DNA of 64,000 nucleotides from Sagittula sp. P11 (GTDB lineage: Bacteria; Pseudomonadota; Alphaproteobacteria; Rhodobacterales; Rhodobacteraceae), in the NCBI RefSeq assembly GCF_002814095.1, contig NZ_CP021913.1, forward strand, positions 2,170,001-2,234,000. The letters run 5' to 3'. The stretch's first letter is position 1, and the number at the start of each line of letters is the position of its first letter. The position numbers were made by a program, and so were the translations under genes. A model generated the notes under the pieces. The model was not told the DNA's origin. It ran no database searches and saw nothing but the letters and a program-made list of their open reading frames with translations. Shown here in pieces: positions 1 to 64,000 of this stretch.

Positions 1-2252
1 GTGACAACACCACGCATCAGGGCATCGGGCGCCTGCATCAACGGGTCGAGCGCCTTCAGTCGCAGGATGTAGCGGGCGTAGATCGCGTAGGGGTCGCGCA
101 CGAGACGGCGGATCGACGTGACCCACAGCTCCTGCGGGCGGGTCGTCGCAGGCGGTGCGGGCGAGGGCCTGCGCGCCGGCTCCGCCACGATCGGGGTTTC
201 AGCGGCGGTGGCCAGTGCGGTCCAGTGCGCACCACGTTGCCGCATCTCCTCCAGTGCCTTGGGGCCGTTGCGATCCGGCAGGCCATTCAGGAGGTTGGTC
301 AGCCGGTTGATCCAGCGTGACGGAACCGTCTCTGCCTCGTCGGACTTCAGCGACCTCGTCAGCCAGATCTCCGGTGCGGCGGCGGCCTGCTGGAAGTCAT
401 GCGCGGACAGGCCGATCCGGCGTTCGGGCAGCAGAAGGCCCGCCTGCGCCCGCATGGAGCGGTTGAGCCACGGGTCGGCGGCGGGGCTTTCCGGCCACGC
501 GCCTTCGTTCAGCCCGGCGAGGATCAGCAGGTCCGCGCCCATCACGCGTGCCTCGAGCGTGCCCCAGATCAGGATCTTCGGATGCGGGGCGTCGCGGTCG
601 CGCACTTCCTCGCGGGACACCAGCGCCCCGAACAGATCGGCATAGTCGCGGGCGGTCATGTCGGTGCCATGCTCCGCCTCGACCTGCAGGGTCTCGGTCA
701 AAGCGCGCAGCTTGCGGCCCGCGTTCTCGGCCCAGAGCGGCGCGGGATCGCCATCGGGCCCGGCGGTCAGCGCCTCCGCCAGAGCGAGATGCCGTTCGAT
801 CCACTCCGTCAGCGGCAGGGTGCCGGTCTGCTGGCGGTCGCAGAGTGTCGCGGCCCAGGCGCCCCACCTTTCCGAGTCCCGGGCCGTGGCCCAAGCGGTC
901 AGCGTTTCGGCATCGGGATAGGGCAGGCCGGTCTTGCGGATGTGCAGTTCCAGTTCGCGCGTGGTCAGCAGATGCGGGCCGCGGTCCTGTCCGGCGTGGG
1001 TCAGCGGGTGTTTCAGCAGGCTCAGCAGCAGCTCTGCCGTCAACGGTGCGGTGAAGAGCTCGGCGACCAGCCGCAGAAGCCGTCCGGGCGGGGTCAGCTG
1101 CGCGGGCGTACCGGCGGAATCGTCAGGCAGGATGTTCCAGCGGTCGAGCGCGGATGTCACCTGCCGCGTCAGCATCCGGTCCGGGGTGATCAGCGCGGCG
1201 GTTGTCCCTTTCTCCGCCGCCTCCCGCAGGCGCAGCGCGATGGCAAGGGCCTCTTCACGCTGCGAGTTCGCCTCAAGCAGCGTGACACCCTCCATCGCCT
1301 GCGGCAGATCGGGCAGGTTCGGACCTTCGGAGAGCCACTGGTGCGTGACCGGCGCCGGGCGCATCGCGAGGGAGATCACCCGGTTCCGGGCCGCACTGGG
1401 CGGCTGGCCATCGGTCCAGGGCCGCACGTCCCGCGCGGTGATCTCCAGCTCCCGCATCAGTTTCGCGAACCTGTATTGCGGATGATCCTCGCTGGTCAGC
1501 GGGTCTTCCAGCTTGGACCAGACGGTGTCGGGTATATCCGTGTCGAAGCCGGGCAGGACGATGGCGCCCTGCGGCAACCTGGCCACGGCTTTCATCAGCG
1601 CATGCGTCGTGCCGCGCGACCCTGTGGAGCCCGCGATGATGACCGGATGACGGGGCGGCTGTGCCTCCCACGCCTCCAGCCGCAGTTCCAGCGCCCTGCG
1701 GTTGAAGGCCTGCGCGTCGGGCGTTGCATCTTTGTCGAAGTACTGTTGCACGATGTTGAAAAAGGTCAGCGCCCGCTGCCAGTGCCCCGACTGGTCGGTG
1801 ACGTCGAGGTTGGCAACGGTTTCCGGCGACACGCCCTCGACATGCATCTCCTCCATCAGCGTGGCGAGGCTGTCGGACAGGTCGAAAAGCGCGGACCGCG
1901 GTGCGAGGTCGGGCTGCGTTTCGAGCAGGCGAGAGACGAGGCCCGTCAGTTCCAGCCTCCGGCGCAGCGGCGATACCGGCGCAGGCAGGGTGGCGCGGGT
2001 CAGCGGATCGGCCAGGTCTGTCAGAAGCCGGATGCGCGGCAAAAGGGAGACGGGCCCGGCGTCGAACAGGCTCCGCAGGCGGCGGCGCATCCGGTCTGTG
2101 GCGACGTAAAGCTCCACGCGGGCGATGGCCTCTGGCGGGCTGCCGTCCAGCCGCGCGCGCAGGCCGTCGATCAGGGCGGCAGGGAAATCCACGCCGGGGG
2201 GCAGGGCGAAGACGCGCGGCCCCGCTGCGTCGTCGGTAAAGAGGTCAGGCAT
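1..2252 (-). CDS. addB: Double-strand break repair protein AddB (3' end beyond window)
   Basis: This is the N-terminal part of AddB, the nuclease/inactivated-helicase partner of AddA in the AddAB (RecBCD-like) complex that processes double-strand breaks before RecA loading. The reverse-strand frame starts at ATG 2252 with MPDLFTDDAAGPRVFALPPG and stays open to base 1, giving about 750 codons. AddB proteins of alphaproteobacteria are near 1000 residues, so the C-terminal nuclease part should lie just left of the window. A Walker-like IIAGSTGSRGTTHAL stretch follows about 200 residues in, in the UvrD-like fold. The start overlaps the stop of murU by 8 bases, so the genes are probably cotranscribed, with addA expected next. 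The family call rests on recognition of the N-terminal sequence. Confidence 0.85.
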   Translation of the reverse strand, partial: MPDLFTDDAAGPRVFALPPGVDFPAALIDGLRARLDGSPPEAIARVELYVATDRMRRRLRSLFDAGPVSLLPRIRLLTDLADPLTRATLPAPVSPLRRRLELTGLVSRLLETQPDLAPRSALFDLSDSLATLMEEMHVEGVSPETVANLDVTDQSGHWQRALTFFNIVQQYFDKDATPDAQAFNRRALELRLEAWEAQPPRHPVIIAGSTGSRGTTHALMKAVARLPQGAIVLPGFDTDIPDTVWSKLEDPLTSEDHPQYRFAKLMRELEITARDVRPWTDGQPPSAARNRVISLAMRPAPVTHQWLSEGPNLPDLPQAMEGVTLLEANSQREEALAIALRLREAAEKGTTAALITPDRMLTRQVTSALDRWNILPDDSAGTPAQLTPPGRLLRLVAELFTAPLTAELLLSLLKHPLTHAGQDRGPHLLTTRELELHIRKTGLPYPDAETLTAWATARDSERWGAWAATLCDRQQTGTLPLTEWIERHLALAEALTAGPDGDPAPLWAENAGRKLRALTETLQVEAEHGTDMTARDYADLFGALVSREEVRDRDAPHPKILIWGTLEARVMGADLLILAGLNEGAWPESPAADPWLNRSMRAQAGLLLPERRIGLSAHDFQQAAAAPEIWLTRSLKSDEAETVPSRWINRLTNLLNGLPDRNGPKALEEMRQRGAHWTALATAAETPIVAEPARRPSPAPPATTRPQELWVTSIRRLVRDPYAIYARYILRLKALDPLMQAPDALMRGVV

Positions 2253-2922
2253 TGGCGCGGTCCAGCATATCTTCGGCCAGCGCGATGCCCTCGGGATGAC
2301 CCACGTCGCACCATGTGCCCGGATAGGCGATCCCGTGGAAGCGGCCCTGTGCGGCGGCATCCTCCCAAAGGCGGTGCATGGAGAATATGTCCTCCCCGAT
2401 CCCTCGCAGCGCATCGGTCTTTACGATCTGTGCGCCGGTATAGACCATGTCGCCGGGCCGGGTGATGGTTCCGTCCCCGGAAAAGGCGAAGTCGCCGCCG
2501 CCTTTGCGCCCCACGGCGCGGGCCAGCGGCACACAGAGCAGCAGCGCATCCATGCGCTCCGGCTGCCATGCGTCGGACAGCAGCGCCAACGGGTTGGGAC
2601 CGGACCAGACCGCGTCGGTGTTCAGGGTGAAGACCGGCCCTTCGCCCAGCAGCGGCAGCGCGCGTTTCAACCCGCCGCCGGTGTCGAGGATGTCCGGCAG
2701 TTCGACGCTGACGTGGACGCCTGAACCGGCAAGATGCGCCTCGATCCGGTCCGCGTGGTAATGGGCATTGACGACGCGCACCGGGACGTCGCGCGCCAGG
2801 TCCAGCGCGTGATCCAGCAAGGCACGCCCTGCCACTTCGATCAGCGGTTTCGGGCGGTCCTTCGTCAGCGCGCCCATGCGCGTGCCGAATCCGGCGGCGA
2901 ACAGCATTACTGCGTCGGGCAT
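2245..2922 (-). CDS. murU: N-acetylmuramate alpha-1-phosphate uridylyltransferase
   Basis: A 225-residue nucleotidyltransferase with the N-terminal signature FAAGFGTRMGALTKDRPKP of the NDP-sugar pyrophosphorylase family and a later DTGGG and NTDAVW metal/sugar-binding region. MurU converts MurNAc-1-phosphate to UDP-MurNAc in the recycling route that bypasses MurA/MurB and so bypasses fosfomycin. The partner kinase AmgK is the C-terminal half of the gene immediately upstream (2907-4370), which overlaps this gene by 16 bases. That pairing is what separates MurU from other small nucleotidyltransferases. ATG 2922 is chosen because the protein then starts MPDAVMLFAAGFGTRMG, typical of the family. 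A longer open frame upstream to 3240 is the antisense-type extension through the neighbour. Confidence 0.86.
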   Translation of the reverse strand: MPDAVMLFAAGFGTRMGALTKDRPKPLIEVAGRALLDHALDLARDVPVRVVNAHYHADRIEAHLAGSGVHVSVELPDILDTGGGLKRALPLLGEGPVFTLNTDAVWSGPNPLALLSDAWQPERMDALLLCVPLARAVGRKGGGDFAFSGDGTITRPGDMVYTGAQIVKTDALRGIGEDIFSMHRLWEDAAAQGRFHGIAYPGTWCDVGHPEGIALAEDMLDRANA

Positions 2923-4370
2923 CGTGCCAGGAGTTCCTGAAGAAAGGCCGCGTTCGGTGCGGGCAGTTTGGCGATGATCGGCCGCATCGGTTTCAGAGCG
3001 GGGTGAAGCGACTGGATCTGGATATGCGACCAGCAGCGCGGAAGGAAGTCCAGGTAGCGGGTCTTGCCCTGCGTCACCGCAAGCCGCGCAAAGACCCCGA
3101 GGATGCGTAGGTTGCGTTGAACGCCCAGCACCGCATAGGCCGCGCGGAACGCCTGCGGATCGGTGCCGGTGGCGTCGATGTAGGCGTTCAGGCAGGCGGC
3201 TTCGGTCGCGGGCTGAACGTCGCGCCGCACTTCCCGGCAAAGCGAGGCGAGGTCATAGGCCGGATGCCCCGCCAGCGCGTCCTGGAAGTCGAGCAGCCCG
3301 ACGCGCGCCGCGCCGAAGCGACCCGGCAGCATCAGCAGGTTCTCTGCATGGAAGTCGCGCAGGACAAGCACACCATCGGGCGCTGCGTACTCCCTCAGGA
3401 TCGGCAGGAACGTTTCCGTCGCCTCGGCGAGGAGGTCGGCCATCTGCGCGTAATGCGTGAACGTCAGGTCGATGGCACCGGCGAGGTGCTCCGGCGTCGC
3501 GACGGGCAAGGAGTCGGGCGCTTGGTACCCGTGCAGCCGGACCAATGCCCGCACCGCCGCAAGGTAAAGCGACGTCTCCGCTTCGGCGTCGCGGGCCAGC
3601 GTCGCGATCAGCCCGTCGCCGAGGTCCTCGAGCAGCAGCATCCCCGAGGTCTCGGCCAGCACCTTCGGCGCGGACAGGCCGAGGCTGTTCAGATGGCGGG
3701 CCAGCCGCGCAAAGAGGGCGGCATCGCCGTGCGGGTCCTGCATGAGGATCGCCGTCTCGTCACCGCGTGTCAGCCGCGCGTAGTGGCGGGAGGACGCATC
3801 GCCGGCCATCGGATGCACCGTGGCGTCGCTCCAGCCGGCCTCTTCCAGGAAGTGATCCACCGGGTTCTCGCGCGCCTCCGCCTGTGCGCCGGCCCAGGCT
3901 GTCTTGAGCCGCTCGTCCCATTCCGGGTCGCTCCAGCCGATCGTCAGGGCGCGGGTGTCGCCATCGCCGACGGTGCGGAACGTCAGGTGCAGCGCCGAGG
4001 CCGGGGCGAGGTCCCGCAGCCGGTCCGGCCATTCGACAAGGCAGATCGCGTCCTCGAAGGCATCCAGCAGGCCGAGTTCCACGATCTCCTGCGGGCCGGT
4101 CAGCCGGTACAGGTCGGCGTGCCAGAGAGGGCCGCTGCGTGTGTCGTATTCCTGGACAAGGGTGAAGGTGGGGGAGGGCACGTCCTCCGGCGTCTCCAGC
4201 AGGGACTGCACGAGCGCACGTGCGAAATGGGTCTTGCCCGCGCCGATCCCGCCGGACAGCAACAGCACGTCACCCGGCCGCAGGCGCGCGCCGAGCACAC
4301 GGGCCAGAGCTTCCGTGGCGTCCGGCGTCGGCAGGGTCAGCCTGCGGTTTCGGGTGTCCTGAACGGTCAT
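2907..4370 (-). CDS. TsaE-AmgK fusion: t6A ATPase fused to N-acetylmuramate/N-acetylglucosamine kinase
   Basis: A 487-residue two-domain protein. Residues 1 to about 150 are TsaE, the ATPase of the threonylcarbamoyl-adenosine (t6A37) tRNA modification system, with Walker A LSGGIGAGKTHFAR and the SPTFTLVQEY switch region. Residues about 165 to 487 are an aminoglycoside-phosphotransferase fold like AmgK, with the catalytic loop VLRDFHAENLL and the metal-binding LLDFQDA. AmgK phosphorylates MurNAc/GlcNAc at the anomeric position and feeds MurU, the next gene. Both halves look intact, so this is a true fusion and not a frameshift artefact. Fusions of this kind occur in Rhodobacterales annotations. 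The partner TsaD is encoded at 19973-21052. Whether the fusion has any functional meaning beyond shared expression is unknown. Confidence 0.87.
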   Translation of the reverse strand: MTVQDTRNRRLTLPTPDATEALARVLGARLRPGDVLLLSGGIGAGKTHFARALVQSLLETPEDVPSPTFTLVQEYDTRSGPLWHADLYRLTGPQEIVELGLLDAFEDAICLVEWPDRLRDLAPASALHLTFRTVGDGDTRALTIGWSDPEWDERLKTAWAGAQAEARENPVDHFLEEAGWSDATVHPMAGDASSRHYARLTRGDETAILMQDPHGDAALFARLARHLNSLGLSAPKVLAETSGMLLLEDLGDGLIATLARDAEAETSLYLAAVRALVRLHGYQAPDSLPVATPEHLAGAIDLTFTHYAQMADLLAEATETFLPILREYAAPDGVLVLRDFHAENLLMLPGRFGAARVGLLDFQDALAGHPAYDLASLCREVRRDVQPATEAACLNAYIDATGTDPQAFRAAYAVLGVQRNLRILGVFARLAVTQGKTRYLDFLPRCWSHIQIQSLHPALKPMRPIIAKLPAPNAAFLQELLARCPTQ

Positions 4371-4410
4371 GGCGCGAGGATAGCCTTCGCGCCTGTCGCT
4401 GCAAGCGCGA

Positions 4411-5955
4411 TCAGTCGCGCATGGCCGCCTCGCTGATCTTCAGGGACGCCGGAGCCCCCGCGACATGAGAGAACCGCACCATCGTCGCCCCGGAGGACAC
4501 CGGTTCGACCGCGCAATGCAGGTGCTCGCCATCGGTGGTGACAAGTTCGGCGTCCCAGCAGGCCCTTTCGCGCAGGGTCAGGACGAAATCTCGGATCTCC
4601 GACCAGATCGGGCTGGGCAGGCATCCCGCGCTCCAGTCCTTCGTGGCATCGACGATGGTGATCTCGGCGAAGGCGCTGTCTGGGTCGCAGTTCCAGCGGT
4701 CCCGATAGGCGGCGTTGGTGAAGGTCAGCACCCCCAGTCGAGAGAACACCGCCACCGCATCGTCGAACCGGTCCAGAACGGATTGGGTCATCTCAAGCTC
4801 CGACCGGAAGCGGCGCGTGAGGGAGATTTCGGCGCTGATATCCTCGATCAGGAAGGCGACGGCGCCGTCGGGATGCGGGCGCCCCGTGATCTTGTAGGTC
4901 AGGCCGGACGGCAGGTTCCACGTTTCCGCATAACGGTCCTCGCGCGCGGCCGAGACCACGTCATAGATCTTCTCCCGCCACGTGTTGTAGTTCTTCGGTT
5001 CCGGCATCATGCGGTTTTCGCGCATGTGATCGAAGAACGACAGGAGGTTCGGCTTCGCGGACAGGAAATCGACCGGCAGATGGGTCAGGTCGACCAGCGC
5101 GGGGTTGAACAGCACCAGCCGCCTGTCGCGGTCGAAGACGGCAAGGCCGATGGGCAGGTGCGCGAAGGTCTTGGTCAGGGTCTGCACGAAGTTGCGCTGC
5201 GCCATCTCGGCCTCGACGAGGTTATTGATCGACGACGCATAATGCAGCCAGGACGTGCCGACGGGCCGCGAGATGACCTCGTACCAGAGCGCCTCGCCGG
5301 TGCGGGTCCGCAGGCTGACGCGATCCGTCTGCACCGTGCGCTTGATCGGCAGCGGCAGGTCGAAGGGGCATTCGTCCTCGTCAACCGCGCCGGTGTCCGC
5401 CTTCAGGGTCTCGAACGCCTCGTTGGCCCAGGTGAGCGCGCCGTCCTCCGTCTGCCAGATCGGGTAGGGGGCGTTGTCGCAGATCTGGCGCATCATCTGG
5501 TGATCCGCGTCCAGCACTGCCGCCCGGAACAGGAGAGCGGGTCCGCTGTGTGGCGTGGACAGGCTGACGCGCAGGTTCCGCCCCGAAGGCACTGCGTCCA
5601 GCCGTGCGTCGGCCAGCAACTCGGAGCTCCAAGTCCGTTCGATGTCGGGCGGATCGGCAGGCAGTTGCGGGAACCCCGGCAGCAGGTGGGCGCGCAGATC
5701 CTGCCATGTAACGCCGTGCAGGTTTGAGCGGTCGAACAGGTGGAGCGCATCCGGCGTGTGGTCAATGACAACACCGTTCCGGAACAGGATGACGGTGTCG
5801 ATCTGCCGCCGCCCGAACCTCAGACGCGCATCTTCACGGCGTTTCGAGACGAGATATACGAACAGCGCTGCAAATGCAGCGGCCCCGCCTCCTGCGCCGA
5901 TGGCAAGAACCATGTAGTCCTCCAAACCGCTTCCCCCGCCTTGCGAACCAGACAT
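4411..5955 (-). CDS. Membrane-anchored multi-PAS protein without a kinase domain
   Basis: A 514-residue protein with one N-terminal membrane segment (about residues 14-37, MVLAIGAGGGAAAFAALFVY) followed by three PAS-like units: about 146-230 (ICDNAPYPIWQTEDGALTWAN), about 265-385 (FAHLPIGLAVFDRDRRLVLFN) and about 395-500 (FDDAVAVFSRLGVLTFTN). The sequence ends after the last PAS unit: there is no histidine kinase H-box, GGDEF or EAL motif, so it can only be a sensor or scaffold acting through a partner. It lies between tsaE-amgK and regB on the same strand. A perfect CtrA-type box sits about 35 bases upstream of its start codon. The domain reading is from motif similarity. The partner is unknown. 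Confidence 0.8.
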   Translation of the reverse strand: MSGSQGGGSGLEDYMVLAIGAGGGAAAFAALFVYLVSKRREDARLRFGRRQIDTVILFRNGVVIDHTPDALHLFDRSNLHGVTWQDLRAHLLPGFPQLPADPPDIERTWSSELLADARLDAVPSGRNLRVSLSTPHSGPALLFRAAVLDADHQMMRQICDNAPYPIWQTEDGALTWANEAFETLKADTGAVDEDECPFDLPLPIKRTVQTDRVSLRTRTGEALWYEVISRPVGTSWLHYASSINNLVEAEMAQRNFVQTLTKTFAHLPIGLAVFDRDRRLVLFNPALVDLTHLPVDFLSAKPNLLSFFDHMRENRMMPEPKNYNTWREKIYDVVSAAREDRYAETWNLPSGLTYKITGRPHPDGAVAFLIEDISAEISLTRRFRSELEMTQSVLDRFDDAVAVFSRLGVLTFTNAAYRDRWNCDPDSAFAEITIVDATKDWSAGCLPSPIWSEIRDFVLTLRERACWDAELVTTDGEHLHCAVEPVSSGATMVRFSHVAGAPASLKISEAAMRD

Positions 5956-5988
5956 GACACACCCGGGATAAACCTAGCTTCAGCTTAG

Positions 5989-6003
5989 TTAACGACCGGT
6001 TAA
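5989..6003 (-). promoter_or_regulatory. CtrA-type binding box (TTAA-N7-TTAA)
   Basis: The sequence reads TTAACGACCGGTTAA, an exact TTAA-N7-TTAA match to the CtrA consensus of alphaproteobacteria. It lies in the 66-base gap between regB and the PAS-protein gene. It is 33 bases upstream of the PAS start (5955) and downstream of the regB stop, so the PAS gene is the likely target. Confidence 0.6.
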
Positions 6004-6021
6004 ACGATTGCAGTGAGGACC

Positions 6022-7419
6022 CTAGCCGCTGATGAGCTGGTTCTCCCCCAGCGGCGTGCCTCGGCTGGCCGGGTCCGGGACGATCTTGGCGCGCGGCCAG
6101 ATGACCTCCACGATGGCCCCGGTCGGCTGTCCTGTCTCGGTCATCGGCGCGTAGGGATCGGACGCATTGGCAAAGCTGAGTTCCGCCCCCGACCGTTCCA
6201 GGAGGGTCTTGGCGATGAACAAGCCCAGGCCCATGCCCTCGTATTCCGGCCGTGCCCGTCGGTCCGCGTCGGACCGGCGGCGGCGCATGAAGGGGTCGCC
6301 GATGCGCCCGATCACCTGCGGCGGGAAGCCCCGGCCGTCGTCGAGAATGCGGATGGAAATCAGGTCGTCGGTCCACATCGCCTCCACCCAGACGGTCGTC
6401 CGGGCGAAATCGACGGCGTTCTGCACGAGGTTGCGCAGGCCGTGGATGATCTCGGGTCGGCGCAGGATCTGCGGCGGATTGTACTCTCCGCCCGGGCCGG
6501 GGCCGTCCTCGATCAGGATCTCCTTGCCGCGGTCCTGATGCGGCTCGGCGGCCTCGCGGATGACCTCGACAATCGGCGCCTGCCGCATGTGCAGGTCGTC
6601 CTTCCCGGCGCGGCCCATGCTGCGCAGGATGTCCCGGCAGCGGTCCGCCTGACTGCGGATCAGCAGCGCGTCTTCCTTGAGGTCCGGGAAATCGTCCAGC
6701 TCCTCCGCCAGCTCCGATGACGTCAGCTTGATCGTCGCCAGCGGCGTGCCCAGCTCATGCGCCGCCGCCGCCACCACACCGCCAAGGTCGTTCAGCTTCT
6801 GCGCGCGGGCCAAGGCCATCTGCGTGGCTGTCAGCGCGTCGGACATGGAGTTCATCTCGCGCGTGATGCGGCGCGTGTAGGCGGACAGGAACACCAGCGC
6901 GATCATGATCGCCACCCACTGACCGTAGACGAACACGTCCGGTATGCGGAGGATGAAGCCCTCTTCGGTCCGCAGCGGCAGGTGCCAGAACACCATACCC
7001 GTCACCAGCACCATCGCGGTGAGCATCAGCGTAATTGTCGACCTGAGGCTCAGCACCGTGGCCGAGATCGTCACCGGGCCCAGCACCAAGAGCGAGAACG
7101 GGTTGTGCAGCCCCCCGGTCAGGTACAGCAGGAAACACAACTGCAGCAGGTCGAACATCACCATCAGGAAGTTTTCGGTCTCCGACAGGCGCTTGCTTTC
7201 GGGGAAGACGAAGATGGCGACGAGGTTGCCGACGACCGATGTGCCGACGGCGAGGTAGGCCAGCCCAAGCTCGAGCTGGAGGTTGTACAGCCGTTGCGCG
7301 ATCGTGATCGCTGCAAGCTGGCCAAGGATGGCGACCCAGCGTAACAGGATCATCGTGCGGAGACGGATCCAGTTGCTGCGCTGCTCTTCGCCGATCAGAC
7401 CGAGTTCAGTTGTGCTCAT
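6022..7419 (-). CDS. regB: Redox sensor histidine kinase RegB/PrrB
   Basis: A 465-residue global redox sensor kinase that phosphorylates RegA when the respiratory quinone pool is reduced. Six hydrophobic segments fill residues about 25-180. The quinone-binding redox box GGLHNPF is at 102-108. The H-box AAAHELGTPLATIK places the phosphorylated histidine at 221. A cysteine at 261 (QADRCRDIL) corresponds to the redox-active Cys265 of Rhodobacter RegB. ATPase boxes include LVQNAVDFA, DDGRGFPP and GMGLGLFIAKTLL. The gene is divergent from senC-regA across an 86-base gap, the arrangement usual in Rhodobacteraceae. All catalytic elements are present. Confidence 0.95.
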   Translation of the reverse strand: MSTTELGLIGEEQRSNWIRLRTMILLRWVAILGQLAAITIAQRLYNLQLELGLAYLAVGTSVVGNLVAIFVFPESKRLSETENFLMVMFDLLQLCFLLYLTGGLHNPFSLLVLGPVTISATVLSLRSTITLMLTAMVLVTGMVFWHLPLRTEEGFILRIPDVFVYGQWVAIMIALVFLSAYTRRITREMNSMSDALTATQMALARAQKLNDLGGVVAAAAHELGTPLATIKLTSSELAEELDDFPDLKEDALLIRSQADRCRDILRSMGRAGKDDLHMRQAPIVEVIREAAEPHQDRGKEILIEDGPGPGGEYNPPQILRRPEIIHGLRNLVQNAVDFARTTVWVEAMWTDDLISIRILDDGRGFPPQVIGRIGDPFMRRRRSDADRRARPEYEGMGLGLFIAKTLLERSGAELSFANASDPYAPMTETGQPTGAIVEVIWPRAKIVPDPASRGTPLGENQLISG

Positions 7420-7505
7420 TGGGATTGTTTCGTCTGTCGCGCTTGGTTAGGCAAGTGTTGGATGACATTCCGCAAACAATATGTGTTCCGCCGAGGAGAG
7501 TGCCC

Positions 7506-8138
7506 ATGACCCGAACCTTGTCCTATGCCGCGATCGGCGCGGTCGTCGTTTTGCTGGGTGGCACCTTCGCGGCCTCCGCCGGCTGGCTTGACGGCTTGTT
7601 CGGCGGCAGTTCGGACGACGTGTACGCCAACTGCCGCGAGGGGGTTGTTGCGGGCGACATCGGCGGGCCTTTCGAACTGGTGGACAAGGACGGCAACACG
7701 GTGACCGACGCGGACGTCATCACCGAGCCGGCGCTGGTCTATTTCGGCTACACCTTCTGCCCGGACGTCTGCCCCTTCGACACGGCGCGCAACGCGGATG
7801 CGGTCGACCTGCTGGCGGACCGCGGGATGAGCGTCACGCCGGTCTTCATCACCATCGACCCTGAGCGGGACACGCCCGAAGCGGTCGGCGAGTTCGCCTC
7901 CAACCTGCATCCAAAGATGGTCGGGCTGACGGGCTCTGCCGAGCAGATCAAGGCCGCCAGCCAAGCCTATCGCACTTACTACAAGAAGCAGGACGGCGAT
8001 CCGGACTACTACCTCGTGGACCACTCCACCTTCACGTACCTCGTCCTGCCGGGGGCAGGGTTCGTCGACTACTTCCGCCGCGAGGTCACGCCGGAACAGA
8101 TGGCAGACCGTGTCGCCTGCTTCATAGAAGCCACTTGA
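7506..8138 (+). CDS. senC: SCO1/SenC copper chaperone for cytochrome oxidase assembly
   Basis: A 210-residue membrane-anchored thioredoxin-fold protein. An uncleaved N-terminal anchor covers residues about 5-26. The copper-binding motif FCPDVCP gives Cys85 and Cys89, and the third ligand is His173 in VDHSTF. SenC/PrrC delivers copper to the CuA or cbb3 oxidase on the periplasmic side and influences signalling through the neighbouring RegBA system. ATG 7506 follows a GGAGAG ribosome-binding site (7495-7500). A longer frame from 7410 has no such site. It is the first gene of a senC-regA pair, with an 81-base gap to regA. Motif and context together make the assignment firm. Confidence 0.93.
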   Translation: MTRTLSYAAIGAVVVLLGGTFAASAGWLDGLFGGSSDDVYANCREGVVAGDIGGPFELVDKDGNTVTDADVITEPALVYFGYTFCPDVCPFDTARNADAVDLLADRGMSVTPVFITIDPERDTPEAVGEFASNLHPKMVGLTGSAEQIKAASQAYRTYYKKQDGDPDYYLVDHSTFTYLVLPGAGFVDYFRREVTPEQMADRVACFIEAT

Positions 8139-8219
8139 CAGCGGCAAGTGGTAGCGTTTGACCCCACCAGTAGGCGTGGTTAATAGTGATCCCCACGGCA
8201 GCGCAGCGGGAGACAGGCC

Positions 8220-8774
8220 TTGGCAGAACGCGACATAGACGACCTGGGCGACGACAAGTCCCTGCTGCTCGTTGACGACGACGAACCGTTCCTGAGGCGC
8301 CTGGCCAAGGCCATGGAAAAACGTGGTTTCGAGGTCGAGATGGCAGGCTCTGTTGCGGCGGGATCGGCCATCGCCACGGCGCGGCCCCCGGCCTATGCGG
8401 TCGTCGACCTGCGGCTCGAGGACGGCAACGGACTGGACGTGGTGGAGGTGCTGCGCGAGAAGCGGCCCGATTCGCGGATCGTTGTCCTGACGGGCTATGG
8501 CGCCATTGCGACGGCGGTCGCCGCGGTCAAGATCGGTGCCACGGATTACCTGTCGAAACCGGCGGATGCGACCGACATCACCAATGCGCTTCTGTCGAAG
8601 GGCGACGAACTTCCGCCGCCACCGGAGAACCCGATGAGCGCCGACCGCGTGCGGTGGGAGCACATCCAGAGGGTTTACGAGCTGTGCGACCGCAACGTGT
8701 CCGAGACCGCCCGCCGGTTGAACATGCACAGGCGCACCCTGCAGCGGATCCTCGCGAAGCGGTCGCCGCGCTGA
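8220..8774 (+). CDS. regA: Response regulator RegA/PrrA
   Basis: A 184-residue two-domain response regulator paired with RegB. The receiver domain (about 1-125) has the acidic pair VDDDEPF near the N terminus, the phospho-acceptor Asp63 in VVDLRLEDG, Thr in VLTGYG and Lys in LSKPAD. A proline run (LPPPPENP) links it to a C-terminal Fis-type helix-turn-helix (SETARRLNMHRRTLQRIL). RegA activates photosynthesis, respiration, nitrogen- and carbon-fixation genes under low oxygen. The start codon appears to be TTG at 8220, because no in-frame ATG precedes the receiver fold and GGGAG lies about 8 bases upstream. The receiver and HTH are intact. Confidence 0.95.
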   Translation: MAERDIDDLGDDKSLLLVDDDEPFLRRLAKAMEKRGFEVEMAGSVAAGSAIATARPPAYAVVDLRLEDGNGLDVVEVLREKRPDSRIVVLTGYGAIATAVAAVKIGATDYLSKPADATDITNALLSKGDELPPPPENPMSADRVRWEHIQRVYELCDRNVSETARRLNMHRRTLQRILAKRSPR

Positions 8775-8787
8775 GCGACAGCTCGTA

Positions 8788-8808
8788 GGGCGGGGCTGTG
8801 CGCCGCCC
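8788..8808. terminator. GGGCGG/CCGCCC hairpin between converging regA and lipoprotein gene
   Basis: The 21-base element GGGCGG-N9-CCGCCC lies in the 43-base gap between the stop codons of regA and the minus-strand lipoprotein gene. It has no T-run, so a factor-independent terminator is not proven. A related GTAGGGCGG hairpin occurs after ahcY at 12349-12370 in the opposite orientation. Confidence 0.4.
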
Positions 8809-8817
8809 GTCCCGAGG

Positions 8818-9531
8818 TCACAGCAGGCTGATGCGGGACCGGGCGGAGACCGCCTCGTCCTCCAGCGTTTCGATCGACATGATGTGCCAGTCGAGCCCGG
8901 TCTGTCCCTTGGCACCGGCATCCTTCAGCGCCAGTTTCGCCGCGCGCGCCTGTTCCGCCGACATCGACAGCGCCTGGGCAACCTCTGCACGGGCTGCCCG
9001 GATCTCGTCCAGTCGCCCGGCGTAGGCCTTGCCCGAAATCTCTCCCGCCGCGTGCGCCGCCTTCAGGTCGGCGATTTCCTGGTCTTGCGACTCCAGCAGG
9101 CCCGGCATCGTCTCTGTCAGCGTGGCCATCTGCTTCTGCGCCCCGGAAATCGCCGGGGTCACGCGGGACAGGGACACGAGTTCGACCCGTTCCCTAACCT
9201 TCCTCTGCCCGACGGCGTTGCCCACCACGGCCCCTGCGGCACCGCCGGCCAGCGCGCCCACCAGACACTTGCCGCCTTCCGACGCCGACACCACGGCCAG
9301 GCCGCAGCCGGCGGCTGCGCCGATGGCCGCGCCCTGCATTGTCGTGCGGCGCAGGATGTCCTTGGTCATCTGGTCCAGCGCCCGCGCCTGTTCGACCATC
9401 GCGTCGTCCGCCCCGTCCTGCGTCGCCGTGAAGGAGAGCGCCGATGCGTTGCGGCTGACCGACGGCATCTGACCGCATGCGGCTACACTCATGACGATGA
9501 CGGACAGGACGAGGATCTTGGCAGGCAACAC
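8818..9531 (-). CDS. Glycine-zipper lipoprotein of unknown function
   Basis: A 237-residue protein with a lipoprotein signal peptide: the hydrophobic stretch ILVLSVIVMSVAAC ends in a VAAC lipobox, so Cys19 would be lipidated. Residues about 65-105 hold a glycine-zipper segment (MQGAAIGAAAGCGLAVVSAS and ALAGGAAGAVVGNAVGQ) like those of outer-membrane SlyB/OmpA-linked lipoproteins. The C-terminal half is rich in Ala, Glu and Lys and likely helical. No catalytic motif was recognised. The gene stands alone, converging on regA. Outer-membrane location is inferred from family resemblance. Its role is unknown. Confidence 0.75.
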   Translation of the reverse strand: MLPAKILVLSVIVMSVAACGQMPSVSRNASALSFTATQDGADDAMVEQARALDQMTKDILRRTTMQGAAIGAAAGCGLAVVSASEGGKCLVGALAGGAAGAVVGNAVGQRKVRERVELVSLSRVTPAISGAQKQMATLTETMPGLLESQDQEIADLKAAHAAGEISGKAYAGRLDEIRAARAEVAQALSMSAEQARAAKLALKDAGAKGQTGLDWHIMSIETLEDEAVSARSRISLL

Positions 9532-9659
9532 GGGTTCACTCCTTGAGGTATCGAAACAATGCGGGGCCTGGGCCGCGCTTTGTTCGCTATTTCAGGGAAA
9601 TGGGGCCAGATTTTGACAAAGTGATCCCAATTGAACGGCGTTCTAGGAATGCTCCACAA

Positions 9660-10130
9660 TCAGAGCGGGTATCGCTTCACGATCCGGTCGACCACCCTGC
9701 CGTCCTTCCGGGTCACGTCCCCGGGGATCACATGGTCGTCCGCAAACCCCATGTGGCCGTAATACCCGAGGCCGGAGTCGTTGTCTGAGGTGATCCGCGC
9801 AAGGATCGCCACCCCGCCCCGCGCCCGGCAGGCGGCCAGTGTGGCATTGAACAACGCCCGGCCCGCGCCTTTGACCGGATCGCGACGGTCGGTGAAACTG
9901 CCGATGGAATAGAGCCCGTCGCCAATGTCGAACACGTTCTGGAAACCGACGATGCGGTCGGAGGTCTCCACCACGGTGCTGATGGCGGGGCCGTCGATGA
10001 ATTCCTCGGTAAAGCTCTGTTCGGTGAACGGTTCCTCGTAGGCGGTCGTGCCCCCCTGCGCGATGGTGAAGTTCACGATCTCCATGCAGGCGGGCATGTC
10101 GTCGGCGGTCATCGGTCGGGTCTTCAGCAT
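9660..10130 (-). CDS. GNAT family N-acetyltransferase
   Basis: A 156-residue single-domain GNAT acetyltransferase. The N terminus RPMTADDMPACMEI and the central region around residue 95 (RDPVKGAGRALFNATLAACR) carry the pattern of motif A, where acetyl-CoA phosphate is bound. YYGHMGF near the C terminus is the usual motif B. The fold resembles phosphinothricin/amino-acid acetyltransferases, but the substrate cannot be read from sequence. It starts at ATG 10130, which overlaps the stop of the HD-protein gene by one base (TGATG), so the two are translationally coupled. The longer frame to 10928 is antisense noise. Confidence 0.85.
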   Translation of the reverse strand: MLKTRPMTADDMPACMEIVNFTIAQGGTTAYEEPFTEQSFTEEFIDGPAISTVVETSDRIVGFQNVFDIGDGLYSIGSFTDRRDPVKGAGRALFNATLAACRARGGVAILARITSDNDSGLGYYGHMGFADDHVIPGDVTRKDGRVVDRIVKRYPL

Positions 10131-10723
10131 CAGAGCATGTCCATCAGGCTGGCGTGGCGCGCAGTGAAATCGTGCCGCGCATCGACGGGCGGGCGCAGGC
10201 GGATCGACAGGTCGGCGATCATGTCGAGATCGGGCGCGCCGAAGAAACGGTCTGCCTCGGCACGGGTGAAGCCGGCGATTTGCGTCGCCTCCATCCAGGC
10301 CGAGATCCGGTCGGCCTTCTTGATCTGCTTCTTCAGCCGCGCTGGCGTGACGGCGGGCAGGCCGAACCGGATGTGGATCGCTGCCGACAACCGCTTGTCC
10401 AGTTCCTCGTAGCCGGGACCGACCGCGGCCTTCACCGGGCTGATCATGTCGCCGATCACGTACTCCGGCGCGTCGTGCAACAGTGCCGTCAGCCGTTCTG
10501 TCGCGCTGGCCTTCGGACACAGGCGGCCAAAGAGTTCCTCCACCAGCAGCGAATGTTCGGCCACGGAATAGGCGTAGTCGCCATGGGTCTGGCCGTTCCA
10601 GCGGGCCACGAAGGCCAGCCCGTGGGCGATGTCTTCGACCTCGATGTCCATGGGGGTCGGGTCCAGCAGGTCGAGCCTGCGTCCGGACAACATCCGTTGC
10701 CACGCGCGAGGGGGTTTGGCCAT
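10130..10723 (-). CDS. HD-domain phosphohydrolase (YfbR-like)
   Basis: A 197-residue HD-domain protein. Metal ligands are visible as H in YSVAEHSLLVEE, the HD pair in ALLHDAPEYVIGD and a C-terminal D in KKADRISAW. The HD pair followed by EYVIGD and a PVK segment is the pattern of the YfbR/5'-deoxynucleotidase subgroup, which dephosphorylates deoxynucleoside monophosphates. The exact substrate remains inferred. It begins at ATG 10723 and is followed directly by the GNAT gene in a two-gene unit. It diverges from ahcY across a 224-base gap. Confidence 0.82.
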   Translation of the reverse strand: MAKPPRAWQRMLSGRRLDLLDPTPMDIEVEDIAHGLAFVARWNGQTHGDYAYSVAEHSLLVEELFGRLCPKASATERLTALLHDAPEYVIGDMISPVKAAVGPGYEELDKRLSAAIHIRFGLPAVTPARLKKQIKKADRISAWMEATQIAGFTRAEADRFFGAPDLDMIADLSIRLRPPVDARHDFTARHASLMDML

Positions 10724-10947
10724 GACGTCTCCGGTGTCCTGTCCTGTGCGCCCTTTGGTTAAGGTTTCGCGGCGGCGGTGTAAATCGGGGGTACTTCGCG
10801 GGCAACCGCGCCTGATGAAAGGACTTCTTAACCGCGTTCAGCCTATGCGAGGTACAAGCGCATTGTGTGGCATCCGTCAGGATGGTACCTGCGCCGGGAG
10901 GAATTTGGCCCGGTTCCGGGTCGCTCACAGGATGCAGAGGAACTGCA

Positions 10948-12336
10948 ATGTCGCAAGATTACATCGTCAAGGACATTTCGCTGGCCGCCTTCGGTCGCAA
11001 GGAATTGGATATCGCCGAGACCGAGATGCCGGGCCTGATGGCCCTTCGCGAGGAGTACGGCGAGGCGAAGCCGCTTGCGGGTGCGCGCATCGTCGGTTCG
11101 CTGCACATGACCATCCAGACTGCCGTCCTGATCGAAACGCTCGTGGCGCTTGGCGCCGACGTCCGCTGGGCATCCTGCAACATCTTCTCGACCCAGGACC
11201 ACGCCGCGGCCGCGATCGCGGAGGCGGGTATCCCCGTCTTCGCCATCAAGGGCCAGTCGCTGGAAGAACACTGGGATTACCTCGACAAGTCCTTCCTCTT
11301 CCCGGAAGGCGCGAACATGATCCTCGACGACGGCGGCGACGCGACGCTCTACGTCCTGCTCGGCGCCCGTGCCGAGGCCGGTGAGGACATCATCCCCGTC
11401 CCGCAGTCCGAGGAAGAGGCCGTCATCAAGGCGCAGATCAAGAAGCGGATGGAAGCGTCCCCGGGGTGGTTCACCAAGGTGCGCGACGCGATCCAGGGCG
11501 TGTCCGAGGAAACCACCACCGGCGTCCACCGCCTGTACGAGCTGCAGAAGGAAGGGCGTCTGCCGTTCCCGGCGATCAACGTGAACGACTCCGTCACCAA
11601 GTCGAAGTTCGACAACAAGTATGGCTGCAAGGAATCGCTGGTCGACGGCATCCGCCGCGCCACCGACACGATGATGGCCGGCAAGGTGGCAGTTGTCTGC
11701 GGCTACGGTGACGTGGGCAAGGGCTCTGCCGCCTCGCTGCGCGGCGCGGGCGCCCGCGTGAAGGTCACGGAGGCCGACCCGATCTGCGCGCTTCAGGCTG
11801 CCATGGACGGGTTCGAGGTCGTGCTGCTTGAAGACGTCGTCGACAGCGCCGACATCTTCATCACCACGACCGGCAACAAGGACGTGATCCGCATCGAGCA
11901 CATGCGCGAGATGAAGGACATGGCCATTGTCGGCAACATCGGCCATTTCGACAACGAGATCCAGGTCGCCGCGCTGAAGAATCACAAGTGGACCAACATC
12001 AAGGAACAGGTGGACATGATCGAGATGCCCTCGGGCAATCGTCTGATCCTGCTGTCCGAAGGTCGCCTGCTGAACCTCGGCAACGCCACCGGGCACCCGT
12101 CCTTCGTGATGTCGGCCTCCTTCACCAACCAGGTGCTGGCGCAGATCGAGCTGTGGAAGAACGGCGACAACTACAAGCCGGGCGTCTACATCCTGCCCAA
12201 GCACCTCGACGAGAAGGTGGCGCGCCTGCACCTCGGCCGGATCGGCGTCAAGCTGACCCAGCTTTCGGCGGAACAGGCGGCCTACATCGGTGTGAAACCG
12301 GAAGGCCCGTTCAAGCCGGAACACTACCGCTACTGA
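10948..12336 (+). CDS. ahcY: S-adenosylhomocysteine hydrolase (adenosylhomocysteinase)
   Basis: A 462-residue enzyme that splits S-adenosylhomocysteine into adenosine and homocysteine, relieving product inhibition of methyltransferases in the SAM cycle. Visible landmarks are [16 protein letters not shown] near the N terminus, the substrate-binding [13 protein letters not shown], the NAD-binding [17 protein letters not shown] and the C-terminal [13 protein letters not shown] typical of the family. ATG 10948 is preceded by AGAGGAA; a longer frame from 10867 adds unrelated residues. Its nearness to regA matches Rhodobacter synteny, although the usual hvrA gene is not between them here. The 224-base leader contains a 6-bp long-range stem and is discussed separately. 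Confidence 0.97.
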
Positions 12337-12348
12337 CGGCGGGCAGCG

Positions 12349-12367
12349 GGGCGGAGAATCTCCGCCC
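12349..12367 (+). terminator. Hairpin after ahcY
   Basis: A perfect 8-bp stem (GGGCGGAG / CTCCGCCC) with a 3-base loop starts 12 bases after the ahcY stop codon. There is no strong T-run, only TACATCCTGTTG, so termination is likely but not certain. It shares its GTAGGGCGG arm with the 8788 element. Confidence 0.5.
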
Positions 12368-12502
12368 TACATCCTGTTGCACCATTTGGAGGCCGCGTCG
12401 CGACGCGCCCAGCCTTTGTGTTCCGTGGCGGATCGGGAGCGGTTTCCAACGGTGCATGACCGCGTTTAGGGTGAAGCCGCGGAACGGGACAGGGGGCGGC
12501 AC

Positions 12503-13477
12503 ATGCGGATCATCGTTTACGGATTGGGCGCCATAGGCGGATGCGTCGCCGGGCTGCTGGCGCGGTCGGGGACAGAGGTCATCGGCATCGCGCGCGGCGC
12601 CATGCTCGACGCGGTCCGGGCGGACGGCCTCTGGCTGAAAGGCCATGACCTGGACGAAGCCGTGCCCCTGACCGTGGTCGGCCATCCGACCGAGATCGTC
12701 TTCCGCAATGGCGACATGATCCTGATGTGCATGAAGGCGCAGCACATGGCGGGCGCGCTGGAGGATCTGCGCGCAGCGGGTGCCGCCGATCAGCCGCTGT
12801 TCTGCCTGCAGAACGGTGTCGTCAACGAGGACATGGCGCTGCGGCTTTTCCCCAAGGTCCATGGCGTCATGGTCTGGATGCCCGCGACCTACATCGATCC
12901 CGGGCGCGTGCTCTGCTTTGCCGCTCCGAAGTTCGGAGTGTTCGAGACCGGGCTTTTCCCCGGCGGGCTGGATGCGGATGACGAGCGGTTCGTGGACGCC
13001 TTCGACCCGGCGGGCATGGCCGGGTTCACGCATCCGAAGGTGATGGCCTCCAAGTACGGCAAGCTGCTGATGAACCTCGAGAATATCCTGAACGCGGCGA
13101 TGGGGCCGGAGGCGGAAAAGGGACCGCTTCCCGATCTGATGCGGAAGGAGGCGCTGGCCGTCCTCGACGCTGCCGGGATCGCGTGGGAGGACCGCGCCCA
13201 ACTGGTGCCGGAACGGCGGGGGCTGGCGCAGATTTCCGACCTTCCGGGCGAGGCGCGGTCGGGCAGTTCCTCGGCGCAGAGCCTGCTGCGCGGCGCCGGA
13301 TCGATCGAGACGGATTACCTCAACGGCGAGATCACTCGCCTTGGCCGGCTGCATGGCGTGCCGACGCCCGTCAACGCCGCGATGCAGCGGGTGGGGGCGC
13401 GCATGGTCCGCGGCGGGTTGCGGCCCGGGGACCTGACCCTGGCCGATCTGATGGCCGAGGTCGGCAACACGGTCTGA
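12503..13477 (+). CDS. Ketopantoate reductase-family (PanE/ApbA) oxidoreductase
   Basis: A 324-residue NAD(P)-dependent reductase. The N-terminal Rossmann motif IVYGLGAIGGCVAGLLARSG is followed by the substrate-binding Lys region (MCMKAQHM and KVMASKYGKLLMN) and a conserved Asn near LENILNAA, as in ketopantoate reductases. PanE makes D-pantoate from 2-dehydropantoate in coenzyme A synthesis. Many PanE-like paralogues have other or unknown substrates, and nothing next to this gene belongs to pantothenate synthesis, so a gene symbol is not given. ATG 12503 follows a purine-rich GGGACAGGGGG. The gene converges on the hybrid kinase with only 2 bases between stop codons. Confidence 0.8.
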   Translation: MRIIVYGLGAIGGCVAGLLARSGTEVIGIARGAMLDAVRADGLWLKGHDLDEAVPLTVVGHPTEIVFRNGDMILMCMKAQHMAGALEDLRAAGAADQPLFCLQNGVVNEDMALRLFPKVHGVMVWMPATYIDPGRVLCFAAPKFGVFETGLFPGGLDADDERFVDAFDPAGMAGFTHPKVMASKYGKLLMNLENILNAAMGPEAEKGPLPDLMRKEALAVLDAAGIAWEDRAQLVPERRGLAQISDLPGEARSGSSSAQSLLRGAGSIETDYLNGEITRLGRLHGVPTPVNAAMQRVGARMVRGGLRPGDLTLADLMAEVGNTV

Positions 13478-13479
13478 GG

Positions 13480-15702
13480 TCAGGCGCGGCGCTCCTGCGG
13501 CACCGCGTCCAGCCAGCGGGCGATCATTTCCAGCAGTTCGATCCTGCGGACGGGCTTAGCCAAGAAATCGGACATGCCCGCTTCGAGGCAGGCGGCCCGA
13601 TCCTCTGCCATGGCATTGGCGGTCAGCGCGATGATCGGTACGCCGGACGCGCCCGAGGCCCCCTCAAGTTCGCGCATGCGGCGGGTGGCCTCGTAGCCGT
13701 TCATCACCGGCATGGAGACGTCCATCAGGACGATGTCCGGCGGGTCGTTGATGTAGCTGGTCACGGCCTCCGCCCCATTGGCGGCGATCTGGAGCGTCAC
13801 GCCGGTTCCGGCCAGCAGCTTGCGGATCACGAGCTGGTTGGTGGCGTTGTCCTCGGCCAGAAGAATGCGGCGCGCAGAGAAATCCGGCACGCGGGCGGTG
13901 GCCCGTGGCGGGACGGGTGACTTGCCGGTCTGAAGCGGGCTTTGGGTGCGGCACAGTTCGCTGGCCAACGTCTCCTGCAAGAGCGGTTTGCGCAGGGCGC
14001 CGACGAACCCCTGCTCCTCCAGCGTTTCCATCGGGACATCCCGGTCCGCGCGAAGCATCAGCAGGCAGCCCGGGCTTTCCGGTCCGAGCGACCGGCGCAG
14101 CGCGTCGGCCAGCGCCGTGGCCGTCATGTCGGGCAGTTCGTCGGACAGGATCGCAAGCTGGAAGACCGTGCCCTGTTGCGCGTAGGTCCGGGCGAGCGAC
14201 AGGGCCTCTTCCCCGTTGCGGGCCACCACCGGGCGCAGGCCCATACCGCCCAGAACCGTGCGCAGGGCCGCGCATGTTACTGCCGATGCATCGGTCAGGA
14301 GGATGCGTTTGCCCGACAGGTCGCGCCGGGCCATCCGCCAGAACGCGACCTTTCCCGGCGGGGCCTCGGTCCCGGGAAGCGGCAGGCGCAATTCGAAGAC
14401 GGAGCCCACACCGGGGCGCGACCTGGCCGACAGGCTTCCCCCCATCAGCCGGACCAGCCGGAGCGAGATCGCCAGCCCAAGGCCGGTTCCGTCGTACCGG
14501 CGCGTGTGGGTGCTGTCGATCTGGGAGAACTCCTCGAAGATGTGGTCCAGCTTGTCCTCGGCGATGCCGACGCCGGTGTCCGTCACCTTCACGACGATCT
14601 GGCCGTCCTCCGACCTGTTCAGCCAGATGTGCACGTTGCCCATGGCGGTGAACTTGACCGCGTTGCCGATGACGTTCAGCAGGCATTGCCGCAGGCGCGT
14701 GCTGTCGCCCATGACCATCAGTGGCATTTCCAGTACCGACTCCACGCAGATCTCGACCCCCTTGGCTGCCGCAGCCGGAGAGAACAGCGTGGCCACCTCC
14801 TCCACCAGCTTGATCGGATCGAAGGGTTCGGAATGCACCAGCATCTTGCCGGCCTCGATCTTAGAGAAGTCGAGGATGTCGTTGATGATCGCCAGAAGCG
14901 CCACGGCAGACGAGGAGATCGTCGAGGTCATGGAGCGTTGCTCGGGGTTCAGCGTGCCCTGTTCCAAGAGTTCGGACATGGCGATGATGCCGTTCATCGG
15001 GGTCCGTATCTCGTGGCTCATGTTCGCGAGGAAGGCGGATTTGATGCGCTCCGCCTCCTCCGCGCGCTTGCGGGCATGGTCGAGACCGGCGGCCGTCTTC
15101 TTCAGCTGCACCCAGTAGTAAAGTCCGGTGGCGACCGGGATCAGCATGGTGGTCGAGATCAGAAGCGCGACACTCAGCACGAGGTGGCTGTAGAGTTTCG
15201 CGATGGCTTCGGACGCGCGCGTGATGTCGATGTAGACCTCGTAGACACCGCGGATCTCGCCATTGAAGCGCACCGGGCTGTAGATCTCCGCGTAGCGTCT
15301 GGCGGCGCTGTCGGAGGCGACGATTTCCGTCACGGCCTTTCCGGTCCGCAGCACCTTCCCGGCATTCGACCCTGCATCGGTCTTGTGGGGCATGCGGGTA
15401 GGTCCGTTCAGGGAAAACACCGGCTGTCCCCGGCTGTCGAATATCCGGAATTCCAGCACCCCTTCGTCGCGAGCCATCTGCCAGAGGCGGTCGCGGGCCA
15501 TGGGCGAGGGTGGGTTCCCGTCGAGCAGGGCACGCAGGCCCGTGTACTCTCCCTCTGCATGATGCAGCCAGATGGAGGCCCGTTCCTCCGCACGTGAGAC
15601 GAGGTCCTGCCGGGCGGCGTCAAGCGCCAGCCGGTTGCCCAGCCAGAGGCTGATCGCCAGCGCGAAGACACAGGCAGAAACGATGTAGACGATGCGGTGC
15701 AT
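13480..15702 (-). CDS. Hybrid sensor histidine kinase with two receiver domains
   Basis: A 740-residue membrane kinase. Two membrane segments (about residues 4-22 and 172-195) flank a periplasmic sensor region. The H-box FLANMSHEIRTPMNG puts the phosphorylated His at 230. ATPase boxes include LNVIGNAVKFT, DTGVGIAEDKL and DGTGLGLAIS. The first receiver (about 465-585) is degenerate: the phospho-acceptor position in LAILSDELPDM is Ser. The second receiver (about 612-735) is complete, with Asp661 in VLMDVSMPVMNG, Thr in ALTANA and Lys in FLAKPV. No response regulator or Hpt protein adjoins it, so its output is unknown. A near-consensus CtrA box lies upstream. Confidence 0.88.
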   Translation of the reverse strand: MHRIVYIVSACVFALAISLWLGNRLALDAARQDLVSRAEERASIWLHHAEGEYTGLRALLDGNPPSPMARDRLWQMARDEGVLEFRIFDSRGQPVFSLNGPTRMPHKTDAGSNAGKVLRTGKAVTEIVASDSAARRYAEIYSPVRFNGEIRGVYEVYIDITRASEAIAKLYSHLVLSVALLISTTMLIPVATGLYYWVQLKKTAAGLDHARKRAEEAERIKSAFLANMSHEIRTPMNGIIAMSELLEQGTLNPEQRSMTSTISSSAVALLAIINDILDFSKIEAGKMLVHSEPFDPIKLVEEVATLFSPAAAAKGVEICVESVLEMPLMVMGDSTRLRQCLLNVIGNAVKFTAMGNVHIWLNRSEDGQIVVKVTDTGVGIAEDKLDHIFEEFSQIDSTHTRRYDGTGLGLAISLRLVRLMGGSLSARSRPGVGSVFELRLPLPGTEAPPGKVAFWRMARRDLSGKRILLTDASAVTCAALRTVLGGMGLRPVVARNGEEALSLARTYAQQGTVFQLAILSDELPDMTATALADALRRSLGPESPGCLLMLRADRDVPMETLEEQGFVGALRKPLLQETLASELCRTQSPLQTGKSPVPPRATARVPDFSARRILLAEDNATNQLVIRKLLAGTGVTLQIAANGAEAVTSYINDPPDIVLMDVSMPVMNGYEATRRMRELEGASGASGVPIIALTANAMAEDRAACLEAGMSDFLAKPVRRIELLEMIARWLDAVPQERRA

Positions 15703-15770
15703 GCGGTCCTGCGGGCCGTGGGCGGTTGCGCCCTCGATACCGCAGGCCGATTAAGACCTGCTGAACCGCT

Positions 15771-16376
15771 TCAGCCCACCAGCCGGGAGACGAACCCCTC
15801 GCGCAGCACGGCCGGGTCGTAGGCTTTCCGCGAAAAGACTTCCTCGACCATGGGCTCGAAGTGGTCCAGCGGCAGAGTGTCGTAGTCCGGGTCGAAGGAC
15901 GACTGGTCCCAGCGCTCGCAGAACTCGGCGCAATTGTCGAAACAGGGATGATCCCGGAACCGGTCGCGGGCGTTGCGGTCCCAGCCGTAGTGGTGCGCGT
16001 AGTACAGCATCTGGAAGATGCCGTGATGCTCCACCACCCAGGCCACGTCCCAGCGCACGAAGGGGCGGATGACCTCGGCTGACATGCGGTCGTGGTTCTG
16101 CGGGGCAAGGCCGTCGCCGATGTCGTGCAGCAGGGCGCCCACGATCCAGTCGAGGTCGGCGCCGTCCCGTTCCGCCCGCGTCGCGGATTGCAGGCCGTGT
16201 TCCAGACGTGTGATCCGGTAGCCCTCCAGCGTGACCTCTCCGGCGCGGCGCAGCTCTCCGAGCACGCGGTCGGCGGTCAGCGCGAGGAAGGGCTTCTCCT
16301 TCTCCTCCAGCAAGAGATAGTCCTCGCGCGTTCCGTCCTTCATCTGCGTGAAGGTGACGGTACGGGTATCGGTCAT
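15771..16376 (-). CDS. HD-domain protein, PhnZ/TmpB/MIOX-like
   Basis: A 201-residue HD-domain protein starting MTDTRTVTFTQMKDGTRED. Candidate metal ligands are H in RLEHGLQSA, the HD pair 24 residues later in ALLHDIGDG, H in QNHDRM and H in VVEHHGIFQ. The first spacing (24) is that of the diiron oxygenase PhnZ. The following spacings differ. Relatives with this EHGLQSATRAE pattern are annotated near phosphonate or trimethylaminoethylphosphonate catabolism, but no phosphonate gene is in this window. It may be an oxygenase or a phosphohydrolase, and the sequence alone does not settle which. A longer frame from 16448 adds an unlikely Arg/Pro N terminus. Confidence 0.7.
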   Translation of the reverse strand: MTDTRTVTFTQMKDGTREDYLLLEEKEKPFLALTADRVLGELRRAGEVTLEGYRITRLEHGLQSATRAERDGADLDWIVGALLHDIGDGLAPQNHDRMSAEVIRPFVRWDVAWVVEHHGIFQMLYYAHHYGWDRNARDRFRDHPCFDNCAEFCERWDQSSFDPDYDTLPLDHFEPMVEEVFSRKAYDPAVLREGFVSRLVG

Positions 16377-16582
16377 CTGCGGCTTCCTTCTGTGACAGGG
16401 CCGATGCTGGCAGCGTTTCGGGCGGCGGGCCAGCGGATTTTGGGCCAAGGCACTCGGATCCTCCTCGGGTCATTTTCCTTGCCTGCCCGACCGGAACGGT
16501 TAACCATGCCCGACACGGTCGCGAGGGCCGAGAATTCAAGCAAAGTGCGCACAATGCGCCGGGAACGAGGGAGCCTGCTGTC

Positions 16583-16924
16583 ATGGGAAAACGTGACGAA
16601 CTGATTCAGAAATACGCCGAGGATCTGCGCACCAAATGCGGGATGGAGCCGGACATGGACCTCCTGACCAAGGTGACCATCGGTTGCGGGCCGTCGATCT
16701 ACAACGCCGATTCCTCCACCGTGGCCTCCAGCCAGCCGGGCGAGCTCGAGACGGTGAAGGACAACTTCCTCGTCAAGAAGCTTGGCCTGAAAGACAGCCC
16801 CGACCTGATGGAAGCCATCAACCAGGTGATCGAGACCTACGGCAAGTCCGAGCGCAACAAGTACCGGGCCGTGGTCTATTACATGCTCACCAAGCATTTC
16901 GGCAAGGAAGCCGTCTACGGCTGA
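16583..16924 (+). CDS. DUF2853 family protein
   Basis: A 113-residue soluble protein beginning MGKRDELIQKYAEDLRTKCG. The stretch CGMEPDMDLLTKVTIGCGP followed by YNADSSTVA is the strongly conserved core of DUF2853, an alphaproteobacterial family of small helical proteins with no known function. The length is standard for the family. ATG 16583 is preceded by GAGGGAG at 8-14 bases. The gene is monocistronic, divergent from the HD gene at 15771-16376, with a 206-base gap that would carry both promoters. No metal or catalytic residues stand out beyond two conserved cysteines. Confidence 0.85.
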   Translation: MGKRDELIQKYAEDLRTKCGMEPDMDLLTKVTIGCGPSIYNADSSTVASSQPGELETVKDNFLVKKLGLKDSPDLMEAINQVIETYGKSERNKYRAVVYYMLTKHFGKEAVYG

Positions 16925-17022
16925 GCCGGGACGCCTTTGCCTCTGACGCCGCCGCGTGAAACCGGCGGCGTCCGTCATGTCCGATCGGCTTGGGTTTGCC
17001 AAAAATTGCCGGGACATCTCGA

Positions 17023-17051
17023 TTGCGGCAGCGGTCACCCGACGCTAGGGT
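17023..17051 (+). promoter_or_regulatory. Candidate promoter for an orphan transcript
   Basis: TTGCGG (17023-17028) and TAGGGT (17046-17051) are separated by exactly 17 bases, a plausible sigma-70 arrangement for Rhodobacteraceae where the TTG triplet is the best-kept part. No coding region follows before the terminator at 17128, so it could drive a small RNA. Confidence 0.35.
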
Positions 17052-17057
17052 TTCCGT

Positions 17058-17163
17058 GACATCTGGCCAGAATGGCTGGACCCCAATCCGGTTTCACGTG
17101 TGGTGCGTAGGGAGCACGTGGGTGAGAGGGGGGTCCGGTTCGTCCGGCCCCCCGTTTCTTTTC
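17058..17163 (+). ncRNA. Candidate small RNA with terminator
   Basis: An intergenic stretch of about 105 bases starts some 7 bases after a promoter-like pair and ends in a strong terminator. It contains a CACGTG-N14-CACGTG dyad (17095-17120) and a GGACCCC segment (17078-17084) able to pair with GGGGTCC (17130-17136) of the terminator, an alternative to termination. No open frame with a ribosome-binding site was found in it. It may instead be the long 3' end of the DUF2853 transcript. No known RNA family was recognised. Confidence 0.35.
17128..17163 (+). terminator. Rho-independent terminator
   Basis: The stem GGGGGG-T-CCGG pairs with CCGG-CCCCCC around a TTCGT loop (17128-17153) with one bulged T, followed by GTTTCTTTTC. 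It would end transcription from the left (DUF2853 gene or the candidate small RNA) before the minus-strand DUF1761 gene. Confidence 0.75.
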
Positions 17164-17179
17164 AACTAGGCTTTGCCGT

Positions 17180-17581
17180 TCAGAAAAGGCTCAGCACGAT
17201 CCCCATGATCGTACAGGCCAGCGTCGCGTAGCCGCCGTCGATCAGGGTCAGTTTCCGGTCCCGCATCGCGTACATGTTGTTCAGCGCGATCCATGGCGTG
17301 ATGAAGAACAGGCCGATCCCCAGTCCGCCGACAAGACCGGCGCCGAGCGTCTCGATCCCGCTCAGCACGAAGACGTGGCGCATCATGCCCGCCACGATCA
17401 GCTGCATCACGAACCCCAGCCCGTAAATGACCGCGGGCGATCCGCCGCCCTTTGGTCTGCCGTTCTCATCCGTCGGGATGCCGGTGGCCCTGAGCCACGG
17501 CTTCGACATGACGTTGTACCAGACCGCCCCGGCGATGAACGCGGCGAGCGTGGCACAGATGACGCTGACAAGGTCCATCAA
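17180..17581 (-). CDS. DUF1761 family membrane protein
   Basis: A 133-residue integral membrane protein with four predicted helices: VSVICATLAAFIAGAVWYNV, AVIYGLGFVMQLIVAGMMRH, LVGGLGIGLFFITPWIALNN and YATLACTIMGIVLSLF. The WYNVMSKPWLRATG motif after helix 1 and the ALNNMYAMRDRKLTLIDGGY motif before helix 4 are the hallmarks of DUF1761, a bacterial family without a known function. Length and topology are normal for the family. It stands alone, converging on the preceding terminator. Start ATG 17581 is chosen because MMDLVSVIC leads straight into helix 1. Confidence 0.8.
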   Translation of the reverse strand: MMDLVSVICATLAAFIAGAVWYNVMSKPWLRATGIPTDENGRPKGGGSPAVIYGLGFVMQLIVAGMMRHVFVLSGIETLGAGLVGGLGIGLFFITPWIALNNMYAMRDRKLTLIDGGYATLACTIMGIVLSLF

Positions 17582-17806
17582 CGATCATTCCCTCCGGTAG
17601 TGTGCAGAACCGTTTTGGCCACATCCAGAATTGCAACCTGCCAGGCGCTGTCAACGCCGATCTGCGCGCGCTTCCGGACAGTCGGTCACGCCTTCCAGCG
17701 CAAAGAAGTCTTTACTACTGCAACCAGAGATAGATAGTGGGCGGATCGGTGTGTGTATCTTGTTGGCGTCAGCTCTTGCTGGGGCCCGGTTGAAAGTGAG
17801 GTTGGT

Positions 17807-18307
17807 ATGCTTTCATTGGAAAAATTCCCAATTCAGGGGTTGGCGGTCATCCGGTGCGAAGGGGCGCTGACCCGAGCCGATGTGTTCGATTGCATCGAAG
17901 CGGCGTTCCTTGGCCAGCAGGATCTTCGACGCAACGCCGTGTTCTTCGATCTCTCCGGCATGACGCGCGCCGATATCACCTTCGTCGACTGGCTGGAGGT
18001 GTCGCAGCGCCTTCAGGACATCAACGAAGGGGTGCGCCGGGCGCCCGTCAGGGTCGCGGTCTTCGCGCCGGGCGTTCTGGCCTTCGGCGTCGGGCGGATG
18101 TGCCAGCAGCTGGTCGAACTCTGTGCGCCGTACGAATTCTGCGTCACGCGGGTCAGGTCGGTGGCGCTTGCCTTTCTCGACCTGAGTGAACTGCCCGCAG
18201 CGCCGGAGCCGGAAACCGGGCTGAACGCGATGCTCCGGCGGTTGACCCCGGGATGGCGGGCCGCTCTTGCCCAGGGCGGGGGCGCCTCGAAACCCGACAC
18301 CGCCTGA
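17807..18307 (+). CDS. Hypothetical protein, possible STAS/SpoIIAA-like fold
   Basis: A 166-residue protein of unknown function. ATG 17807 is preceded by GTGAGG at a good distance. An upstream in-frame GTG at 17753 would add 18 unlikely residues. The pattern FPIQGLAVIRCEGALTRADV, then AVFFDLSGMTRADITFVDWL and VAVFAPGVLAFGVGRMCQQL, alternates strands and helices like SpoIIAA/STAS-like proteins that measure small-molecule or partner binding. This is a fold guess, not a family match. The C-terminal 30 residues are Pro/Ala rich. It converges on the EVE gene. Nothing nearby points to a pathway. Confidence 0.6.
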   Translation: MLSLEKFPIQGLAVIRCEGALTRADVFDCIEAAFLGQQDLRRNAVFFDLSGMTRADITFVDWLEVSQRLQDINEGVRRAPVRVAVFAPGVLAFGVGRMCQQLVELCAPYEFCVTRVRSVALAFLDLSELPAAPEPETGLNAMLRRLTPGWRAALAQGGGASKPDTA

Positions 18308-18322
18308 CACGGGCCGCAGCTG

Positions 18323-18742
18323 TCAGCCCGTCTTGCCGCCCATTGTACAGATCACGTCCCACTCCGCGGCGGTCACCGGCTGCACGGACAGCCGCGAATT
18401 CCGGACCAGAACCATGTCGGCCAGCCGCGGCTCCGCCTTGATCTCGTCGAGCGTGACCGGCCTCGGCAGGGGCTCCACCGCCTTGATGTCCACGCACTCC
18501 CATCGGTCGTCGTCGGTGGTGCTGTCGGGATGTGCGGGCGCGCTGACCTCGACGATGCCGACGATCTCCCGGTCTTTCTGGGAGTGGTAGAAGAACCCGA
18601 GATCGCCCGGCGTCATCTCACGCATGAAGTTGCGGGCCTGGTAGTTGCGCACGCCGTCCCATTCCTCGCCCGCGTCGCCCTTGGCCACCTGGTCGTCCCA
18701 CGACCAGGTGGAGGGCTCTGACTTGAACAGCCAGAACTTCAT
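18323..18742 (-). CDS. EVE domain-containing protein
   Basis: A 139-residue EVE-domain protein (PUA-like fold, thymocyte nuclear protein 1 family). The signature [17 protein letters not shown] at the N terminus, then GVRNYQARNFMREM and GDLGFFYHSQKD, forms the aromatic pocket that in EVE/YTH folds reads modified bases. A role in nucleic-acid base recognition is known for the fold but not shown for this branch. The start ATG overlaps the yciI stop by 4 bases. It is the last gene of tsaD-gpsA-yciI-EVE, an order common in Rhodobacterales. Confidence 0.9.
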   Translation of the reverse strand: MKFWLFKSEPSTWSWDDQVAKGDAGEEWDGVRNYQARNFMREMTPGDLGFFYHSQKDREIVGIVEVSAPAHPDSTTDDDRWECVDIKAVEPLPRPVTLDEIKAEPRLADMVLVRNSRLSVQPVTAAEWDVICTMGGKTG

Positions 18743-19017
18743 CCGATCACCTTTTTCCAGGCGGTCAGGGTGACGTTCTCGAACAGCCCGGCCTTGGCGT
18801 AGGGATCGGAGTCGGCCCAGGCGCGGGCGCTGGCCATGTCCTCGACGTCGAGGATCACCAGCGAACCGGCCAACTCGCCGGCTTCGTCCAGCAGGGGACC
18901 GGCCTGCGTCACGACACCCGTCGCCTCGATATAGGCGAGGTGGGCATCACGGTTGTCCTTGCGGGTCTGGAGGTGGCCGGGCTTGTCCCGGGCCATGAGT
19001 GCAATGAGCATCGTCAT
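18739..19017 (-). CDS. YciI family protein
   Basis: A 92-residue YciI-like protein of the dimeric alpha/beta-barrel (ferredoxin-like) fold. The pattern [21 protein letters not shown], followed by [17 protein letters not shown] and [15 protein letters not shown], is the conserved core, with His and Asp residues proposed as catalytic in the family. The biochemical role of most YciI proteins is unknown. It overlaps gpsA (stop 19014) and the EVE gene by 4 bases at each end, so translation is probably coupled across the operon. An alternative start two codons downstream (19011) is also possible. Confidence 0.9.
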
Positions 19018-19976
19018 TCTTCCTTGAGTGGTCGTGAAAGCAGGTCGTCCATCGCCTCGCGCACCGTCAGGGCGCCGGTGGTCAGCCGCGCGGTCACGGT
19101 GGCGATGGGGGCAGAAAGACCTTTGTCGTCGGCCAGCCGCGCGGCGGCCCGGGCGGTGGCGGCCCCTTCGACCGTGATCTCGGGATCGAAGGCCTCGCCC
19201 CGGCCAAGCGACAGGCCGTAGCGGTAGTTCCGCGACAGGTCGGACGTGCAGGTCAGCGTCAGGTCGCCAAGACCGGAGAGCCCGGACAGCGTCTCGGGCC
19301 TGGCGCCGAGCTGTTCGGCAAGGCGCATCATCTCGGCGAAGCCGCGCGTCATCAGCGCGGCACGGGCGCTGTCGCCCAGCCCCGCACCGATGCAGGCGCC
19401 GCAGGCAATGGCGATCACGTTCTTCAGCGCCCCGCCCAGTTCCGCCCCGGTCACGTCGGTGGTGCGGTACAGACGCAGGGACGAGGTAGAGAGCTGGTGC
19501 TGGAGCGTTTGACCGATGGTCTCGTCGGCACAGGCCAGTGTCAGGGCGGTCGGCAGCCCCTTGGCGATGTCGGCGGCAAAACTCGGGCCGGTGAGGACCG
19601 CAGGGACCAGGCCGGGTTTCACCTTCTGCGCGGCTTCCGACACACCCAGCCCTGTTTCGAGGTCGATGCCCTTGCAGCACAGCACGAGGGCGCGATCGTC
19701 CAGCGGGCTGTCGATGCGCTCCAGAACGCTGCGCAGGGTCTGCGTCGGCACGCTCACCAGGACGGTTTCCGCGTTTGCCGCGGCGTTGAGGTCGGTGGTC
19801 GCGCTGACGATATCGGGAAGCTGCACGCCCGGCAGGCGTGGGCTTTCCCGGTGGTCGCGGATGCGCGACACGGCATAGGGATCGCGGGCCCAGAGCGTGA
19901 CAGGGCGGCCCTCCCGGGCGAGCGTGGTGGCCAGTGCCGTGCCGAAGGCACCGGCGCCCAGGATGGAAATGCTCAT
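19014..19976 (-). CDS. gpsA: NAD(P)-dependent glycerol-3-phosphate dehydrogenase
   Basis: A 320-residue enzyme that reduces dihydroxyacetone phosphate to sn-glycerol-3-phosphate, the backbone of phospholipids. The Rossmann motif [20 protein letters not shown] opens the protein. [20 protein letters not shown] and the catalytic Lys in [16 protein letters not shown] follow, and [18 protein letters not shown] lies in the C-terminal domain. Length is normal. The start ATG 19976 overlaps the tsaD stop by 4 bases. A longer frame to 20129 runs into the tsaD coding region and is not used. It is the second gene of the tsaD-gpsA-yciI-EVE operon. Confidence 0.96.
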
Positions 19977-21052
19977 GCCTTGGCTCCTTTCCGGCCGTGG
20001 CCGATGAGTGGTGCCGCCTGCGTGTCCAGCGGCCAGCGCGGACGGGCGGCAAGCGTCATGTCGTCCTCGGCGCCCGCGGCCAGAAGTTCTGAACCGGCAT
20101 AGGCGATCATGGCCGCGTTGTCCGTACAAAGTGCCAACGGCGGTGCAGTGAATCTCAGGCCGGTCTCGGTGCAGACGGTCTCCAGCGCACCGCGGATCGC
20201 CATGTTGGCCGCGACGCCGCCCGCAACGGCAAGGGCCGGAGCGCCGGGCTGTTCGTCGAGGTACAAGGCGACGGCGCGGCGGGTCTTCTCGGCCAGCGTG
20301 TCACGCACCGCCGCCTGGAACCCGGCGCAGAGGTCGGCCCGGTCCTGCCGTGTCAGGCCGTTCTTCTCGGCCACGATCTTGTCGCGCTGGCGCATCAGCG
20401 CGGTCTTCAGGCCGGAGAACGACAGGTCGCATCCGGGACGGTCCAGAAGCGGGCGCGGGAAGCGATAGCGGCGCTCGTCCCCCAGCCGTGCCTCTGCCTC
20501 TACCGATGGCCCGCCGGGTTGAGGCAGGCCCAGAAGGCGCGCGGTCTTGTCGAAGGCCTCGCCGGGGGCATCGTCGATTGTGCCGCCCAGACGGGTGAAG
20601 TCCTGCGCGCCCCGCACGATGAGGAACTGGCAGTGACCGCCCGAGACCAGCAGCATCAGGTAGGGATAGCGCAGCCCGTCTGTCAGCCGTGGCGTCAGCG
20701 CGTGCCCGGCAAGGTGGTTCACGCCGACCATGGGTTTGCCCAGTCCGGTCGCCAGCCCCTTGGCCAGCATCACGCCGGACAGCACGCCGCCGATCAGCCC
20801 GGGCCCGGCGGTGACGGCAATCGCGTCCACCTCCGACAGCGTAACACCCGCCTGCTCCAGCGCCCGCTCGACGCAGAGGTCGAGCCTTTCGGCATGGGCG
20901 CGCGCCGCGATTTCCGGGACCACCCCGCCGAAGTCCGCATGCAGCGCGCTCTGGCCCTCCACCACGGAGGCGAGGATCTCCCGGCCGCGCAGCAGAGCTG
21001 CGGCGGTGTCGTCGCAACTGCTTTCCAGCCCGAGGATCAGGGGGTCGTTCAT
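19973..21052 (-). CDS. tsaD: tRNA N6-adenosine threonylcarbamoyltransferase
   Basis: A 359-residue ASKHA-fold enzyme that transfers the threonylcarbamoyl group to A37 of ANN-reading tRNAs, working with TsaB, TsaC and TsaE. Landmarks are [15 protein letters not shown] at the N terminus, the iron/zinc-binding His pair in [21 protein letters not shown], and the C-terminal [13 protein letters not shown] and [16 protein letters not shown] 21052 gives the standard [15 protein letters not shown] start. A longer frame from 21127 adds a Cys/Arg-rich tail that is not family-like. TsaE is supplied by the fusion at 2907-4370. The gene is divergent from hemD. Confidence 0.96.
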
Positions 21053-21125
21053 CCGGCGCTCCCGTGGACATGCGTGAGCACAGCGAGTACCACCGGAGAA
21101 CGCGCCCGACAACGCCAGAGGCCAC

Positions 21126-21872
21126 ATGCATGAAACGCTTCCCGTTCTGCTGATGACACGGCCCCGCGCCGCCTCCGAACGATTCGTGGCAGAACTGGAC
21201 CGGGCGGGTGGGCGCTTCAGGCCGGTCGTGTCGCCGCTGTTCGAGATCGTGCAGACGGAGACCGCGCTGCCGCTGGATGGCGTGAAGGGCCTGATCTTCA
21301 GTTCGGTGCATGGCGTGGCGGCATGGAAGGCGCGCGGGCTGAAGCTGCAGATGCCCTGTTACACCGTCGGACAGGCCACGGCGCAGGCGGCGCAGGCCGC
21401 CGGTCTGCGCCCGGCCATCGTGCAGCCGACCGCTGCGAGCCTCGTGAAGGAATTGCTGGGGGCGGGGATCGAAGGCCCGCTGCTTCATCTGCACGGGACC
21501 CACACGCGCGGGGACATCGCAAGGCGGCTGACTTTTGACGGGCTTTATACCCGCGCCGTTGCGGTCTACGATCAGCCCGAGTTGGCATTGAACGAAACCG
21601 CGCGGGCTGCGTTGGTCGGGGACGTGCCGGTCGTCGCTCCGGTGTTTTCTCCCCGGACGGCTTCATTACTGGCGCAGGAAAGGGCAAAAGCGCCGCTTCT
21701 TGTCGCGGCAATGAGCGAAGCGGTGGCCTTGGCCCTGCCTCCGCTTCATATAGTGTTTCTGAAGGTCGCGGACCGCCCCGACTCGGGCGCGATGGTGACT
21801 GCGGTGCTCGAGACGCTCGACAGGGCGCAGGCGCAGATAAAAGGATCCGGGGCCTCTCCGGACGAAGGTTGA
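21126..21872 (+). CDS. hemD: Uroporphyrinogen-III synthase
   Basis: A 248-residue protein that cyclises hydroxymethylbilane to uroporphyrinogen III, at the branch to haem, sirohaem, cobalamin and bacteriochlorophyll. HemD is weakly conserved, but the pattern [18 protein letters not shown] at the N terminus, [12 protein letters not shown], the hinge [13 protein letters not shown] and the second domain [13 protein letters not shown] and [14 protein letters not shown] fits the two-domain fold. Location upstream of the Mic60-like and hemY genes on the same strand supports it. The gene is divergent from tsaD. Spacing to the next start is 14 bases, so the three genes are probably one operon. Confidence 0.87.
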
Positions 21873-21886
21873 AAGGGTGACAGGAC

Positions 21887-23335
21887 GTGGCAGACACGAC
21901 TGAGGACAAATCGGCGAAGGAAGAGACCGACGCCGCAACCGAAACCGGACCGGAGGAAGGCCGCAAGACGGACCTGACGCCACAGGAGACGGAAGAGACT
22001 GTCGAGACGTCCTCTGACACCGATGCCGCAAAACCTGACGAAGATGCCGGCTCAGAAGGCACGGTAGACGAAACCGGGAACGATGCCTCGATTGACGGCA
22101 CGGTGGACGAAGCGGCGGCGCCCGAACAGGGTGTGACGCCTGACGATGAAGTTACATCTGAGCAGCCCGCTGTCGTTGCCGACGAACCCACATCCACGGG
22201 CGACGAGCCCGCTGCCAGCGACAGCAAGCCCGCGACCGGGATGGTTCCGGTGGCCCCGCAGGCGGAGAAGAAGTCCGGCGGTTTCGTTCCGATGCTGCTG
22301 GGGGGCGTGATCGCCGCCGGCCTCGGCTACGGCGCCGCCTATTACGGACTGACGGCGGGCGGCCCCGAGGAGCCCGATCCCTTCTTCGCCGAAACCCGTG
22401 CCGCCCTGTCCGACCAGGGCGCTGAACTGGAACGTCTGTCTGCCGGTGCCGATAGCTCTCGCAGCGATCTGGATGCCATCCGGGCGCAGGTCGAAGGCAT
22501 CGACCTGTCCGCCCTCGAAGGCGGTCTGACGGCGGTGCAGTCGGCGCTGAACGACATCGACAGCCGGATCACCGGGATGGGCGACGAGATGGCGGCTATC
22601 GACGGACGCCTGACCGCTCTGGAAAAGCGTCCGATCGAAGAGTCTGTCTCTCCCGAAGCGATTGCCGCCTATGAGCGTGAACTCGACGCCCTCCGCGACG
22701 AGGTGACCGCACAGAAAGAGGCGTTGGAGGCCGAGAAGGCCGCCCTGAGCCAGCAGATCGAGGCGCAGACCGCCGAGATGGAGCGTGTCCTGTCGGAAGC
22801 GCAGGCACTGGAGACCAGCGCCGAGGATCAGGCCCGCCTGGCCGAGAACCGCGCCGCGCTGGCCGATCTGACGGCGCGCGTGCAGGACGGACGCCCGTTC
22901 TCCGAGCCGGTCAACATCCTGACGACAAACGGCGTCTCGGTCCCCGGCGCGCTGGAGGCGACGGCAGGCGATGGGGTTCCCTCGATCCCGACGCTGGCCG
23001 AAAGCTTCCCGGACGCGGCGCGCGATGCGCTGGCCGCGGCCCGCAGGGCTCCGGCCGCGGACGGCGAGGAGGGCGGCGGCGGGTTCGCCAGCTTCCTGAC
23101 CAGCCAGATGGGCGCACGCTCTGTCGTACCGAAGGAAGGCAACTCCGCCGACGCGATCCTTTCGCGCGCGGAAGCGGCCATCAAGGGGGGTGACCTGCAG
23201 ACCGCGCTTGCGGAACTGGAGGCGCTGCCGGAGGAGGCGAAGGCCGCGATGTCCGACTGGATCGCGCTGGCCCAGTTGCGTGCAGACGCGCTCGCCGGGG
23301 CGGACTCGCTCGCCCAGGAACTGAACCAGCAATAA
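21887..23335 (+). CDS. Mic60/mitofilin-like inner-membrane protein (COG4223)
   Basis: A 482-residue protein. Residues 1-130 are very rich in Asp, Glu, Thr and Ala and look disordered. A single membrane helix covers about 133-153 (FVPMLLGGVIAAGLGYGAAY). A periplasmic coiled coil spans about 165-345. A C-terminal mitofilin-like domain (about 370-480) contains SFPDAARDALAAARR and AILSRAEAAIKGGDL. Alphaproteobacterial Mic60 shapes intracytoplasmic membranes and is characteristically encoded beside hemD/hemY, as here. GTG 21887 is used as start because it is followed directly by MADTTEDKS and is 14 bases after the hemD stop. The acidic N-terminal part is long for the family. Confidence 0.82.
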   Translation: MADTTEDKSAKEETDAATETGPEEGRKTDLTPQETEETVETSSDTDAAKPDEDAGSEGTVDETGNDASIDGTVDEAAAPEQGVTPDDEVTSEQPAVVADEPTSTGDEPAASDSKPATGMVPVAPQAEKKSGGFVPMLLGGVIAAGLGYGAAYYGLTAGGPEEPDPFFAETRAALSDQGAELERLSAGADSSRSDLDAIRAQVEGIDLSALEGGLTAVQSALNDIDSRITGMGDEMAAIDGRLTALEKRPIEESVSPEAIAAYERELDALRDEVTAQKEALEAEKAALSQQIEAQTAEMERVLSEAQALETSAEDQARLAENRAALADLTARVQDGRPFSEPVNILTTNGVSVPGALEATAGDGVPSIPTLAESFPDAARDALAAARRAPAADGEEGGGGFASFLTSQMGARSVVPKEGNSADAILSRAEAAIKGGDLQTALAELEALPEEAKAAMSDWIALAQLRADALAGADSLAQELNQQ

Positions 23336-23348
23336 GGGTCCGGAAATC

Positions 23349-24917
23349 ATGTTGTGGTCACTGATAAAGATCGTCGTATTCGTCGTCATCGTGGCGGCGC
23401 TGACCCTGGGGCTGGGGTATCTCATCGAAGCGGACGGCACCGGGCTGGCGCAGGCACGCATCACCCTGAACGGCGTGGAATACACGCTGACCCCGGTGAT
23501 GATGGTCATCGGCGCGATGGTCCTGTTGCTGGGGGTCTGGCTGCTGCTGAAGCTCGCCAGCCTGCTGGTTGCCCTGCTGCGGTTCATCAACGGCGATGAA
23601 ACCGCCCTGTCGCGCCACTTCCACCGCAACCGGGAGCGCAAGGGCTACGAGGCGCTGTCGGACGGCATGATGGCGCTCGCCTCGGGCGAGGGCCGCCTCG
23701 CCATCGCCAAGGCGCAGAAGGCAGAGAAGTACCTGCACAAGCCGGAACTGACCGACCTCGTTACCGCACAGGCTGCCGAGATGATGGGCGACCGCAAGAA
23801 GGCAGAAGAGACCTACAAGAAGCTGCTGACCCGCGACGGTACCCGTTTCGTCGGTATCCGGGGGATCATGAAGCAGAAGCTGGCCTCGGGCGACACCGAC
23901 ACCGCGCTGCAACTGGCCGAACGCGCCTTTGCGCTGAAGCCCAAGCACGAGGAAGTGCAGGACACGCTCCTCCAGCTTCAAGCGGAGAAGGCCGACTGGT
24001 CCGGCGCCCGCAAGACCCTTCAGGCCAAGCTGAAGCACGGCACCCTGCCGCGCGACGTCTACAAGCGGCGTGACGCGGTGCTGGCGCTGAGCCAAGCGAC
24101 GGAGATCGAGAACCGGGACGAAAGCATCGCCGCCGCCGAGAAGGCGATCGAGGCGAACCGCAACTCTCCGGACCTCGTGCCTGCCGCCGCGAAAGCCGCC
24201 CGCGCCTACATCGCCCAGAACCGCCCGCGCAACGCGATCCGCGTGCTCAAGAAGGCGTGGGAAAGCCATCCGCACCCGGATCTCGCCGCGGCCTACGCCG
24301 AGATCGAGCCGAACGAGACGCCGGACGAACGCATCAAGCGGTTCGTGCCGCTGACCCGGATCAACCCGGACCACCGCGAGACCCGTCTTCTGAAGGCGGA
24401 ACTGAACCTCGCGGCGGAACACTTCCCCGAAGCGCGCCGCTCGCTGGGGGATCTGGTGGAGAAGGAGCCGGACGCCCGTGTCCTGGCGATCATGGCAGCC
24501 ATCGAGAAGGGCGAAGGCGCGCCCGACCAGGTGGTGCGCGGCTGGCTGGCGAAGGCGGTCACCGCCCCGCGCGGCCCGCAGTGGGTCTGCGATAACTGCA
24601 AGACCATCCACGGCGAATGGCGCCCGACCTGCACCAACTGCGGGGCCTTCGACACGCTGGCGTGGAAAACCCCGACCCAGTCGGAGGTCGTGCTTCCCGC
24701 ACAGGCCAACATGCTGCCGCTGATCATCGGCGCGCTGGAGGACAAGGCGCCCGCCAAGGACCCCGCCGTCGTGCCCGAAGCCACCCCCGGCATGATCGAC
24801 GTCAGCCCGGTGGAGCGCAAACCGAAGGCGCCCGACGCCACGGAGCCCGCCGACGCGGAGATCCTTGGAGAGCCGAACGAGGCCGCCCGCGCCGAAGCGG
24901 CCGCCGGATCAAAATAG
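23349..24917 (+). CDS. hemY: HemY-like TPR membrane protein with C-terminal zinc ribbon
   Basis: A 522-residue protein. Two N-terminal membrane helices (about 4-24 and 47-75) precede a long TPR-type helical region (about 100-390). This is the proteobacterial HemY_N family, found in hem operons and structurally close to LapB. It is not the protoporphyrinogen oxidase of the same name. Near the C terminus four cysteines, Cys414-X2-Cys417 and Cys428-X2-Cys431 (VCDNCKTIHGEW, TCTNCGAFD), form a rubredoxin-like knuckle as in LapB. The last 80 residues are Pro/Ala/Glu rich. It follows the Mic60-like gene by 13 bases. A precise function in haem synthesis is unproven. Confidence 0.87.
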   Translation: MLWSLIKIVVFVVIVAALTLGLGYLIEADGTGLAQARITLNGVEYTLTPVMMVIGAMVLLLGVWLLLKLASLLVALLRFINGDETALSRHFHRNRERKGYEALSDGMMALASGEGRLAIAKAQKAEKYLHKPELTDLVTAQAAEMMGDRKKAEETYKKLLTRDGTRFVGIRGIMKQKLASGDTDTALQLAERAFALKPKHEEVQDTLLQLQAEKADWSGARKTLQAKLKHGTLPRDVYKRRDAVLALSQATEIENRDESIAAAEKAIEANRNSPDLVPAAAKAARAYIAQNRPRNAIRVLKKAWESHPHPDLAAAYAEIEPNETPDERIKRFVPLTRINPDHRETRLLKAELNLAAEHFPEARRSLGDLVEKEPDARVLAIMAAIEKGEGAPDQVVRGWLAKAVTAPRGPQWVCDNCKTIHGEWRPTCTNCGAFDTLAWKTPTQSEVVLPAQANMLPLIIGALEDKAPAKDPAVVPEATPGMIDVSPVERKPKAPDATEPADAEILGEPNEAARAEAAAGSK

Positions 24918-24963
24918 GCCTTCCCCTCGGTCGGGCGGCCTGCTAATAGGCCGCCCACCAGAT

Positions 24964-25039
24964 GCCGGTGTAGCTCAGCTGGTAGAGCACGTCATTCGTA
25001 ATGATGGGGTCGGGGGTTCGAGTCCCTTCACCGGCACCA
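24964..25039 (+). tRNA. tRNA-Thr (anticodon CGT)
   Basis: A complete 76-base cloverleaf. The 7-bp acceptor stem (GCCGGTG / CACCGGC) is perfect, the D arm is GCTC-AGCTGGTA-GAGC, the anticodon loop is TTCGTAA with anticodon CGT (reads ACG, Thr), and the T loop is TTCGAGT. The CCA end is encoded. It lies 46 bases after hemY. Confidence 0.97.
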
Positions 25040-25072
25040 CTTCCCTCCCGGAGCTTGCCGGGATCATGAAGA

Positions 25073-25094
25073 AGCCCCCGATCCGGGGGCTTTT
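25073..25094 (+). terminator. Rho-independent terminator after tRNA-Thr
   Basis: AGCCCCCG pairs with CGGGGGCT around a 3-base loop and is followed by TTTT. It sits between tRNA-Thr and the converging glcB gene. Read on the minus strand it is followed by TCTTCAT, so it may also help end glcB transcription. Confidence 0.85.
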
Positions 25095-25117
25095 CGCGTT
25101 TCAGAGGCTGCGTTGGC

Positions 25118-27283
25118 TCAGTGCTGGCGCGCCTTCAGTTGCAGGCGGCGGCGGTGCAGGACGGGCTCGGTGTAGCCGGAGGGCTGCTTGCGCCCGTCGA
25201 ACACCAGGTCGCAGGCCGCCTTGAACGCGATGCCATCGAAGCCCGGCGCCATCGGTACGTAGTTCGGGTCCTCGGCGTTCTGGCGATCCACCACCTCGGC
25301 CATCTGCTTCATGATCTCCTCGACCTCGTCGTTCGAGACCACCCCGTGATGTAGCCAGTTCGCGATGTGCTGGGCGGAGATCCGGCAGGTGGCGCGGTCT
25401 TCCATCAGGCCCACGTCGTTGATGTCCGGCACCTTCGAGCAGCCGACACCCTGGTCGATCCAGCGCACCACGTAGCCGAGGATGCCCTGAGCGTTGTTCT
25501 CCACCTCGCGGCGGATCTGCTTGCGGGTCCACTGGCGGTAGGCAGCCAGCGGGATGTCCAGCAGGGCGTCGACATAGGCGCGGCGTCCACCCTTCGCCAG
25601 TTCCGCCTGCACCGCCATCACGTCGACCTTGTGGTAATGCGTGGCGTGCAGCGTCGCGGCCGTGGGCGAAGGCACCCAGGCGCAGGTCGCCCCGGCGCGC
25701 GGGTGTTCGATCTTCTGTTCCAGCATCGCGGCCATCTTGTCCGGCACGGCCCACATGCCCTTGCCGATCTGCGCCTTGCCCGACAGCCCGCATTCAAGGC
25801 CGATGTCGACGTTCTGGTTCTCGTAGGCGGTGATCCACGACTTGCGTTTGATGAAGTCCTTCCGAGAGAACGGCCCGGCCTCCATCGAGGTGTGGATCTC
25901 GTCCCCCGTGCGGTCGAGGAAGCCGGTGTTGATGAAGCAGACGCGGTGGCGGGCGGCGCGGATGCAGGCCTTCAGGTTGACCGAGGTGCGCCGCTCTTCG
26001 TCCATGATGCCCAGCTTGACCGTGTACTGCGGCAGGCCCAGGACCTTCTCGACATGGGTGAAGATCGCGTCGGTGAAGGCCACTTCCTCCGGACCGTGCA
26101 TCTTCGGTTTCACCACGTAGACCGACCCTTCGACGGAGTTGCGCGGCCCTGCCGTCTTCTTCAGGTCGTGCATGGCGATGAGCGTGGTGAACATCGCGTC
26201 CATCAGACCTTCGTAGATCTCGCCACCGTCGCGGTCGAGGATCGCCGGGTTGGTCATCAGGTGGCCGACGTTGCGCACCAGGAGCAGCGCGCGCCCCTTC
26301 AGGGTGATCTCCGACCCGTCCGGTGCGGTGTAGGTCCGGTCGCCGTGCAGGCGGCGGGTCATCTGCTTGCCGCCCTTCTCGAACGTGTCATCCAGATCGC
26401 CCTTCATCAGGCCGAGCCAGTTGCGGTACGCAAGCGTCTTGTCCTCCGCATCGACGCAGGCCACCGAATCCTCGCAGTCGATGATCGCGGAGATTGCGGA
26501 TTCGAGCTGCACGTCCGCCAGGCCGGAGGGCGTCTGGCTGCCGATGGGGTGGCTGGCATCAAAGACCAGTTCCACGTGAAGCCCGTTGTTTTTCAGGAGG
26601 ATCGCGGTGGGTGCGTCGGGATCGCCCTTGTAGCCGGCAAAGGCCTCCGGCGTCTTCAGGGCGGACCCGTCAACCTCAAGCGCGCCGTCCTTCACAACGT
26701 AGCTTGTGGCCTTCGCGTGGCTGGTGGCGGTCAGCGGGAATATCTCGTCGAGGAACACGGCGGCGCGCGCCACGACGCGAGCGCCGCGCCCGTCGTCGAA
26801 TCCGCCCGGCGGCGGCAGGACACCCATCGCATCCGTGCCGTACAGACAATCGTAGAAGCTGCCCCAGCGCGCGTTCGCCGCGTTCAGCACGAAGCGGGCG
26901 TTTGTCACCGGCACGACAAGCTGCGGCCCGGGCACGGTGGCAATCTCCGGGTCGACGTTTGCGGTCTCGATTGTGAAATCGCCGCCCTCGGGCACGATAT
27001 AGCCGATCTGTTCGAGGAACCCCTTGTAGGCGACCCGGTTGTGCGGCGCGCTGCGGCGCTCCTTGTGCCAGGTGTCCAGTTGTTTCTGGATCGTCTCGCG
27101 CTTTTCCAGCAGCGCGCGGTTCTGCGGGCCGAAGTCATGCACCAGGGCCGAGAGGCCGGACCACAGGTCTGCGGCGTCGATCCCGGTGCCGGGCAGGACC
27201 TCCTCCTCGACAAAGCGTTTCAGCCCGGCGTCGATGGACAGGCCTTCGGTGTCGATACGGGGCGCGGCGGTCTGGTCAGGCAC
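25118..27283 (-). CDS. glcB: Malate synthase G
   Basis: A 721-residue glyoxylate-cycle enzyme joining glyoxylate and acetyl-CoA to malate. The length is that of isoform G. Landmarks are [14 protein letters not shown], the metal-site region [53 protein letters not shown] and the C-terminal catalytic Asp region [19 protein letters not shown]. The start is GTG 27283 ([14 protein letters not shown]), preceded by AAGAGGAA. A longer open frame to 27811 lacks family similarity and runs into the promoter of the next gene. The gene is monocistronic and divergent from the phosphohexomutase. No isocitrate lyase is in the window. Confidence 0.97.
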
Positions 27284-27573
27284 GGATGTTCCTCTTTCTG
27301 GTCGTGGAGCGGCTTTGCATGCCACAGTGTGCAGAATGGTGCATTGTTCGGCCGTCGCCAATGGGTCGCTGTCTGCGCGCGGCAAAATCCTCGGGTCGAA
27401 AGCGCCGAAACGGGCAGTTGCGCGGCGCAGGGAGATTGTCAGCCGGGCGCCAAGGGGGCGATCGCCCATCGCCTGCGCGACCTGACGTGGCCGGACGCCC
27501 GGCCCCCAGCTTTCCCTTGCCATGGCCGACGCCCTGCGGGACAACGCAACCGACACACGAACGGAGTAAAGAC

Positions 27574-28965
27574 ATGGCGCCAAAGTTCGGAACAAGCGGC
27601 CTGCGCGGCCTCGTGGTGGAGCTGACCGAAGACCTGGTGCACGACTACGTGTCGGCGTTCCTTGCGTCCTGCCCGCATGGCGGCTCGGTGCATGTGGGCC
27701 GGGACCTGCGCCCCTCCTCTCCTCAGATCGCGGGCTGGGTGATCGACGCGGTGCGCGCCGCCGGGCTGGAGGTGGTCGATTGCGGTGCGCTTCCGACGCC
27801 CGCGCTGGCACTGTCCTCGCTGGAGGCCGGGGCGGCGGCGGTCATGGTCACCGGCTCCCATATCCCGGCGGACCGCAACGGACTGAAGTTCTACGTGCCA
27901 ACGGGCGAGATTTCCAAGGCCGACGAGACCCGGATCAACGCGGCCCTCGGGCAGCCCCGGGCATCCGGCGGGCAGGGCGATCTTGCGGTGGCCGACGCGC
28001 AGGGCGCTTACAGGGCGCGCTACGTGTCCGCCTTTGGCCGGTGCCTCGACGGCCTGACCGTGGGCGTCTACCAGCACAGCTCCGTGGCGCGCGACCTGAT
28101 GATGGAGGTGTTCGAGGCGCTGGGTGCCACGACCGTCGCCATCGCCCGCTCCGACACCTTCATCCCCGTCGATACGGAGGCACTGGACCCCGAAACCAAG
28201 GAGCTGTTCGCAGGGTGGTTCGGCGCGCACGGGCTGGATGTCCTCGTCTCGACCGATGGCGACGCCGATCGGCCCATGGTGGTCGATGACGCGCAGCGGG
28301 TTGTGCCGGGCGACGTGCTGGGCGCGCTGACGGCGCAGGCGCTGGGGGCAAAGGTGGTCTGCACGCCGGTGTCCTCGAACTCCATGATCTCCGACGCGGG
28401 TTTCGGTTTCGACCGGGTGGAGCGGACGAAGATCGGTTCGCCCTTCGTCATCGCCGCGATGGAAGAGGCGCTGGCCAATGATCCCGCCGCGCGTGTCGCA
28501 GGCTACGAGGCGAACGGCGGTTTCCTTCTGGGGTTCACCGCCGACGCGCCTGCCGGTGCGCTGAAGCCGCTGATGACCCGCGACTGCCTGCTGCCCATCG
28601 TGGCACCGCTGGCCGCGGCGCAGGCAGAGGGCGTGACCCTGTCGGCCCTGTGGGACGCGCTTCCGGCGGTGTTTACCGCCGCCGACCGCATCCAAGGGAT
28701 CGAGACGGACGTGTCTAAGGCCTTCATCGCGGAACTCAGGGGCTCTGCCGAGGCGCGGGCGGCGTTCTTCGACGGCTACGGGACCGAGGCATCGGTGGAC
28801 GAAACCGACGGCCTGCGCACGACCTTCACCGATGGCAGCGTGGTGCACCTGCGCCCCTCCGGCAATGCCCCGGAATTCCGCTGCTACGCCGAAGCGGCGA
28901 CCCGCGATGCAGCCGAAGCGCTGGTCACCAAAACGCTCGGAAAGCTGCGCGACCGGCTGGCTTGA
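27574..28965 (+). CDS. Phosphomannomutase/phosphoglucomutase-family enzyme
   Basis: A 463-residue alpha-D-phosphohexomutase. The active-site phosphoserine loop is [18 protein letters not shown], close to the usual TASHNP, and the Mg-binding loop is [12 protein letters not shown]. The N terminus [12 protein letters not shown] and the C-terminal phosphate-binding [11 protein letters not shown] complete the four-domain pattern. It interconverts hexose 1- and 6-phosphates to feed sugar-nucleotide synthesis. Whether mannose, glucose or glucosamine is used cannot be decided here. ATG 27574 follows GGAGTAAAG. The next gene is ugd, suggesting supply of UDP-glucose for surface polysaccharide, although the 111-base gap may hold a separate promoter. 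Confidence 0.9.
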
Positions 28966-29076
28966 CGCGGGCGCGAGGGCGCCGAAGAAAGGACTGCGCG
29001 CCCCGGGTGCGTTGACAAACACCTGCGCGCCGCCCAAGGGTCTGCACCGAACGGCGGGCAGTTTGGGAGTGCGTTC

Positions 29077-30396
29077 ATGAAAATCGCGATGATCGGAACC
29101 GGCTACGTGGGTCTCGTGTCGGGTGTCTGTTTCTCGGACTTCGGGCACGACGTCGTCTGCGTCGACAAGGACCCCCGCAAGATCGAGATGCTCGAGGCGG
29201 GCAAGGTGCCGATCTACGAGCCGGGCCTCGATGTGCTGATGGCCAAGAACGTTGAGGCCGGGCGCCTCAGCTTCACGCTGGACCTGCAGCAGGCCATCGA
29301 CGGCGCCGATGCGGTGTTCATCGCCGTGGGCACGCCGACGCGGCGCGGTGACGGCCATGCCGACCTGACCTACGTCATGGCCGCGGCCGAGGAGATCGCC
29401 AGGGCGGCGAAGGACTACGTCGTGGTCGTCACGAAGTCGACCGTGCCCGTGGGCACCAACGCGCAGGTGCGCGACGTGGTGGCGAAGGCCAACCCGGATC
29501 TCGACTTCGACGTCGCCTCCAATCCCGAGTTCCTGCGCGAAGGTGCGGCCATCGACGACTTCATGAAGCCCGACCGCGTGGTCGTCGGCGTCGAAACCGA
29601 GCGCGCCGCCAAGGTTATGGAAGACATCTACCGCCCGCTTTACCTGCGCGACTTCCCGATCATGACGACCGACCTCCAGTCCGCCGAGATGATCAAGTAC
29701 GCAGCCAACGCCTTCCTCGCGACGAAGATCACCTTCATCAACGAGATCGCCGCCCTGTGCGAACGGGTCGGTGCCGACGTGAAGCAGGTCTCGAAGGGCA
29801 TGGGCCTCGACGGGCGGATCGGGAACAAGTTCCTGCACGCCGGGCCGGGCTACGGCGGGTCGTGCTTCCCGAAGGACACCAAGGCGCTGGCCCGCATCGG
29901 TCAGGACCACGCCAGCCCCGTCAGCCTCGTCGAAACGGTCATCAAGGTGAACGAGGACGTGAAACGCCGGATGATCGAAAAGCTGATGGACCTGTGCAGC
30001 GGCTCGTTCAACGGCAAGCGGGTGGCGGTGCTGGGCGTGACTTTCAAGCCCAACACCGACGACATGCGCGATGCGCCGTCCCTGACCATCGTTCCCGCGC
30101 TGATCGGCGGCGGGGCAGAAGTCCGTGTCTGCGACCCGCAGGGCCGGCGCGAGGGCGAGCACCTTCTGCCCGGTGTTTCGTGGTACGAAGATCCCTATTC
30201 TGCGGCGGCCGAGGCCGACCTCGTCGTCTTCCTGACGGAATGGAACGAGTTCCGCGCGCTCGACCTGCCGAGGATGGCGCAAGGCATGCGTGGCCGGCGG
30301 ATGGCCGATCTGCGCAACATCTACAGCGCGGATGCCGCGCGGGAGGCAGGTTTTACCGCCTACGACAGCATCGGCCGGTCTGGATTTTCCGAGTAA
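29077..30396 (+). CDS. ugd: UDP-glucose 6-dehydrogenase
   Basis: A 439-residue enzyme oxidising UDP-glucose to UDP-glucuronate for exopolysaccharide or lipid modification. The Rossmann motif IGTGYVGLVSGVCFSDFG, the catalytic Cys263 in GYGGSCFPKDTKAL, the FLREGAAIDDF motif and the C-terminal GVTFKPNTDDMRDAPSL are all present. ATG 29077 is preceded by GGGAG. A consensus -35 hexamer TTGACA lies at 29012-29017, but the matching -10 region is weak. Its neighbours (phosphohexomutase, LpxR-like enzyme) and the island from 40552 onward fit envelope sugar supply. Confidence 0.96.
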   Translation: MKIAMIGTGYVGLVSGVCFSDFGHDVVCVDKDPRKIEMLEAGKVPIYEPGLDVLMAKNVEAGRLSFTLDLQQAIDGADAVFIAVGTPTRRGDGHADLTYVMAAAEEIARAAKDYVVVVTKSTVPVGTNAQVRDVVAKANPDLDFDVASNPEFLREGAAIDDFMKPDRVVVGVETERAAKVMEDIYRPLYLRDFPIMTTDLQSAEMIKYAANAFLATKITFINEIAALCERVGADVKQVSKGMGLDGRIGNKFLHAGPGYGGSCFPKDTKALARIGQDHASPVSLVETVIKVNEDVKRRMIEKLMDLCSGSFNGKRVAVLGVTFKPNTDDMRDAPSLTIVPALIGGGAEVRVCDPQGRREGEHLLPGVSWYEDPYSAAAEADLVVFLTEWNEFRALDLPRMAQGMRGRRMADLRNIYSADAAREAGFTAYDSIGRSGFSE

Positions 30397-30506
30397 AGGC
30401 AAACGCGCAACATCATTCCCTTAAATTGACCGGTCTCCCTTTTCGGAGCGGCGGCCTGCGTGTTATGTCAAACGGGCCCGGGGGGGCACGAAGACCGAGG
30501 ACAGAG

Positions 30507-31508
30507 ATGATCCGTCTGTTTGCCGTGGCACTGACTGCCACGTTTGCGCTTGCCCCCGCAGCGCATTCCCAGAGTTATGACGCCGATGCGGGTTATGACC
30601 CGGACGCCAGCTATGGGGCAGAGCCGGTCTATGCCGCGCCCGCGAACTACGGCACGCCCGGGCGTGTCGTTCTGGGGCACGGCCGTCTGACGAACAACGA
30701 CCTTCTGGGCGATCTCGACGACCGCTGGCAGACCGGATCGGTGTCCTCGTCCCGCGTGGTGGGACGGAACTGGTCGGGCATGCTGCCGGACCGGCCGTTC
30801 GACATCCTCGAGTACCGTCTCGCCGGTCAGATCATCGCGCCGGAGAACATGCGCACGCCCGACCCGGACGATCGGCCCTGGGCCGGTGCGCTCTCGCTGG
30901 GCCTGCACACCCACTTCATGCGCGGCCCGGTGGAAATGAGCATGGGTGGCGACCTTGTGGTGACCGGCCCGCAGACCGGCCTCGGCGACCTCCAGACCTT
31001 CGTGCACGATGCCATCGGAGAACAGCCCGCCTCCAGATCGGTGCTGTCTAACCAGATCGAGAACGGCGTGCATCCGACGCTGGTGCTCGAGGCGGCCAAC
31101 AGCATCCCGATGGGCGGGCAATCCGTGCTGCGGCCCTTCGGAGAGGCGCGCGCCGGGGTCGAGACGCTGGTCCGTGCGGGGTTCGACCTGACCATCGGAT
31201 CCGTGGGGCAGGGCGAGCTTCTGGTGCGCGACTCCGTGACCGGCCAGCGTTACCGGGTCGTGACCGATTCAGTGCCCGGCTTCAGCTTCGTCATGGGTGG
31301 CGACATCGCCTATGTGGACAGTTCAGTGTTCCTGCCGTCCGGCCACGGCTACGACCTGAGCAACACCCGGACCCGCGCCCGCGCCGGCCTGCACTGGCAG
31401 GGGCAGAGCAACGCCATGTTCTACGGCTTCACCTGGATGTCGAAGGAGTTCGACACGCAACCCGAGGGCCAGGTGCTGGGATCGGTGCGGCTGGATCTCC
31501 GTTTCTGA
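30507..31508 (+). CDS. Lipid A deacylase LpxR family outer-membrane protein
   Basis: A 333-residue protein with a cleavable signal peptide (IRLFAVALTATFALAPAAHS). The motif RLTNNDLLGDLDDRWQTGS, then PDPDDRPWAGALSLGLHTH, and a C-terminal strand ending in RLDLRF follow the LpxR (DUF2219) pattern: an Asn-Asp pair near the N terminus and a His in the third region form the catalytic site of the 3'-O-deacylase barrel. The terminal Phe is typical of outer-membrane beta-barrels. The enzyme would trim acyl chains of lipid A in the outer leaflet. Alternating polar/hydrophobic residues throughout support a barrel. ATG 30507 follows GAGGACAG. Confidence 0.75.
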   Translation: MIRLFAVALTATFALAPAAHSQSYDADAGYDPDASYGAEPVYAAPANYGTPGRVVLGHGRLTNNDLLGDLDDRWQTGSVSSSRVVGRNWSGMLPDRPFDILEYRLAGQIIAPENMRTPDPDDRPWAGALSLGLHTHFMRGPVEMSMGGDLVVTGPQTGLGDLQTFVHDAIGEQPASRSVLSNQIENGVHPTLVLEAANSIPMGGQSVLRPFGEARAGVETLVRAGFDLTIGSVGQGELLVRDSVTGQRYRVVTDSVPGFSFVMGGDIAYVDSSVFLPSGHGYDLSNTRTRARAGLHWQGQSNAMFYGFTWMSKEFDTQPEGQVLGSVRLDLRF

Positions 31509-31518
31509 TGCATAACCG

Positions 31519-31544
31519 CTACGGTTAAAAGGCTTTAGCCGTAG
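31519..31544 (+). terminator. Hairpin after LpxR-like gene
   Basis: CTACGGTTAAA pairs with TTTAGCCGTAG (11 bp with one G-T pair) around a 4-base loop, 10 bases after the stop codon. No T-run follows, so it may protect the 3' end instead of terminating. Confidence 0.5.
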
Positions 31545-31621
31545 GCCTGCGCTCGAAAGTATAGGGTAGGGTTCACAGGTGAAAGTTGTTCGGTTAACCT
31601 TCCAATAATAAATATAAAAAT

Positions 31622-31646
31622 GGTAGTACTTTGAGGCAGGTAGTAC
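31622..31646 (+). repeat. Direct repeat GGTAGTAC in the Hint-gene leader
   Basis: GGTAGTAC occurs at 31622-31629 and 31639-31646, 17 bases apart start to start, just upstream of the Hint gene start at 31651. It follows an unusually A/T-rich promoter-like stretch (31604-31621). It could be an operator, but no regulator is known for it. Confidence 0.35.
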
Positions 31647-31650
31647 AGGT

Positions 31651-32715
31651 ATGGGAACGGGCTATAGAGGCACGTTCGTCATTTCCTGGTCGCAGACGGA
31701 AATAGACGGCCTGAAGGCCGCACCCACGTCTGCATTGACCGTCGGGGCCGCGTGGTCCTGGGCGGGTGAACCGGTGCGGGTCGACGGCCCGTCATCGGTC
31801 TTGCGATTGGACCAGGCTGACGGCGAAGCGGACTTGCGCAGACGGGCGGCACGCATGGTGCGGCGACTTGTCGGCGCCGCACTGACACAGAAGATACGGG
31901 TCGACGATGTCGAGGTGGAGCATCCGCTGACGGATTCCAGCTTTGTCGTGACCGACGGGTCGTCCAGCTACATGGTGACGCTGATCGAGGTGGAGCGCGG
32001 GTCGCGACCGCTCCTGATGTTCCTCGACGAGATCCCGCCCGCCGGGCGCGATCTGTGGATCGTGCATCACAACCTCGACCCGCTGGGCACCCACGCGGCC
32101 GGGGAACAGTCCAGCGGCGTGATCTGCTTCACGCCCGGCACACGCATCCTGACGCCCCACGGGCCGCTTCACGTCGAGGACCTGCGCGAAGGCGACATGG
32201 TGCAGACCAAGGACTCCGGGCCGCAACAGATCCAGTGGATCGGGTCGCGGCGCATGTCGGGGGCGCGGCTCTTTGCGATGCCGAAGCTCAGGCCGATCCG
32301 CATCCGTCCCGGCGCCTTCGGAATCGGCGAGCCGGACGATGAGATCCTCGTTTCGCCGGAACACCGCATGGTGGTGAAGGGTGTGGTGGCGCGGGCGCTG
32401 TTCAACACGCCCGAGGTGCTGGTGGCGGCGCGTGACCTCGTGAACGGCAGCACGGTGCGGTTGGACATGACCCTGAAGGAGGTGACCTACATCCACCTCC
32501 TGCTGTCCCGCCACGAGGTGCTGTTCGCCAACGGCGTCGAGACGGAGAGCTTTCATCCGGCCAACACCGCGCTCTCGACAATCTCGGAGGCGGATCGCGC
32601 CCGCCTGCTGAACCATCTGCCGCTTATCGCGGACAACCCGCATGCCTACGGCTCCTACGCGCGGCGCAACCTGTCGAGTTCCGAGGCGGCGATCCTGCTG
32701 CACGAGGCGGCCTAG
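31651..32715 (+). CDS. Hint (hedgehog/intein) domain protein
   Basis: A 354-residue protein. After about 155 residues of unassigned sequence comes a Hint domain (about 157-310) starting at the conserved Cys in ICFTPGTRILTPHGPLHVED, then LREGDMVQTKDSGPQQIQWIG, ILVSPEHRMVVKG and HEVLFANGVETESFHPAN. This is the Hint_2-type module common in Roseobacter surface and secreted proteins. Inteins end His-Asn at the splice junction; here the domain is followed by about 40 more residues and no second extein-like region, so splicing is unlikely and self-processing at the Cys is conceivable. No signal peptide or RTX repeat is visible. The start follows an A/T-rich leader. Confidence 0.85.
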   Translation: MGTGYRGTFVISWSQTEIDGLKAAPTSALTVGAAWSWAGEPVRVDGPSSVLRLDQADGEADLRRRAARMVRRLVGAALTQKIRVDDVEVEHPLTDSSFVVTDGSSSYMVTLIEVERGSRPLLMFLDEIPPAGRDLWIVHHNLDPLGTHAAGEQSSGVICFTPGTRILTPHGPLHVEDLREGDMVQTKDSGPQQIQWIGSRRMSGARLFAMPKLRPIRIRPGAFGIGEPDDEILVSPEHRMVVKGVVARALFNTPEVLVAARDLVNGSTVRLDMTLKEVTYIHLLLSRHEVLFANGVETESFHPANTALSTISEADRARLLNHLPLIADNPHAYGSYARRNLSSSEAAILLHEAA

Positions 32716-32823
32716 GTCAGGACCGGCGGGGTCGCGGTCCGCCGCGGCCCGTTGTGAGTGACCCTCCGGGCGGCGCCGGGCCGGACGGCGGAGGGGGCTC
32801 TGCCCCCGTCGCGTGCCGCGACT

Positions 32824-32851
32824 CCCCCGAGGTATTTCGGCCAAGATGAAG
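32824..32851 (+). repeat. Intergenic repeat, copy 1 (GGTATTTCGGCCAAGATGAA)
   Basis: A 28-base element containing GGTATTTCGGCCAAGATGAA. It is preceded at about 32791-32808 by a GGGGGC-TCT-GCCCCC hairpin. The same core occurs inverted at 59484-59511, also beside a G/C hairpin. It is a candidate family of intergenic repeats. Confidence 0.6.
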
Positions 32852-32859
32852 GTCTGGGG

Positions 32860-33354
32860 TCAGTCGCGGATCTCGTCCAGGCCGACGCCCCAGAGCGCGG
32901 ACTTGTCCGCCCAGCCCTTGTAGCCGTCGGCGCTCAGCTCGCACCAGTCGATGCCGCATTCGCCGAGCCGGGCGATGACACCCATTTCCAGCCGCGCGGT
33001 GACGTTGCTGTCGGCCTCCGGCCTCTGGTGAAGCGCCAGCAGGTCCTGGTCGACGATGACGGTCCGCACACCCGACAGGAGCGCGTAATGCACCCAGCCG
33101 CCCGCGCCGTCGCGGTCGCGCACGCGGCGCCAGTGTCCGTATTCCGCCGTGATCTCGAGCGGCATGTCGCGGCGCTTGTAGACCCAGTCGATCCGGTGCG
33201 ACAGGGAGGGCCCCCTGCGCACGTTGACCTCTGCGGCCTTCATCGAGACGAAGCGGGGAAGCGGCAGGTTGGTGACCGGGCCGCGCTCTGCCGCAAAGGA
33301 AGCCGAGGCCAAGACGTTCAGCGACAGGATCGCCGACAGGATATGTCTGAACAT
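32860..33354 (-). CDS. Periplasmic SH3-domain protein
   Basis: A 164-residue secreted protein with an N-terminal signal peptide (MFRHILSAILSLNVLASASF, cleavage near AA|ERG). Two bacterial SH3-like units follow: EVNVRRGPSLSHRIDWVYKR with GHWRRVRDRDGAGGWVHYAL (about 40-95), and LLALHQRPEADSNVTARLEMG with CELSADGYKGWADKSALWGV (about 105-160). The NVRRGPS and GWV/GWAD motifs are typical of SH3_4-type domains in alphaproteobacteria. Such proteins usually bind peptidoglycan or partner proteins in the periplasm. No enzymatic domain is attached. It is divergent from the 2-hydroxyacid dehydrogenase gene. Confidence 0.87.
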   Translation of the reverse strand: MFRHILSAILSLNVLASASFAAERGPVTNLPLPRFVSMKAAEVNVRRGPSLSHRIDWVYKRRDMPLEITAEYGHWRRVRDRDGAGGWVHYALLSGVRTVIVDQDLLALHQRPEADSNVTARLEMGVIARLGECGIDWCELSADGYKGWADKSALWGVGLDEIRD

Positions 33355-33457
33355 GAGTTGCTGCCCGAATTATTGCGGCGGGGTTCTTGTGCCCCGTCCG
33401 GTCCTGACGCAGGTTAGCAAACGAACGGCATCCGCGAGAAGCTTTGGGAGAGATTTC

Positions 33458-34444
33458 ATGCCATCAAAACGTCTGAGTGTTGTCGTGACGCGACGCTTGC
33501 CGGAGGTGGTGGAGACCCGCCTGTCCGAGCTGTTCGACGTCCGGCTGCGCAGCGACGACACCCCGATGACTCGCGAACAGCTTGTTTCGGCGGTGCAGGA
33601 TGCGGATGTCCTGGTGCCGACGATCACCGACAGGGTCGATGCGGGGCTGATCGGGCAGGCTGGCGAACGGCTGAAGCTGATCGCCAACTACGGTGCCGGT
33701 TTCGACCATATCGACGTGGCCACGGCCCGGTCGCGCGGCATCCTCGTTTCGAACACGCCCGGGGTGGTGACCGACGACACCGCCGACATGGCAATGGCGC
33801 TGATGCTGGGCGTGACGCGTCGCATCCCGGAGGGGCTGACCGCGATGCAGGAAGGATCCTGGCAGGGGTGGGCGCCGAACGCCTTCCTCGGTGGACGTCT
33901 GGGCGGCAAGCGGCTGGGTATCCTCGGGATGGGGCGCATCGGGCTGGCCGTGGCGCGGCGGGCGCAGGCCTTCGGGATGCAGATCCACTACCACAACCGC
34001 CGCCGCCTGCGCCCCGAGGTGGAGGAGAGTGTCGAAGCCACGTGGTGGGAAAGCCTCGACCAGATGGTCGCGCGCATGGATGTGATCAGCGTGAACTGTC
34101 CCTCCACGCCCTCCACCTTCCACCTGCTGAACGCAAGGCGGCTGCAGCTGATGAAACCGACCGCGGTCATCGTCAACACGTCGCGCGGCGAGGTGATCGA
34201 CGAGAACGCGCTGGTCCGGATGCTGAAGGCGGGCAAGCTGGCGGGTGCCGGTCTGGACGTCTACCAGCAGGGCACGCAGGGCAACCCGGAGCTGCGGGCC
34301 ATGCCGAACGTCGTGATGACGCCGCACATGGGGTCGGCCACCCGCGAGGGCCGGATCGAGATGGGCGAGAAGGTCATCATCAACATCAAGACCTTCGCCG
34401 ACGGCCATCGTCCCCCGGACCAGGTCGTCCCCTCGATGCTGTGA
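33458..34444 (+). CDS. D-2-hydroxyacid dehydrogenase family protein with substituted catalytic Glu
   Basis: A 328-residue NAD(P)-dependent dehydrogenase resembling glyoxylate/hydroxypyruvate reductases. The dinucleotide loop is LGILGMGRIGLAVARRAQAFG. The catalytic Arg243 is in NTSRGEVID and the catalytic His290 in MTPHMGSAT. The catalytic Glu normally found in DVFxxEP, 18 residues before the His, is Gly272 here (DVYQQGTQGNPEL) with no gap in the alignment. ATG 33458 follows GGGAGAG. The lrgA gene overlaps the stop codon by 4 bases. Activity with a normal mechanism is uncertain. A nearby acidic residue might substitute. Confidence 0.85.
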   Translation: MPSKRLSVVVTRRLPEVVETRLSELFDVRLRSDDTPMTREQLVSAVQDADVLVPTITDRVDAGLIGQAGERLKLIANYGAGFDHIDVATARSRGILVSNTPGVVTDDTADMAMALMLGVTRRIPEGLTAMQEGSWQGWAPNAFLGGRLGGKRLGILGMGRIGLAVARRAQAFGMQIHYHNRRRLRPEVEESVEATWWESLDQMVARMDVISVNCPSTPSTFHLLNARRLQLMKPTAVIVNTSRGEVIDENALVRMLKAGKLAGAGLDVYQQGTQGNPELRAMPNVVMTPHMGSATREGRIEMGEKVIINIKTFADGHRPPDQVVPSML

Positions 34445-34794
34445 TCCGCGTCTTCGCCGTCCTGCTGCTGTACCAGCTTGGCGGAGAGACCCTGTCGCGC
34501 GCCTTCGTTCTGGCGGTGCCCGGCCCGGTGATCGGCCTTGCCGCGCTGTTCGTCACCTTCCTTGCCGCGCCCCGCCTGGCAGAGTGGATGCGCGAGACGG
34601 TGACCGGACTGCTGGGCCACCTGTCCCTTCTGTTCGTCCCGGCGGGCGTCGGGGTGGTCGCGCATCTGGATGCCTTCACGCAGTACGGGATCGGGCTGGC
34701 CGTCGCGCTGGTGGCGAGCACGATCCTGGCGATCCTTGCCGGGGTGGGGGCCTTCGTGCTGGTGGCGCGCATGGCGGGGGTCGGTGATGAGTGA
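34441..34794 (+). CDS. lrgA: CidA/LrgA family membrane protein
   Basis: A 117-residue membrane protein with four hydrophobic segments. The motif LLLYQLGGETLSRAFVLAVP-GPVIG at the N terminus and HLSLLFVPAGVGVVAHLDAF in the middle are the family core. CidA/LrgA proteins are holin-like and act with LrgB in murein hydrolase control or export of small metabolites such as pyruvate. The start is GTG 34441 overlapping the preceding stop codon (GTGA), and the stop overlaps lrgB by 8 bases, so the three genes are translationally coupled. Coupling to a hydroxyacid dehydrogenase fits a link to small organic acids, which is an inference. Confidence 0.85.
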   Translation: MIRVFAVLLLYQLGGETLSRAFVLAVPGPVIGLAALFVTFLAAPRLAEWMRETVTGLLGHLSLLFVPAGVGVVAHLDAFTQYGIGLAVALVASTILAILAGVGAFVLVARMAGVGDE

Positions 34795-35503
34795 GGCTCT
34801 GGCGCTCTGGTCCTATCTGGCCCGCGAACCGCTGCTGTGGCTGACCCTGACCCTGTCGGCCTACGTCGCGGCAGAGGCGTTGTCGCAGGCGCTGGGGCGC
34901 CACGCGCTGGCCAACCCTGTGCTGATCTCCGTCATTCTGCTGGCGGGTGTGCTGCGGGTGACCGGCACGCCGTACAACACCTATTTCGAAGGTGCGCAGT
35001 TCGTGCACTTCATGCTGGGCCCCGCGACGGTCGGGCTGGCGCTGCCGTTGTACCTGAACCTCGGCCGGGTGAAACGGGCGCTCTGGCCGATGCTGGCGGC
35101 GCTGCTGGCCGGGTCGCTGGTCGCGATGCTCTCGGCGCTGGGGATCGCGTGGCTTTTCGGGGTGCGCGGGCCGGTTCTGCTGTCCCTGGCACCGAAAAGC
35201 GCGACGGCCCCGGTGGCGCTTGGCGTGTCGGAGGCGGTGGGCGGTCTGCCGACCCTCACGGCGGCGCTGGTCATCCTGACGGGCATCGTCGGCGCCGTCG
35301 TTGCCACGCCGATGCTGAACGCACTGGGGGTGACCGACTGGCGGGCGCGGGGTTTTGCGGTGGGTGTCGCGGCACACGGGATCGGCACGGCGCATGCTTT
35401 CCGCATCCACCCCACGGCGGGGGCGTTCTCTGGCATCGGCATGGGATTGAACGCGATCCTGACCGCGATGCTCGCCCCGCTGGTCGTCGGCGTCCTGTTC
35501 TGA
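34787..35503 (+). CDS. lrgB: LrgB/CidB family membrane protein
   Basis: A 238-residue membrane protein with about seven hydrophobic segments. Family motifs are NPVLISVILLAGVL, YFEGAQFVHFMLGPATVGLA-LPLY, LLSLAPKSATAPVALGVSEA and VAAHGIGTAHAFRI. The last two are the most conserved parts of the LrgB/CidB (YohK) family. It would act with LrgA as a membrane pair, as described for murein hydrolase regulation and, in plants and bacilli, for glycolate or pyruvate transport. ATG 34787 lies inside the end of lrgA. The longer frame from 34670 is not used because it overlaps lrgA fully. Confidence 0.9.
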   Translation: MSEALALWSYLAREPLLWLTLTLSAYVAAEALSQALGRHALANPVLISVILLAGVLRVTGTPYNTYFEGAQFVHFMLGPATVGLALPLYLNLGRVKRALWPMLAALLAGSLVAMLSALGIAWLFGVRGPVLLSLAPKSATAPVALGVSEAVGGLPTLTAALVILTGIVGAVVATPMLNALGVTDWRARGFAVGVAAHGIGTAHAFRIHPTAGAFSGIGMGLNAILTAMLAPLVVGVLF

Positions 35504-35592
35504 GCCGCCAGTTCCAAGCCGCAAGGGCATTGGCCTTTCGGCAGAATCGAGTACCTTCAGGGTAGAAGTTAATACAATCAGGGAGTGTGGCG

Positions 35593-37380
35593 ATGCGTAT
35601 GTCAGGATGGGTGGCACTGTTGAGTGTCATGGCCGGGACGGCGATGGCGCAACAGGCGGCGGATGCAGTGGACGCAGAGGCGGAAACCGGAGGAACGACA
35701 GGTTTCGCCGCAATCTCCGAAGAGGTCGGCGCGGCGCTGGCGGCCAAGGAGGCGGGCGAGCCCGTGACGGCGTCGAAGTGGATGGTCGCGGCGGCCAACC
35801 CGCATGCGGTGTCCGCAGGCGCCGAGGTGCTGCGCAACGGCGGCACGGCGGCGGACGCGATGATCGCCGTGCAGACGGTGCTGGGGCTGGTGGAGCCGCA
35901 GTCCTCCGGCATGGGGGGCGGCGCGTTCCTCGTCTGGCACGATGGCGAGACGGGCGAGATCACGACGCTCGACGGGCGCGAAACCGCGCCGCTGGACGCG
36001 ACGCCGCTGCTGTTCCAGGACGAGGCGGGCGAGCCGCTGGGCTTCTGGGACGCTGTGGTCGGCGGCCGGTCGGTCGGTGTGCCGGGCACACCCGCCCTGA
36101 TGCAGGCCGCGCATGACAAATGGGGCAAGGCGGAGTGGGCCGGCCTGTTCGACGCAGCCACGAAGCTGGCAGAGGACGGGTTCGAAGTCTCTCCGCGCCT
36201 CGCCGCGCTGGTGGCCGAGGATCCGCTGAAGCTGACACGGCAGGAGGTTGCGGCCTCCTATTTCTTCCCGGACGGCGAACCCGTCGCGGCGGGCACGACG
36301 CTGACCAACCCGGATTACGCCGAAGTCATGAAGACCCTCGCGGCGGAGGGCGCGAAGGGGTTTTACGAAGGTGAGATCGCGCAGGGCATCGTCGACACCG
36401 TCACCGGATTCACCGACAATCCCGGCGTGATGTCCCTGCTCGACCTTGCGCTTTACGAGGTGAAAGAGCGGCCTGCGGTCTGTGCGGAGTTCCGCGATCA
36501 CGAGGTCTGCGGCATGGGTCCTCCGTCCTCCGGTGCGCTGACCGTGGGCCAGATCCTCGGGATGCTCGACGCGTCGGAGCCGGGCGCAGCAGACGATCCG
36601 GACACGTGGCGCAAGATCGGCGATGCCTCGCGTCTCGCCTTCGCGGACCGTGGCCGCTACATGGCCGACAGCGATTTCGTCCCGATGCCGACCAAGGGCC
36701 TTGTCGATCCCGCCTACCTCGCCGAACGCGCCAAGCTGCTGCAGGGCGACGACGCGCTGCCGGAGGTCGCCCCGGGTGCGCCGGAGTGGGATCACGCCAT
36801 GCTCTACGCCGATGACGAGAGCATCGAGTTCCCGTCGACCTCGCACATCTCCATCGTCGACCAGTACGGCAACGCGCTGTCGATGACGACGACCATCGAG
36901 AACGGTTTCGGCTCGCGCCTGATGACGAACGGCTTCCTGCTGAACAACGAACTGACGGACTTCTCCTTCCGGTCGCATGACGGCGGTGTGCCGATTGCCA
37001 ACCGGGTTGAGCCGGGCAAGCGGCCGCGCTCCTCCATGAGCCCGACCATCGTGCGCAAGGACGGTGCGCCGGTGCTGGTGATCGGCTCGCCCGGCGGGTC
37101 GCGGATCATCGGTTACACCGCGCAGGCGATCATCGCATTCATCGACTGGGGGATGGACGTTCAACAGGCGGTTGCCATGCCGCACGGGCTGAACCGTTTC
37201 GGCACCTTCGATCTGGAGGAAGGGACCGACATGGCCGGGATGCAGGACGCCCTGACGGAGATGGGGTTCGAGGTCAGCGTGCAGGGTCTGACCTCGGGCC
37301 TTCATGCCATTGCCGTGGCGGCTGACGGGCTGACCGGCGGTGCCGATCCCCGGCGCGAAGGCATCGCCCTGGGCGAATGA
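35593..37380 (+). CDS. ggt: Gamma-glutamyltransferase
   Basis: A 595-residue periplasmic enzyme that removes or transfers the gamma-glutamyl group of glutathione and related peptides. A signal peptide (MRMSGWVALLSVMAGTAMAQ) is followed by the large subunit (AAANPHAVSAGAEVLRNGGTA-ADA and LVEPQSSGMGGGAF). The N-terminal nucleophile created by autocleavage is Thr416 in FPSTSHISIVDQYGNA. Small-subunit motifs NGFGSRLM and SMSPTIV and IGSPGGSRI are present. ATG 35593 is preferred over GTG 35587 because GGGAG is then 8 bases upstream. The gene stands alone after lrgB. All catalytic features are intact. Confidence 0.95.
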   Translation: MRMSGWVALLSVMAGTAMAQQAADAVDAEAETGGTTGFAAISEEVGAALAAKEAGEPVTASKWMVAAANPHAVSAGAEVLRNGGTAADAMIAVQTVLGLVEPQSSGMGGGAFLVWHDGETGEITTLDGRETAPLDATPLLFQDEAGEPLGFWDAVVGGRSVGVPGTPALMQAAHDKWGKAEWAGLFDAATKLAEDGFEVSPRLAALVAEDPLKLTRQEVAASYFFPDGEPVAAGTTLTNPDYAEVMKTLAAEGAKGFYEGEIAQGIVDTVTGFTDNPGVMSLLDLALYEVKERPAVCAEFRDHEVCGMGPPSSGALTVGQILGMLDASEPGAADDPDTWRKIGDASRLAFADRGRYMADSDFVPMPTKGLVDPAYLAERAKLLQGDDALPEVAPGAPEWDHAMLYADDESIEFPSTSHISIVDQYGNALSMTTTIENGFGSRLMTNGFLLNNELTDFSFRSHDGGVPIANRVEPGKRPRSSMSPTIVRKDGAPVLVIGSPGGSRIIGYTAQAIIAFIDWGMDVQQAVAMPHGLNRFGTFDLEEGTDMAGMQDALTEMGFEVSVQGLTSGLHAIAVAADGLTGGADPRREGIALGE

Positions 37381-37527
37381 GCGACACGGGCGCCCCGCTG
37401 GCCGGGGCGTCCGCCAAGAAGGGTTGACGGCGGCACGGCACACCTCTTGTCACACCGGCGCCACACCCATTTTCCATTGCGGACCAGTTCCTTGCGAACG
37501 AAGGTTGCCGCGGCTACGCCTTCGCGC

Positions 37528-37968
37528 ATGACCGTGCTTTTCCCCATTCGTGCCCTTGGTGTGTTCCTGTGTTCTGCGCTTCTGGCGGCCTGCGCAGCTC
37601 AGACTCCCGGACCTTCGGTCCCCTATCAGCGGGGCGCAAGCCTTGCCTCCGCCCGCGCGGCATTCCAGAGCTGCCTTGGCCCCGCCCAACAGTCGGGACA
37701 GAACACCATGGCCGGTCATTACATCGGCAGCGTGCTTTGGGGTGGTGTGGTCGTCGGCCCGATCTTCGTCGCATCGAACGCACCGGCGCTTCGCCACAAC
37801 GGTGAAGTCTCAGGCATGGACCGCTGCATGAAGAAACGCGGCTTTACCCGGCGCGACCTGACCCCGCAGGAAATGCAGGCGCTGGAAGCCGCTGACCCGG
37901 TGACGCGGCGCGCGATCCTCGATCACCTCGTCGCTGGCGGCGCGCTGGACACGCTGCCGCGCGGCTGA
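37528..37968 (+). CDS. Small lipoprotein of unknown function
   Basis: A 146-residue protein with a lipoprotein signal peptide: FPIRALGVFLCSALLAACAA ends in a LAAC lipobox, so Cys21 is the likely lipidation site. A short hydrophobic glycine-rich segment (IGSVLWGGVVVGPIFVAS) lies in the middle, and two cysteines flank it (FQSCLGP, MDRCMKKRG). The CMKKRGF motif is frequent in small proteobacterial lipoproteins of unknown role. The first in-frame ATG after the non-coding-looking 37447 extension is used. It is not clearly in an operon. No function is proposed. Confidence 0.72.
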   Translation: MTVLFPIRALGVFLCSALLAACAAQTPGPSVPYQRGASLASARAAFQSCLGPAQQSGQNTMAGHYIGSVLWGGVVVGPIFVASNAPALRHNGEVSGMDRCMKKRGFTRRDLTPQEMQALEAADPVTRRAILDHLVAGGALDTLPRG

Positions 37969-38088
37969 CACGCAGGCGCGCCGACCAAGGAAATCCGTCA
38001 AAATATCCCGACACCGCCCACGGTTGTGCACATTCTTGCCCGATTGCGCCGTCATCGTTCGATGAGAGTGGATGATGGGAAAACGACG

Positions 38089-38289
38089 ATGTCCTCAGAT
38101 ATGACGATCCTCGCTATCGTGGCCGCATTCGTGACATATGCCACGGCACGCGCAAGCGGCTGGGAATTCAGCGCCAGCCGCTACCTCACCGAAAAGCTGG
38201 TGCGCGCGCTCTACAAGTGCGTCGGAGCGACCTACGCCGAGAAGAAAGCACCGCAAAAGCGCAGCACCGCCTGGGACTTCGTGAACTGA
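38089..38289 (+). CDS. Small hypothetical protein (66 aa)
   Basis: A 66-residue protein beginning MSSDMTILAIVAAFVTYATA, one hydrophobic helix followed by a basic, aromatic tail (WEFSASRYLTEKLVRALYKC) and KKAPQKRSTAWDF. It could be a single-pass membrane peptide. The start at 38089 follows GGGAAAACG; an in-frame start at 38026 is possible. It is accepted because codon use looks like its neighbours and a strong hairpin follows directly, but no homologue is recognised. It converges on leuA. Confidence 0.5.
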   Translation: MSSDMTILAIVAAFVTYATARASGWEFSASRYLTEKLVRALYKCVGATYAEKKAPQKRSTAWDFVN

Positions 38290-38291
38290 AG

Positions 38292-38314
38292 GCGCCGGGG
38301 ACAGGCCCCGGCGC
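38292..38314. terminator. Hairpin between converging small gene and leuA
   Basis: GCGCCGGGG pairs perfectly with CCCCGGCGC (9 bp) around a 5-base loop. It lies between the two stop codons, 3 bases after the small gene and 8 bases from the leuA end. On the plus strand it is followed by GTCGTGTTT. It probably serves both genes. Confidence 0.7.
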
Positions 38315-38322
38315 GTCGTGTT

Positions 38323-39885
<1,563 letters not shown>

Positions 39886-39897
39886 GGTCTTGATTCC

Positions 39898-40254
39898 TCA
39901 GATGCTCGGTTTGGAGGCCGGGGTCACGTCGGCGTCTCCGGAATTGGGTTCGCCCCTGGGCTCGATCAGGAGGACCTTCACCTCCTCCTCGGCGCGGGGC
40001 CTGTGGGTCTGTCCGGCGGGCACGACGACGATCTCGCCCGCGTGCACCGTCACCGGGTCGCGGTCGTCGTATTCCATGACCATCTCGCCCTCGAGAACAA
40101 GGAAGAAGTCATCGGTCGTGTCATGCTTGTGGAACGGGAATTCTCCCTGGAATTTCACCACCATGACGTCGTTGCCGTTGTAACCGGCGACCACGTGCGG
40201 GTCCCAGTGGGTGGAGAACAGGGCCAGCTTTTCAGCCAGATTTATCGCTTTCAT
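39898..40254 (-). CDS. Cupin domain protein cotranscribed with leuA
   Basis: A 118-residue single-cupin protein. Metal ligands of motif 1 are H, H and E in FPFHKHDTTDDFFLVLEGE, and His of motif 2 is in VPAGQTHRPRAEE. Such small cupins bind a metal and often act as isomerases, dioxygenases or ligand-binding proteins; this one cannot be assigned. ATG 40254 is chosen because AGGA lies 6 bases upstream. An in-frame ATG at 40299 has AGAGG only 2 bases away. It sits between the Leu leader and leuA, an unusual place for a cupin, and would share leucine control. The C-terminal 20 residues are polar and probably flexible. Confidence 0.83.
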   Translation of the reverse strand: MKAINLAEKLALFSTHWDPHVVAGYNGNDVMVVKFQGEFPFHKHDTTDDFFLVLEGEMVMEYDDRDPVTVHAGEIVVVPAGQTHRPRAEEEVKVLLIEPRGEPNSGDADVTPASKPSI

Positions 40255-40260
40255 GAAGTG

Positions 40261-40347
40261 TCCTAACTCGTGCGTGAAGTGGGTCGGCGCGTCACACATG
40301 TCCTCTGAGCACGCGCGCCGATCGGGCCACGCTCAGAGGCGAGTTAG
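40261..40347 (-). promoter_or_regulatory. Leucine attenuator: mutually exclusive stems that include the cupin ribosome-binding site
   Basis: On the minus strand the leader-peptide end CTAACTCG (40347-40340) is perfectly complementary to CGAGTTAG (40270-40263), which overlaps the TTAGGA ribosome-binding site of the cupin gene. CCTCTGAGC (40339-40331) pairs with GCTCAGAGG (40310-40302). TCGGCGCG (40321-40314) pairs with CGCGCCGA (40291-40284), interleaved with the previous stem. Ribosome stalling on the Leu codons would cover the first arm and free the downstream site. No T-run follows any stem, so control of translation (with or without Rho) is more likely than a classic terminator. Confidence 0.6.
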
Positions 40348-40419
40348 CAGCAGGTCCAGGCCACGCGCAAACGGCGCCGGAAGGCGCTGGATGGTCGCGA
40401 TATGGGCCAAGGTCATCAT
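40333..40419 (-). CDS. leu operon leader peptide (28 aa)
   Basis: A 28-codon frame too short for usual gene calling: MMTLAHIATIQRLPAPFARG followed by LDLLLTRL and a stop. Five of its last eight codons are Leu (CTG, CTG, CTG, CTA, CTC), the hallmark of a leucine attenuation leader. It starts 8 bases downstream of a TATAGT promoter element, so translation would start near the 5' end of the transcript, or at the second ATG. The peptide itself has no presumed function beyond ribosome stalling. Downstream lie the cupin gene and leuA. Confidence 0.7.
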   Translation of the reverse strand: MMTLAHIATIQRLPAPFARGLDLLLTRL

Positions 40420-40426
40420 GGCCGCC

Positions 40427-40454
40427 ACTATACGGACGGAATCGTGAATGAAAA
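40427..40454 (-). promoter_or_regulatory. Candidate promoter of the leu leader-cupin-leuA operon
   Basis: On the minus strand TTTTCA (40454-40449) and TATAGT (40432-40427) are 16 bases apart. The -10 hexamer matches the consensus at five of six places. Transcription would start just before the leader peptide ATG at 40419, so the untranslated 5' end would be very short. Confidence 0.5.
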
Positions 40455-40551
40455 CCCATGAAGTTCGCGAAATGATGCCGGGGCGGTCCGGCGGTTCTTT
40501 GCGGGTGGGCCGAGTTGGGGCATACTCGTTGAAAACAGGCAGGGCAGGGCG

Positions 40552-43509
40552 ATGATCAGGACATGGGTAACGGCGGGCGCGCTGGCTTTGGGCATCGTCC
40601 CCGGCGCGGGCCGGGCAGAGCTTTCGGTCGCGGAAGTCTACTTCTTCGGCAACTCGCTGGTGCATCACCTGAGCGAGCAGTCGAAGCTGACCAACGTCCC
40701 GCACTGGATGAACGAACTGGCGAAGGCGGACGGGCGGTCGTTCGGTGTCGACGGCCAGTGGGGGTTTTTGCGAAACTTCTCGGACGGGCTGCCGCCGACC
40801 GCCAACTGGTCTTTCGAGGGTGTGCAGGGCGTGTGGGGGCCGTCGCAGGGGTCTTTCGGCGATGCGGGCTTTGACGCGGTGGTGGTGACGCCGGCGAACT
40901 TCATCCAGTACCAGCTGCCCGACGTGCCCTACGAAGGCGACAACACCTCTGGCGAAACGCCTCTGGGCGCCATGCAGAAGCTGTTCGACTGGGTGTACGA
41001 GGAAAGCCCCGAGAGCGCGCTCTACGTCTATGAAGGCTGGGCGGAGATGGACGGCATCACCGGCCGCTTCCCCCCGCGTGAACGGGCGTTCGAGACCTAC
41101 CACGAGGTCAACCGGGGCGATTATCACCAGTGGTATCTCGACCTGATCGGAATGCTGGAGGTCACGCGCCCCGACTACGAGGTGGAGCTGATCCCGGTTG
41201 CCTCCGTGCTGGCGGGGCTGATGGCGGAGGGTGGTCCGCTGGCCGATGTGCCGCCCGCGGACCTGTACGAGGACAGCGCCCCGCATGGCACCTCGTCGCT
41301 GTATTTCCTTGCAGCCATGGTGACTTACGCCTGGATCTACGAGGTGCCGCCGCCGGAGGGTTACCGCCCGCCCGCGACGCTCCTGCCCGAGGTGGTGGAG
41401 AACTACGCCGAGATCGCCCGCCTGATCTGGGAAGCCGTCCCGGAGCGCGAGGCACGGGCGCCCGCCGAAACCGGGGGCGCAGAGCCGGTCGCGGAGGAGG
41501 CCGAGGTCGCTGCCGCCGACCTGCCGGAGCGTGAGGCGGTGATCCTGCCGCCCGCGGGCATCCGGCCCGACGGGGTGCCGTCGCTGGGCATGGGGCTGAA
41601 CGGGATCGCCGACTGGTCGACCCAGCATCCCTTTGTGGACATGATGAAATCCGCGCGCGGATGGGTCGGTCACACGGCGGAGGGCTGGGGCGCGATATCC
41701 ACCGTGGAACTGCGGGCCGGTGGCTACCTCGACGAGAACGACTGGCCGGTGCGTGTCCCGGAAGAGGCGACCGCGCTGGAGGCGGTGTTGCTGACCGACC
41801 AGAACCCGGATCAGTCCTGGCTGCGCGGGTCTTACGTGCTGCGCTACGAGGGCACCGGAGAGCTGAAGCTGTCGGGCCGCGCGAAGCGGGTGCGCTATGA
41901 CGAGCACGAGGTGGGCTTCTTCTACGAACCGGGCGAGGGGGTGGTGGGCGTCAGGATCACCGAGACCTCCGCCGACGATCCGATCCGCAACATCTCGGTC
42001 GTGAGGGAGGAGCTGGTGCCGCTGTGGGAGGCGGGCGCGCTCTTCAACCCCTTGTTTCTTGATACAATTCAGGATGTTCGGGAAATCCGGTTCATGGACT
42101 GGATGATGACGAACGGCTCTCCGGTGATGACCTGGGAGGATCGCCCGGTCATGGAATTGTCGACGTGGAGCGAGTGGGGCGTGCCGCTTGAGGTTATGAT
42201 CCGGCTGGCCAACGTGATCGGTGCCGACCCGTGGTTCACCATGCCGCACCAGGCCGACGACGCCTATGTCCGGCAGTTCGCCGAGATGGTGGAGCGCGAT
42301 CTGGACCCCGGGCTGAAGGCCTATGTCGAGTATTCCAACGAGGTCTGGAACCAGATCTTTCCGCAGGCCGTCTATGCGCGGGAGCAGGCGACGACCCTCT
42401 GGGGTGAGAGCGAGATGGGCTGGATGCAGTGGTACGGGCTGCGCTCGGCACAAGTGATGGACATCTGGACCGAAGTTTACGGCGATGCGGCGAAGGACCG
42501 GCTGGTCCGCGTGGCGGCGACGCACACCGGCTGGCCGGGGCTGGAGGAGAACATCCTCGTGGCGCCACTGGCCTATCTGGCGCTGGGCAAGAAGCCGGTG
42601 GAAAGCTTCGATGCCTATGCGGTGACGGGCTATTTCGGGTACGAGATGGGCACCGAAGAAATGGCCCGACGGATGGACGGGTGGCTCGACCAGTCGGAGG
42701 AGCTGGCCACCAAGGCGGGAGAGGCCGAGGGCCTGCGCCGTGTCGCCCTGCGGGAGTTCGTGAAGGACGCGCGCTTCGAAGGGGCCATCGCGCCGGTGGC
42801 CAAGGCCTTGGAAGAAGGGTCTTTATCGCAACTCGTTAACGAAGTGTTCCCGTACCACGCCGACGCGGCAATGAAATACGACCTGACGCTGGTGATGTAC
42901 GAAGGCGGCACCCATGTCGCCGGGCACGGCGCGCGGGTGAACGATGAACGGCTGACCGCCTTCTTCCGGGAATTCAACTATACCCCTGAAATGGCGAAAC
43001 TTTACGAGATCCTGATGGGCGGCTGGGCGGCTGCCGGGGGCACGCTGTTCAACGCCTTCGTGGACGTGGCACCGGCCACGCAATGGGGGTCCTGGGGCGC
43101 GTTAAGACATCTTGAGGATTCCAACCCGCGCTGGGACATGCTGATGGCCTACAACGCCTCCGGCCCACAGTGGGAAACCCGCGATCCCGTTGTTTTCGAA
43201 GACGGAATCCGGGCGCTGGGCTCGGGCTCGGACGAGCGGGTGGAGGGCACGGCGGCAGAGGATTACCTCGTCGCGCTGGGCGGGGACGATATTATCCTGA
43301 CCGGCGGCGGCGCGGACGTGGTGCACGGCGGGGCCGGGCGCGACGTGGTGGTGCTGCCGCTGCCGCAGGAAAGCTATGAATTCCAGCAGGTTGGCGACCG
43401 GCTGGAGGCCACGGGCCCGGATGGCACGATCCGCATGGCCGGGGTCGAGGTGCTGCGATTCGAGGTCGAGAACGGCCCCGACATGGCGGTCGAGCGCCTC
43501 GGGGGTTAA
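40552..43509 (+). CDS. Large secreted protein: SGNH-like + glycosidase-like + RTX-like repeats
   Basis: A 985-residue protein with a Sec signal peptide (TAGALALGIVPGAGRA). Residues about 27-290 resemble an SGNH/GDSL hydrolase (VYFFGNSLVHHL near the start and a DSAPHGTSS motif near the end). A Glu/Ala-rich linker (about 295-325) follows. Residues about 335-880 resemble a clan-A glycosidase, with YVEYSNEVWN providing a candidate acid/base Glu597. At about 905-930 are two or three RTX-type calcium repeats (LGGDDIILTGGGADVVHGGA). RTX proteins normally lack Sec signals, so the combination is odd. It lies at the start of the exopolysaccharide island. Polysaccharide deacylation or cleavage is a guess. 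Confidence 0.72.
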   Translation: MIRTWVTAGALALGIVPGAGRAELSVAEVYFFGNSLVHHLSEQSKLTNVPHWMNELAKADGRSFGVDGQWGFLRNFSDGLPPTANWSFEGVQGVWGPSQGSFGDAGFDAVVVTPANFIQYQLPDVPYEGDNTSGETPLGAMQKLFDWVYEESPESALYVYEGWAEMDGITGRFPPRERAFETYHEVNRGDYHQWYLDLIGMLEVTRPDYEVELIPVASVLAGLMAEGGPLADVPPADLYEDSAPHGTSSLYFLAAMVTYAWIYEVPPPEGYRPPATLLPEVVENYAEIARLIWEAVPEREARAPAETGGAEPVAEEAEVAAADLPEREAVILPPAGIRPDGVPSLGMGLNGIADWSTQHPFVDMMKSARGWVGHTAEGWGAISTVELRAGGYLDENDWPVRVPEEATALEAVLLTDQNPDQSWLRGSYVLRYEGTGELKLSGRAKRVRYDEHEVGFFYEPGEGVVGVRITETSADDPIRNISVVREELVPLWEAGALFNPLFLDTIQDVREIRFMDWMMTNGSPVMTWEDRPVMELSTWSEWGVPLEVMIRLANVIGADPWFTMPHQADDAYVRQFAEMVERDLDPGLKAYVEYSNEVWNQIFPQAVYAREQATTLWGESEMGWMQWYGLRSAQVMDIWTEVYGDAAKDRLVRVAATHTGWPGLEENILVAPLAYLALGKKPVESFDAYAVTGYFGYEMGTEEMARRMDGWLDQSEELATKAGEAEGLRRVALREFVKDARFEGAIAPVAKALEEGSLSQLVNEVFPYHADAAMKYDLTLVMYEGGTHVAGHGARVNDERLTAFFREFNYTPEMAKLYEILMGGWAAAGGTLFNAFVDVAPATQWGSWGALRHLEDSNPRWDMLMAYNASGPQWETRDPVVFEDGIRALGSGSDERVEGTAAEDYLVALGGDDIILTGGGADVVHGGAGRDVVVLPLPQESYEFQQVGDRLEATGPDGTIRMAGVEVLRFEVENGPDMAVERLGG

Positions 43510-43562
43510 CCCGCCGCCCGCGGCGTTCATCCGCGCCCGTTAACCAATTCTTATGGTGAGTC

Positions 43563-43592
43563 CCGGCCGGTTCAGCCCCTCGAACCGGCCGG
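43563..43592. terminator. Strong hairpin between converging genes
   Basis: CCGGCCGGTTC pairs perfectly with GAACCGGCCGG (11 bp, 8-base loop) and is followed on the plus strand by TTGTTAACC. It lies in the 229-base gap between the large secreted protein and the GT4 gene, and probably ends the former. Confidence 0.75.
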
Positions 43593-43738
43593 TTGTTAAC
43601 CATGGAATCCGGCGATGGCGGCGCGATCCGGCAAAAATCCCGGGTTCGCCCGGGTCGCGCCGGAAAAGCGCACTGACGCGTCACACGTTTCCGTGAACAC
43701 AGGGACGAATTCCGCCGCACCTCCTCCCGAAGGCGTCC

Positions 43739-44956
43739 TCAGGAGTCCTTCTTGGAGAGGCGCCGGATTTCCTCCACCAGCACCTCTGCCCCTAGGGAGG
43801 CGCGGAACTTGTCCTCTATATGCGCGCGGCCCGCTGCAGAAAGGCGGAGCAGCGCGTCGGGGTCACCCGCCAGCGCGCGGATGGTGCGGGCCAGTTGCCC
43901 GGGGTTCTTCGGTTCGACGAGATAGCCGGTCGACCCGTCGTCGATCAGTTCACGCACCCCGCCCGCGTCGGTGCCGATGGTGGGGACGCCCATGGACATC
44001 GCCTCCATGTAGGCGACGCCCAGCGGTTCGTGCCACGAGGCGAGGACGAAGAGGTGGGCCTCTTCCAGCTTGGCCTTCACCTGCTCGGCCGAGATCGCGC
44101 CCAGAAGCTTCACGTGGTCCTGCAGGCGGAGCTTCTTGAGGTGTGCCTCAAGCTCCTGCCGGTAGCCGGTGCCACCGTCGTCGTCTTCGCCCGCGATCTC
44201 GACCCGCACGTCTGTGCCCTGGTCGATGAGCTGGCGGGTGGCGGTCATCAGGTCCTGGTGGCCCTTCACGATGTTGAGCCGCGCGCAGGAGAAGATGCGC
44301 AGCGGGCGGCCATGTTCCGGCGGGGCGTAGGGGGCCTTGCGCGACAGGATGTCGGTGTCGACGCCCATGGGCCGGACGATGAGCCGTTCGGGCAGGTCGC
44401 CGGCGAGTTCCTCGTGCACCTCGGCCAGCAGCTTTTCGGTGATGACCGTGGCAAAGGAGGCGCGGCGCCACTTGAAGCGCTGGCCGGGGCCGTAGTCGGA
44501 CAGCGGGCCGTGCAGCGTCAGCGAGTAGTTCGGCCCGCCCATGCGGTGCGCCAGCGCGGCGATGAAGGCGGCGCGGGCGGCGGAATGGGCGTGGATGTGA
44601 TCCAGTTGCAGGCGGCGCGACGCGGCATGAAGCCGGTCGGCGGCGGCGAGGCAGACGGTCACGTCCTTCATGAAGGTGCGCGGTTCTGACAGCACCCATT
44701 TCGCCAGACCCTTGGGCAGAAGCCTGGCGATGGCGGCGCTGGCGCGGAACGGGTCGAGACGGCCGAGATATGTGGTGCGGGCGATGGCCTCTCCGGACCA
44801 GTCGTGCGAAATGAGCCCTGCGGGGGGTCTGCGTGTGGAAAAGACGTGAACGGAATGCCCCATCGCTTCGAGCGCCTTGATTTCGCGCCAGAAGAAGATG
44901 TGAGTTTGTCCCGGGAATTGCGGGACCAGATAACCGATGCGGAGGCCTTGCGGCAC
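43739..44956 (-). CDS. Glycosyltransferase family 4 (exopolysaccharide type)
   Basis: A 405-residue GT-B fold transferase. The N-terminal acceptor domain starts RIGYLVPQFPGQTHIFFWRE, typical of EPS glycosyltransferases. HSAARAAFIAALAHRMG and LTLHGPLSDYG follow. The C-terminal donor domain has RIFSCARLNIVKGHQDLM and the E-X7-E type motif EPLGVAYMEAMSMGVP with GTDAGGVRELI. It would transfer a nucleotide-activated sugar to a lipid-linked acceptor at the inner membrane. GTG 44956 is preferred because AGGGAA lies 7 bases upstream. Longer readings extend into the divergent GT2 gene. The sugar specificity is unknown. Confidence 0.87.
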   Translation of the reverse strand: MPQGLRIGYLVPQFPGQTHIFFWREIKALEAMGHSVHVFSTRRPPAGLISHDWSGEAIARTTYLGRLDPFRASAAIARLLPKGLAKWVLSEPRTFMKDVTVCLAAADRLHAASRRLQLDHIHAHSAARAAFIAALAHRMGGPNYSLTLHGPLSDYGPGQRFKWRRASFATVITEKLLAEVHEELAGDLPERLIVRPMGVDTDILSRKAPYAPPEHGRPLRIFSCARLNIVKGHQDLMTATRQLIDQGTDVRVEIAGEDDDGGTGYRQELEAHLKKLRLQDHVKLLGAISAEQVKAKLEEAHLFVLASWHEPLGVAYMEAMSMGVPTIGTDAGGVRELIDDGSTGYLVEPKNPGQLARTIRALAGDPDALLRLSAAGRAHIEDKFRASLGAEVLVEEIRRLSKKDS

Positions 44957-45109
44957 GAATGATTCCCTGAAGTTTGGCAGCCCTGCCCTCCCACAGACAG
45001 GTGGGCCAACTATTCCGGGGGGTATCATCATTTGGCCATAGTTAACTGAAAGTAAGGGTCTGCCACCGACCCGGTTTTTCCTGGGGTGTGGCGCAGCGGG
45101 TACGGGTTC

Positions 45110-45967
45110 GTGCGTAAGAGTGACAACACATATGCGATGCGGGCGGCGGTGATCGTCCCGGCCAGCAACGAGGCGGCGCTGATCGGCGGCTGCCTTTCGG
45201 CGCTTGTCGCGTCGGAGTGGCCCGGCCCGGATGGCGTGGAGGTCATCGTGGTGGCCAACGGCTGTACCGACGACACGGCAGAGCGGGCGCGGGACCATGC
45301 CGGGGCCTTTGCCGCGAAGGAGTGGCGGCTGACGGTGCTGGAGCTGGCGGAGGGCGGCAAGCTGGGCGCGCTGAACGCCGGTGACGCCGTGGTGTCGGCG
45401 CCGGTGCGGATCTACCTCGACGCCGATGTAACGGTCGGGCCGGGGGTGATCCGGCAGGTCGTCGAGGCGCTGGAGGTCGACGCCCCGCGCTATGCCAGCG
45501 GCCGGGTGGAGATCGCGGCGGAGGGCGCGGTGTCGCGCGCCTACGCCCGGATCTGGCGGCAGGTGCCTTTCATGGCGGCAGGTGTGCCGGGATGTGGTCT
45601 GTTCGCGGTCAATGCCGCGGGCCGCGCGCGCTGGGGGGCCTTTCCCGACATCATTTCCGATGACACCTTCGTGCGGCTGAACTTTACTCCGGAAGAGCGG
45701 GTGCGGGTCGACGCTGCCTACCGCTGGCCAATCGCCGAGGGTTTTTCCCGGCTCGTGCGTGTAAGACGCAGGCAGGATGCCGGTGTCGAGGAGATCGGGC
45801 GTATGTACCCGCATTTGCTGAAGAACGAGGACAAGGCGCCGCTGGGGGCGGGCGCGAAGCTGCGGATGGCGCTGCGCGATCCGCTGGGCTTCGGCGTCTA
45901 CTCCGGTGTCGCGCTGGCGGTGAAGGCCACCCGCGGGCGGCAGAGCGGCTGGAGTCGCGGGCGATGA
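45110..45967 (+). CDS. Glycosyltransferase family 2
   Basis: A GT-A fold transferase of about 285 residues. VIVPASNEAALIGGCLSALV begins the nucleotide-binding domain. IYLDADVTVGPGVI carries the DxD-type metal motif, and FPDIISDDTFVRLNF contains the catalytic acidic residues. Weakly hydrophobic C-terminal sequence may anchor it to the membrane. The start is uncertain: GTG 45110, ATG 45137 and GTG 45086 are all in frame and none has a strong ribosome-binding site. Its stop overlaps the flippase start by 4 bases, so the pair is one operon. It is divergent from the GT4 gene and probably acts on the same lipid-linked sugar. Confidence 0.85.
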   Translation: MRKSDNTYAMRAAVIVPASNEAALIGGCLSALVASEWPGPDGVEVIVVANGCTDDTAERARDHAGAFAAKEWRLTVLELAEGGKLGALNAGDAVVSAPVRIYLDADVTVGPGVIRQVVEALEVDAPRYASGRVEIAAEGAVSRAYARIWRQVPFMAAGVPGCGLFAVNAAGRARWGAFPDIISDDTFVRLNFTPEERVRVDAAYRWPIAEGFSRLVRVRRRQDAGVEEIGRMYPHLLKNEDKAPLGAGAKLRMALRDPLGFGVYSGVALAVKATRGRQSGWSRGR

Positions 45968-47319
45968 TCGCGCTGTCGAGGCTGCGCGGCGGGTCGCTGG
46001 GTGCGCGGGTGATGCGGTCCTCGCTGCTGACGGTGGGGGGCTTCGGCTTCAGCCAGATGGTGCGGCTGGCGTCGAACCTGATCCTGACGCGGCTGCTGTT
46101 CCCCGAGGCCTTCGGCCTGATGGCGCTGGTGATGGTCTTTTTGATGGGCCTGCACCAGTTCAGCGACGTGGGCGTGGTGCCCGCGATCATGCAGTCGAAG
46201 CGCGGCGACGACAGGGATTTCCTCGATACGGCGTGGACCATGCAGGTGGTGCGCGGCTTCGGCCTGTGGGTGGTGGCCTGCGCGCTGGCCTGGCCCGCCG
46301 CGCAGTTCTTCGGGGCGCCGCAACTGGCGCACATGCTGCCGGTGGCGGCGCTGACGCTGGTGATCGACGGGTTCAGGCCGACCAAGATGGTCACGGCGAA
46401 CCGCCACCTGATGCTGGAGCGGGTGACGCTTCTGGACATGGTCACGCAGCTGTCGGGCGTGGTGGCCGCGATCCTGCTGGCGTGGTGGTGGGGCAGCGTC
46501 TGGGCGCTGGTCGCCTCGGCGCTGGTCGGGTCCTGCGTGCAGCTTTACCTCAACACCCGCTTCCTGCCCGGCGTGCGCGACCGCCTGCGCTGGGACCAGA
46601 GCGCCGCGCAGGAGCTCATCTCGTTCGGCAAATGGGTCTTCCTCGCCACCGTGTGCGGGTTCTTCTACAATCAGGCCGACAAGATCCTGATGGGGAAATT
46701 CCTGCCGCTCGACGTGTTCGGCGTCTACAACATCGGGTTCTTCTGGGCGTCCTTCCCGCTGATGCTGGGCTACATGGTGACGCAGAAGATCCTGATCCCG
46801 ATCTACCGGGAGGCCCCCCCGCGCGCGAGCGCCCGCAACTTTGCCAAGCTGCGCAAGATGCGGGTGATCGTGACGAGCCTGCTGATGGTCTTTGTCGGCA
46901 TCTTCTCGGTACTGGGTGTGTGGCTGGTGGGAATGTTGTACGATGACCGTTACGCGGCGGCGGGGGCGGTGGCCGTGGTGCTGGCCTGCGCGCAGATGCC
47001 GTTGCTGATCGTGATGACCTACGACCAGGCGGCGCTGGCGGCGGGCGACTCGCGGCGGTTCTTCTACCTCGCGCTGACGCGCGCCGTGCTGATCTGGATC
47101 GGCCTGATCGTGGGCGTCTGGGAGCACGGCCTTCTGGGGGCGCTGATCGGCATGGGCGTGGCCTACCTGGCTGCCTACCCGGCGGTGGTCTGGCTGGCCG
47201 TGCGCATGGGCGCCTGGGACGCCGCGCATGACGTGGGTTTCGCATTGGTTGCAGTATGTTTAACATCGCTCGCATTGTGGGTGAATTGGGGCGCAATTGT
47301 GGCATTGGCGGCCATGTGA
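45964..47319 (+). CDS. Lipid-linked oligosaccharide flippase (Wzx/WzxC-like)
   Basis: A 451-residue integral membrane protein with about 12-14 hydrophobic segments. The N-terminal region SSLLTVGGFGFSQMVRLASN followed by LILTRLLFPEAFGLMALVMV is the polysaccharide-biosynthesis (MOP superfamily) start, and FGKWVFLATVCGFFYNQADK with ILMGKFLPLDVFGVYNIGFF marks the second half. It would flip an undecaprenyl-linked sugar, or another lipid-linked product, across the inner membrane. It follows GT2 with a 4-base overlap and precedes the PKS by 184 bases. A role in exporting the PKS/NRPS product is possible but less likely than polysaccharide export. Confidence 0.88.
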   Translation: MIALSRLRGGSLGARVMRSSLLTVGGFGFSQMVRLASNLILTRLLFPEAFGLMALVMVFLMGLHQFSDVGVVPAIMQSKRGDDRDFLDTAWTMQVVRGFGLWVVACALAWPAAQFFGAPQLAHMLPVAALTLVIDGFRPTKMVTANRHLMLERVTLLDMVTQLSGVVAAILLAWWWGSVWALVASALVGSCVQLYLNTRFLPGVRDRLRWDQSAAQELISFGKWVFLATVCGFFYNQADKILMGKFLPLDVFGVYNIGFFWASFPLMLGYMVTQKILIPIYREAPPRASARNFAKLRKMRVIVTSLLMVFVGIFSVLGVWLVGMLYDDRYAAAGAVAVVLACAQMPLLIVMTYDQAALAAGDSRRFFYLALTRAVLIWIGLIVGVWEHGLLGALIGMGVAYLAAYPAVVWLAVRMGAWDAAHDVGFALVAVCLTSLALWVNWGAIVALAAM

Positions 47320-47411
47320 CCCCACCCCTTCGGATAGGTCGATTATCAGTACGACCTGCCGCGATTCAAATCAGGGTGCCGCATTGTGCAGCACCCGGAG
47401 ACAAGGCCCCG

Positions 47412-47429
47412 GCAAATAAGACCATTTGC
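47412..47429. promoter_or_regulatory. 18-bp inverted repeat upstream of the PKS gene
   Basis: GCAAATAAGACCATTTGC is a perfect 6-bp inverted repeat with a 6-base spacer, 75 bases upstream of the PKS start. A near copy (GCAAATCGCCTAGATTGC) occurs at 60381-60398 upstream of the Wzz-like gene, and a third dyad of the same size at 60423-60440. It is a candidate operator for a dimeric regulator. Confidence 0.5.
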
Positions 47430-47503
47430 GGGGGATTACCTAAAAATCGCCGTATTCACCCCGCATTTACCATTCAGGGTGGTGGCGTAGTGAGGGGCAT
47501 GGT

Positions 47504-50500
47504 GTGTTGGGCATGACGGACGCTTACGGCGAGAACGACATCGCAATTGTCGGGATGGCGGCGCATCTTCCGGGTGCGGCGGATATCGACGCCTACTGGC
47601 GCAACCTGCGCGACGGGGTGTCCTCCATCCGGCGCCTTTCCGAAGAAGAGCTGCGCGAGGCGGGCGAAGATCCCGGCCTGATGCGCCACCGCGACTACGT
47701 CCCCTTCGCCGCGCCGCTCGACGGGTTCGAGATGTTCGACGCGGATTTCTACGGGCTGTCGCCCAAGGACGCGGGCGTGATGGACCCGCAGCACCGCCAG
47801 TTCCTCGAATGCGCATGGGAGGCGCTGGAGACCGCGGGCCACGTGCCCGAAGGCTTCGACGGCCGGATCGGCGTCTTTGCCGGCTGCGGAATGGGGTCGT
47901 ATTTCTATTTCAACGTCTGTTCGAACCCGGACCTCGTGGACAGCACGGGGATGTTCCTGCTGCGGCACACCGGGAACGACAAGGACTTCATGACGACGCG
48001 CCTGTCGCACATCCTGAACCTGAAGGGCCCTTCGGTGAACCTTCAGACGGCGTGTTCGACCTCGCTCGTGGCGGTGCACTACGGGGTGCAGGCGCTGCTG
48101 AACGGCGAATGCGACATGGTGCTTGCGGGCGGCGTGACGATCGAGCTGCCGCAGAACCGCGGATACCTTTACAAGGAGAACGAGATCCTCAGCCCGGACG
48201 GCGCCTGCCACGCCTTCGACCACCGCGCGCAGGGCACGGTGTTCGGGTCCGGCGCGGGGGTCGTGGTGCTGCGCCGCATGGCCGACGCGGTGGCCGACGG
48301 CGATCACATCTGGGCGGTCATCAAGGGCACGGCGGTCAACAACGACGGTTCGGCCAAGGCGGGCTACCTCGCCCCTTCGGTGGAAGGGCAGGCAGAGGCC
48401 ATCGCCGAGGCGCAGGCCGTGGCGGGCGTCACCTCGGACACGGTGGATTACGTGGAATGCCACGGCACCGGCACCTACCTGGGCGACCCCATCGAGGTCG
48501 CCGCGCTGACGGAGGCCTTCCGCGAGACATCGGAGGCGGTGGGCCATTGCCGCATCGGGTCGGTCAAGACCAACATCGGGCACCTCGACACGGCGGCGGG
48601 CGTCGCCTCGCTGGTGAAGGCGTCGCTGGCGCTGCATCACCGGCAGATGCCGCCCTCGCTGGGCTTCGAGGCGCCGAACCCGGCCATCGGGTTCGAGGGC
48701 TCGCCCTTCGTGGTGAACGACCGGCTGACCGCCTGGGAGCGCGGGGCGCATCCGCGCCGCGCCGGGGTGAACTCGCTTGGCGTGGGCGGGACCAACGCGC
48801 ACGTCGTGCTGGAAGAGGCGCCGGAGATCGCCAGCGAAGAGAGCGACTGGCCGTTCCAGATCCTGACCGTTTCGGGCCGGTCGAAGGCCGCGCTCGAGGA
48901 CAACGCGGCGCGGCTGGCGGCGCATCTGCGGGCCCATCCCGAGCAGAAGCTGGCGGACGTGGCCTATACGCTGCGCGAAGGCCGCCGGGCCTTCGAAAAG
49001 CGCATGGTGGTGGTCGCCGAGAGCCACGAACAGGCGGCGCGCTACCTCGACGGCGACGCGCGGCGGCGGCACCTGCACGAGGCGCTGGAACGGCCCGAGG
49101 TGGTCTTCATGTTCCCCGGCGGCGGTGCGCAATACGCGGGCATGGCGCGCGATCTGTACGAGACGGAGCCGGTCTTTGCGGAGTGGATGGACCGCGGGCT
49201 GGAGCATCTGGCGGGGCTTGAGGCGGAGGCCGCGGGTGGTCTGGCGGCCGAGAAGGCGCAGACGCTGAAGGCGCTGTGGCTGCCGGAGACGGCAGAGGAC
49301 GTGGCGGCGGCGGATAGGGCGCTGCTGCGCCCTTCGGTCCAGCTTCCGCTGATAATGATCACCGAATACGCGCTGGCGCAGATGTGGATGGGCTGGGGCG
49401 TCACGCCGGTGGCGCTGACCGGCCATTCCATGGGCGAGAACACGGCGGCCTGCCTTGCAGGCGTGATGTCCTTCGAGGCCTGCATCGGCCTCGTGCACTT
49501 GCGCGGACGGCTGTTCGACACGGTGGAGCCGGGCGGGATGCTGTCGGTCGCGCTGTCGGCGGATGCGCTGCGGCCCATGCTGGGCGACGCGCTGGATCTT
49601 GCGGTGGTGAACGGCCCGGGGCTGTCGGTCGCCTCCGGCCCGGTGGCGGCGCTGGAGGACCTGCGCGCGCGGCTGGAGCGCGAGGGCATCGACTGCCAGC
49701 GCATCGGCATCGACGTGGCGGCGCACAGCCGGATGCTGGAGCCGATCCTTGCGGAGTTCGGGGCATACCTGCGGGGGCTGGAGCTGCGCGCCCCGGTGCT
49801 GCCGCTGACCTCCAACGTGACGGGCGCGCGGATGACCGACGCGCAGGCCACGGACCCGGACTACTGGGTGTCCCACCTGCGCAGCACGGTGCTGTTCGGC
49901 GACTGCATCGGCGCGGTCGCGGGCGAGGGGCGCGTGTTCCTCGAGGTCGGGCCGGGCAAGGCGCTTTCCTCGCTGGCGCGGCAGCATCCGTCGGTCGCGG
50001 CGCAAGCGGTTCTGTCGAGCCTCCGGCACCGGGACGAGGACGTGCCCGACGACCGTTTCATGTTCGAGGTGCTGGGGCGGCTGGCCGCGCTGGGCGTCGA
50101 AATCGACTGGGGCCAGGTCTGGGGCGAGGCGCGGCGCAAGCGCGTGGTGCTGCCGACCTACGCCTTCCAGCGGCAGAGCTATTTCATCGCGCCGGGCACG
50201 GCGCGGACGCAGGGCTCCACCTACCTGATGCGCAGCGACGAGATCGAGAGCTGGGGCTGGAAACCGGTCTGGCGCCCGCGCGCGGCAGAGGTCGAGGTCG
50301 ACGTGGCGCACGGGCTCAAGGACGCGGAGCGGCAGGTCTGGCTGGTGTTCCGCGACGAGGCGGGCGTCGGCACGCGGGTGTCCGCCCGGCTGCGCGCCGC
50401 CGGTCACGACGTGGTCGAGGTGCGCCCCGGCGACGCCTTTGCCCGGCTGTCCGACGGCAACTACGTGCTGGCGGCGGAGCGCGGGCGCGAGGGCTATGAT

Positions 50501-53500
50501 CTGCTTGTCGCGGACCTTTCGGCGCGCGGGCTGCTGCCCACCCGCATCGCGCACCTGTGGCTTCTGACGGAGGGCGAGGGGCACCGGCCCGGGTCGTCCT
50601 TCTTCCACCGGGTGCAGGAGCAGGGTTTCTACGCGCTGCTGTTCCTTGCGCAGGCGCTGGAGGCGGAGAACACGCCGCGCCCGCTGCACCTGACGGTCGT
50701 GACCAACGGCGCGGCCCGGCTGCGGGACGAGGCGCTGCCCTACCCGGCAAAGGCCACCATCGCCGGTCCCGCGCGGGTCATGCCGAAGGAACTGTCGGGC
50801 GTCACCGTCTCTACCCTCGACGTGGTACTGCCGGTCGCCGGGGAGGTGCCGTTCTGGGCGCGCACCAAGGCCGAGGCGGCGCGGGCCGCCGCGCTGGACG
50901 TGCTCGACATGCGCGTGCTGGAGGAACTGCTGGCCGAGCCGGGCAACCGCATCGCGGCGCTGCGCGGCGACCGCCGCTACGAATGCGCGATGAAGCCGGT
51001 GGCCCTGCCGCCGGCACAGGAGGTCCCGGAGGGCGGCGTGGTGCTGATCACCGGCGGCTTCGGCGGCATCGGCCTGACGCTGGCGGGCGACCTCGCCAAG
51101 CGCGGGGCGAAGCTGGCGCTTCTGGCGCGCAAGGCCCTGCCGGAGCGGTCTGAGTGGGACGATTACCTGATGCGCCACGCCCCGCAGGACGCGGGCGCCC
51201 GGCGCATCCGGGCGGTCATGGCGCTGGAGGCGCAGGGCGCCGAGGTCATGGTGCTGGCCGGTGACGTCTGCAACGCGTCGCGGATGCGCGAGGTCCGCGC
51301 CGAGGTCGAAAAGGCCTATGGCCGGATCACCGGCATCGTGCACGGCGCGGGCGTGATCGACGACGCGCCGATGCTGGCCAAGACACCGGCCAGCGTCGAG
51401 GACGTGTTCACGCCGAAGATCCACGGCACCGACGTGCTGGGCGAGGTCTTTCCCGACGGCGATGCCGACTGGATGGTGCTGTTTGCCTCGTCCTCCACCG
51501 TGACGGCGCCGGCCGGGCAGGTGGATTACGTCGCCGCCAACGAATTCCTCAACGCCTTTGCGCAGGCGCGGTCCGGCAAGACGCGGGTCGTGGCGCTGAA
51601 CTGGGGCATCTGGAACGAGGTCGGCATGGCGGCAGAGGCCGTGGCCGCGCGCACCGGCGACCTGCCGAAACCGCCGGTGACGGATGTGGCGCTGCCGATG
51701 CTGGACACCGCCAGTTTCGACGCGCAGGGCAACCGCGTCTTCCACGCCCACTGGTCGGTGAACGACTGGTGGATCGGAGAGCACCGCACCCGCGCGGGCG
51801 ACGCGCTGCTGCCCGGCACCGGCTACCTGACGCTGGCCGCCCATGCGCTGCGCGCCCACCACGAGGATGGCGCCTTCGAAGTGCGCGACCTGAACTTCCT
51901 GCGGCCGCTGAAGGTGGCGGAGCAGGGCACGCGCGAGGTCAAGGTGCGGCTGGAGCGGACGGATTCCGGCTATGATTTCGCGGTGCTGGCGGATGTGAGC
52001 CTGAACGGGCGGCACGGCTTTGCCGCCCATGCCGAGGGGGCGCTGTCGCTGATGCCGCTTTCGCGGCCCGAGGCGCTGGACCTCGACGCGATCCGCGCGC
52101 GCTGCGTGTCGAAGCGGGACGGCGAGGGCAGCAAGATGACCGCCGCGCAGGAGGTCCATCTCGCCTTCGGCCCGCGCTGGAAGGTGCTGGACCGCACGGC
52201 GCTGGGCCGGGGCGAGGGCATCGCGGAACTGTCGCTGGGCGCCGTGGCGGAGGGCGACCGCTGCCTCCTGCACCCGGCGCTTCTGGACATCGCGACCGGC
52301 TGGGCGATGGACCTGATCGAGGGCTACCAGGCGATGCACCTCTGGGTGCCGGTGCGCTATGCCTCGGTCAAGGTGCACGCGCCGCTGCCGGACCGCATCG
52401 TGTCCTGGGTGCGCAACGCCGCCGAGAACCGCGCCGACCGCGCGGCGGCGTCCTTCGACGTGACGCTGTGCGACACGGACGGGACCGTCGTGGCGGAGAT
52501 CAAGGGGTTCACCATCCGCAAGCTGGACAGCCCGGACGCCCTGTCGGCCACGCGCCTGACCTCGGCGGAGGTGGAGTTCGACGAACCGGGCGCGACGCAG
52601 GCGCTGTCGCCGGCGGAGGAACGGCTGGCCCACAACCTGTCGCAGGGCATCCTGCCCGACGAGGGGGCAGAGGCGTTCCGCCGGGTCCTTGCCTCGGGCG
52701 AGCGGCAGGTGGTGGTGTCCTCCATGGACCTGCCGTCGCTGGTCCGGCAGGCGTCGGTGGTGGAAAGCGTGGCGAGCCAGTCCTTCGACCGGCCGCAGCT
52801 GGACAGCGATTTCGTCGCGCCGGAGGGCGAGATCGAGGTGCGGCTGGCGGGCTTCTGGCAGGACCTTCTGGGCGTGTCGAACGTCGGTGTCGAGGACAGC
52901 TTCTTCGACCTCGGGGGGCATTCGCTGATCGCGGTGCGCCTGTTCGCCATGGTCAAGAAGGCGTTCCGCGTCGACTTCCCGATCTCGGTCCTGTTCGAGG
53001 CGCCGACGATCCGCGCCTGTGCCCGCCTGATCGAGGCGGAGATCGGCCCGGTCGGCGGCGACACACCGGACGTGCAGGCCGCGCCGGTGCGGCGGTTCAA
53101 GCACCTCGTTGCCATGCATGACGGCGACGGCGGCGCGCAGCAGCCGTTCTTCCTGATCGCGGGCATGTTCGGCAACGTGCTGAACCTGCGCCACCTCGCG
53201 CATCTGCTGGGCACCGACCGGCCGTTCTATGGCGTGCAGGCGCGCGGGCTGTACGGCGGCGAGGCGCCGCACGAGACGATCGAGGAGGCGGCCCGCGACT
53301 ACATCGCCGAAATCCGGCAGGTGCAGCCGGAAGGGCCTTACATGCTGGGCGGGTTCTCGGGCGGGGGGATCACCGCCTACGAGGTCGCCCGGCAGCTCGA
53401 GGCCGACGGGCAGGCGGTGTCGCTGGTCGTCCTTCTGGACACGCCGCTGCCGCAGCGCCGTCCGCTGTCGCTGCCCGACCGGCTGATCATCCAGGGCCAC

Positions 53501-53959
53501 AAGGCGCGCGAGAAGGGGGTGTTGTATCCCTTCGTCTGGGCGCGGAACCGCATCGCCTGGGAGTTTGCCAAGCGCCGCCAGTCCGGGGTGACGGAGGAGG
53601 CGCACGGGTTCCACAACGCCGAGATCGAGGCGGCCTTCTACCGTGCGATCTCTGCATACAATGTGCATCCATGGGATGGGCGGCTGGTGCTGTACCGTCC
53701 GCCGTTGAAGGGCAAGTGGCGGGTGTCCGGCGGAAAGCTGGTCAACTCGGAACGGACCTACGTGCTGGAGGACAACGACTGGCGCACGGTGGCGCCGCAG
53801 GTGGAGGTCCACGAGGTGCCGGGCGACCACGATTCCATGGTGCTGGAGCCGAACGTGCGTGTCCTGGCGGCGCTGATGCGCGACGCCATCGAGGCGGCGG
53901 AGGCCGGGCAGCGCGGCGGCGGAGAGGTGCTCCGCTTTCCGGGGCACGCGGCGGAGTAG
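47504..53959 (+). CDS. Type I polyketide synthase, KS-AT-KR-DH-ACP-TE
   Basis: A 2151-residue single-module PKS with all active sites visible. KS (about 12-440): Cys184 in TACSTSLVA, His320 in HGTGT, His360 in NIGHL. AT (about 540-860): FPGGGAQYAG, Ser642 in GHSMGE and His741 in AAHSRML; malonyl use is the best guess. KR (about 1180-1360): GGFGGIG at 1184, Ser1329, Tyr1342, and an IDD motif suggesting B-type reduction. DH (about 1405-1690): His1427 and Asp1595 in HPALLDIATG. ACP: Ser1807 in GGHSLIA. TE: Ser1952 in GGFSGGG and His2109. The KR-before-DH order is unusual. GTG 47504 has GAGGGG 6 bases upstream; ATG 47513 is an alternative. It is cotranscribed with GT2, NRPS and probably the PPTase gene. 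Confidence 0.95.
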   Translation: MLGMTDAYGENDIAIVGMAAHLPGAADIDAYWRNLRDGVSSIRRLSEEELREAGEDPGLMRHRDYVPFAAPLDGFEMFDADFYGLSPKDAGVMDPQHRQFLECAWEALETAGHVPEGFDGRIGVFAGCGMGSYFYFNVCSNPDLVDSTGMFLLRHTGNDKDFMTTRLSHILNLKGPSVNLQTACSTSLVAVHYGVQALLNGECDMVLAGGVTIELPQNRGYLYKENEILSPDGACHAFDHRAQGTVFGSGAGVVVLRRMADAVADGDHIWAVIKGTAVNNDGSAKAGYLAPSVEGQAEAIAEAQAVAGVTSDTVDYVECHGTGTYLGDPIEVAALTEAFRETSEAVGHCRIGSVKTNIGHLDTAAGVASLVKASLALHHRQMPPSLGFEAPNPAIGFEGSPFVVNDRLTAWERGAHPRRAGVNSLGVGGTNAHVVLEEAPEIASEESDWPFQILTVSGRSKAALEDNAARLAAHLRAHPEQKLADVAYTLREGRRAFEKRMVVVAESHEQAARYLDGDARRRHLHEALERPEVVFMFPGGGAQYAGMARDLYETEPVFAEWMDRGLEHLAGLEAEAAGGLAAEKAQTLKALWLPETAEDVAAADRALLRPSVQLPLIMITEYALAQMWMGWGVTPVALTGHSMGENTAACLAGVMSFEACIGLVHLRGRLFDTVEPGGMLSVALSADALRPMLGDALDLAVVNGPGLSVASGPVAALEDLRARLEREGIDCQRIGIDVAAHSRMLEPILAEFGAYLRGLELRAPVLPLTSNVTGARMTDAQATDPDYWVSHLRSTVLFGDCIGAVAGEGRVFLEVGPGKALSSLARQHPSVAAQAVLSSLRHRDEDVPDDRFMFEVLGRLAALGVEIDWGQVWGEARRKRVVLPTYAFQRQSYFIAPGTARTQGSTYLMRSDEIESWGWKPVWRPRAAEVEVDVAHGLKDAERQVWLVFRDEAGVGTRVSARLRAAGHDVVEVRPGDAFARLSDGNYVLAAERGREGYDLLVADLSARGLLPTRIAHLWLLTEGEGHRPGSSFFHRVQEQGFYALLFLAQALEAENTPRPLHLTVVTNGAARLRDEALPYPAKATIAGPARVMPKELSGVTVSTLDVVLPVAGEVPFWARTKAEAARAAALDVLDMRVLEELLAEPGNRIAALRGDRRYECAMKPVALPPAQEVPEGGVVLITGGFGGIGLTLAGDLAKRGAKLALLARKALPERSEWDDYLMRHAPQDAGARRIRAVMALEAQGAEVMVLAGDVCNASRMREVRAEVEKAYGRITGIVHGAGVIDDAPMLAKTPASVEDVFTPKIHGTDVLGEVFPDGDADWMVLFASSSTVTAPAGQVDYVAANEFLNAFAQARSGKTRVVALNWGIWNEVGMAAEAVAARTGDLPKPPVTDVALPMLDTASFDAQGNRVFHAHWSVNDWWIGEHRTRAGDALLPGTGYLTLAAHALRAHHEDGAFEVRDLNFLRPLKVAEQGTREVKVRLERTDSGYDFAVLADVSLNGRHGFAAHAEGALSLMPLSRPEALDLDAIRARCVSKRDGEGSKMTAAQEVHLAFGPRWKVLDRTALGRGEGIAELSLGAVAEGDRCLLHPALLDIATGWAMDLIEGYQAMHLWVPVRYASVKVHAPLPDRIVSWVRNAAENRADRAAASFDVTLCDTDGTVVAEIKGFTIRKLDSPDALSATRLTSAEVEFDEPGATQALSPAEERLAHNLSQGILPDEGAEAFRRVLASGERQVVVSSMDLPSLVRQASVVESVASQSFDRPQLDSDFVAPEGEIEVRLAGFWQDLLGVSNVGVEDSFFDLGGHSLIAVRLFAMVKKAFRVDFPISVLFEAPTIRACARLIEAEIGPVGGDTPDVQAAPVRRFKHLVAMHDGDGGAQQPFFLIAGMFGNVLNLRHLAHLLGTDRPFYGVQARGLYGGEAPHETIEEAARDYIAEIRQVQPEGPYMLGGFSGGGITAYEVARQLEADGQAVSLVVLLDTPLPQRRPLSLPDRLIIQGHKAREKGVLYPFVWARNRIAWEFAKRRQSGVTEEAHGFHNAEIEAAFYRAISAYNVHPWDGRLVLYRPPLKGKWRVSGGKLVNSERTYVLEDNDWRTVAPQVEVHEVPGDHDSMVLEPNVRVLAALMRDAIEAAEAGQRGGGEVLRFPGHAAE

Positions 53960-53962
53960 GTC

Positions 53963-54938
53963 ATGGCGCGTGTGCTGGTCGTATCGCTGAACTACCGGAC
54001 CCCGGAGATGACCCTGCGCTCGCTGCGCGCGGCGCTGGGCGCGCTGGACGGTGTCGAGGCCGACGTGGTCTGCGTCGACAACGACAGCGGCGACGGGTCT
54101 TTCGAGGCGATCCGGGACGCGGTGGAGGCCGAGGGGCTGGCCGTGCGCGTGATCCAGTCGGGCCACAACGGCGGCTTCGGCGCGGGCAACAACGTTGGCA
54201 TCGCGGCGCGGATGGCGGACGGGTCGGCGCCCGACTACGTCTACCTGCTGAACTCCGACGCCTTTCCCGCACCCGGTGCGATTGCCGCGCTGGTCCGCCA
54301 CATGGAGGCGCATCCGGACACAGGCATCACCGGGTCGCGCATCGTGGGCGAGGACGGGGAACCGCACTGGACCGCCTTCCGCTTCCCCTCTGTCGCGTCG
54401 GAGCTGGAGGGCGCGGCGCGCCTCGGGCCGATCTCGCGGATGCTGGAGGCGCACAGGGTGCCGCTGGGCGTGCCCGAGGCGACGCGCCCCGTCGACTGGC
54501 TGGCGGGGGCCTCGATGATGATCCGGCAAAGCCTGCTGGACCGCATCGGCGGCTTTGACGAGACCTTCTTCCTCTACTTCGAGGAGACCGACCTGTGCCT
54601 GCGCGCGGCGCGTGCCGGGCACGGTACACATTATGTATGCGAAAGCGAAGTGATGCACATCGGCTCTGTCTCGACGGGGATGCGCCGGTGGCAGCGGGTG
54701 CCGGGCTTCTGGCTGGACAGCCGCTGGCACTACTTCTCGAAGAACCACGGGCGGGCCTATGCCATGGCCGCGACCGCCGCGCATGTGGCCGGCGGCCTGC
54801 TGTGGCGGCTGAGGGTGCTGTTGCAGAAGAAGCCGCCCGCCGATCCCGCGCATTTCCTGCGCGATCTCGTGAAACACGACCTGAATGCCATGCTGCGCCC
54901 GCTTCCGGCGGCAGCCGGCCCGCAACGGAGGGAAGACC

Positions 54939-54952
<14 letters not shown>
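53963..54952 (+). CDS. Glycosyltransferase family 2 (rhamnosyltransferase-like) between PKS and NRPS
   Basis: A 329-residue GT2 enzyme. VSLNYRTPEMTLRSLRAAL at the N terminus, the VDNDSGDGS motif, GHNGGFGAGNNVGI and YLLNSDAFPAPGAI (DxD-like) are the WbbL/rhamnosyltransferase pattern. FDETFFLYFEETDLCLRA carries the catalytic acidic cluster. It starts 3 bases after the PKS stop, and its end overlaps the NRPS start by 14 bases, so it is translated with both. The tight coupling suggests it glycosylates the PKS/NRPS product, or an acceptor that carries it. A role in the neighbouring polysaccharide is the alternative. Confidence 0.9.
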
Positions 54953-59462
<4,510 letters not shown>

Positions 59463-59483
59463 CCTGTGCCGCCCTCGCCCTGC

Positions 59484-59511
59484 CTTCATCTTGGCCGAAA
59501 TACCTCCGGGG
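59484..59511 (-). repeat. Intergenic repeat, copy 2 (inverted relative to 32824)
   Basis: On the minus strand this reads GGTATTTCGGCCAAGATGAA, as in copy 1 at 32824-32851, with nearly the same G/C flank. It lies in the gap between the NRPS and the PPTase gene and directly precedes the hairpin at 59515-59535. Confidence 0.6.
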
Positions 59512-59514
59512 GGT

Positions 59515-59535
59515 CCGGGGGGCGGCGCCCCCCGG
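59515..59535 (+). terminator. G/C-rich hairpin between NRPS and PPTase genes
   Basis: CCGGGGGGC pairs with GCCCCCCGG around a 3-base GGC loop, 52 bases after the NRPS stop. No T-run follows. It may attenuate, terminate or stabilise the PKS-GT2-NRPS message, which would lower PPTase expression relative to the synthases. Confidence 0.4.
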
Positions 59536-59584
59536 CGGGTCGGGCCGCGTCAGCGGTCCGAAACCCCGTGGAAAGCATGTCGAG

Positions 59585-60232
59585 ATGACCGGCCCGCATC
59601 AGGCCCTTCTGGCGCTGATCGAGCGGCTGCATGCACCCGGTGTACACTGGGGCATAGTGCGGATCGACGAAGTGGCGGAGCTTACCCCTTCGGAGGCGGC
59701 CTCCGTCGCCCGGGCGGTGCCTGCCCGCAGGCAGGAGTTCGCCGCCGGGCGCCTTGCCGTCCGCCGCGCCCGCGCGGGCCTTGGCCTGCCGTCTGACGAT
59801 CCGGCCGACGGTTTGCCCGCCGGACCTGACCGGCTGCCGCTCTGGCCTGACGGGATGACCGGCTCCATCAGCCACGCCGCCGGGCTTGCGGTGGCCGCGG
59901 TCGCCCGCCCGCCGGTGCGTCTCGGCATCGACCTGGAAGAGGACAAACCGCTGGACCCCGAGCTGGTGGAGGAGATCTGCCTTCCTGCCGAAGGGGCCAT
60001 GCCGCCGATCCGGGTGTTCTCTGCCAAGGAGGCGATCTTCAAGGCGGAGTATCCCCGCACCCGCGTGCTGCACGGTTTCCACGGCATCGAGGTCGACCTC
60101 GCCCGGGGCCGCGCCCGCTACACCGATCATCCGGAGGTCGCCGTAATTCCGCCCGAATCGCGGCGGCCCCTTCCCATCCTTCAGGCGGTCGGTGGCGGGC
60201 TGATCCTGTCGCTTTGCCGGACCGGGGCCTAG
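59585..60232 (+). CDS. 4'-phosphopantetheinyl transferase (EntD-like)
   Basis: A 215-residue Sfp/EntD-type PPTase that loads the phosphopantetheine arm of coenzyme A onto carrier-protein serines. RRQEFAAGRLAVRRA is the P1 region. WPDGMTGSISHA is the EntD-like P1b motif. GIDLE (Asp116, Glu118) and FSAKEAIFKAEYP (Glu149, Lys153) supply the Mg-binding and catalytic residues. Its place directly after the NRPS makes the PKS ACP (Ser1807) and NRPS carrier (Ser1413) the natural targets. ATG 59585 is preferred because upstream in-frame codons cross a repeat and hairpin. A 122-base gap separates it from the NRPS. Confidence 0.9.
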   Translation: MTGPHQALLALIERLHAPGVHWGIVRIDEVAELTPSEAASVARAVPARRQEFAAGRLAVRRARAGLGLPSDDPADGLPAGPDRLPLWPDGMTGSISHAAGLAVAAVARPPVRLGIDLEEDKPLDPELVEEICLPAEGAMPPIRVFSAKEAIFKAEYPRTRVLHGFHGIEVDLARGRARYTDHPEVAVIPPESRRPLPILQAVGGGLILSLCRTGA

Positions 60233-60380
60233 CATGGCATCACCAATGTGTGTCCAATCCCGACAGGATCGCTGCATTCGCCCTATCCTGCGGAAATTGC
60301 GGCGAAACTGTGGCGGTGTTTCGCGATCCGGCGACGCTCTGTTTCCGGGAAACCGACCATCGGGTCGTGGCTTAAATATG

Positions 60381-60398
60381 GCAAATCGCCTAGATTGC
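60381..60398. promoter_or_regulatory. 18-bp inverted repeat upstream of Wzz-like gene (site 1)
   Basis: GCAAATCGCCTAGATTGC has the same left half, the same 6-base spacing and a right half one base different from the PKS site at 47412-47429. It lies about 100 bases upstream of the Wzz-like start. Confidence 0.45.
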
Positions 60399-60422
60399 GG
60401 CCAGAAGAGGGCGCGTTTCGGT

Positions 60423-60440
60423 CGCAATCGGTCAATTGCG
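60423..60440. promoter_or_regulatory. 18-bp inverted repeat upstream of Wzz-like gene (site 2)
   Basis: CGCAATCGGTCAATTGCG is a perfect 6-bp inverted repeat with a 6-base spacer, 24 bases after site 1. Its half-site ATTGCG resembles those of the other two dyads. Two dyads in tandem suggest cooperative binding of a repressor. Confidence 0.45.
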
Positions 60441-60499
60441 TTGGCCAGATCGGGGCAGCCCTCTCCGCATCGGGGGCCAACTTTGCGGGAGCATGTGAC

Positions 60500-61828
60500 A
60501 TGAACCAGTTCCAGTCCGTCGGAGAAATCTTCGCCGCCCTGCGCCGCCGTGCGTGGGTGATCATCGGCATCTTCCTCGTCGGGTGCGTGATCTCGGTCGA
60601 CTATGCCCTGGTGCAGCAGAAGGTCTACGAGGCGACCGCCGTGGTCCAGATCGAGGACGCCCGCGTTTCCAGCACCGCCACGGCCACCGTGTCCGACGCC
60701 AACGAGGCCTCGCGCCGGCTGCAGCTGATCGAGCAGCGGCTGATGTCGCGCGACAACCTCATGACCCTGATGGACAAGTACGACCTGTTTTCCGACGACC
60801 CGGAGCGCAACGACGGCGAGCGCATCTACATGATGCGGCAGGCGGCGCGGATCACCCCGATCACCAATCCAGCCCCGACCTTTACCGCCGCCGCGCAGGC
60901 GCCGTCGGGGCTGATGATTTCCGTCATGCTGCCCGACCCGGACAAGGCCGCGACCGTGGCGAACGACCTGATGAACAAGGTGATCACCGAATCCCGCGAC
61001 CGCTCGGCCCGGCAGGCGAGCGAGACGCTGGCCTTCTACGAGACCGAGGAAGCCCGCGTGAACGCGGAGATCGTCGCGCTGGAAAACCGCATCGCGGAGT
61101 ATAAGCAGGCCAATTCCGCGCAGCTTCCCGCCGGCGTGGCGGCGCTGCGCACCCAGCTGACCACGCTGCGCGAGACGGAGCTGGACCTGGCGCAGGAGAT
61201 CATCACCATCCAGTCCGACACCGCCCGCAAGCGGCCCGAGGAACTGGCCCGGCAGGTCGCCCAGCTTGAGGATCAGCGCGCGCTGGTTGCTGCCCGCGCG
61301 ACCGAGATCGAGGGCCAGATCGCATCCGCCCCCGAGGTGGAACGCCAGCTCAGCCAGCTCGAACGCGAGATGGACCGCCTGAAGGACCAGTACAGCGTCA
61401 TCACCCGCGGCAAGGCCGAGGCCGAGATGGGCCAGGCGTTGCAGGACCGTCAGGCCGGTGGCCGCTACGAGGTGCTGGAAACCGCGCTGGTGCCGGAGAA
61501 CCCGATGACCTCCAGCCGCAAGAAGATCGCCGGTATCGGCGCCTTCGCGAGCCTTCTGGCCGGTCTGATGGTGGCGCTTGGGCTGGAGGTGATGAACCCC
61601 GCGATCCGCAGCCAGCAGCAGATGGAGCGCCTTCTGGGCATCCAGCCGGTGGTGGCGATCCCGGTGATCAGCAACCGCCGCGACCGGACCTGGGGCGGGC
61701 TGAAGTTCCTGGCGCGGGCGCTGGGAATCCTTGCGCTGGTGGGTGGCGTGACCGCCTGGCTGGCGAAGACCTCTGGCCTGGGCGCGCTGTTCGGCAGCGG
61801 CACGCCGCGCCGCGCCGTCCGCGGCTGA
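60500..61828 (+). CDS. Wzz/GumC-like polysaccharide chain-length determinant
   Basis: A 442-residue inner-membrane protein of the Wzz/PCP family. The first membrane helix is about residues 20-42 (AWVIIGIFLVGCVISVDYAL). A long periplasmic region (about 45-370) is coiled-coil in its second half (ARVNAEIVALENRIAEYKQA and QLEREMDRLKDQYSVITRGK). A Pro-containing ALVPENPMTSSRKK segment precedes the second helix (about 375-395). It sets chain length or couples polymerisation to export. The partner ATPase lies just downstream on the opposite strand (61985-63457). ATG 60500 is chosen for the MNQFQSVGEIFAALRRRAW start. Its 267-base leader holds two operator-like dyads. Confidence 0.88.
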   Translation: MNQFQSVGEIFAALRRRAWVIIGIFLVGCVISVDYALVQQKVYEATAVVQIEDARVSSTATATVSDANEASRRLQLIEQRLMSRDNLMTLMDKYDLFSDDPERNDGERIYMMRQAARITPITNPAPTFTAAAQAPSGLMISVMLPDPDKAATVANDLMNKVITESRDRSARQASETLAFYETEEARVNAEIVALENRIAEYKQANSAQLPAGVAALRTQLTTLRETELDLAQEIITIQSDTARKRPEELARQVAQLEDQRALVAARATEIEGQIASAPEVERQLSQLEREMDRLKDQYSVITRGKAEAEMGQALQDRQAGGRYEVLETALVPENPMTSSRKKIAGIGAFASLLAGLMVALGLEVMNPAIRSQQQMERLLGIQPVVAIPVISNRRDRTWGGLKFLARALGILALVGGVTAWLAKTSGLGALFGSGTPRRAVRG

Positions 61829-61984
61829 TCCACGACCAATCGGAACACCTGTCCCGTTCTGGTGGGGATCGGACGGGAACGGGACCGCAGCGGGCCGGTG
61901 GGGCCTCGCCGCGGTTGCCTGTCGGACTGTTTGTTCGGGGATCTGTCTGAGCGAGAGGGTCGGTGACCGGCCCGAAGGCGCCGC

Positions 61985-63457
61985 TCAGTAGGCGTAGCGG
62001 CCCACGTCCACGCCTTCGGCCTTGTTCAGGATCATGCCCAGAAGCGGCGTTTCGGTGCCGAGCCGGCGTTCCACTTCCTTTATCTCGCGCTCGGTCGTCA
62101 GGCCGCCGCCGACCACCAGCAGCACGCCGTCGAACAGCGGCTGGAAGGCGATGACGTCGTCGAAGGACAGCGCCGGCGGCAGGTCAAACAGCATCACGTC
62201 GGGGCGCAGTTCCTCTTCGATCCGTTCGAGCGTGGAGCGGGTGCGCGGGTCCTGCAGCAGTTCGGAGGCATAGGGCTCCGTCACCGTGTTCAGGCCGAAG
62301 GCGATGTTGTGCCCGGCGTTGAAGTCGTTTTCGCCCAGCCGGATCAGGTGATCCTCAGGCGCGATCCTGCCGCGCAGCATGTCGCCGATGGGGCCGGGGC
62401 TGTCGACGCCCAGCACGCGGTGCAGGTTCGGGCGCCGCATGTCGAAGTCCATCACCAGCGTGCGGGTGTTTTCCTGCCGGGACAGCGAGATGGCGAGGTT
62501 GGCGACGGTGAAGGTCTTGCCGCAGCCCTTGCCGGGCGAGGTGACAGCGACCCGTTTCCAGCCGCGTTCGGCCAGCGTGTGCATCAGCCGGGTCCGCAGC
62601 ACGTCGAAGGTGGCATGAGCCGGGTCGAGCCGGTCCGCCGTGACGACCCGGTTGTGGTTGAGCTGGCCCAGCTCGAACCGCGCCACGGGCAGGTCGAGCC
62701 ATGCTGTATCGGGCTGCGGGCGTCTGGCCTCCGGACGGGGCGCCGGTGCGGGTGCCGGGGCGGGTCCGGGGGCCGGGGCCGGGTGGCTGCGCTGTTCCGG
62801 CGTGAGCGAAAGCGGCGGCATGGCCGGGACGGGCCGCGCGGGCGGGGTGTCCGCCTTCGCCTCGTCTGTGTCTGTGTCTGTGTCTGTGTCGTCTTCGTCG
62901 GCCGCGGCTTCGCGGCGGGCCTCTTCGGCCAGACGTGCCTCTTCGGCGCGCCGAAGCTTTGCCGCCTGCCGCGCTTCCGCGAGCTTCCGGCGCCGTTCCT
63001 CGGCTTCCGCCTCGGCACGTTCCAGTTCTTCTGCCTGACGGCGGGCTTCGGCCTCCGCCTCGGCGCGGGTTTGTTCCTCTGCCTGACGGCGGGCTTCGGC
63101 TTCCGCGTCGGTACGGGCGTGTTCCTCGGCTTGGCGCTGCGCTTCGGCTTCCGCATCGGCGCTGGCCTGATCCTCGGCCTCGCGCCGGGCGTCCGCTTCT
63201 GCCTGTTCCTCTGCCCTGCGGCGGGCTTCGGCGGAGGCGAGGCGGGCGGCCTCGCGGGCGCGGGCGAGGCGGTTGGCTTCGGGGTCGGCCGGGTGCTGGG
63301 CTCCTTCCTCGCGGGCGCGGCGGGCCAGACGTTCCTCCCGCGTTTCCAGCGGGGGAACCGGGGCCATGTCCTTCGAGGTGTCCTCCTGCACGGAGGGCTC
63401 TCCGGGTGTCAGGGGCTTGCGCTTGCGGCGAAACTTGCGGCTGTCCATCATGTTCAT
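61985..63457 (-). CDS. CpsD/CapB-like tyrosine-autokinase-family ATPase with repeat-rich coiled-coil N terminus
   Basis: A 490-residue protein. Residues about 40-200 are an Ala/Glu/Arg-rich coiled coil made partly of 16-residue repeats (AEAEARRQAEE). A (DT)n acidic stretch and a Pro/Ala-rich linker follow. The ATPase domain (about 280-490) has Walker A SPGKGCGKTFTVANLA, Walker A' LVMDFDMRRPNLHRVL and Walker B VMLFDLPPALSFDD, as in bacterial tyrosine kinases working with Wzz-like proteins. The C terminus GVDVGRYAY has only two Tyr and no Tyr cluster, so autophosphorylation is doubtful. The in-frame extension to 63577 overlaps promoter-like sequence, so the 63457 start is preferred, but this is uncertain. 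Confidence 0.82.
   Translation of the reverse strand: MNMMDSRKFRRKRKPLTPGEPSVQEDTSKDMAPVPPLETREERLARRAREEGAQHPADPEANRLARAREAARLASAEARRRAEEQAEADARREAEDQASADAEAEAQRQAEEHARTDAEAEARRQAEEQTRAEAEAEARRQAEELERAEAEAEERRRKLAEARQAAKLRRAEEARLAEEARREAAADEDDTDTDTDTDEAKADTPPARPVPAMPPLSLTPEQRSHPAPAPGPAPAPAPAPRPEARRPQPDTAWLDLPVARFELGQLNHNRVVTADRLDPAHATFDVLRTRLMHTLAERGWKRVAVTSPGKGCGKTFTVANLAISLSRQENTRTLVMDFDMRRPNLHRVLGVDSPGPIGDMLRGRIAPEDHLIRLGENDFNAGHNIAFGLNTVTEPYASELLQDPRTRSTLERIEEELRPDVMLFDLPPALSFDDVIAFQPLFDGVLLVVGGGLTTEREIKEVERRLGTETPLLGMILNKAEGVDVGRYAY
62864..62890 (-). repeat. Hexanucleotide repeat (GTCTGT)n inside the CpsD-like gene
   Basis: Four complete GTCTGT units plus a partial fifth occur in tandem, encoding Asp-Thr pairs. 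The 6-base unit keeps the reading frame, so slippage would change the length of the acidic linker without breaking the protein. Confidence 0.8.
63015..63165 (-). repeat. 48-bp imperfect tandem repeats encoding coiled coil
   Basis: About three imperfect 48-base units, for example around 63027, 63074 and 63122, each encode a 16-residue block of the type D/E-AEAEARRQAEE. The repeat explains the biased composition and may allow recombination-driven length change. Confidence 0.7.
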
Positions 63458-63575
63458 GCCTTGTGCCCTCGGGCTCCTGCCCATCCGGCGCAGGCGGCGC
63501 GCGCGCCGGTTGATATCTCTGCGCCCCTCGGACGGGCGCAAATGCTCAGACCCGTTAGACCAGTTGAATCTGGCC

Positions 63576-63604
63576 ATAATATGGTGATCCGAAGGGATTG
63601 TTTA
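63576..63604 (-). promoter_or_regulatory. Candidate promoter of the CpsD-like gene
   Basis: On the minus strand TAAACA (63604-63599) and TATTAT (63581-63576) are 17 bases apart. The -10 element overlaps the ATG of the longest possible reading frame (63577), which argues for the downstream start at 63457. Confidence 0.4.
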
Positions 63605-63628
63605 CCAAGCGGCACCATCACACCACCG

Positions 63629-64000
63629 TCAGAAGCCGAACAGCCCGGCGTCGCCGATGGCCCGGTCGACGAAACGCGCGCGGTCTGCCTCGGGTTGCCA
63701 GCCCAGCCGTGCCTTCGGCTTGGCGTTGTCGAAGGGCGAGAAATGCGCCCGGCTTTTCCAGTCGGCCAGCGAGGGACGCACCACGCCCTTGCGGCGCAGC
63801 GCGTGCTTCTTCAGCAGGTATTTCACCGCGTCGGAGGCGTAGAAGGCCGTGAGGTTGCCCGAGGACACGCGGATGCGCGCGCCGAGACGGTCGTTGATCG
63901 CGTCGAAGTAGTCGCGCGCGGTCAGCATCGGTTCGCCCGTCAGGTTGAAGCTTTCGCCCACCACCGGCGCGTCGATCATGGCGATCAGCCCGTCGGCGAT
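63629..64000 (-). CDS. NAD-dependent sugar epimerase/dehydratase (5' end outside window)
   Basis: The C-terminal 123 residues or so of an SDR-type nucleotide-sugar epimerase. VVGESFNLTGEPMLTARDYF, DRLGARIRVSSGNL and the terminal block HFSPFDNAKPKARLGWQPEA are typical of the substrate-binding half of the extended SDR family. The Rossmann half with the GxxGxxG and YxxxK motifs lies to the right of the window. It fits the polysaccharide island by supplying a modified sugar nucleotide. The exact sugar cannot be told. It ends 25 bases from the CpsD promoter region on the same strand. Confidence 0.78.
   Translation of the reverse strand: MADGLIAMIDAPVVGESFNLTGEPMLTARDYFDAINDRLGARIRVSSGNLTAFYASDAVKYLLKKHALRRKGVVRPSLADWKSRAHFSPFDNAKPKARLGWQPEADRARFVDRAIGDAGLFGF

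What the first reader, a model, noticed from the sequence alone, without database searches (positions are those of the whole stretch)
47504..60232. Two-gene NRPS/PKS assembly line in which a condensation-less, formyltransferase-led NRPS loads a single PKS module
Seen: the NRPS has formyltransferase, A and carrier domains but no C and no TE. The PKS has KS, AT, KR, DH, ACP and TE. Known: an N-terminal formyltransferase-A-T unit is a loading module, and a terminal TE releases the product. Inferred: order is NRPS then PKS, opposite to gene order, and one pass would yield a very small product (an N-formyl amino acid extended by one C2 unit, then dehydrated). A glycosyltransferase is embedded between the two genes. 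I recognise no characterised pathway with exactly this set.
Basis: partly seen in the sequence, partly recalled or inferred. Interest (0 to 1): 0.82.

Follow-up and report, generated by a model that had tools for sequence, protein, structure and literature searches.

The report
Polysaccharide-linked formylglycine NRPS-PKS cassette
A bacterium carries a tiny two-enzyme assembly line, kept beside polysaccharide genes in many related bacteria, that probably builds a small formylated acid for its slime coat; no product has been seen and the link to the coat is inferred from gene neighbourhood.

Summary
In detail: PKS (KS-AT-KR-DH-ACP-TE), GT2, then a condensation-less NRPS led by a formyltransferase. 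The genome shows no condensation domain and no other modular KS, so the line looks complete. FT-A(Gly)-carrier units loading a PKS are known (conglobatin, oxazolomycin); that part is not new. Unusual is the fixed setting: 107 of 296 sampled family genomes match the NRPS, all 107 also match the PKS, PKS>NRPS order holds in 60 of 60 loci examined, and 58 of those 60 carry Wzx/Wzz/Wzy-like/WecB-type polysaccharide genes within 18 kb, against 0 of 20 control regions. The catalytic residues inspected are invariant in 61 sequences. Best reading: glycine is loaded, formylated, probably alpha-hydroxylated, extended by one C2 unit, reduced (perhaps dehydrated) and released as a small acid used in or on an exopolysaccharide. 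Assembly order is well supported; product and polysaccharide link are inferred. Ten paper searches found no account of this role. New variant of a known kind.

The parts
47504..53959 (+). Type I PKS, one module: KS-AT-KR-DH-ACP-TE (2151 aa; start may be ATG 47513)
47534..48667 (+). Ketosynthase; Cys, His, His invariant in 61 of 61 aligned sequences
49103..49969 (+). Acyltransferase (GHSMGEN ... AAHS), probably malonyl-specific (motif reading recalled)
51035..51619 (+). Ketoreductase; GGxGGxG, Ser, Tyr, Lys and the last Asp of the 'LDD' site invariant (roles recalled)
51695..52531 (+). Dehydratase with motifs HRTxxGxALLPGTGYL and D[LI]ATGWA; His and Asp invariant
52844..53032 (+). Acyl carrier protein
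53165..53893 (+). Terminal thioesterase; Ser, Asp, His invariant
53963..54952 (+). GT2-family glycosyltransferase between PKS and NRPS; moderate model (pLDDT 64.9), best Foldseek match WrtF fucosyltransferase (TM 0.49 by query)
54939..59462 (+). NRPS FT-A(N)-LLM-A(C)-T, 1507 aa, no C and no TE; its start overlaps the GT gene end by 14 nt
54939..55793 (+). Formyltransferase domain; Asn, His, Asp invariant in 61 of 61
56403..57035 (+). Adenylation domain, N-terminal part (to A4)
57084..58136 (+). Luciferase-like FMN monooxygenase (TIGR04020) inserted in the A domain; most conserved of the NRPS regions measured
58164..58952 (+). Adenylation domain, C-terminal part; specificity residues D I L Q Y G M I W (first three from the N-terminal part), read as glycine from memory
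59094..59279 (+). Peptidyl carrier protein domain
59585..60232 (+). 4'-phosphopantetheinyl transferase
60248..61828 (+). Wzz-type polysaccharide chain-length determinant
61985..63577 (-). Tyrosine autokinase-like protein of polysaccharide systems (NCBIfam matches below their cut-offs)
45964..47319 (+). Wzx-type polysaccharide flippase
45086..45967 (+). GT2 glycosyltransferase upstream of the flippase

Best explanation
A two-protein assembly line that makes a small non-sugar building block for an exopolysaccharide. Proposed steps: (1) the PPTase primes the carrier domains; (2) the A domain loads glycine on the PCP and the FT domain formylates it; (3) the inserted FMN monooxygenase hydroxylates the glycine alpha-carbon, giving N-formyl-alpha-hydroxyglycyl-S-PCP; (4) the KS takes this starter and adds one malonyl-derived C2 unit, the KR reduces and the DH may dehydrate; (5) the TE releases a C4 acid or lactone (4-formamido-hydroxy-butanoic or -butenoic type) or passes it to a sugar acceptor; (6) the product is placed in or on the polysaccharide made by the neighbouring Wzx/Wzz-type genes. 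Shown: domains, intact motifs, gene order, conservation, neighbourhood. Inferred from related enzymes: substrate, order of steps, hydroxylation site. Inferred from neighbourhood only: the polysaccharide destination.
For: Domain content. Catalytic residues inspected invariant in 61 of 61. No C domain genome-wide and one KS in a large modular ORF. PKS matched in all 107 of 107 NRPS-positive family genomes; two PKS-only genomes (G132 weak, G161 at a contig start); in G152, one of the 107, the PKS match is weak. PKS>NRPS on one strand in 60 of 60 loci. Polysaccharide-gene homologues within 18 kb in 58 of 60 loci against 0 of 20 control regions (Fisher p 6.5e-17). Neighbour type changes once on the NRPS tree and once on the PKS tree (300 shuffles: mean 17.6 and 17.8, minimum 11 and 12). 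Same pairing among polysaccharide genes in Aminobacter, Shinella and Rhizobium plasmids. Related monooxygenases act at an alpha-carbon: PuwE (proposed, PMC4219810 passages) and the myxothiazol domain (PMC9396620 passage). FT-A(Gly)-PCP starters for PKSs.
Against: No chemical evidence for any product. Neighbourhood does not prove that the product enters the polymer. Cassette and neighbours may simply descend together; no species-tree control was made. In an Aliiroseovarius plasmid the same kind of FT-A-LLM-T gene feeds KS-AT-KR-DH-ACP-C-A-T-TE beside XrtD, not Wzx/Wzz genes. Two of six pairs outside the family (L147, L151) and the Methylobacterium plasmid (L112) showed no or only weak polysaccharide-gene matches in the stretch fetched. 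The mid GT has no match at E<=1e-6 in 12 of 17 loci examined outside the 60, so it is not part of a universal core. An MFS transporter gene lies about 14 kb beyond the cassette (L092 14349-15611) and could serve a free product. The glycine call rests on a recalled code, and position 299 varies. The DH lacks the usual Gln/His after its Asp (recalled), so dehydration is uncertain. The A-LLM model was unusable (pLDDT 41.4).
Confidence: 0.5

Rival explanations
1. The line makes a free, secreted small molecule that merely sits beside polysaccharide genes, perhaps because both serve life on surfaces.
For: [quoted passage not shown] passages, legends and tables). Free products are the usual case (recalled). 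The Aliiroseovarius variant lies away from Wzx/Wzz genes. An MFS transporter gene lies downstream in the own genome.
Against: 58 of 60 loci sit among polysaccharide genes against 0 of 20 controls. Whether exporter, resistance or receptor genes are constant partners was not tested: the query set held none.
Confidence: 0.25
2. The product is a diffusible signal that controls polysaccharide or biofilm formation.
For: Linkage to polysaccharide genes; a small, simple product fits a signal (inference).
Against: No direct evidence either way; regulator and receptor genes were not among the queries.
Confidence: 0.1
3. The monooxygenase drives cleavage: the hydroxylated N-formylglycyl thioester loses formamide, leaving glyoxylyl-S-PCP, so that the PKS makes a 4-oxo (aldehyde) acid without nitrogen.
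For: The myxothiazol monooxygenase domain hydroxylates glycine and cleaves the residue (PMC9396620 passage).
Against: It would make the conserved FT look wasteful; no direct evidence.
Confidence: 0.07
4. The monooxygenase N-hydroxylates, making an N-formyl-N-hydroxy (hydroxamate) metal-binding group.
For: N-formyl-N-hydroxy groups are known siderophore ligands (recalled).
Against: The nearest solved relative, PuwE (333 bits), is linked to alpha-carbon hydroxylation.
Confidence: 0.06

Closest known systems
FT-A(Gly)-PCP loading proteins CongA (conglobatin) and OzmO (oxazolomycin)
   Same: Formyltransferase-led NRPS unit predicted to load glycine and hand it to a PKS (PMC4504003 passages)
   Different: The passages read mention no inserted monooxygenase; those lines have several PKS modules and a proposed ATP-dependent cyclodehydratase (CongE/OzmP) for an oxazole; no polysaccharide context appears in the passages read
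Myxothiazol glycine alpha-hydroxylating monooxygenase domain (MtaG, name recalled)
   Same: Assembly-line monooxygenase acting on glycine (PMC9396620 passage); its place inside an A domain is recalled
   Different: There it acts at the chain end and yields a carboxamide; here it would act on the starter unit, which is then extended
PuwE monooxygenase domain (PDB 6ket, puwainaphycin)
   Same: Nearest solved relative of the inserted domain (333 bits)
   Different: PuwE is described as a PKS module, aminotransferase, monooxygenase and NRPS module acting on a fatty-acyl chain (PMC4219810 passages)
LgrA, linear gramicidin initiation (PDB 6mfz)
   Same: Formyltransferase-led initiation (domain order recalled); best whole-protein match in the PDB by summed score
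   Different: LgrA goes on to peptide modules with condensation domains (recalled), not to a PKS
Unassigned 'NRPS-like / Type I PKS' cluster in a Roseobacteraceae genome survey
   Same: Probably the same locus, reported as syntenic in four genera (PMC10608839)
   Different: No domain analysis, product or polysaccharide link in the parts read; identity with this locus not checked by sequence

Membership tests
FT-led NRPS initiation module | N-terminal formyltransferase with Asn-His-Asp, A and PCP domains | tested here: met
FT-led NRPS initiation module | No condensation domain in the module | tested here: met
FT-led NRPS initiation module | FT formylates the PCP-bound amino acid | not testable with these tools
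   needs an enzyme assay
Interrupted adenylation domain with TIGR04020 monooxygenase | TIGR04020 over cut-off, flanked by the two halves of one A domain | tested here: met
   474.6 against 244.45 bits; A halves on either side
Glycine-specific A domain | Specificity residues matching the glycine signature | tested here: inconclusive
   D I L Q Y G M I W read from the alignment; glycine signature recalled; no predictor run
KS that accepts an NRPS-bound aminoacyl chain | KS groups with hybrid NRPS/PKS KSs rather than with fatty-acyl KSs | tested here: inconclusive
   Pairwise scores only: five best rows generically named (588-440 bits), then ClbK 371.5, ClbC 365.4, 6mhl 361.6, 5elp 354.4, CurL 337.6; PikA/DEBS about 250-299; FAS 214. 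No tree
Oxazole-forming formylglycine PKS (conglobatin/oxazolomycin type) | Cyclodehydratase CongE/OzmP next to the loading gene | not tested
   No dedicated search; no such family appeared among the ORFs scanned
Wzx/Wzy-type polysaccharide locus | Wzx, Wzz and glycosyltransferase genes adjoining | tested here: met
Wzx/Wzy-type polysaccharide locus | Wzy polymerase gene in the locus | tested here: inconclusive
   L092 17142-18800 has no Pfam match but is 41% identical to a Ruegeria protein with a sub-cut-off Wzy_C match

The most novel reading that the evidence does not exclude
A modular NRPS-PKS assembly line whose conserved job, in roughly a third of the sampled genera of its family, is to make a non-carbohydrate building block of an exopolysaccharide, the release domain (TE here, a condensation domain in a Deinococcus relative) passing the formylated acyl unit to the glycan.
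Probability: 0.4. Interest if true: 0.8.

Novelty: new variant of a known kind. Interest (0 to 1): 0.58.

Why it matters
Assembly lines are usually treated as makers of strain-specific secondary metabolites. This one is kept, with the catalytic residues inspected intact, in about a third of the sampled genera of its family and stays with one of two polysaccharide locus types. If its product is part of the surface polymer, a common class of orphan clusters would be reclassified as cell-surface chemistry, and the polymer would carry an unusual formylated group that might matter for biofilms, attachment or metal binding. The pairing of a formyltransferase and a likely glycine hydroxylase on one starter unit is directly testable enzymology.

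Tried and rejected
Structure of the A-LLM-A-T region: model unusable (mean pLDDT 41.4), not interpreted. GT model moderate (pLDDT 64.9); Foldseek gives general GT2 enzymes with TM about 0.5 by query, so no acceptor can be named.

Residual condensation domain in the FT-A linker: no Pfam match at E<=1; the linker is the least conserved NRPS region measured (0.47).

The genome-contig scan with the whole NRPS returned 6 loci: five close relatives (Sagittula, three Mameliella, Antarctobacter) and one distant match (31%); its peptide patterns came from one sequence and it was not used for counts.

Paper searches (10 of 10 used) showed no description of a PKS/NRPS serving a polysaccharide in these bacteria; one search was mostly wasted because 'puwe' matched place names. 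Most subscription journals are not held, so this is weak evidence of absence. KS phylogeny and MIBiG/antiSMASH comparison were not done.

Dropped rows and limits: in the tree label test 9 of 61 sequences (L049, L063, L067, L070, L071, L072, L085, L087, L090) were left out because by my hand labelling they fitted neither neighbour type clearly (52 used: 27 and 25). Only 60 of the 107 family genomes with a hit were examined for synteny. The polysaccharide query set came from the window and from relatives' loci of the same kind, which favours the test loci over the controls; it shows linkage, not a general gene census. The same set held no regulators, receptors or resistance genes.
Full report
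Observation. The window is G000:C1:2170001-2234000 of a 5.58-Mb, 99.99%-complete genome. On the + strand lie a PKS (47504-53959; KS-AT-KR-DH-ACP-TE), a GT2 glycosyltransferase (53963-54952) and an NRPS (54939-59462) with formyltransferase, adenylation and carrier domains and neither C nor TE. The NRPS gene overlaps the GT gene by 14 nt.

Completeness of the line. No condensation domain was found in the genome. Of 8 KS-domain hits, only the one in the window lies in a large modular ORF; the other open frames are 418-523 aa. Two ACPS-family hits exist, one of them the cassette PPTase. So no hidden C domain or further modular PKS was seen.

Integrity. Across the window and 60 family relatives (61 sequences), the residues inspected are invariant: FT Asn/His/Asp, carrier Ser, the monooxygenase stretch WTPERHF, KS Cys/His/His, AT Ser/His, KR Ser/Tyr/Lys and GGxGGxG, DH His and Asp, ACP Ser, TE Ser/Asp/His (catalytic roles recalled). 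The monooxygenase is the most conserved of the NRPS regions measured (mean 0.83), the FT-A linker the least (0.47). The specificity positions read D I L Q Y G M I W; all but the fifth (most common letters M29, L13, Y10) are invariant or vary in one sequence. From memory this is close to the glycine signature. Of the two LgrA A domains aligned the second, which I recall as glycine-specific, scores higher (200.5 against 169.6 bits), but its alignment is also longer, so this is weak support.

Distribution. The formyltransferase part matches 107 of 296 sampled genomes of the family at E<=1e-30 (106 of 295 genera); most places lie in open frames of about 1475-1691 aa, but several do not (361, 370, 757, 944, 1113, 1138, 1202, 1877 and 1904 aa). 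The PKS C-terminal half matches 109 of 296, including all 107; the two extra are a weak match (G132) and a fragment at a contig start (G161), and within the 107 the PKS match of G152 is weak. In the class sample 16 of 389 match at E<=1e-25 (7 in the family, 9 outside, 4 of those 9 in frames near 1500 aa); in the phylum sample 21 of 397 at E<=1e-30 (13 in the family, 7 elsewhere in the class, 1 in another class).

Order and neighbourhood. In 60 fetched loci (60 of the 107 genomes) the order PKS>NRPS on one strand holds in 60 of 60; a match to the mid GT is found in 60 of 60 by tblastn and resolved as an ORF between them in 50; a PPTase match is found in 53 of 60 and resolved in the cassette order in 42. 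Matches to Wzz, Wzx, a Wzy-like protein, WecB-type, kinase or two GT queries, outside the core, occur in 58 of 60 loci (53 with two or more kinds) and in 0 of 20 control 18-kb regions from 20 of the same genomes; the misses are L049, cut by a contig end, and L071. The queries came from the window and from loci of this kind, which favours the test loci. Two neighbour types, labelled by hand, change once on the NRPS tree and once on the PKS tree for 52 labelled sequences, against a shuffled mean of 17.6 and 17.8 in 300 shuffles. This shows stable linkage but is also what joint vertical descent would give. In the own genome the polysaccharide region goes on past the window with epimerase/Gfo-Idh, GT2, WecG/TagA/CpsF, GMC oxidoreductase, SDR, an MFS transporter and a Wzy-like gene.

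Outside the sampled family loci. Annotated plasmids show the pair (PKS 49-62% identical over nearly its whole length) among polysaccharide genes in Parasedimentitalea, Ruegeria (two records), Paracoccus, Aminobacter and Shinella; in Aminobacter and Shinella PKS and NRPS are divergent and a PPTase follows the NRPS. A Rhizobium plasmid (L111) has the pair with Wzx-, PPTase- and WecB-type matches, a Methylobacterium plasmid (L112) the pair with only weak sugar-gene matches. Of 9 loci from 8 further genomes, 6 have the NRPS with monooxygenase plus the PKS (5 into the TE's end, 1 cut by the fetched end); 4 of those 6 have polysaccharide-gene matches and L147 and L151 do not have clear ones; 1 (L148) is a PKS-NRPS variant; 2, both from the genome of another class, lack monooxygenase and PKS matches. 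The mid GT has no match at E<=1e-6 in 12 of the 17 loci. A Deinococcus plasmid has a separate FT gene, an A-LLM-A-T gene and a PKS ending in a condensation domain instead of a TE, among polysaccharide genes. An Aliiroseovarius plasmid has an FT-A-LLM-T gene followed by KS-AT-KR-DH-ACP-C-A-T-TE near XrtD.

Mechanism. FT-A(Gly)-PCP proteins that load PKSs are described for conglobatin and oxazolomycin, and FT action on the PCP-bound residue is cited there as shown for linear gramicidin (PMC4504003 passages). Related assembly-line monooxygenases act at an alpha-carbon: the PuwE domain, nearest solved relative (333 bits), is proposed to help make a 3-amino-2-hydroxy acyl chain (PMC4219810 passages), and the myxothiazol domain is described as hydroxylating glycine and cleaving it (PMC9396620 passage). 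The KS scores higher against named hybrid KSs than against PikA/DEBS or FAS KSs, in keeping with an aminoacyl starter, though the five best rows bear generic names and no tree was made. I therefore propose N-formyl-alpha-hydroxyglycine as starter, one malonyl extension, ketoreduction, possible dehydration and TE release, giving a C4 formamido-hydroxy acid or lactone. The DH motifs look variant (recalled comparison), so dehydration is uncertain. That this product enters the neighbouring polysaccharide is inferred from linkage only.

Literature. Ten searches showed no account of this role. PMC10608839 (passages, legends and tables; [quoted passage not shown] PMC8383342, PMC9860996 and PMC11225332 (passages) list type I PKS or NRPS clusters in related bacteria that may include it, without a polysaccharide link in the passages seen; PMC4359443 and PMC11355689 (passages) do not bear on it directly.

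Verdict. The C-less, FT-led loading of a PKS is known chemistry. The inserted monooxygenase, the single module and the near-constant polysaccharide setting make this a new variant of a known kind, widespread and without an assigned product in the papers seen.

Noticed in passing
window 47474-55039 (-) and 55293-59489 (-): Very long antisense open frames (2521 and 1398 aa) lie opposite the PKS and NRPS; most likely shadow ORFs of high-GC coding DNA.
   Followed up: no
window 40552-43509 (+): 985-aa protein with an RTX calcium-binding repeat match upstream of the polysaccharide genes.
   Followed up: no
window 31651-32715 (+): Hint-domain (Hint_2) protein; a Hint-domain gene is also annotated near the cassette in Parasedimentitalea (L025 1379-2812).
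   Followed up: no
L113 15007-26992: Deinococcus relative: the PKS ends in a condensation domain instead of a thioesterase, and the FT is a separate gene.
   Followed up: partly
L114 14992-28731: Aliiroseovarius plasmid: an FT-A-LLM-T gene precedes KS-AT-KR-DH-ACP-C-A-T-TE beside a VPLPA-CTERM protein and XrtD.
   Followed up: partly
window 51695-52531: DH domain with motifs that differ from the usual ones (one extra residue before the Pro, no Gln/His after the Asp; comparison recalled), yet its His and Asp are invariant in 61 of 61.
   Followed up: partly
L115 23317-27231: Ruegeria plasmid: UbiA prenyltransferase, GtrA, FAD-binding oxidoreductase and SDR genes near the cassette.
   Followed up: no
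L092 14349-15611 (-): MFS transporter gene about 14 kb beyond the window's polysaccharide kinase gene start; a possible exporter, not tested.
   Followed up: no
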